Below are positions 1-24,103 of a stretch of DNA of 24,103 bases, in pieces. The notes beneath the pieces were generated by a model, which did no database searches, was not told the origin of the DNA, and was given only the letters and a program-made list of their open reading frames with translations. A program made the position numbers and the translations under genes. The stretch is from a virus: positions 1 through 24,103 of IMG/VR virus record IMGVR_UViG_3300001796_000006; one strand, given 5' to 3'. The stretch's first letter is position 1. Each line of letters starts with the position of its first letter.

Positions 1-1
1 A

Positions 2-2092
2 GAGGCCGTCCTGCGGCGGCTAGAGGGCCTTGGGTGCGCGTATGCCGTCTACTCTACCCGCAAGCACGAGCCGATTAAGCCCCGCTTGCGCGTGCTCTTA
101 CCGCTTGACCGCACGATCACGGCGGACGAGTACGAACCTCTAGCACGTAAGCTCGGAGCCGTCATCGGCATAGAGCTGTGCGACCCGTCTACCTTTGAGG
201 CCTCGCGCCTCATGTACTGGCCTAGCTGCTGCAAAGACAGCCAATACGTTTACAAGTATGGCGACAAAGCCTTCGTCCACGTCAACGGCGTGCTCGCGAT
301 GTACGCTAACTGGCGTAACGTCGCCGAGTGGCCGCAGGTGCCCGGCGTGCAGCAGGCGCATGTCAAGCTAGCCGCCAAGCAGGGCAACCCTACCGACAAG
401 CCCGGCATCGTAGGCGCCTTCTGCAAGGCTTACGACGTCTACCGCGCTATGGACACCTTCCTGCCGGGCGTCTACACGCCCTGCGAGCAGCTGCCCGGGC
501 GTTACACTTTCGTCGGCGGCAGCACCACCGGCGGCGCGGTCATCTACGACGGCGGGGCTTTCCTCTTCTCGCATCACGCGACCGACCCGGCCAGCGGACG
601 CTTGGTCAACAGCTTTGACTTAGTGCGGCTGCACCGCTTCGGCGAGCAGGATGACGAGGCCGCGCCGGGCACGCCGACTAACCGTATGCCGTCTTTCACG
701 GCCATGTGCGAGCTTGCCGCGACCGACGCTGCCGTCGCTACCCTGCTTAACCAAGAGCGCTACGAGCAGGCCGCGGCGGAGTTCGCCGAAGCGCCAAGCG
801 ATACGGCGAACTGGATCAGCCGCCTAGCCGTAAGCGCGGCCACAGGCTTAGCCGCGAAGACCACAGACAACATCCTGATTATCCTTGAAAACGACCCCCT
901 GCTTAAAGGCAAGATCGCCTACGACGAGTTCGCCTGTCGGCGGGTAGTGCTTGGCCCGCTGCCCTGGGACAAGCGCGCCGAGCGCCGCCCGTGGCAGGAC
1001 GCCGATGACGCCGGCATGCGCCACTATCTAGAGAAGGCGTATCAGATCACCGGCGTAAACAAAGTCGCCGATGGGCTGTCTATCTGCGCCAATAAGAACG
1101 CCTTCGACGACGTGCAGCAGTACCTAAGACGCCTAGAGTGGGACGGAGTTAAGCGCCTTGACACTCTAATCATTGATTACCTCGGCGCGGCAGACCTGCC
1201 CTACACCCGCGCAGTGACGCGCAAGGCGTTCACCGCAGCCGTGGCCCGCGCGATGATGCCCGGGTGCAAGTTCGACACCATGACCATCCTTACCGGGCCG
1301 CAAGGGCTCGGCAAGACGTCGCTCCTTAAGAAGATGGGGCGCACGTGGTTCTCAGACAGCATTAAGACCTTCGAGGGCAAAGAAGCATCTGAGATGATTC
1401 AGGGCGTATGGCTGGTGGAATTAGGCGAGTTAGAGGCGTTTAATCGGTCTGAAATAGGCCGCATTAAACAGTTTTTAAGCCAGCAAGAAGACATCTTTCG
1501 CGCGGCTTACGGCCGGCACGTCGGCTGGTACCCGAGGCGCTGCGTGTTCTTTGGCACCAGCAACAACAGTGAGTACTTGCGCGACCGCACAGGCGGAAGA
1601 AGGTTCTGGCCGGTTGACGTGGGCCTGCAGCCGAGCCGGAAGAGCGTGTTTACCGATTTAGACGACGAGGTAGACCAACTGTGGGCGGAAGCCTATGTGC
1701 GCTGGCAGCTAGGAGAGCCGCTGTACCTAGCCGGAGAGCTTGAGCTGGCGGCTAAAGCCGAGCAGGAGGCGCATAGGGAGCGCAGCGCGCACGAAGGGCT
1801 TATACGTGACTTTGTGGAGCGAGAGGTACCTGAGGACTGGGTTAAGTGGCCACTGGAAAGGCGGCGCATGTTCTGGAACGGGGGCATCGTGAACGAGGTG
1901 GAAACGGCAGAGCGGACAAGAGTGTGTGCGTTAGAGGTATGGTGTGAAGCGTTAGGCGGCGATATGCGGGCGATTAGGTACAGTGATACAGCGGAAATTA
2001 ACAGCGTTATAGCGTCAATGGATGGGTGGAAGCGACAGAAGAACGGAGCGCGACATGGGTACTGCGGCCTACAGCGGGGGTTCGAGAAGTGA
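2..2092 (+). CDS. VirE-type phage primase/helicase, 5' end cut by window
   Basis: Probable replicative primase-helicase of the VirE (virulence-associated E) family, which initiates phage DNA replication in the cytoplasm. The frame is open from base 2, so the true start lies upstream; the TTG at 86 is internal and has no ribosome-binding site. 696 residues are visible. The N-terminal part (STRKHEPIKPRLRVLLPL, about residues 19-36, then LMYWPS near 70) looks like the primase-side domain found fused to VirE helicases. The P-loop GPQGLGKTS (bases 1295-1321, about residues 432-440) and the acidic GVWLVELGELEAF segment about 35 residues later are the Walker A and B regions; FFGTSNNSEYLRDRTGGRRFWP is split into the sensor motif FFGTSN and the family signature TGGRRFWP. 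It is followed by the GTTACATT repeat region, a usual place for an origin. Family assignment is confident; primase activity is inferred. Confidence 0.9.
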   Translation, partial: EAVLRRLEGLGCAYAVYSTRKHEPIKPRLRVLLPLDRTITADEYEPLARKLGAVIGIELCDPSTFEASRLMYWPSCCKDSQYVYKYGDKAFVHVNGVLAMYANWRNVAEWPQVPGVQQAHVKLAAKQGNPTDKPGIVGAFCKAYDVYRAMDTFLPGVYTPCEQLPGRYTFVGGSTTGGAVIYDGGAFLFSHHATDPASGRLVNSFDLVRLHRFGEQDDEAAPGTPTNRMPSFTAMCELAATDAAVATLLNQERYEQAAAEFAEAPSDTANWISRLAVSAATGLAAKTTDNILIILENDPLLKGKIAYDEFACRRVVLGPLPWDKRAERRPWQDADDAGMRHYLEKAYQITGVNKVADGLSICANKNAFDDVQQYLRRLEWDGVKRLDTLIIDYLGAADLPYTRAVTRKAFTAAVARAMMPGCKFDTMTILTGPQGLGKTSLLKKMGRTWFSDSIKTFEGKEASEMIQGVWLVELGELEAFNRSEIGRIKQFLSQQEDIFRAAYGRHVGWYPRRCVFFGTSNNSEYLRDRTGGRRFWPVDVGLQPSRKSVFTDLDDEVDQLWAEAYVRWQLGEPLYLAGELELAAKAEQEAHRERSAHEGLIRDFVEREVPEDWVKWPLERRRMFWNGGIVNEVETAERTRVCALEVWCEALGGDMRAIRYSDTAEINSVIASMDGWKRQKNGARHGYCGLQRGFEK

Positions 2093-2493
2093 GTTGCAGG
2101 GTTAATTCTCAGGCGTTACATTGTTACATTTACTTCGTGAAACTTTTGAAAAACAGAGGATTTAGGCGCTAAAGACTAATTCCCTACAAAGTAAAGGGTG
2201 TTACATTCAAGAGCAAAACTGTTACATCCAGAAATTAGGCGGTGTTACATTGATACATTGGTGTTACATTCAATGTAACGCCCTAAGAGCAAGGCGGGGT
2301 AAGCGTTTAAGGGCTGGTGTTACATTGTTACATTTACTCTTATAGAGTATAGAAAGAGAGAGAATAGAGAGAAGGGCAACACACCTGACCCGCCTAATCC
2401 GCCTACACGCGTATATATATAGAGACTCGATGTAACACATGTAACAATGTAACACCCGGCCTAAAACGGAGTTTTTGAGAGGGGCGAGGAGCG
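2093..2493. repeat. AT-rich intergenic region with about 13 GTTACATT iteron-like repeats
   Basis: No gene is supported in these 401 bases. GTTACATT or a one-base variant occurs in direct orientation at 2115, 2123, 2200, 2221, 2244, 2252, 2263, 2319 and 2327, and inverted at 2272-2279, 2429-2436, 2438-2445 and 2446-2453. Two tandem pairs (2115-2130 and 2319-2334) are both followed by TACT. The copies at 2263-2270 and 2272-2279 form a near-perfect palindrome around C2271. A purine-rich GA tract (about 2350-2376) and a TATATATA run (about 2411-2419) lie between the repeats. The region is much more AT-rich than its flanks. Repeats next to a replicative helicase suggest initiator-binding iterons and a replication origin; operator clusters for a repressor are the main alternative. 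Confidence 0.8.
2316..2456. repeat. 18-bp perfect inverted repeat bracketing a 105-base AT/GA-rich segment
   Basis: GGTGTTACATTGTTACAT at 2316-2333 is the exact reverse complement of ATGTAACAATGTAACACC at 2439-2456. The interval holds the GA-rich tract and the TATATATA run, features that unwind easily. The arms are made of the same octamer as the rest of the repeat region. The sequence shows the repeat directly; its role as a duplex-unwinding segment of an origin or as paired operator sites is inference. Confidence 0.7.
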
Positions 2494-2784
2494 ATGCGCG
2501 AGGCGCAAATCGAGAGCTACCTGCGAGACGAAATTAAGCGACTGGGCGGCCGCGCTTACAAGTTTGTCTCGCCCGGCCACCGCGGGGTGCCAGACCGGCT
2601 TGTATTGCTGCCGGGCGGGCATGTGGTGTTTGTCGAGCTTAAGGCCCCGGGCCGCACGTCCACAGCGCTGCAGGCCAAGCAACAACACGACATGCGCGCC
2701 TTAGGCTGCCGGGTCGAGGTTATCAGCACCAAGGCGGGGGTTGATGCGTTTGTGTCGTCGTGCAGGGAGGTGATGTCCGCATGA
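2494..2784 (+). CDS. VRR-NUC domain nuclease
   Basis: Small 96-residue VRR-NUC (PD-(D/E)XK-like) endonuclease, common in phage replication modules next to an SNF2-type helicase. Seen in the sequence: an N-terminal E-x3-YLRDE helix, the catalytic core with PDRLVLLPGG (about residues 33-42) and VVFVELKAPG (about 44-53) giving the D and E-x-K residues, then a Gln-rich helix QAKQQHDM. The whole protein is the single domain, which is the usual length for phage versions. The start is supported by a purine-rich GAGGGGCGAGGAG just upstream. Its stop overlaps the start of the next gene (ATGA at 2781-2784), so the two are probably translated together and may act as a nuclease-helicase pair in recombination or replication-fork processing. 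Substrate is unknown. Confidence 0.9.
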   Translation: MREAQIESYLRDEIKRLGGRAYKFVSPGHRGVPDRLVLLPGGHVVFVELKAPGRTSTALQAKQQHDMRALGCRVEVISTKAGVDAFVSSCREVMSA

Positions 2785-4159
2785 TGTTCACTCCCAGAGC
2801 CTATCAACGCTATGCAATTAACCGCGTGATCGCCGAAGATGCGTTAGGTCTGTTTTTGGACATGGGTTGAGCCTTGGCAAAACCGTTATCACGCTGACGG
2901 CCATCATGGACTTGAAGTACAACCGCTTCGCCATCAGCAAGGCGTTGGTGATAGCGCCTAAGCGCGTTGCGGAGTCCACGTGGACGCGAGAAGCCGAGCG
3001 ATGGGAGCACTTAAAGCTGCTGCGGGTAGTCCGCGTGCTGGGCACCGCGCAGCAGCGCTTGCGGGCCTTAAGCACACCGGCTGACGTTTACGTTTTGAAC
3101 CGCGAGAACGTGCCGTGGCTGGTAGATCACTACCGCAACGCTTGGCCGTTTGACATGGTGGTGGTGGACGAGCTGTCGAGTTTTAAGAATCACCAGGCGA
3201 AGCGGTTTAAGGCTCTGACGTGGGTGCGTAAGCACATTGCGCGCATCGTCGGGCTGACCGGCACACCGGCACCGAACGGGTTACTGGACTTGTGGGCGCA
3301 GCTGTACTTGCTTGACCAGGGCGAAAGGCTGGGCAAGAGCATCGGCGGCTTCCGCGAACGCTACTTCGAGCCAGACCAGCGTAGCCGCGACCAGATTTAC
3401 AGCTACGCGCCTAAGCCGGGTGCCGATGAGCGCATCCGCAGCCTCATCGGCGACATCTGCATCAGCATGCAGGCTAGCGACTATCTGGAGCTGCCGGAGT
3501 GCATATCTGTGCGGGTGCCGGTGCACCTTGACAGCCGAGCACAGGCGGCCTACGCCAACCTAGAGCGCGAGATGCTGCTGCAGGTAGGCGATCAGGTCAT
3601 CGACGCGGGCACGGCGGCCGTGCTGACTAACAAGCTGCTGCAGCTGTGTAACGGAGCCGTTTACGACGGGGAGCGCAATGTTGCTGAGATACATACAGCC
3701 AAGCTCGGGGCGTTCACGGAGCTAGTCGAAGGACTGAACGGGCAGCCTGCACTGGTCTTCTACGGCTTCCAGCATGACAAAGACCGCATACTTAAAGCCT
3801 TAGCAGGTACAGACCTGCGGGTGCGGGTGCTTGAGGGCGAAAAGGACGTCGATGCCTGGAACAGCCGGCAGGTAGACATTCTGCTTGCGCATCCGGCCAG
3901 CTGCGCGCACGGGCTGAACCTGCAGCAGGGCGGCAACCAAGTCATCTGGTTCGGGCTTAACTGGAGCCTAGAGCTGTACCAGCAGGCCAACAAGAGGCTA
4001 CACCGGCAGGGCCAGACAGAGCGAGTTATCGTGCATCACCTAATCGTCGAAGGCGGGATGGACGAAGACGTGATGGCCGCGCTTGAAGACAAACGCATTA
4101 CGCAAGACAGCTTGCTGCGGGCGCTGCGGGCGAGGATAGACAAAGCAAGGGGGAGTTAG
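2781..4159 (+). pseudogene. SNF2-type DNA helicase interrupted by a frameshift in Walker A
   Basis: A superfamily 2 helicase of the phage SNF2 type. Translation should start at ATG 2781 or 2784, behind a strong AGGGAGGTGAT. Frame one gives MMFTPRAYQRYAINRV...LFLDMG and hits TGA at 2868-2870. The remainder continues in the -1 frame to 4159 with LGKTVITLTAI, DELSSFKN (motif II, bases about 3167-3190), GLTGTPAPNG (motif III) and QANKRLHRQGQ (motif VI arginine motif). Removing five bases (TTGAG at 2867-2871, equivalently GTTGA at 2866-2870) restores DMGLGKT exactly, the normal motif for this family. No slippery heptamer is present at the break. About 457 residues would result if repaired. A TTG at 2867 could start the second frame but has no ribosome-binding site and would lose motif I. 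A broken gene or a sequencing error is most likely. Confidence 0.82.
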
Positions 4160-4188
4160 TCTATGCGGCTGCGAAAGGAGGGGCCTTT

Positions 4189-4335
4189 ATGGCAGAGCTT
4201 ATCGAGTGCGTGGGCTGCCGGTCGTTTATCAACGGCGAAATTGACGTGATCCGCGATGCCGGCAGCGGCGCGTACTGCCGCTTCTGCTGGACTGCGCTGG
4301 ACAGCGCGGTCGAGGACAAGCTTAGCTGCGGATGA
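4189..4335 (+). CDS. 48-residue zinc-ribbon-like protein
   Basis: Very short gene with two Cys pairs: ECVGC near the N-terminus and YCRFC about 20 residues later, a spacing typical of a small treble-clef or zinc-ribbon fold. The start ATG at 4189 is well supported by AAAGGAGG (about 4174-4181) eight bases upstream. It fills the gap between the helicase and the late regulator and is read in the same direction. Function cannot be named; small zinc-binding proteins in this position of phage genomes may be DNA- or protein-binding accessory factors. The Cys pattern and ribosome-binding site make it a likely real gene despite its length. Confidence 0.75.
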   Translation: MAELIECVGCRSFINGEIDVIRDAGSGAYCRFCWTALDSAVEDKLSCG

Positions 4336-4350
4336 GGAAGGATGTGCGCG

Positions 4351-4809
4351 ATGCGAGCGTTAGACGCCAGGCCATACAAGTATGTCGAGTGGAGGCTTTA
4401 TAACTATCACGCTTTACGGCGCCAAGCGCAGGAGAGCGATAGAATGCGCGAAGACATCCTGCATGCCAGCCGGGTCTCCATCGAGCCCGGCGGCAGGGGC
4501 AACAGCCGCCGCGCAGACCCTACAGCGCGGAAAGCTGCAGAGCTGGCCGCACTCGACAACCGGGCCGCGGATGCGCGGCTGTGGGTACAGGTAATCGAGT
4601 ACGTCATCGCCCGCTACGAGGGCACACCGAAGGGACGGCTGCTTGAGATGCAGTACTTCGAGGAGCTGGGCATGGAGCACATATGCAATAAACTCTTAAT
4701 CGGCCGCCCGACTTATTTCGCGTGGCGCAAAGAGTTGGTTCTCTGTACGGCACTGGCGGCTGCCGAGCTCCGACTCATTCAGGTCTGCAAAAACATGCAA
4801 AAAGTCTGA
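4351..4809 (+). CDS. RinA/ArpU-like late-transcription regulator
   Basis: Likely activator of late (packaging and structural) genes, of the RinA/ArpU group found just upstream of terS in Firmicutes phages. Seen: YVEWRLYNYH at the N-terminus, a helical middle, and a C-terminal sigma-region-4-like helix-turn-helix (LEMQYFEELGMEHICNKL then IGRPTYFAWRKELV). Length (152 residues from this start) is normal for the group. An ATG at 4342 is in frame, but GAGGAAGG at 4334-4341 abuts it; spacing of nine bases favours ATG 4351. The stop is at 4809, only three bases before the -35 box of the candidate late promoter, which fits a role in turning that promoter on. Family assignment rests on motif pattern and position. 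Confidence 0.78.
   Translation: MRALDARPYKYVEWRLYNYHALRRQAQESDRMREDILHASRVSIEPGGRGNSRRADPTARKAAELAALDNRAADARLWVQVIEYVIARYEGTPKGRLLEMQYFEELGMEHICNKLLIGRPTYFAWRKELVLCTALAAAELRLIQVCKNMQKV
4786..4803. promoter_or_regulatory. Phased TGCAAAAA direct repeats, candidate activator site
   Basis: TGCAAAAA occurs at 4786-4793 and again at 4796-4803, a 10-base period (one helical turn), flanked by GTCTG at 4783-4787 and 4804-4808. The pair ends nine bases before the -35 box of the candidate late promoter and lies inside the last codons of the regulator gene. Position and phasing suggest a binding site for that regulator or an A-rich UP element; the function is inferred. Confidence 0.45.
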
Positions 4810-4812
4810 GAC

Positions 4813-4840
4813 TTGACATGGGGTTTTACCGTGTTATACT
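4813..4840 (+). promoter_or_regulatory. Candidate late promoter upstream of terS
   Basis: TTGACA at 4813-4818 (perfect -35) and TATACT at 4835-4840 (five of six matches to -10) with a 16-base spacer. Transcription would start near 4847, about 70 bases before terS. It sits between the late regulator and the packaging genes, the expected place for the late-operon promoter. It is the best sigma-A-type promoter I see in the window. Confidence 0.75.
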
Positions 4841-4857
4841 GATAGCGTGGCAGAGTA

Positions 4858-4887
4858 TGAGCTGGCCCCTATCGGGGGGTCGGCTCA
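4858..4887 (+). promoter_or_regulatory. Leader hairpin between late promoter and terS
   Basis: TGAGCTGGCCCC (4858-4869) pairs with GGGGTCGGCTCA (4876-4887) in a 12-bp stem with two G-U pairs and a six-base loop TATCGG. It begins about 11 bases after the predicted transcription start. There is no T-run after it, so it is not a typical terminator; it may stabilise the late mRNA, act in attenuation or antitermination, or bind a regulator. Confidence 0.55.
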
Positions 4888-4916
4888 TTGCTTTACCCGC
4901 TAAGGAGGCGAGATTT

Positions 4917-5417
4917 ATGCGCAAGCTGACGCGAAAACAGGCCCGCTTCGTCGAGGAATACCTGGTAGATATGAACGGGACGCAGGCGGCGATTAGGGCG
5001 GGGTACTTGCCGCGGGCTGCTAACGAGCAGGCGTCTAAGATGCTAGCCAAAGGAAACGTACGCGCTCGCGTCGATGAGGCCTTGGCCGAGAGGTCGCGAC
5101 GCACCGGAATAACGGCTGACCGGGTGTTAAGAGAGCTGGCGCGCGTGGCCTTCGCCAATGCCGGCGACCTGGTGAACCTGCAGACCGCAGAAGTGCGGCC
5201 TGTTACAGCTGCTGACGATACGGCGGCCATATCGTCGGTGCGGATTAAGCAGGTGCCGACGCCAGAGGGCATGGGCGTGGAGCGCGAGATACGGCTAGCT
5301 GATAAGAACCGTGCGCTAGAGCTCCTGGGCAAGCACCTCGGTATGTTCGCGGACAAAGTGCGGTTCGAGGGAGCGCTGCCGGTGGTCATCACGGGTGACG
5401 GCAAGCTTGAAGACTAG
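4917..5417 (+). CDS. terS: Terminase small subunit
   Basis: DNA-recognition subunit of the packaging terminase; it binds the pac/cos region and hands the genome to the large subunit. The 166-residue protein opens with LTRKQARFVEEYLVDMNGTQAAIRAGY (quoted in two parts: LTRKQARFVEEYL, then NGTQAAIRAGY), the classic terminase_2 helix-turn-helix, followed by ASKMLAKGNVRARVDEAL and a C-terminal ADKNRALELLGKHLGMF oligomerisation helix. The start ATG 4917 has AAGGAGG at 4902-4908; the frame is open further upstream (ATG 4857) but that start has no ribosome-binding site and lies at the base of the leader hairpin. It is the first gene after the candidate late promoter and overlaps terL. Confidence 0.93.
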   Translation: MRKLTRKQARFVEEYLVDMNGTQAAIRAGYLPRAANEQASKMLAKGNVRARVDEALAERSRRTGITADRVLRELARVAFANAGDLVNLQTAEVRPVTAADDTAAISSVRIKQVPTPEGMGVEREIRLADKNRALELLGKHLGMFADKVRFEGALPVVITGDGKLED

Positions 5418-6651
5418 CGTGCACCTGCCCGATATCGTGGGCAAGGGGTATAAAGACTTCTGGGAGTTCAAAGGCCGCTATCGCGTCGTCAAAGGCTCGC
5501 GTGCGTCAAAGAAGAGCAAGACCACCGCGCTTAACATCATCGTGTCGATGATGAAGTACCCGGCCGCGAACACGCTGGTGGTGCGAAAGGTCTTCGGCAC
5601 GCTGAAGGATTCTTGCTACACGGAGCTCCGCTGGGCGATAAACCGCCTAGGTGTGGCTGACTACTGGAGGTGCCGTGAGTCGCCGCTAGACATGACATAT
5701 CTGCCGACAGGCCAGAAGATTTACTTTCGCGGCCTAGACGATTCGCAAAAGATATCGTCCATCACTGTTGGGGTCGGCGCGCTCTGCTTTTTGTGGATTG
5801 AAGAAGCCTACGAGATAAGCAGCGAATCGGATTTTGACATGATCGACGAGGCCATTCGCGGGTACGTCGAGCCGCCGCTCTACAAGCAGATTACGCTGAC
5901 CTTTAACCCGTGGAATGAACGTCACTGGCTGAAGAAGCGTTTTTTTGATGCCCCTCCCAACTCAGAAATACTGGCGAAGACCACGAATTACTTGTGCAAT
6001 GAGTTTCTGGACTCTGCTGACCGTAAAATGTTTGACACCATGCGGGTCACGAATCCACGGCGTTACAAGGTCGCAGGTCTCGGTGACTGGGGAATCGCAG
6101 AAGGGCTGATATACGAGAACTGGGAAGAACGCGCTTTCGATCTCAACGAGATAAAGCGGATTCCTGAAATCAAAGCTGTGTTCGGGTTAGACTTCGGGTA
6201 CACCAATGACCCGTCGGCGTTGTTTGCGGGGCTGCTCGACACCGGCGCTAAAACGCTTTACGTGTTTGACGAGTTGTACGAGAAGGCCCTGACCAATAAG
6301 CAGATTTTCGAGCGAGTGCGGGCTAAAGGTTATGCCAAAGAACGCATTAGGGCGGACTCTGCCGAGCCTAAGAGCATCGACGAGCTGCGCGAGATGGGGC
6401 TTCAGGGCATACGCGCAGCGCGCAAGGGCCGCGACAGCGTGAATAACGGCATCCAGTTCATCCAGGGCTACAAGCTCATCGTGCACCCGCGCTGCGCGAG
6501 CTTCATCACGGAGATAAGCAACTACACTTGGGACAGGAATGCTTTCGGCGAAAAGCTCAACGTGCCGATAGACGACTTCAACCACCTCATGGACGCCATG
6601 CGCTACGCGGTGGAAGACCATATTGTCGGGGACATCTTTAGCTTCAGGTAG
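5395..6651 (+). CDS. terL: Terminase large subunit (PBSX type)
   Basis: ATPase-nuclease that pumps DNA into the prohead and cuts it. Of the 418 residues, VVKGSRASKKSKTTAL (about 31-46) is the ATP-binding loop, in which Lys replaces the usual Gly before the catalytic Lys, a variant I associate with PBSX-type terminases. LCFLWIEEAYE (about 130-140) is Walker B with the catalytic Glu pair. The RNase-H-like nuclease has FGLDFGYTNDPS (Asp266), IRADSAEPKS (Asp321) and HLMDAMRYA (Asp400), the three metal-binding acids. The start is uncertain: GTG 5395 overlaps terS by 23 bases, and GTG 5419 lies one base after the terS stop; neither has a clear ribosome-binding site, so coupling to terS translation is likely. 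Confidence 0.95.
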   Translation: MTASLKTSVHLPDIVGKGYKDFWEFKGRYRVVKGSRASKKSKTTALNIIVSMMKYPAANTLVVRKVFGTLKDSCYTELRWAINRLGVADYWRCRESPLDMTYLPTGQKIYFRGLDDSQKISSITVGVGALCFLWIEEAYEISSESDFDMIDEAIRGYVEPPLYKQITLTFNPWNERHWLKKRFFDAPPNSEILAKTTNYLCNEFLDSADRKMFDTMRVTNPRRYKVAGLGDWGIAEGLIYENWEERAFDLNEIKRIPEIKAVFGLDFGYTNDPSALFAGLLDTGAKTLYVFDELYEKALTNKQIFERVRAKGYAKERIRADSAEPKSIDELREMGLQGIRAARKGRDSVNNGIQFIQGYKLIVHPRCASFITEISNYTWDRNAFGEKLNVPIDDFNHLMDAMRYAVEDHIVGDIFSFR

Positions 6652-6664
6652 GGGGCGTGTGCGA

Positions 6665-8131
6665 GTGCTAAATCTTAACTTATACAGCGAGACCGAGAGG
6701 CTTAGCCGGCTGGTGGCGCGCGGCGCGAAAACGGCGCTGACGGATAAAGAGTTTTTAGAGCTAGAGATAGCGAAGTGGAAGCGCTCAGACCTGCGCAGGG
6801 CTCAGATCACCGGCGTGAAGTACTACAAGGGCGAGCACGACATCTTGCAGCGCAAGCGCACGGTCATCGGCCAGGACGGGGCGCTGCAGACGGTGGAGAA
6901 TCTGCCGAACAACCGCATCGTCGACAATCAGTACGCCAAGCTTGTTGACCAGAAGGTGAACTACCTTGTGGGGCAGAGCTTTTCGGTCGATACGGACAAC
7001 CAGCAGTACGCCAAGGCCCTATCTCAGATCTTCGATCGACGCTTTATGCGCGTGCTGCGGAACCTGTGCGAGGACTCGCACAACTGCGGCATCGCGTGGC
7101 TGTACGTGTACTACGACGATGCCGGGCGGCTCTGCTTTAAGCGGTGTGAGCCGTTTGAGATTTTGCCGTTTTGGGCTGATGCTGAGCACACGAAGCTTGA
7201 CTGTGTGGTGCGGCTGTACGAGGTGCTGGCCTATGAGGGAGCGCTTGAGCTAATCGTCGAGAAGGTTGAGGTGTACAAGGCATCCGGTGTGGAACGCTAC
7301 ACGCTGACCAACGGCAAGCTAGTGCCCGACACTGATGCAGTGGCCGCGCACGTGTCGCTCGTTGACGCCGACGGCAACCAAGCGGGGCTTAACTGGCAGC
7401 GCATACCCTTGATTGCGTTTAAGTACAACAACAAAGAAACGCCGCTCATTGCTCGCGTTAAGTCTCTTCAGGACGGCGTTAACTCCATGCTCTCTGACTT
7501 TCAGAACAACATGCAGGAGGACTCGCGCAATACGATCCTCGTCATCAAGAATTACGACGGCCAGAACCTCGCCGAGTTCAGGCACAACCTAGCGGCCTAC
7601 GGCGCGGTCAAGGTGCGCACCATTGACGGTGCTGAGGGCGGCGTCGACACTCTGACCGTGGAGGTAAACGCTGAGAACTACAAGGCCATCCTGCAGCTCT
7701 TGAAAAAGGCCATGATTGAAAACGCCCGCGGCTTCGATGCCAAGGACGACCGGTTAAGCAACAACCCTAACCAGATGAACATCCAGAGCATGTACTCGGA
7801 CATCGACCTAGACGCGAACGAGACGGAGACTGAGTACCAGGCTTCGTTTGAAGAGCTGCTGTGGTTTGTGAACGCGCATTTGGCTAACACCGGCCAAGGA
7901 GACTTTAGCGGGGATAAGGCTCAAATTAACTTTAAGCGCAGCGTACTGGTCAACGAGATGGCGGTGATTGAAAGTATCGTTAAGTCAGTGGGGATGCTAT
8001 CCGAACAAACGCTGCTAGCTAAGCATCCGTGGATTATGGACGTGAACGCAGAGCTTGAGCGACTGAAAAAGCAGCGCGCGGCAGAGGCTGCGGAGTATGC
8101 GCTGCCCGCTGCCGGCGGCGATGAGGAATGA
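6665..8131 (+). CDS. Portal protein (SPP1 gp6-like)
   Basis: Dodecameric portal at the unique capsid vertex through which DNA enters and leaves. The 488-residue length and the sequence (KVNYLVGQSFSVDTDNQQY, IAWLYVYYDDAGRLCFKR, WQRIPLIAFKYNNKETPLI, and the conserved SMYSDIDLDANETETEYQ region) match the SPP1/PBSX portal family. The start is chosen from AGGGGG at 6650-6655, which suits GTG 6665 (nine-base spacing); GTG 6659 is in frame but too close. A TTG at 6623 would overlap terL and has no signal. The C-terminal end is a Glu/Ala-rich helix. Its stop overlaps the start of the next gene (ATGA). Confidence 0.92.
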   Translation: MLNLNLYSETERLSRLVARGAKTALTDKEFLELEIAKWKRSDLRRAQITGVKYYKGEHDILQRKRTVIGQDGALQTVENLPNNRIVDNQYAKLVDQKVNYLVGQSFSVDTDNQQYAKALSQIFDRRFMRVLRNLCEDSHNCGIAWLYVYYDDAGRLCFKRCEPFEILPFWADAEHTKLDCVVRLYEVLAYEGALELIVEKVEVYKASGVERYTLTNGKLVPDTDAVAAHVSLVDADGNQAGLNWQRIPLIAFKYNNKETPLIARVKSLQDGVNSMLSDFQNNMQEDSRNTILVIKNYDGQNLAEFRHNLAAYGAVKVRTIDGAEGGVDTLTVEVNAENYKAILQLLKKAMIENARGFDAKDDRLSNNPNQMNIQSMYSDIDLDANETETEYQASFEELLWFVNAHLANTGQGDFSGDKAQINFKRSVLVNEMAVIESIVKSVGMLSEQTLLAKHPWIMDVNAELERLKKQRAAEAAEYALPAAGGDEE

Positions 8132-9162
8132 GAAACCAAGACTACTGGAAGCGCCGCATGGAGGTGCTAGAAGCGAGTCGGGCGCGCCAAAGCGTGGGGC
8201 TGATAGAGGAGTTTGACCGCCAGCACCAGCGCGCGGTGAGGGAACTAGACAAGGAGATATCCCGCTGGTACCGCCGCTTCGCCGCAAACAACGATATCAC
8301 CATGAGCGAGGCCAGGCGGCTCCTGACCACGCGCGAGCTGATGGAATTTCGGTGGGACGTACAGGACTATATCAAGTTCGGGCAAGAGAACGCGCTTGAC
8401 CAGCGGTGGATGCGGGAGCTAGAGAACGCTTCGGCGCGAGTGCACGTCTCAAGGCTTGAAGCGCTGAAGTTTCAGTTACAGCAGCAAGCGGAAGCGATCT
8501 ACGCAAATCAGCTAGATGCGGTAGATAAGCATTTGAGGCGTATCTACTCTGAGGGATACTATCGCACGGCCTTTGAGCTACAGCGCGGCGTCGGCGTCGG
8601 CTACAACCTGCATGCGCTAGACACACGACGGCTAGACCGACTGCTGGGCAGGCCGTGGGTGCCCGATGAGCGAACGTTCAGTGACAGGCTCTGGACGCAC
8701 AAGGCAACGCTTGTCGGCGAGCTGCAGACGCACTTAAAACAGGCCGTCATCACGGGGCAGCCGCCAGACGTGACGATTGGGCGTATAGCACAAGCCTTTA
8801 ACACCAGCAGGCACCGTGCCGGGAGGCTAGTCATGACGGAGTCCGCGGCCTTCGCGTCGATGGCGCAGCGCGACTGCTTCACCGACTTAGGCGTCGAACG
8901 CTACGAGATAGTGGCCACGCTAGATATGCTTACGTCGGAGATATGCCAAGAGCTGGACGGCACGGTCTTCCTGCTGCGTGACTACGCCGTTGGGGCGACG
9001 GCTCCGCCGTTTCATCCGTGGTGCCGAACGGTGACCGCCCCGTACTTCGACGATAATCCGAGCGAGCGCATCGCACGTGCGGCTGACGGTCAAGTGGAGC
9101 ATGTGCCGGCTAGTATGACGTATCGTGAGTGGTATAGGGCTTTTGTATCGGCAGGCGCCTAG
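8128..9162 (+). CDS. Minor head protein, SPP1 gp7 / Mu gpF family
   Basis: Head morphogenesis protein that binds the portal and is carried in the capsid in small numbers. The 344-residue protein has long charged helices in its first half and the Mu-F domain at about 214-307: ERYEIVATLDMLTSEICQEL, DGTVF and PPFHPWCRT, where the conserved Cys, Asp and His-x-x-Cys residues resemble a metal-binding centre. No toxin domain follows the Mu-F domain, so this is the short structural form. ATG 8128 overlaps the portal stop; GAGGA abuts it, so translation probably depends on coupling. Its stop codon lies inside a terminator stem. Confidence 0.9.
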   Translation: MRNQDYWKRRMEVLEASRARQSVGLIEEFDRQHQRAVRELDKEISRWYRRFAANNDITMSEARRLLTTRELMEFRWDVQDYIKFGQENALDQRWMRELENASARVHVSRLEALKFQLQQQAEAIYANQLDAVDKHLRRIYSEGYYRTAFELQRGVGVGYNLHALDTRRLDRLLGRPWVPDERTFSDRLWTHKATLVGELQTHLKQAVITGQPPDVTIGRIAQAFNTSRHRAGRLVMTESAAFASMAQRDCFTDLGVERYEIVATLDMLTSEICQELDGTVFLLRDYAVGATAPPFHPWCRTVTAPYFDDNPSERIARAADGQVEHVPASMTYREWYRAFVSAGA

Positions 9163-9178
9163 AAACTAGGTGCTTTTT
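9155..9178 (+). terminator. Intrinsic terminator overlapping the stop codon of the MuF gene
   Basis: GCGCCTAG (9155-9162) pairs with CTAGGTGC (9166-9173), eight pairs with one G-U, around an AAA loop, followed directly by TTTTT (9174-9178). The TAG stop (9160-9162) is the upper part of the stem. It separates low-copy portal and minor head genes from the abundant scaffold and capsid genes, so it may be partial or bypassed by antitermination. Confidence 0.75.
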
Positions 9179-9190
9179 GCTTGCCGTCTG

Positions 9191-9216
9191 TTTGGTATTT
9201 AAGACGTTAAACCAAA
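9191..9216 (+). other. Possible leader hairpin ahead of the scaffold gene
   Basis: TTTGG (9191-9195) pairs with CCAAA (9212-9216) and TTTAA (9198-9202) with TTAAA (9207-9211), closing a GACG loop with a two-base bulge. It lies in the 109-base gap between the MuF and scaffold genes. I see no convincing promoter in this gap, although one would be expected after a terminator. The stem is AT-rich and weak, so this is a low-confidence call. Confidence 0.3.
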
Positions 9217-9271
9217 AGACAAGTACTGGACTGAACCAGGTTAAAAAATGTATTGAAAGGGGCATTCACAC

Positions 9272-9802
9272 ATGAAGAAGGACGATCTAGTAAAGCTCGG
9301 GATTGATGAGGCACTGGCGGCTAAAGCGGCAGAGGCGTTTGCGGAGGAGCTGCGCGGCTACATCCCAAAAGCTCGGTTCGACGAGGTCAACGAGGCTAAG
9401 AAGCTGCTGGAAAAGGCAGACGCGGCAGGGCTGCAGGCTCAGCTCGCCAAGCTGCAGGAAGAAAGCAAGAAGGCGAAGGAGCACTACGACGCCGAACTTA
9501 AGAATCTGCAGCTAGGCAGCGCGGTAGATAAGGCGTTGCTCACCGCTAAGGCCAAGAACCTAAAGGCCGTGAAGGCGTTGCTGGAGCTAGATAAGCTCCA
9601 GATGGAGGGCGACACGGTCAAAGGGCTAGAAGACCAGCTAAAGAATCTGATGACCGGAGCTGACACTAAGTTCCTCTTTGCCGAGTCGCAGGCCATGATG
9701 AAGGGCTTTGTGCCCGGCGAGACCAAAGACGGCACGCCGAGCGCCGATAAGCCTGCGACCCTCGCGGAATCACTTAAGGCATTTTACACACCAAAAGCAT
9801 GA
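9272..9802 (+). CDS. Capsid scaffolding protein (phage GP20 family)
   Basis: Internal scaffold that directs capsid assembly and is absent from the mature virion. The 176-residue protein is highly charged and almost wholly helical, with a coiled-coil-like stretch at about 37-80 (Leu/Ala/Glu/Lys heptads, for example AKKLLEKADAAGLQAQLAKL). The following region, VDKALLTAKAKNLKAVKALL then LDKLQ, is the recognisable GP20 motif. GAAAGGGG upstream of ATG 9272 is the ribosome-binding site. It directly precedes the major capsid gene, as is usual for scaffolds. Confidence 0.9.
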   Translation: MKKDDLVKLGIDEALAAKAAEAFAEELRGYIPKARFDEVNEAKKLLEKADAAGLQAQLAKLQEESKKAKEHYDAELKNLQLGSAVDKALLTAKAKNLKAVKALLELDKLQMEGDTVKGLEDQLKNLMTGADTKFLFAESQAMMKGFVPGETKDGTPSADKPATLAESLKAFYTPKA

Positions 9803-9818
9803 AAGGCGGTAACTGACA

Positions 9819-10775
9819 ATGGCTATTACCTTGGCGCAAGCACGGCTTAACGTGCAGGACGACATCCAGAGAGGCGTAATCGACGAGTTCGCAAAGTCGA
9901 ACTTCTTGTTTAACAACATGACGTTTGACGATGCAGTATCCCCTGCCGGCGGCGGCGCAACGCTCACCTATGGCTACGCCAGGATTATCTCTCAGCCCAC
10001 TGCGGCCTTCAGGGCGATTAACGCTGAGTACGCGCCGCAGCACGTCAATAAGCAGCGCTACACTGTCGACCTGAAAGTGTTCGGCGGCTCGTTCGACGTT
10101 GACAGAATCATCGCCAGCATGGGCGGGCTAATTGACGAGGTAGCGCTGCAGATTCAACAGAAGACCAAAGCTGCCTCTGCGCTGTTTAACACCACTGTCA
10201 TTAATGGCGATGCAGCCGTAGACTCCAACGCTTTTGACGGGCTAAACAAGGCTGTGACGGGCAGCACTACCGAGCTAATCCCCACGGCGGCGATTGACCT
10301 GTCGACATCGGCAGCGGTAGACGCGAACTACAAAGCGTTTCTTGACGTGCTAGACGAGTTCCTGATGGGGCTTGATGGCCGTCCTTCGTTCATCGGCGGG
10401 AACACTAAACTTATTGCTCGTATCCGTGCCGCAGCTCGCAGGGCCTCGTCTTACACTGCGACACGCAACAACTTCGGGCAGCCGATTGAAATGTATAACG
10501 ATATCCCTCTCGTCGACTTCGGTGACAGGGTGGGGACTGTTGAGCCGGTGGTTGCGACCAACGCCACGACTGGCGAGACTTCGCTGTATGCTGCGCGGCT
10601 TGGGCTAGATGGCTTCCACGGCGTGAGTCTGGCTGGTGCTTCGCCTGTGCGGACATGGCTCCCTGACTTTAGGACTGCTGGCGCAGTAAAGCGCGGCGAG
10701 GTTGAAATGGTTGCGGCAGTGGCGCTAAAGGCCACGAAGGCCGCAGGCGTGCTCCGCAGAATCAAAGTGCAGTAG
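9819..10775 (+). CDS. Major capsid protein (HK97 fold)
   Basis: Shell protein of the head, 318 residues, a normal size for a PBSX/skin-type capsid without a protease delta domain. Features typical of the family include the N-terminal region leading to FLFNNMTFDD, then TYGYARIISQPTAAFRAINA, DLKVFGGSFDVDRIIASMGG and the C-terminal VEMVAAVALKATKAAGVLRR. AAAGGCGG lies 10 bases upstream of ATG 9819. The scaffold gene ends 16 bases before it. A stem-loop follows the stop, which could protect or terminate the abundant capsid transcript. Confidence 0.92.
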   Translation: MAITLAQARLNVQDDIQRGVIDEFAKSNFLFNNMTFDDAVSPAGGGATLTYGYARIISQPTAAFRAINAEYAPQHVNKQRYTVDLKVFGGSFDVDRIIASMGGLIDEVALQIQQKTKAASALFNTTVINGDAAVDSNAFDGLNKAVTGSTTELIPTAAIDLSTSAAVDANYKAFLDVLDEFLMGLDGRPSFIGGNTKLIARIRAAARRASSYTATRNNFGQPIEMYNDIPLVDFGDRVGTVEPVVATNATTGETSLYAARLGLDGFHGVSLAGASPVRTWLPDFRTAGAVKRGEVEMVAAVALKATKAAGVLRRIKVQ

Positions 10776-10780
10776 CGGGG

Positions 10781-10803
10781 AGGGCTAGCTAACAACTAGC
10801 CCT
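10781..10803 (+). terminator. Stem-loop after the major capsid gene, possible partial terminator
   Basis: AGGGCTAG (10781-10788) pairs perfectly with CTAGCCCT (10796-10803) around a seven-base loop. The tail TTAACCTTTCT is only moderately T-rich, so termination would be weak. It could lower expression of the connector genes relative to the capsid or block 3' exonucleases. Confidence 0.5.
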
Positions 10804-10826
10804 TAACCTTTCTAGGAGGTGAGCTT

Positions 10827-11042
10827 ATGGCAAGAATCATTTGCCCAAATGCCGATTACACGGGCATCTCAGCGTCAGTGCAGTTTACTAACGGTGTAGG
10901 AGAGACTTCTGACCCGTATCTAATCACGTGGTTCCGTGAAAACGGATATGCCGTCGAAGACGTGGGGGCCCCGAAGAAAAAGTCCCGCAAAGCGCAAGCA
11001 GACGAGGAAGTGAGCGAAGATGACGGGGTTTCCGTTAGCTGA
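10827..11042 (+). CDS. Small head-region protein of unknown function
   Basis: 71-residue protein directly after the capsid gene, in the position of yqbF in the skin element. The N-terminal ARIICPNADYTGISASVQF and the WFRENGYAVED motif form a small globular part; the last 22 residues are Lys then Glu/Asp/Ser rich and likely disordered. AGGAGGTGAG upstream of ATG 10827 is a strong ribosome-binding site, so the protein may be abundant. A role in capsid decoration or head-tail joining is possible but not shown. It overlaps the next gene by 23 bases. Confidence 0.75.
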   Translation: MARIICPNADYTGISASVQFTNGVGETSDPYLITWFRENGYAVEDVGAPKKKSRKAQADEEVSEDDGVSVS

Positions 11043-11454
11043 GCAGGCCGCGCGTGAGTGGGGAGAAGGCTTTGTCGCGGATGTTTCGCAGCTACTGGCC
11101 GCGCTTGGCTACCAGCTGAGGCAGGTAGATGACTGGTTGTTGAGCTTTGCAGTGCAGAAGGTGACCCAAAGCATTAAGAGCGAGTGCAACGCTGCTACTG
11201 CGCCTCCTGCGCTGTATAGCGTGGCGATTGACATGACAACGGGGCATTTCCTGCAAGCGCTCAAGGGCAGTGGTCAGCTAGCCGGGTACAACTTTGAAGC
11301 CGCGGTAAAGCAGATTGCGGAGGGCGACACCAGCGTGACGTATGCGATTGACGCCGGCAGCCTGACGCCGGAGCAGCGCTTCGACGCGCTCATCGCGCAG
11401 CTCATAGAGCGCGGTAAGAGTGAAATAGTATCGCACAGGCGGCTGCGCTGGTGA
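11020..11454 (+). CDS. Head-tail connector protein (YqbG position)
   Basis: 144-residue mostly helical protein placed where adaptor proteins of the portal ring (gp6/gp15-like; YqbG in skin) are found. Visible features are WLLSFAVQKVTQSIKSECN, typical of helical adaptors that pack against the portal, and a C-terminal QRFDALIAQLIERGKSEIVS helix. GAGGAAG lies nine bases before ATG 11020. It overlaps the neighbours at both ends. The assignment as an adaptor rests on synteny and on helical content, not on an unmistakable motif. Confidence 0.65.
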   Translation: MTGFPLAEQAAREWGEGFVADVSQLLAALGYQLRQVDDWLLSFAVQKVTQSIKSECNAATAPPALYSVAIDMTTGHFLQALKGSGQLAGYNFEAAVKQIAEGDTSVTYAIDAGSLTPEQRFDALIAQLIERGKSEIVSHRRLRW

Positions 11455-11807
11455 GCCACAAGCAGGCGCTAGAATCACTGTGGCAGGGCAGGTGCTCCGT
11501 ATTTGTCAGGCAGGAGCGACGAAATCCTGTCAGTAAGAGGGTAGAGTTTGACGAGGTCGCGGTCTATGCCGACCAACCGTGCCGACTGTCGTACAAGACT
11601 GTACGGCAGACTACCGAGAGCAACAATGCGGCTGAAACTACGCAAGTAACGACGCTGTTTGTCTCGAACGCCCTGCTAGTGCCGGCCGGGTCAAAAATTG
11701 CGGTTACGCAGAACGGCCGAACGACGAACTACGAGCGCAGCGGGGAGCCGGCCGTCTACACGCATCACCAGGAGATAACCTTGACGCTGTTTCGGGGGTG
11801 GGCGTGA
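11451..11807 (+). CDS. Head-closure protein (YqbH/XkdH-like)
   Basis: 118-residue beta-rich protein in the position of XkdH/YqbH, the head-completion (stopper) protein that seals the portal after packaging. The pattern RCSVFVRQERRN...PCRLSYKTVRQ...TTLFVSNALLVPAGSKIAV is typical of this family (quoted in pieces; the middle is omitted). It starts with GTG 11451 overlapping the previous TGA, without a strong ribosome-binding site, so coupling is probable. Its stop overlaps the ATG of the next gene. Confidence 0.75.
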   Translation: MSHKQALESLWQGRCSVFVRQERRNPVSKRVEFDEVAVYADQPCRLSYKTVRQTTESNNAAETTQVTTLFVSNALLVPAGSKIAVTQNGRTTNYERSGEPAVYTHHQEITLTLFRGWA

Positions 11808-12304
11808 TGTCGCGGCGGGCTACCTTCGACATCAGGCAGCTTAAAGACCTGCAGAAGCGCATGGAGCGGATGCAAAAGGGCGACGTAGAAGCTTTTTGCC
11901 GCGACTGTGCTAGAGAGCTTGCGGCTAGGCTGCTGGCTAAAGTCATTAAGCGCACGCCTGTAGGCCAGTACAAGCCAAGTACCGGCAAAAAGGGCGGCAC
12001 CCTAAGGCGGGGCTGGACTGCCGCTACCGAAGCGCAGGCACAGGCTGGCGGCAGCTCCAATGCCAAGGCTTACGCCGAAGAGCTGACCATAGACAAGACA
12101 GGCGACACGTACCAAATCGACATCATCAACCCGGTCAGGTATGCGTCGTTTGTAGAGTACGGGCACAGGACGCGCAATCACAAAAGCTGGGTGCGCGGCC
12201 GGTTTATGCTTACGATTTCAGAGCAAGAACTGGCAGGACAGGCCCCTGCCATACTGGAGCGCAAGCTGATGAAGTTCTTGGGGGAGTGCATACGTGATAA
12301 GTGA
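11807..12304 (+). CDS. HK97 gp10-like tail completion / head-tail joining protein
   Basis: 165-residue protein of the HK97-gp10 family (XkdI/YqbI in PBSX/skin). Landmarks are IRQLKDLQKRMERM near the N-terminus, ARLLAKVIKRTPVGQY, the TGKKGGTLRRGW motif and VRYASFVEYGHRTRN followed by VRGRFML, all typical of gp10-like proteins. ATG 11807 overlaps the upstream TGA and has GGGGGTGG nearby; a GTG at 11798 is in frame but less favoured. It helps join the tail to the closed head. Confidence 0.88.
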   Translation: MSRRATFDIRQLKDLQKRMERMQKGDVEAFCRDCARELAARLLAKVIKRTPVGQYKPSTGKKGGTLRRGWTAATEAQAQAGGSSNAKAYAEELTIDKTGDTYQIDIINPVRYASFVEYGHRTRNHKSWVRGRFMLTISEQELAGQAPAILERKLMKFLGECIRDK

Positions 12305-12719
12305 GCTGATAGACGGCATTTCGATAAAGCTCAACGAGGCGTTTGGTGACGGTTACAGGATATACAGCGAGATAGTGGCGCAGGGCCTGCAGGAGCCGTG
12401 CTTTTTCATATCAGCCCTAGACCCGTCACTAAAGCAGCTTATAGGCACCCGCTACCGTGCGCAGAACCCGTTTGTCGTGCACTACTTCCCCTCGGGGCCT
12501 GACAAGAACATCGAGTGCCACCGCATCGCTATGAGCCTGTACGCGGTGCTTGAGCGCATCAGCTTTGCCGGTGCGCCGGTACGAGGCACGCAGATGCGCT
12601 ACACGATTAGCGACGAAGTGCTGCAGTTTTTCGTGAGCTACAACCTAGTCGTTACGAAGCACGAGGCAGCAGCTGAGAAGATGCAAACCTTGACCGTTAA
12701 CAACAACGTAGGCGGGTGA
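12294..12719 (+). CDS. Tail terminator-like protein (XkdJ/YqbJ position)
   Basis: 141-residue protein beginning ISELIDGISIKLNEAFGDGY, with PCFFISALDPSLKQLIGTRY and a beta-rich C-terminal half. Phage proteins of this type and position cap the tail tube and set the tail end. GTG 12294 overlaps the preceding gene and has GGGGGAG upstream. Position between the gp10-like gene and the sheath gene supports the call; the specific terminator role is inferred. Confidence 0.75.
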   Translation: MISELIDGISIKLNEAFGDGYRIYSEIVAQGLQEPCFFISALDPSLKQLIGTRYRAQNPFVVHYFPSGPDKNIECHRIAMSLYAVLERISFAGAPVRGTQMRYTISDEVLQFFVSYNLVVTKHEAAAEKMQTLTVNNNVGG

Positions 12720-12723
12720 TCAT

Positions 12724-12918
12724 ATGGCGAGTAAAACAAAAGCTGCTCTTGCCACGGAGCAAGAAGAGGCGACCTTTAGCAAGGAGCAAATAGCTAAGGC
12801 CGGCAGATACAAACATCGGCAAGACCTGGTCAATGCGCTGCTCTCCGCAGAGCGCACGTACACTCTTGCTGAAGTGGATGAGCTAATCGACAAATTCATG
12901 AATGGGGCGGTGACTTAG
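12724..12918 (+). CDS. Small conserved-position protein before the sheath gene
   Basis: 64-residue protein with a charged N-terminal tail (ASKTKAALATEQEEATFSKE) and two short helices, HRQDLVNALL and YTLAEVDELIDKFM. Such a gene between the tail terminator and tail sheath is seen in other PBSX-like phages; its role is unknown. ATG 12724 follows the upstream stop by a few bases and the stop at 12918 abuts the sheath start. The helix pattern resembles small peptide-binding or regulatory modules, but no function is assigned. Confidence 0.7.
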   Translation: MASKTKAALATEQEEATFSKEQIAKAGRYKHRQDLVNALLSAERTYTLAEVDELIDKFMNGAVT

Positions 12919-14232
12919 ATGGCACTAGGCGGCGGAACTTTTCTTACGCAAAACAAAGTGCTGCCCGGCGCGTACATCAACTTTATCAGCGCGGCGCGGG
13001 CCTCGGCAGAGCTGTCTGACCGAGGTGTTGCGGCGTTGCCGGTAGAGCTTGACTGGGGCGTGGACGATGCGGTATTTACGGTGACAGCAGACGAGTTCCA
13101 GAAGGAATCTTTCAAAATCTTCGGCTTCCCCTTTGACCACGAGAAGCTGAAGGGGCTGCGTGACCTTTTTAGGCATATCCACACCGGGCATTTCTACAAG
13201 CTGATGAACACAGGCGCAGCGGCGCAGAACACTTACGCGACAGCTAGACATCGCGGCGTGAGGGGCAACGACTTGCGGGTAGTTGTCGCGCAGAATGTGG
13301 ATGATCCTGCGCGCATGGACGTCTCGACTTTTCTTGATACGCAGCTCGTAGACAGACAGACTGTGCTACCGAACACGGATAACCTGCTCGATACGCCATG
13401 GGTTGTCTGGAAGACCAATGTGACGCTTCTAGCTACTGCGGGGATGCCTTTGCCCGGCGGCAGTAACGGCACTGCGCTAACCGGCACGCAGTATCAGGCA
13501 GCGCTCGACGCGCTGGAGTCTTACAGCTTCACTGCGCTTGGCTGCTTGGCTACTTCCGCGCCGATCATCGAGCTGTTTGTGCAGTTTACCCGGCGCATGC
13601 GCGATACCGTAGGTGTTAAGTTCCAAACGGTGGTGTACCGCACGCTGGCCGATTACGAAGGAGTTATCTCCGTAGAGAACACGGTGACGGATGCAGGTGC
13701 GCTAGCTACGTCCCTAATCTTCTGGGTTACAGGCGCGCAAGCCGGATGTGCGGTCAACCGCAGCCTGACGAATAGGCGCTACAACGGTGAGTTCACCGTA
13801 GCCACCAACTACAAGCAGTCGGAGCTCGAAGCGGGCATACTCGCGGGCAGATTCATGTTCCACAAAGTCGGGGATACCGTGCGAGTGCTTAAAGACATCA
13901 ACACCTTCGTCACAGTCACTGATGAGAAGTCTAGCGACTTTAGCAGCAACCAGACTATCCGGGTAATTGACCAGATCGCGAACGATATCGCAGCACTCTT
14001 TAACACGAAGTACCTAGGCAACGTGCCGAACGACGCTGCCGGCCGGGTGAGCCTCTGGAGCGACATCGTGGCGCATCACAAGCAGCTGCAGACGATTAGG
14101 GCTATCGAAGGGTTTAACCCCGACCTAGTCAGGGTAGAGCGAGGCACAGAGCGGAACGCCGTAGTAGTGCATGACGTCATCACGCCGGTTAGCGCGATGG
14201 AGAAGCTCTATATGACTGTGGTTATCAGCTAA
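12919..14232 (+). CDS. xkdK: Contractile tail sheath protein (XkdK-like)
   Basis: Main contractile component of the tail. The 437-residue protein starts with LPGAYINFISAARASAELSD then RGVAALPVELDWG, the signature of PBSX/XkdK-type sheaths, and has ATARHRGVRGNDLRVVVAQN, a typical handshake/loop region, in the middle. The C-terminal half contains VTGAQAGCAVNRSLTNRRYN, then DINTFVTVTDEKSSDFSSNQ and a KLYMTVVI end, the parts that form the conserved sheath core. This is the gene that shows the virion is a myovirus-like particle. The tube gene follows 16 bases later. Confidence 0.95.
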   Translation: MALGGGTFLTQNKVLPGAYINFISAARASAELSDRGVAALPVELDWGVDDAVFTVTADEFQKESFKIFGFPFDHEKLKGLRDLFRHIHTGHFYKLMNTGAAAQNTYATARHRGVRGNDLRVVVAQNVDDPARMDVSTFLDTQLVDRQTVLPNTDNLLDTPWVVWKTNVTLLATAGMPLPGGSNGTALTGTQYQAALDALESYSFTALGCLATSAPIIELFVQFTRRMRDTVGVKFQTVVYRTLADYEGVISVENTVTDAGALATSLIFWVTGAQAGCAVNRSLTNRRYNGEFTVATNYKQSELEAGILAGRFMFHKVGDTVRVLKDINTFVTVTDEKSSDFSSNQTIRVIDQIANDIAALFNTKYLGNVPNDAAGRVSLWSDIVAHHKQLQTIRAIEGFNPDLVRVERGTERNAVVVHDVITPVSAMEKLYMTVVIS

Positions 14233-14248
14233 AGAAGGAGGTCATCAG

Positions 14249-14719
14249 ATGGGCGTTTTTATGAATGCCAAGGACGCGATAAGCGCGTCACTGGCGGAGT
14301 GCTTCATCACCATTGAGGGCAACCGCTATAACTTCATGCAGGCGATTGACCTTGAGGCGACGTTTGAAAAGAGCAAGACTGAGGTGCCTATCCTCGGGAA
14401 GCCCGGCAAAGGCAACAAGGCCACCGGCTGGGTGGGCACAGGCTCGGCCACTTTCCACTACAACACAAGTCTTTTCCGGGAGCTGATGTACCGCTACAAG
14501 AACACCGGCGAGGACATTTACTTCGACATCCAGGTGACTAACGAAGACCCAACGGCCAGCGTCGGCAGACAGACCGTTATCCTCAAGGGCTGCAACTTTA
14601 ACGGCGGGACACTGGCGAAATTCGACGCTGACGCGGAGTATCTTGAAGAAACGCTCGAGTTCACCTTCGAGGACTTCGAGATGCCTGAGAAGTTTAGCTT
14701 GCTTGCGGGCATGCGCTAG
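14249..14719 (+). CDS. xkdM: Tail tube protein (XkdM-like)
   Basis: 156-residue inner tube protein. ISASLAECFITIEGNRYNFM, VPILGKPGKGNKATGWVGTG, FRELMYRYKNTGEDIYFDIQ and the C-terminal LEETLEFTFEDFEMPEKF are the XkdM/DUF2001 pattern. AAGAAGGAGG upstream of ATG 14249 is a strong ribosome-binding site, as expected for an abundant protein made with the sheath. It lies between sheath and chaperone, the canonical order. Confidence 0.94.
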   Translation: MGVFMNAKDAISASLAECFITIEGNRYNFMQAIDLEATFEKSKTEVPILGKPGKGNKATGWVGTGSATFHYNTSLFRELMYRYKNTGEDIYFDIQVTNEDPTASVGRQTVILKGCNFNGGTLAKFDADAEYLEETLEFTFEDFEMPEKFSLLAGMR

Positions 14720-14732
14720 GGAGGGCCGCTAA

Positions 14733-15164
14733 ATGGGAGGACTGTCATCGTTTCTCGCGCAGAATGCGCTAAAAGTTGAGAGCGTGAAGTATGTGGCTTC
14801 AAAGCGCTTCCTAGACGCGGATGGGCAGCCCATTGCTTGGGAGATTGTCTGCATCACGTCGACCGAAGACGAAGCGCTAAAGACGGCTAGTAATAAGCGC
14901 GTACAAGTGCCCGGCAAACGTCATGTCTATGTGCCGGAAGTGGATTATCCACTTTACACCGGCCGGCTTGCTGCAAAGTGCACTAAATACCCGAACCTAA
15001 ACGACGCTGAGCTACAAGGCAGCTACGGTGTGATGGGCGCAGATGCCCTGCTAAAGGCCATGCTGACGCCGGGTGAGTACGCGGATTACCTAGTCAAGGT
15101 GCAAGAAATCAACGGCTTCGATGTTCCCTTTGCCGAGAAGGTGGAAGAGGCAAAAAACTCATAA
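14733..15164 (+). CDS. xkdN: Tail assembly chaperone, short form (XkdN-like)
   Basis: 143-residue chaperone that coats the tape measure protein during tail-tube assembly, analogous to lambda gpG. The YVASKRFLDADGQPIAWEIV start and the YPNLNDAELQGSYGVMGADA followed by LLKAMLTPGEYADYL are the XkdN pattern. GGGAGGG lies just upstream of ATG 14733. The last codons GCA AAA AAC TCA TAA carry a -1 slippery site, so part of the ribosomes are expected to make the longer form described separately. This short form is probably the more abundant product. Confidence 0.93.
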   Translation: MGGLSSFLAQNALKVESVKYVASKRFLDADGQPIAWEIVCITSTEDEALKTASNKRVQVPGKRHVYVPEVDYPLYTGRLAAKCTKYPNLNDAELQGSYGVMGADALLKAMLTPGEYADYLVKVQEINGFDVPFAEKVEEAKNS

Positions 15165-15340
15165 GTGGAGACGATACCGAGGCGAATATCGCCTACTATT
15201 GCCTCCACAAACTAAGACTTCTTCCGTCTCAGTTCTTGGCGCTTGATGAGAATGAGCGTGCCTTCATAGTGGCCGCCATCCAGACTAGAATCGAGCGCGA
15301 GCCGCAGCCAAAACCACAAAGGAGATACGGGCGAAAGTAG
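14733..15340 (+). CDS. xkdN: Tail assembly chaperone, -1 frameshift fusion form
   Basis: Predicted 202-residue product made when ribosomes slip one base back on A_AAA_AAC (15152-15158). The first 142 residues equal the short form; reading then continues in the -1 frame from CTC at 15158 to TAG at 15338-15340, adding 60 residues: LISGDDTEANIAYYCLHKLR, LLPSQFLALDENERAFIVAA and a basic tail. This extension has the HKLR-x-LPS and D-x-NER-AFI-x-A pattern of the second half of PBSX-like chaperones, so it is genuine coding sequence that has no start of its own. It is analogous to lambda gpGT, where the T part binds the tube protein. The minor-to-major ratio sets tail assembly. Confidence 0.9.
15152..15208 (+). 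promoter_or_regulatory. Programmed -1 ribosomal frameshift signal
   Basis: The heptamer A AAA AAC (15152-15158) is in the correct X_XXY_YYZ phase with the chaperone frame. A two-tier stem-loop starts six bases later: GTGGAG (15165-15170) pairs with CTCCAC (15203-15208), and inside it AGGCGA (15180-15185) pairs with TCGCCT (15189-15194) around an ATA loop. Slippery site, spacer and structure are the full set of elements expected of -1 frameshifting. Confidence 0.92.
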
Positions 15341-15363
15341 CGGAGAGGTCACTTCTCCGCTAC
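15337..15363 (+). other. 10-bp perfect hairpin between chaperone extension and tape measure gene
   Basis: GTAGCGGAGA (15337-15346) pairs perfectly with TCTCCGCTAC (15354-15363) around a seven-base loop. It overlaps the stop codon of the frameshift extension and ends 20 bases before the tape measure start. There is no T-run after it. It may limit transcription or translation of the low-copy tape measure protein, or protect the upstream mRNA. Confidence 0.65.
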
Positions 15364-15383
15364 AGCCTAAAGCAGGTGAGAGC

Positions 15384-17492
15384 ATGGCTACAATACAGAC
15401 CTCTATTAGACTGACCGACGGCATGACTCCTGCCTTTAGGAGTATGCATATCGCGATGACGAACATAATCGACAGCTTTGAGACGATGCAGGTTGCCTCA
15501 AGCAATGCCGTTGACGTCAATCGCATCTTCGCCGCAAGGCAAGAGCTGACGAAGGCCGAAGCGACGTTTAACCGCGTAGAGCAAGAGATTAGAGAAGCCG
15601 ACCAAGCACAGCAGCAGCTGAATGCCCGCGTAAGAGGCGGGGAAGACGCGGCAAGCGATTTTTACGACAAGATGAAGAAGGTTGCGGGCGCGATTGCCGC
15701 CTACGTCGGGGTTACGAAGACGATTGCGCTAGCCGACGAGCTCACCCGTACCAAGGCGAGGCTTGCCCTCATGAACGACGGTCTGCAAACCACGGCCGAG
15801 CTGCAGAACATGATCTTTGCCTCTGCTCAAAGGACACGGTCGTCCTACATCGATACCGCGCAAGCAGTCGCGAAGCTAGGCATCCTCGCGGGAGGGGCGT
15901 TCGCGAGTAACGATGAGCTGCTGATGTTTGCCGAACAGATGAACAAGCAGTTTAGGATAGGCGGCGCGAGTGTCATGGAGCAGAGCTCGGCCATGTATCA
16001 GCTGACGCAAGCTATGGCCGCAGGTAGGCTGCAGGGCGATGAGTTCCGGTCGATCATGGAAAACGCGCCGATGCTCGCACAGGCGATAGCGAGTACAGCC
16101 GGCAAGACCATCGGCGAGCTGCGCGTCATGTCAAGCGAAGGGCTGCTTACGGCAGAGCTCATCAAAAAAGCGATGTTTGCCGCGGCAGCCGAGACAGATG
16201 CGAAGTTCGCACGTCTGCCGGTAACATGGGGCGAGGTCTGGACTTATATCGCGAACCAAGCGGTGCAGTCTTTCGACCCAGTACTTGATAAAGTGGGGAG
16301 ACTCACGCAAGACGCAGAGTTCACCCAAACGGTTAATGCCATAGTTGGGGGTCTTGCATTCATGGCAGGGGCCGCGGCGTGGGCGTTTGGCGTCACGACT
16401 GAGGTCTTCTCCTTCATCGTGGATAACTGGCCGATTATCGGGCCGATAGTTTGGGGCATAGCCGTTGCTACGGCCGCTTACACGGGCGCGCTGCTAGCGA
16501 ACAGTATCGCGCAAAGCATAGTTACTGCCCGGCACACGGCGCAGGCTATCGCGCTCGCCGTGCAGACTAAGACCACCGTTGCCGCGGCGGCGGCGGCCAA
16601 AGGGCTGACTGTAGCCCAGTGGGCGCTTAACAGTGCGCTGCTGGCTTCTCCTCTGACGTGGATGGCGGCGAAGGCTATAGCCTTAGTTGCGGTTTTTTAC
16701 TTGGCGATAGGCGCGGTAAACCGACTTGCAGGCACCTCGATAAGCGCAACAGGTGTTATCTTCGGGGCGTTCTCGACTTTAGGCGCGTTCCTGTGGAACT
16801 TGTTCCTGGGGTTCCTCGAATTGGCGTTTGGCGTGATTAACGCCATGGTTAACCCGTTTATCAGGTTCGCCAATTTTCTAGGCAACGTGTTCACCAACCC
16901 TATATCGTCAATCATCTACCTGTTCCACAGCATGGCCGACAATGTGCTGGCGACGCTTCAACGGGTAGCTACGGCCATGGACTTCGTTTTTAGGACTAAC
17001 ATGGCGGCTACCATAGCGGATTGGCGCTCGGGCTTGCGGGGCATGGCAGACGCAGCAGTGGCGCGGCACGCGCCGAACGAAAGTTATAAGCGCATTATGG
17101 ACGAACTGAACCTGAGCGTCACGGGCACAGGGCTTAGGCGCTGGGCGTACTCCGATGCCTGGAACGTGGGTTACAAGGCGGGGCAAAACCTCTTTGCCGG
17201 TTTCGGCGCCGACACTGTGATGGACGATATCCGCAAGTGGTCAGCGCTTACAGCGGAAAATACCGCAGCCATGAAAGAAGCTATGGACATAACAACAGAA
17301 GAGCTAAAGTACATGCGCGACTTGGCGGAGCGGGAAGTCATTAACCGCTTCACGACAGCAGAGATCAGCGTAAGCCTTGGCGGCGTGACGAATAACGTGA
17401 ACTCCGCTATGGACTTAGACGGTGTTGTGTCCTACCTAGAGACAGAGCTTCACCGGGCTATGGAGACGGCAGCTGAGGGGGTGCACGGCTAG
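15384..17492 (+). CDS. Tape measure protein
   Basis: 702-residue protein that fixes tail length; assembled in the tube lumen with the chaperones. N-terminal residues (ATIQTSIRLTDGMTPAFRSM) are typical of PBSX-like tape measures. A coiled coil lies at about 50-85 (RQELTKAEATFNRVEQEIRE). The tape-measure domain follows with GRLQGDEFRSIMENAPMLAQ. About residues 317-450 hold several hydrophobic segments (VGGLAFMAGAAAWAFGV, WPIIGPIVWGIAVATAAYTG, AIALVAVFYLAIGAV), typical of the part that inserts into the host membrane during DNA ejection. At roughly 28 aa per 4 nm it predicts a short tail near 100 nm, an estimate only. CAGGTGAG precedes ATG 15384. Confidence 0.93.
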   Translation: MATIQTSIRLTDGMTPAFRSMHIAMTNIIDSFETMQVASSNAVDVNRIFAARQELTKAEATFNRVEQEIREADQAQQQLNARVRGGEDAASDFYDKMKKVAGAIAAYVGVTKTIALADELTRTKARLALMNDGLQTTAELQNMIFASAQRTRSSYIDTAQAVAKLGILAGGAFASNDELLMFAEQMNKQFRIGGASVMEQSSAMYQLTQAMAAGRLQGDEFRSIMENAPMLAQAIASTAGKTIGELRVMSSEGLLTAELIKKAMFAAAAETDAKFARLPVTWGEVWTYIANQAVQSFDPVLDKVGRLTQDAEFTQTVNAIVGGLAFMAGAAAWAFGVTTEVFSFIVDNWPIIGPIVWGIAVATAAYTGALLANSIAQSIVTARHTAQAIALAVQTKTTVAAAAAAKGLTVAQWALNSALLASPLTWMAAKAIALVAVFYLAIGAVNRLAGTSISATGVIFGAFSTLGAFLWNLFLGFLELAFGVINAMVNPFIRFANFLGNVFTNPISSIIYLFHSMADNVLATLQRVATAMDFVFRTNMAATIADWRSGLRGMADAAVARHAPNESYKRIMDELNLSVTGTGLRRWAYSDAWNVGYKAGQNLFAGFGADTVMDDIRKWSALTAENTAAMKEAMDITTEELKYMRDLAEREVINRFTTAEISVSLGGVTNNVNSAMDLDGVVSYLETELHRAMETAAEGVHG

Positions 17493-18199
17493 TGTATACC
17501 ATGTATCTTGATGGTGTAGCTTTGCCGGTGACTCCGGCTAAGCTAGAGACTAAAATCAAGAACCAGAATAAAACAGTCAACTTGATTAACCACAGCGAGG
17601 TTAATCTTCTCAAGGACGCAGGGCTGACTGAAATCCGACTTGAGGCGCCCATCCCCCACGTGCGGTATCCCTTCGCCGTATACCCAAACGGTTTTAGGGC
17701 CGCCGCTTTTTACTTAGCTAAACTGGAGCAGCTAAAGACGAGTAAGAAGCCGTTTCAGTTCATCTGTGTGCGCGTATCGCCGGCGGGGCTGCCGCTGTTT
17801 GACACCAACATGCGCGTATCGCTTGAGGGTTACAAGATAGACGAGCAGGCTACAGAGGGGCAAGGGCTGTCCGTCACCATTGAGCTAAAGCAGTATCGCG
17901 ATTTTGGCGTTAAGCGCATCACCGTGCCTGCTGCGGCGCCTCAGCCGCAAACGGCGAGCGCACCGGCTAGCAGCCCCACGCCTGTTACCGCTAGCGCGAC
18001 AGTAGAGCCCACAAGACCCGCGCACTCAGCACCTAAGCCTAAGACCTATACAGTGCAGGCCGGGGATACACTGTGGGCGATCGCACGCAGAACGCTTGGC
18101 AACGGCAACAGGCACCCGGAGATATTTAGCTTAAACAGGTCTGTCATCTCTAGTCCTAACCGCATCCGGCCGGGGCAGATTCTGGCCCTGCCTAGCTAG
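17492..18199 (+). CDS. xkdP: LysM-domain tail/baseplate protein (XkdP-like)
   Basis: 235-residue protein: an N-terminal beta-rich domain (about 1-150), a Pro/Ala/Ser/Thr-rich linker (about 150-185), and one C-terminal LysM domain (TYTVQAGDTLWAIARRTLGN to ILALPS) that binds peptidoglycan. In PBSX-like phages XkdP joins the tape measure or hub to the baseplate; the LysM probably guides the tube through the cell wall. GTG 17492 overlaps the upstream TAG; GAGGGGGTG supports it, though ATG 17501 is in frame. Confidence 0.92.
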   Translation: MYTMYLDGVALPVTPAKLETKIKNQNKTVNLINHSEVNLLKDAGLTEIRLEAPIPHVRYPFAVYPNGFRAAAFYLAKLEQLKTSKKPFQFICVRVSPAGLPLFDTNMRVSLEGYKIDEQATEGQGLSVTIELKQYRDFGVKRITVPAAAPQPQTASAPASSPTPVTASATVEPTRPAHSAPKPKTYTVQAGDTLWAIARRTLGNGNRHPEIFSLNRSVISSPNRIRPGQILALPS

Positions 18200-18209
18200 G
18201 AGGTGAGTG

Positions 18210-19166
18210 ATGTTTGAGCTCTTAATCAGCGCAGGCAGTAGCATCTTGCATCCTGCGGTGCTGGATGATGTGCAGTGGGTAACGGAGCGTAAGGGGCAGC
18301 CGGGGCGCCTAAAGTTTACGCTGGTGCAGGACGAGGCCGCGCAGTTTGAAGAGGGCGGGGCGGTTAGGTTCCGTGCCAACGGAGCGGATATCTTTTTCGG
18401 GTTTGTGTTTAACATGGAGCAGGATAAGGACGGGCTTGTCAGTGTCTTGGCCTATGACCAGCTACGGTATTTCAAGAATAAGGACACCTACGCCTATAGC
18501 AACAAGACAGCAGATGAGCTGGTGCGCATGCTAGCGCAAGATTTCAACCTACGGACAGGCACGCTTGATAACACCGGGTTTAAGATTGCGGCGCGTGTAG
18601 AGGACAACAAGACGCTGTTTGACATCGTGCAGAACGCGCTCGACCTTACGCTTGAAAACCGCAGGCAGCTGTTTGTCCTCTACGACGACTTCGGTAAGTT
18701 AGCGCTTCGGAACGTGGCAGATATGCGGCTAGACGTGCTAATCGATGAACAGACGGCAGGGAACTACCAATACGGCTCCTCCATCGACGGCGACACCGCC
18801 AATCGGATCAAGCTGGTGCGAGACAACGGCAAGACCGGTAAGCGCGAGGTCTATATCGCGCAGGACAGCGGCAACATCAATCGGTGGGGCCTGCTGCAGC
18901 ACTTCGCGACTATCGATGACGGCGTCAACGGCAAAGCCAAGGCTGATGCGCTACTTGCGCTCTACAATCGGAAAATGCGCAGCCTAAGCATTGCTGACGC
19001 CTTTGGAGACGTGCGTGTGCGCGCCGGCAGCTCGATCCCAGTGCGCCTACGGATAGGTAGCGCCGAGGTTCAGAACTTTATGCTGGTAGAGCGGGCCACA
19101 CACAAGTTTAAGCGCGACGAGCACACCATGACTTTAGCGCTGAGAGGAGGCGATTTCCTTGCCTAG
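18210..19166 (+). CDS. xkdQ: Baseplate hub protein (XkdQ-like, gpD fold)
   Basis: 318-residue hub protein of the late-control-D/XkdQ family that closes the tail tube and carries the spike. Seen: the N-terminal FELLISAGSSILHPAVLDDV and WVTERKGQPGRLKFTLVQDE with GADIFFGFVFNMEQDKDG, then VLAYDQLRYFKNKDTYAYSN, VEDNKTLFDIVQNALDLTLE and IDGDTANRIKLVRDNGKTGK. TAGGAGGTGAG gives good spacing to ATG 18210 (GTG 18207 is an in-frame alternative). Its stop overlaps the start of the next gene. Confidence 0.92.
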   Translation: MFELLISAGSSILHPAVLDDVQWVTERKGQPGRLKFTLVQDEAAQFEEGGAVRFRANGADIFFGFVFNMEQDKDGLVSVLAYDQLRYFKNKDTYAYSNKTADELVRMLAQDFNLRTGTLDNTGFKIAARVEDNKTLFDIVQNALDLTLENRRQLFVLYDDFGKLALRNVADMRLDVLIDEQTAGNYQYGSSIDGDTANRIKLVRDNGKTGKREVYIAQDSGNINRWGLLQHFATIDDGVNGKAKADALLALYNRKMRSLSIADAFGDVRVRAGSSIPVRLRIGSAEVQNFMLVERATHKFKRDEHTMTLALRGGDFLA

Positions 19167-19563
19167 CCTTATCGAGATTATTAAGCAAGCGGCGGTTGAG
19201 GCGGTTACTGCTTCTAGCCCCTGCGCGGTCTTGCTGGGTGAGGTCGTAAGCGCGTCGCCTTTGAAGGTGCGCGTGGAGCAGCGGTTGACGCTAGAAGCCC
19301 CTCACCTCATCCTGTCTACGCTAGTGCAAGATTTTGAGGTCGACATGACGGTCGACCACTTTACCGAGAACGACGCATTCCTCGACACCACGCATTCGCA
19401 TCCGCTGACTGGCGCGGCCAACTTCGATTCGACTCACAAGCACGCCTACAGTGGGCGCAAAAAGTTCTTAGTGCATCTTGGCTTAAAGGTAGGTGAGACT
19501 GTTATGCTGGTACAAGTACAGGGCGGGCAGAAGTTTATAGTGCTAGACAGGGTAAGAGCATGA
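19159..19563 (+). CDS. xkdR: DUF2577 baseplate protein (XkdR-like)
   Basis: 134-residue protein with PSLIEIIKQAAVEAVTASSP, GEVVSASPLKVRVEQRLTLE and VGETVMLVQVQGGQKFIVLD, the DUF2577 pattern of an OB-fold spike/hub partner. TTG 19159 is the start: AGGAGGCG lies about nine bases upstream and no ATG or GTG fits. It contains HSHPLTG and THKHAYSG, two His pairs that could bind metal, as in spike tips. It overlaps XkdQ and XkdS-like genes. Confidence 0.88.
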   Translation: MPSLIEIIKQAAVEAVTASSPCAVLLGEVVSASPLKVRVEQRLTLEAPHLILSTLVQDFEVDMTVDHFTENDAFLDTTHSHPLTGAANFDSTHKHAYSGRKKFLVHLGLKVGETVMLVQVQGGQKFIVLDRVRA

Positions 19564-19961
19564 TCCCGGTAACAGGCAGTGCTTTGCAGGCCGACTTTAC
19601 GATTACTGAAGGGCCCTCGCACACGTACAAGCTTGACGTTGACCGTTTGACCGTAGCCGGGTACACGGATGAGCTCGCGGCGATGGCGCAGGCCATCTAC
19701 CTTATCCTCAGCATCGAGCGTTATCAGTACGTGATATACAACTGGGATTACGGCATTGAGCTGCAGGACTTGATAGGGCAGCCGGTGCCGTTTGCGATTC
19801 CTGAGATAAAGCGGCGCATCACCGAGGCCCTGCTGCAAGATACCCGCATAACAGACGTCACTGACTTCGCGTTCACGCTGGCACGAGGTATGGTGCATGT
19901 ACGTTTTAAGGCCACTACAGTCTTTGGTGATGTGGAGGCAGAAAGGACGGTGGCGCTTTAG
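19560..19961 (+). CDS. xkdS: Baseplate wedge protein (DUF2634, XkdS / gp25-like)
   Basis: 133-residue protein with TYKLDVDRLTVAGYTDELAA, MAQAIYLILSIERYQYVIYN and WDYGIELQDLIGQP, the DUF2634/gp25-like motif of the baseplate wedge initiator. ATG 19560 overlaps the stop of the previous gene by four bases and its own TAG overlaps the GTG of the next gene. The gene order (DUF2577, DUF2634, baseplate J, DUF2313) is standard for PBSX-type phages. Confidence 0.92.
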   Translation: MIPVTGSALQADFTITEGPSHTYKLDVDRLTVAGYTDELAAMAQAIYLILSIERYQYVIYNWDYGIELQDLIGQPVPFAIPEIKRRITEALLQDTRITDVTDFAFTLARGMVHVRFKATTVFGDVEAERTVAL

Positions 19962-21016
19962 TGTTTGAGTCAATCACCTTTGAAGTTATCCTGCAGCGCA
20001 TGCTCGACAGAGTGCCTAGCTCGCTTGATAGGCGGCAGGGCAGCATCATCTACAACGCCCTGGCGCCGGCGGCTGCGGAACTGCAGAACATGTACATCGA
20101 GCTTAACTGGGTGCTCAGCCAGTCGTTTGCCGACACCGCGATTAGGGAGTATCTAGTCAGGCGCTGCCGAGAGCGCGGTATAACTCCCTACCCCGCGACG
20201 CCTGCGGTACTAGAAGGCAGAGCTAACCTTGACGTGCCGCTTGGGGCAAGATTTACGCTCGGTGCACTGAACTACCGGGTGACCGAGAGGCTAGCGTTTG
20301 GGGTGTTCAAGCTCGAATGCGAAGTGGCCGGAGCGGTCGGAGGGCAAAACCTCGGCGCTCTCCTCCCTATCGACTACATCGACGGGCTGACCAGCGCAGA
20401 GGCGGTTCTGGTGCTCGTGCCGGGAGAAGACGAGGAAGCGACAGAGCATCTGCGCGAACGGTATTTCGCGGGGCTTACCTCGCAAGCGTTCGGTGGGAAC
20501 GTTGAGGACTACAGGCAAAAAGTCAACGCTCTGGCAGGCGTAGGCGGCGTAAAAGTCTACCCGACATGGAACGGCGGAGGAACAGTGCGGCTAGCTATCA
20601 TCAGCTCCGACTATACCGCGCCTACAGCTGCGCTGCTCGCTGATGTGCAAACCGCCGTAGACCCGGTGCAAAACCAAGGAGCAGGGCTTGGGATAGCTCC
20701 GGTCGGGCATGTAGTGACAGTGACAGGGGTAACTGCAGTGCCGATAACTATACAGTCGGTCATCTCGTACCAGCCGGGATGGACGTGGGCCGACGTCAGA
20801 CCGCATGCCGAAGCCGCTGTCGATGCTTACTTCGCCGAGCTCCGGCGCGCATGGGCAGACAGCGCAAACCTAATCGTTCGAGTGAGCCAGATTGAAACCC
20901 GGCTGCTGAACACGGCTGGAGTGCTTGACGTCAGCAGCACCTTGATAGACGGCCTTGACCAGAACCGTATGTTAGGCAGCGACGAGGTGCCGGTGAGGGG
21001 TGGGCTAAGTGGATAG
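19961..21016 (+). CDS. xkdT: Baseplate J-like protein (XkdT-like)
   Basis: 351-residue wedge protein of the baseplate-J family, forming the baseplate periphery that connects the hub to tail fibres. FESITFEVILQRMLDRVPSS then LDRRQGSIIYNALAPAAAEL opens the domain; GLTSQAFGGNVEDYRQKVNA and LAGVGGVKVYPTWNGGGTVR are central hallmarks, followed by VQTAVDPVQNQGAGLGIAPV. It starts with GTG 19961 within the upstream TAG and has no strong ribosome-binding site, so it is translationally coupled. Confidence 0.95.
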   Translation: MFESITFEVILQRMLDRVPSSLDRRQGSIIYNALAPAAAELQNMYIELNWVLSQSFADTAIREYLVRRCRERGITPYPATPAVLEGRANLDVPLGARFTLGALNYRVTERLAFGVFKLECEVAGAVGGQNLGALLPIDYIDGLTSAEAVLVLVPGEDEEATEHLRERYFAGLTSQAFGGNVEDYRQKVNALAGVGGVKVYPTWNGGGTVRLAIISSDYTAPTAALLADVQTAVDPVQNQGAGLGIAPVGHVVTVTGVTAVPITIQSVISYQPGWTWADVRPHAEAAVDAYFAELRRAWADSANLIVRVSQIETRLLNTAGVLDVSSTLIDGLDQNRMLGSDEVPVRGGLSG

Positions 21017-21749
21017 GCAGCTGATAGATTACCTGCCGACGGTGCTGAGAGACGTACGCGAGTACGCCCACGTGACAGCCGCTGAGCAGCCAGAAGTGGA
21101 TGCGTTATGGAGCGAGACGGCTAAGGCTCTAGACAATGCGACGGTGCTAACTGCTGACGAGTACGGCGTAGCTCGCTGGGAGCGCATGCTCGGCATCACG
21201 CCACCGGCGACAAGGACGCTAGAGGATAGGCGCGCAGCGGTGTTGAGCGCGATCTCTCCGCCGCTGCCTTTTACGCTAAGGCGTCTGCAGCAGAAACTTG
21301 CACCGCTAGGCGGCGCGGCGCAAGTTAGCCCTTTATCGTATCACCTAGACGCCGACTTTGAGGCGAACAGGCCCCACAACATAGACGCCTTAGTTGCGCT
21401 ACTAAGGGCGATGCTCCCGGCTAATCTAACGTACCAGATAATTATCATCTCTCATGTTCGTGTCGCCCTTAGCGCGACCGTCGCCCCTCATCGTTTCGAG
21501 TACGAAATAGCCGGCACCTCGCCAGACACGAACACTCTCGGGGTTTTACTTAGCAGCGCGTTTGGCTTGGCTACCTCCATGGAGGGGCATCGCTATCTGC
21601 ACACGTTCAGCGGGGTCAGCTCTGCCGGAGAAGAGCCGGAGATAAACACCATAGGAAGTGTGGCGAGTCGCGGCATATCGCCAGACCTCGACGCCATCAA
21701 TGCCGCGTTCCCTTACCACCTCTGTGGCGAATCTGAGCGCGAGGTATGA
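21009..21749 (+). CDS. xkdU: Tail protein DUF2313 (XkdU/YmfQ-like)
   Basis: 246-residue baseplate tail protein. RQLIDYLPTVLRDVREYAHV, ALWSETAKALDNATVLTADE, GVARWERMLGITPP and RRLQQKLAPLGGAA are typical of DUF2313 proteins (gpI-like), which link wedge and fibres. The C-terminal quarter (after about 155) is extended and Gly/Ser rich with a Thr/Ser-rich TFSGVSSAGEEPEINTIGS; it is less conserved. GTG 21009 overlaps the previous stop; GGTGAGGGG lies upstream. A clear break then follows with the ribosome-binding site of the next gene. Confidence 0.9.
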   Translation: MDRQLIDYLPTVLRDVREYAHVTAAEQPEVDALWSETAKALDNATVLTADEYGVARWERMLGITPPATRTLEDRRAAVLSAISPPLPFTLRRLQQKLAPLGGAAQVSPLSYHLDADFEANRPHNIDALVALLRAMLPANLTYQIIIISHVRVALSATVAPHRFEYEIAGTSPDTNTLGVLLSSAFGLATSMEGHRYLHTFSGVSSAGEEPEINTIGSVASRGISPDLDAINAAFPYHLCGESEREV

Positions 21750-21765
21750 AAGGAGGTGACACCAC

Positions 21766-22077
21766 ATGGCGCTACTAACAGCCGCCGCTATCGAGGGGTA
21801 TAGAGAATACACCCGCCGTACCGTAGCGTATGCGATGTACAGGGTAGCCGGGGTTTTGCATCGAGCGAATATATCTAGCGTCACGGCCTTGCCTGATGGG
21901 AGGCTCGCTATTGACTTTACCATCGATCACACACTCACTGGCGATATCACTGTGACGGAAGTGCAGCTGTACAACACTAGTGGAGTGCTCTGGCTCACCA
22001 AGACTGAAAACATCGTCCGACGTGCCGTACAGGAAGGTATCCTGTACCGCTTCACGTTCACAATCCAAGAAGGGTAG
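21766..22077 (+). CDS. Unknown 103-residue tail-tip protein
   Basis: Compact protein (TRRTVAYAMYRVAGVLHRAN, ALPDGRLAIDFTIDHTLTGD, LYNTSGVLWLTKTENI) in the place where PBSX-like phages carry a small protein between DUF2313 and fibres. Beta-rich, with no motif that names a function. AAAGGAGGTGACACC lies directly upstream of ATG 21766, a very strong ribosome-binding site, suggesting high copy number, as for a structural protein. Possible fibre-attachment or baseplate-cap protein; not certain. Confidence 0.75.
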   Translation: MALLTAAAIEGYREYTRRTVAYAMYRVAGVLHRANISSVTALPDGRLAIDFTIDHTLTGDITVTEVQLYNTSGVLWLTKTENIVRRAVQEGILYRFTFTIQEG

Positions 22078-22085
22078 GTGGGAGT

Positions 22086-22604
22086 ATGCACAATCAGACG
22101 AGCTGGTTAGACCACGTTACGCAGTGGCCGAACAGAAGGCGCATTACAACTAATGCGGATGGCAGTGTGGACGTAGTACGCGAACAAGGGGTCATCATCC
22201 AGCAAGGCACGCCGCAAAGCGCTACAAATTTCAACAACATCGAAAACGGCGTCCAGGCCGCGCAAGTAGCCTTGCAGGTGTTGCTGCACTACTTTTTGCA
22301 GTTTGACCGTTGGGTTAGACTGCAGGTGGCAAACATCTTAGCGGAGTTTCTGAGCGAAGTGCGCACCGTAACGCTCACGAACACGCAACGGTTCCCGTTT
22401 AGCGACAGCATTATCACGCTAAACCTGCTCACGGCACGCCGGACGCTCAACTACGACATAGGGTGGGAGATCGCTGCTGCAGCTGGCAACGTTGGAGACA
22501 TCAGAGTGAGCGACAAGCAGCTAAACGGATTCAAGGTCGAATACACAGGCAGCGCGACTAGTGTAATGCTAACGCTGCGCATTAAAGGAGGTATGCTCAT
22601 ATGA
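22086..22604 (+). CDS. Tail fibre-like / adapter protein
   Basis: 172-residue protein. The N-terminus (TSWLDHVTQWPNRRRITTNA, then EQGVIIQQGTPQSATNFNNI and ENGVQAAQVALQVLL) is the widespread opening module of Firmicutes phage tail-tip proteins, probably a docking segment; the C-terminal part (about 85-172) is beta-rich (TVTLTNTQRFPFSDSIITLN, SVMLTLRIKGG). A short hydrophobic-plus-coiled region lies in between. It likely trimerises or attaches the following receptor-binding gene products to the baseplate. AAAGGAGG belonging to the next gene lies within its 3' end (about 22583-22590). Confidence 0.78.
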   Translation: MHNQTSWLDHVTQWPNRRRITTNADGSVDVVREQGVIIQQGTPQSATNFNNIENGVQAAQVALQVLLHYFLQFDRWVRLQVANILAEFLSEVRTVTLTNTQRFPFSDSIITLNLLTARRTLNYDIGWEIAAAAGNVGDIRVSDKQLNGFKVEYTGSATSVMLTLRIKGGMLI

Positions 22605-22963
22605 TAGTTGTCCATAGAAACGCAGGCGTGAAGGTCGCTCACCAGGTCTCCGGTACAAGCATTACCTTTGCCGATGAGCTGACGCTAAACTTGGCTAGGT
22701 ACCAGAGGGACTGGCACGTCCGCATCGACATATGCAGCAACAAGGACAACATGCTGGTAGTGGGCGCCGCGGCAGGATTGCGCTATGTCGCTCAGCTGGA
22801 GATACCCGCCACAGCGTACGTCGCGTCGGCAGAAAGCCCCCCCGTGGCCGTCGCAGAAGGACAGGGCCCTGTGCCGCATGCCGCGCCGGAGCCTCTGCCC
22901 CTCGACATGGGGGCAGTAACGCTGGCACTTTGGAGTCTAGAAGGAGGACAACCGCATGAGTAA
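22601..22963 (+). CDS. Small protein preceding the DGR-type target gene
   Basis: 120-residue protein of unknown family: beta-rich first 75 residues (VVHRNAGVKVAHQVSGTSIT, WHVRIDICSNKDNMLVVGAA), then a Pro/Ala/Val/Glu-rich low-complexity tail (ESPPVAVAEGQGPVPHAAPE). ATG 22601 has AAAGGAGG ten bases upstream; it overlaps the preceding gene by four bases and the target gene by eight. Tight coupling suggests it folds with, chaperones or mounts the diversified protein. Function not assigned. Confidence 0.7.
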   Translation: MIVVHRNAGVKVAHQVSGTSITFADELTLNLARYQRDWHVRIDICSNKDNMLVVGAAAGLRYVAQLEIPATAYVASAESPPVAVAEGQGPVPHAAPEPLPLDMGAVTLALWSLEGGQPHE

Positions 22964-24059
22964 TTTTGATCTAGTGAATTTGGCGTTAAAGGCTACGTGC
23001 CCTGGAAACGAGATCATTCTGGACAACGCTGGCTTGCCTAGTGTCATGGTTCGTATCCCTCGGTTTAGGATTTCCGACGTGATCACTGGAGGCAGTAGCG
23101 GCACCCATCCGGCATTTATCGTGAATGGCGCAGAAGTGCCTGAAATATTCATCTCGAAATTTCAGAACGTCACAGGCCCTAATGGGCGGGCATACAGCCT
23201 GCCGGGCGAAGACCCACGCACCTTCTTAAGCTTTGACGCCGCCAGAACCGCCTGCGAGCTAAAAGGCGCCGGGTGGCATCTAATGACTAACGCAGAGTGG
23301 GCTGCCCTTGCGCTATGGTGCCGCAGAAACAACCTTATGCCAAGAGGCAACAACCTAAACGGCAGAGACCACGGCGAGGCTACCGTAGTGGCCATACCTA
23401 CATCGGACTCAGCAGGGGACACTTTTCAGGCAGGCGAGACTATAGGCAGGGTCGCCACGGGCACGGGGCCCGTGCAATGGTCTCATAACGGAGAAGTAAC
23501 TGGGGTGTTCGATTTAAACGGCAACGTGTGGGAGTGGGTAGGAGGGTACAGAACCGTCGAAGGCGAATTGCAGGTTCTGCCTAACAACAATGCGGCGTCC
23601 ATACTAAGTAGCCAAGCGGTCGGCAGCACGGCATGGAGGGCTATACTGCAGGACGGCTCTCTAGTTACCCCCGGCACAGCGGGCAGCTTGAAGTGGGACT
23701 ACTCGGCGGCCGTACCTCCTGGAGGCACAGGAGGGTACGCATTCAGGCTCAACACAGTCATAGCTAACCCTGCAGATAACGACACAGCTCACGGTACTAA
23801 CGCATTCGCAACTCTTGCGGCAGCAGGTGGGGTGTCCGTACCGGAAATCCTGCGCGCACTGGCACTGATGCCTGCAGATGCGGGAGACCACGCAAGCGAT
23901 AACATGTGGATGCGAAACCGCGGAGAGCGCTTCGCGTGTCGCGGCGGTGATTGGTTCGGCGGTTCCTCTGCTGGCGTGTTCGCCTGTCACTGCAGCGACG
24001 CCCGCTCCGGCGTCGGCGCGGTCATCGGCTTCCGCTCCGCTTTCATTCCGGGTATCTGA
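22956..24059 (+). CDS. FGE-sulfatase/C-type-lectin-fold receptor-binding protein, candidate DGR target
   Basis: 367-residue tail protein. The middle shows the formylglycine-generating-enzyme-like (C-type-lectin-related) fold: GWHLMTNAEWAALALWCRRN (about 106-125, cf. the RLPTEAEWE motif) and FDLNGNVWEWVGG (about 185-197, cf. GNVWEW). The C-terminus, CRGGDWFGGSSAGVFACHCS followed by DARSGVGAVIGFRSAF (about 328-363), is the conserved scaffold RGGxWxxGxxAGVF...RS...GFRxA of DGR variable domains. Residues 1-60 lack this fold and may attach it to the baseplate. AAGGAGG at 22941-22947 sets ATG 22956. As last tail gene it probably binds the host receptor. No retroelement enzyme is visible inside the window; the target status is inferred from the domain and position. 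Catalytic FGE cysteines are not apparent, so enzyme activity is not expected. Confidence 0.9.
   Translation: MSNFDLVNLALKATCPGNEIILDNAGLPSVMVRIPRFRISDVITGGSSGTHPAFIVNGAEVPEIFISKFQNVTGPNGRAYSLPGEDPRTFLSFDAARTACELKGAGWHLMTNAEWAALALWCRRNNLMPRGNNLNGRDHGEATVVAIPTSDSAGDTFQAGETIGRVATGTGPVQWSHNGEVTGVFDLNGNVWEWVGGYRTVEGELQVLPNNNAASILSSQAVGSTAWRAILQDGSLVTPGTAGSLKWDYSAAVPPGGTGGYAFRLNTVIANPADNDTAHGTNAFATLAAAGGVSVPEILRALALMPADAGDHASDNMWMRNRGERFACRGGDWFGGSSAGVFACHCSDARSGVGAVIGFRSAFIPGI
23928..24047 (+). other. Putative DGR variable region (VR) of the target gene
   Basis: Codons about 325-364. A is nearly absent: only six or so A bases occur between 23930 and 24049, much fewer than in the rest of the gene, as expected when template adenines are replaced. 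Many codons at the exposed positions end in C or T and are of the NNY type (GAT, TTC, GGC, TCT, CAC, AGC, GAC, GGC, GTC), which fits mutagenesis of template AAY codons. The 3' GC-rich segment GGCTTCCGCTCCGCT resembles the constant initiation-of-homing end. The template is not in the window, so exact limits are estimates. Confidence 0.75.
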
Positions 24060-24071
24060 TATCTGGATATC
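24058..24071 (+). other. Short hairpin at the target-gene stop codon
   Basis: GATAT CTGG ATATC forms a five-pair AT-rich stem with a tetraloop; it overlaps the TGA stop (24057-24059). TATCTG is repeated around it (24052, 24060, 24068). Weak; it may be chance. Confidence 0.3.
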
Positions 24072-24091
24072 TGAGAATCTGGCGAGAAGGG

Positions 24092-24103
24092 GGCCGGGAG
24101 GCC
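24092..24103 (+). other. GRNA-loop hairpin cut by the window end
   Basis: GGCC (24092-24095) and GGCC (24100-24103) flank the loop GGGA, which fits the GRNA loop pattern of hairpins placed after DGR variable regions. The left arm continues as GAAGGG, so the full stem probably extends past the window. It could instead be the stem of a terminator. Confidence 0.5.

Follow-up and report, generated by a model that had tools for sequence, protein, structure and literature searches.

In the DGR of Bordetella phage BPP-1, mtd with its variable repeat (VR) is followed by avd, the template repeat (TR) and the reverse transcriptase (RT) gene brt, an order that represents the commonest DGR layout and is found in over half of the catalogued elements (PMC6642488). 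Efficient homing in BPP-1 requires a hairpin just after the VR, the loop of which follows the consensus GRNA (Guo et al., PMC3240598). The same gene order is seen in the Faecalibacterium phage FP_Lagaffe, in which an Mtd-like target, an Avd-like gene, TR and RT are located behind a tail and baseplate module; its TR and VR differ exclusively at adenines (13/13 mismatches at A), and two variable regions have been reported (PMC11792537). At the protein level, TaqVP from Thermus aquaticus (PDB 5vf4) combines an FGE-subtype C-type-lectin fold with a VR at its extreme C-terminus, and its variable residues are solvent-exposed and form a putative binding site (PMC6328139).

Here we describe a viral DNA stretch of 24,103 bp (the window), a linear fragment that makes up one entire IMG/VR record, together with a second IMG/VR record of 4366 bp that overlaps its end (IMGVR_UViG_3300001796_000053, referred to as L165). 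The evidence as a whole is best explained, in our view with very little doubt, if the window holds the target half of a BPP-1-type DGR in a PBSX-like tailed phage. Taken together, the window and L165 share with BPP-1 the gene order, the adenine-specific differences between VR and TR, Avd and RT, a GC-rich hairpin immediately behind the VR (loop GRNA), and a target situated at the phage tail. They differ from it in the target, which is a TaqVP-like protein instead of Mtd, and in the tail, which is contractile and PBSX-like. FP_Lagaffe is about 67% identical to the window at the DNA level over 41% of the query; one variable region is seen in the window and L165, compared to the two of FP_Lagaffe. 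Comparable systems have been described before and the element is ordinary in kind. What it illustrates is that an adenine-poor VR and a hairpin alone suffice to recognise the target half of a DGR on an incomplete viral contig, and that the other half can be recovered.

The phage and its last tail gene

The following features were assigned in the window:

5395..10775, + strand: genes for terminase large subunit, portal and minor head protein (PHROG scan), and a capsid-positioned ORF
9819-10775, + strand: ORF, putative major capsid gene (by position only)
12919..22963, + strand: PBSX/Mu-like contractile tail and baseplate module preceding the target gene (Pfam and PHROG scans)
22956..24059, + strand: variable protein of 367 aa with an FGE-subtype C-type-lectin fold, final gene of the tail module (PF03781, PHROG 2889, TaqVP homology, AlphaFold2 model)
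23927..24041, + strand: VR of 115 bases, about amino acids 325-362 (TR match, adenine poverty)
24024..24041, + strand: constant 3' end of the VR, ATCGGCTTCCGCTCCGCT, candidate initiation-of-mutagenic-homing (IMH) site by analogy with BPP-1
24042..24082, + strand: spacer separating the VR from the hairpin; it includes the stop codon (24057-24059) and direct repeats of ATCTG and is conserved in near relatives
24083..24103, + strand: post-VR hairpin, incomplete at the window end (fold z = -3.8)

Judging from its terminase, portal and minor head genes, the window belongs to a phage rather than to a tail-like particle alone. The tail module encodes sheath, tube, tape measure, LysM, YqbQ, DUF2577, sheath initiator, baseplate J, Gp48 and small tail proteins; the sheath corresponds to PHROG 279, the tape measure to PF20155 and YqbQ to PF24032 at 5e-115 in the Pfam and PHROG scans. 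These scans bear out the PBSX-like contractile-tail setting proposed in the initial annotation, and the virus is a PBSX-like tailed phage, probably residing as a prophage.

The ORF at 22956-24059 is present and encodes the C-terminus quoted in that annotation, which had described the product as a DGR variable protein with an FGE-like C-type-lectin fold. This description agrees with family matches, homology and modelled structure alike. The 367-aa product matches the FGE-sulfatase family PF03781 at 33.9 bits (cut-off 23.3) and PHROG 2889 at 415 bits. TaqVP is its best solved relative (phmmer 3.7e-59, residues 20-364), homologous over nearly the whole length and 34% identical in the structural alignment, albeit from another organism. 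An AlphaFold2 model computed from 37 input sequences (from the window and the related loci) has a mean pLDDT of 93 and superimposes on TaqVP with a TM score of 0.91; the Treponema variable protein (TvpA) and the BPP-1 Mtd variants are matched weakly (E about 5e-4 for Mtd).

A match to PF03781 is also what an ordinary FGE/C-type-lectin tail protein would give, one whose C-terminus merely resembles DGR variable domains and undergoes no targeted mutagenesis, and the RGG-W...GFR scaffold is common to FGE-fold proteins. Base composition argues against such a protein, in that adenine depletion is confined to the VR: the 3' end of the gene harbours the lowest-adenine 105-nt stretch on the + strand of the entire window, with 5% adenine vs 24.5% across the remainder of the gene. 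Adenine poverty of this kind is expected of a VR if template adenines have been replaced. The repeat had been placed at 23928-24047; its true limits are 23927-24041. Identity between VR and TR stops at 24041, and the same segment terminates the identity in the relatives L001-L010. This 3' end of the VR is constant, and the (GC)14 and 21-bp IMH elements of BPP-1 are not recognisable in it as such.

The missing half on an overlapping record

No RT was detected anywhere in the 24,103-bp window, and a search of both of its strands for a TR-like internal repeat found none. The window ends within the post-VR hairpin, and a search with its terminal bases retrieved L165, the first 72 bases of which are identical to the final 72 of the window (72/72). 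Contigs may break at VRs, where the VR/TR repeat and the heterogeneity of VRs would disturb assembly, and DGR counts based on RTs may consequently undercount targets. Across the window and L165 the order is that of BPP-1, with the variable protein and its 3' VR followed by the hairpin, avd, TR and RT. The latter three genes and repeats reside on L165 and none of them in the window record, so that their continuity with the target is that of two overlapping records:

L165:97-432: avd, lying between the end of the window and the TR (NF033474, PF22296)
L165:473-587: TR of 115 nt, 577 nt downstream of the VR
L165, open to 1811: RT gene, after the TR (RVT_1, 76.6 bits; motifs GNLTSQ and YMDD)

The initial annotation had predicted that a DGR-type RT, an avd gene and a template repeat of 100-140 bases differing from the VR at adenines only would lie downstream, and each was found. 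The Avd protein scores 122.8 bits against the equivalog NF033474 (cut-off 80) and 105.9 bits against PF22296. The RT, whose start is likely the TTG at L165:756, begins about 0.7 kb past the window end at 24103 and is followed by amidase and holin genes. Beyond these lysis genes L165 carries a tRNA-Leu(CAA) (3246-3330) and, on the - strand, a thiolase (acetyl-CoA acetyltransferase) gene (3437-4366). Because the tRNA-Leu and thiolase genes follow, the record probably crosses the prophage/host boundary and includes the attachment site and host DNA.

The VR (23927-24041) and the TR (L165:473-587) agree at every one of the 95 non-adenine template positions. The 15 mismatches fall without exception among the 20 template adenines (nine to G, five to T and one to C), and the probability that 15 random mismatches would all land on A is 6.5e-15. 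Replacement of 15/20 adenines, or 75%, is exactly what random substitution at every adenine would be expected to give. The TR has a unique match in the window, the runner-up stretch reaching 49%. Thirteen codons bear adenines, from none of which a stop codon can be reached, and about 7e11 different proteins are possible. These adenine-only differences, along with the hairpin, avd and RT, speak against an ordinary lectin-fold tail protein and make it exceedingly improbable; that reading had already been refuted by the comparison of TR and VR. A search of IMG/VR for a second VR allele of the same phage, using the TR with its adenines as N and the pattern of the upstream variable protein gene, returned none beyond L165.

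The hairpin likewise spans both records. The window supplies the 5' arm CGAGAAGGGGGCC (24083-24095), the loop GGGA (24096-24099) and the first four bases of the 3' arm (24100-24103); with L165 the structure reads CGAGAAGGGGGCC-GGGA-GGCCCCCTTCTCG, a perfect 13-bp stem capped by a 4-nt loop (z -3.8). The loop fits the GRNA consensus, whereas the stem is longer than the reported 7-10 bp and the spacer, counted from the end of VR/TR identity, measures 41 nt vs 4-34 nt (PMC3240598). The features by which DGRs are recognised were found as follows: mismatches between TR and VR at A only, a DGR-type RT adjoining the TR (on L165), Avd between target and TR, a CLec/FGE-type fold with a C-terminal VR, and a GC-rich GRNA-loop hairpin 3' of the VR whose stem and spacer somewhat exceed the published range.

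Relatives of the variable protein are encoded at 80 loci in IMG/VR and 79 in GTDB; of the 111 loci with at least 2.5 kb of downstream sequence, 73 have an RT in it. Adenine-directed VR/TR pairs were present in 87 of the relatives examined, in most cases offset by 490-710 nt, and 1059/1084 of their mismatches fall at template adenines. The design of the search favours this proportion, since mismatches away from A are penalised and a pair is retained only when at least 70% of its mismatches are at A; the comparison of the window VR with the L165 TR is independent of this search. In 62 of the 87 TR-bearing relatives the equivalent place is taken by a GC-rich stem (7 bp or more) closed by a 4-nt loop, vs 18 of 1740 random places. 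In six relatives, including L001, L002, L004 and L010, the loop just after the VR is GCAA, which is outside the GRNA consensus published for phage DGRs. Conservation of the spacer (24042-24082) in near relatives extends past its coding part (CCGGGxATCTGATATCTGG).

Comparison of the window VR with the TRs of the close relatives L001-L004, L007 and L010 gives 17-25 mismatches at non-A positions. Most simply, L165 derives from the same phage as the window; because the TRs of the other close relatives differ to this extent, it would at the least come from a very closely related one. The window's virus might instead have lost its cassette, L165 belonging to a sister phage and the VR being a fossil or diversified only by another phage's retroelement. 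There is precedent among the relatives, in that no avd, TR or RT directly follows the VR in L005, L006, L008 and L009. However, L165 continues the exact 72-base end of the window and supplies the rest of its hairpin. The L165 TR agrees with the VR at 95/95 non-A positions, whereas the TRs of other relatives differ from it at 17-25. We therefore regard cassette loss as very unlikely; a fossil VR in the window's phage was rejected once L165 had been found. Avd of L165 is closest to that of L001 (87%), which also encodes the closest relative of the variable protein. The RT is nearest to those of L002 and L010 rather than L001, which suggests that DGR modules may recombine.

A proposed role in adsorption

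By analogy with BPP-1, a transcript of the TR would be reverse-transcribed by a complex of RT and Avd that inserts random bases opposite adenines, and the resulting cDNA would replace the VR, with the constant 3' end and the hairpin as guides. Up to 13 codons would thereby be randomised on an exposed face of the C-type-lectin domain, and tail tips with new binding properties would be selected as in BPP-1. Position and homology mark the variable protein as a putative receptor-binding protein of the tail tip; it would bind a host surface structure, and the cassette would vary the cells to which the phage can adsorb. Host-range switching of the BPP-1 kind may be the outcome.

As this function is read from position and homology only, the DGR could be genuine and its target something other than a receptor binder, for instance a tail chaperone or decoration protein. 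Against this stand the location of the gene at the end of the tail module, with the DGR and lysis genes coming next in relatives, and the observation that tail structure proteins constitute most viral DGR targets in several clades (PMC8144416). We consider a non-receptor target unlikely and favour a variable receptor-binding protein.

Relatives without a cassette

The four relatives lacking avd, TR and RT (L005, L006, L008 and L009) all originate from sample 3300006674, and in each the VR region leads directly into phage genes. Compared with the TR of another relative from this sample, L007 (L007:1524-1637), the VRs of L006, L008 and L009 show one mismatch at 88 non-A positions and 15 mismatches at A. 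Between L006 and L009, identity is 64% in the 120 nt that precede the VR and 77% across the gene body, whereas within the VR it is 98% for non-A sites and 44% for A sites. Because their flanks differ strongly while the non-A sites of the VR agree, it is probable that the genes diverged first and that a common type of template was then copied into these VRs. Does one phage's retroelement diversify another phage's tail? The cassette-less relatives raise this question, and we tentatively entertain, at well below even chances, that phages share the retroelement and that these VRs were overwritten in trans from another phage's template. Recent loss of the cassette is an alternative source of the L006/L009 pattern, and misassembly is possible too because the cassette-less contigs hold some N bases.

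A further relative, L020, matches the template of L012 with nine of ten VR mismatches at A, has a frameshifted-looking avd and lacks TR and RT; it looks like a decaying cassette. Templates serving more than one target are already known (PMC6642488, PMC11792537), and several bacterial genomes among the relatives contain second variable-protein genes without an RT of their own (L208/L196, L209/L229, L216/L179, L214/L226 and L207/L195). These remote second targets show zero non-A mismatches to the TR of the other locus, which is found on the same or another contig, at distances of 22-36 kb where both share one.
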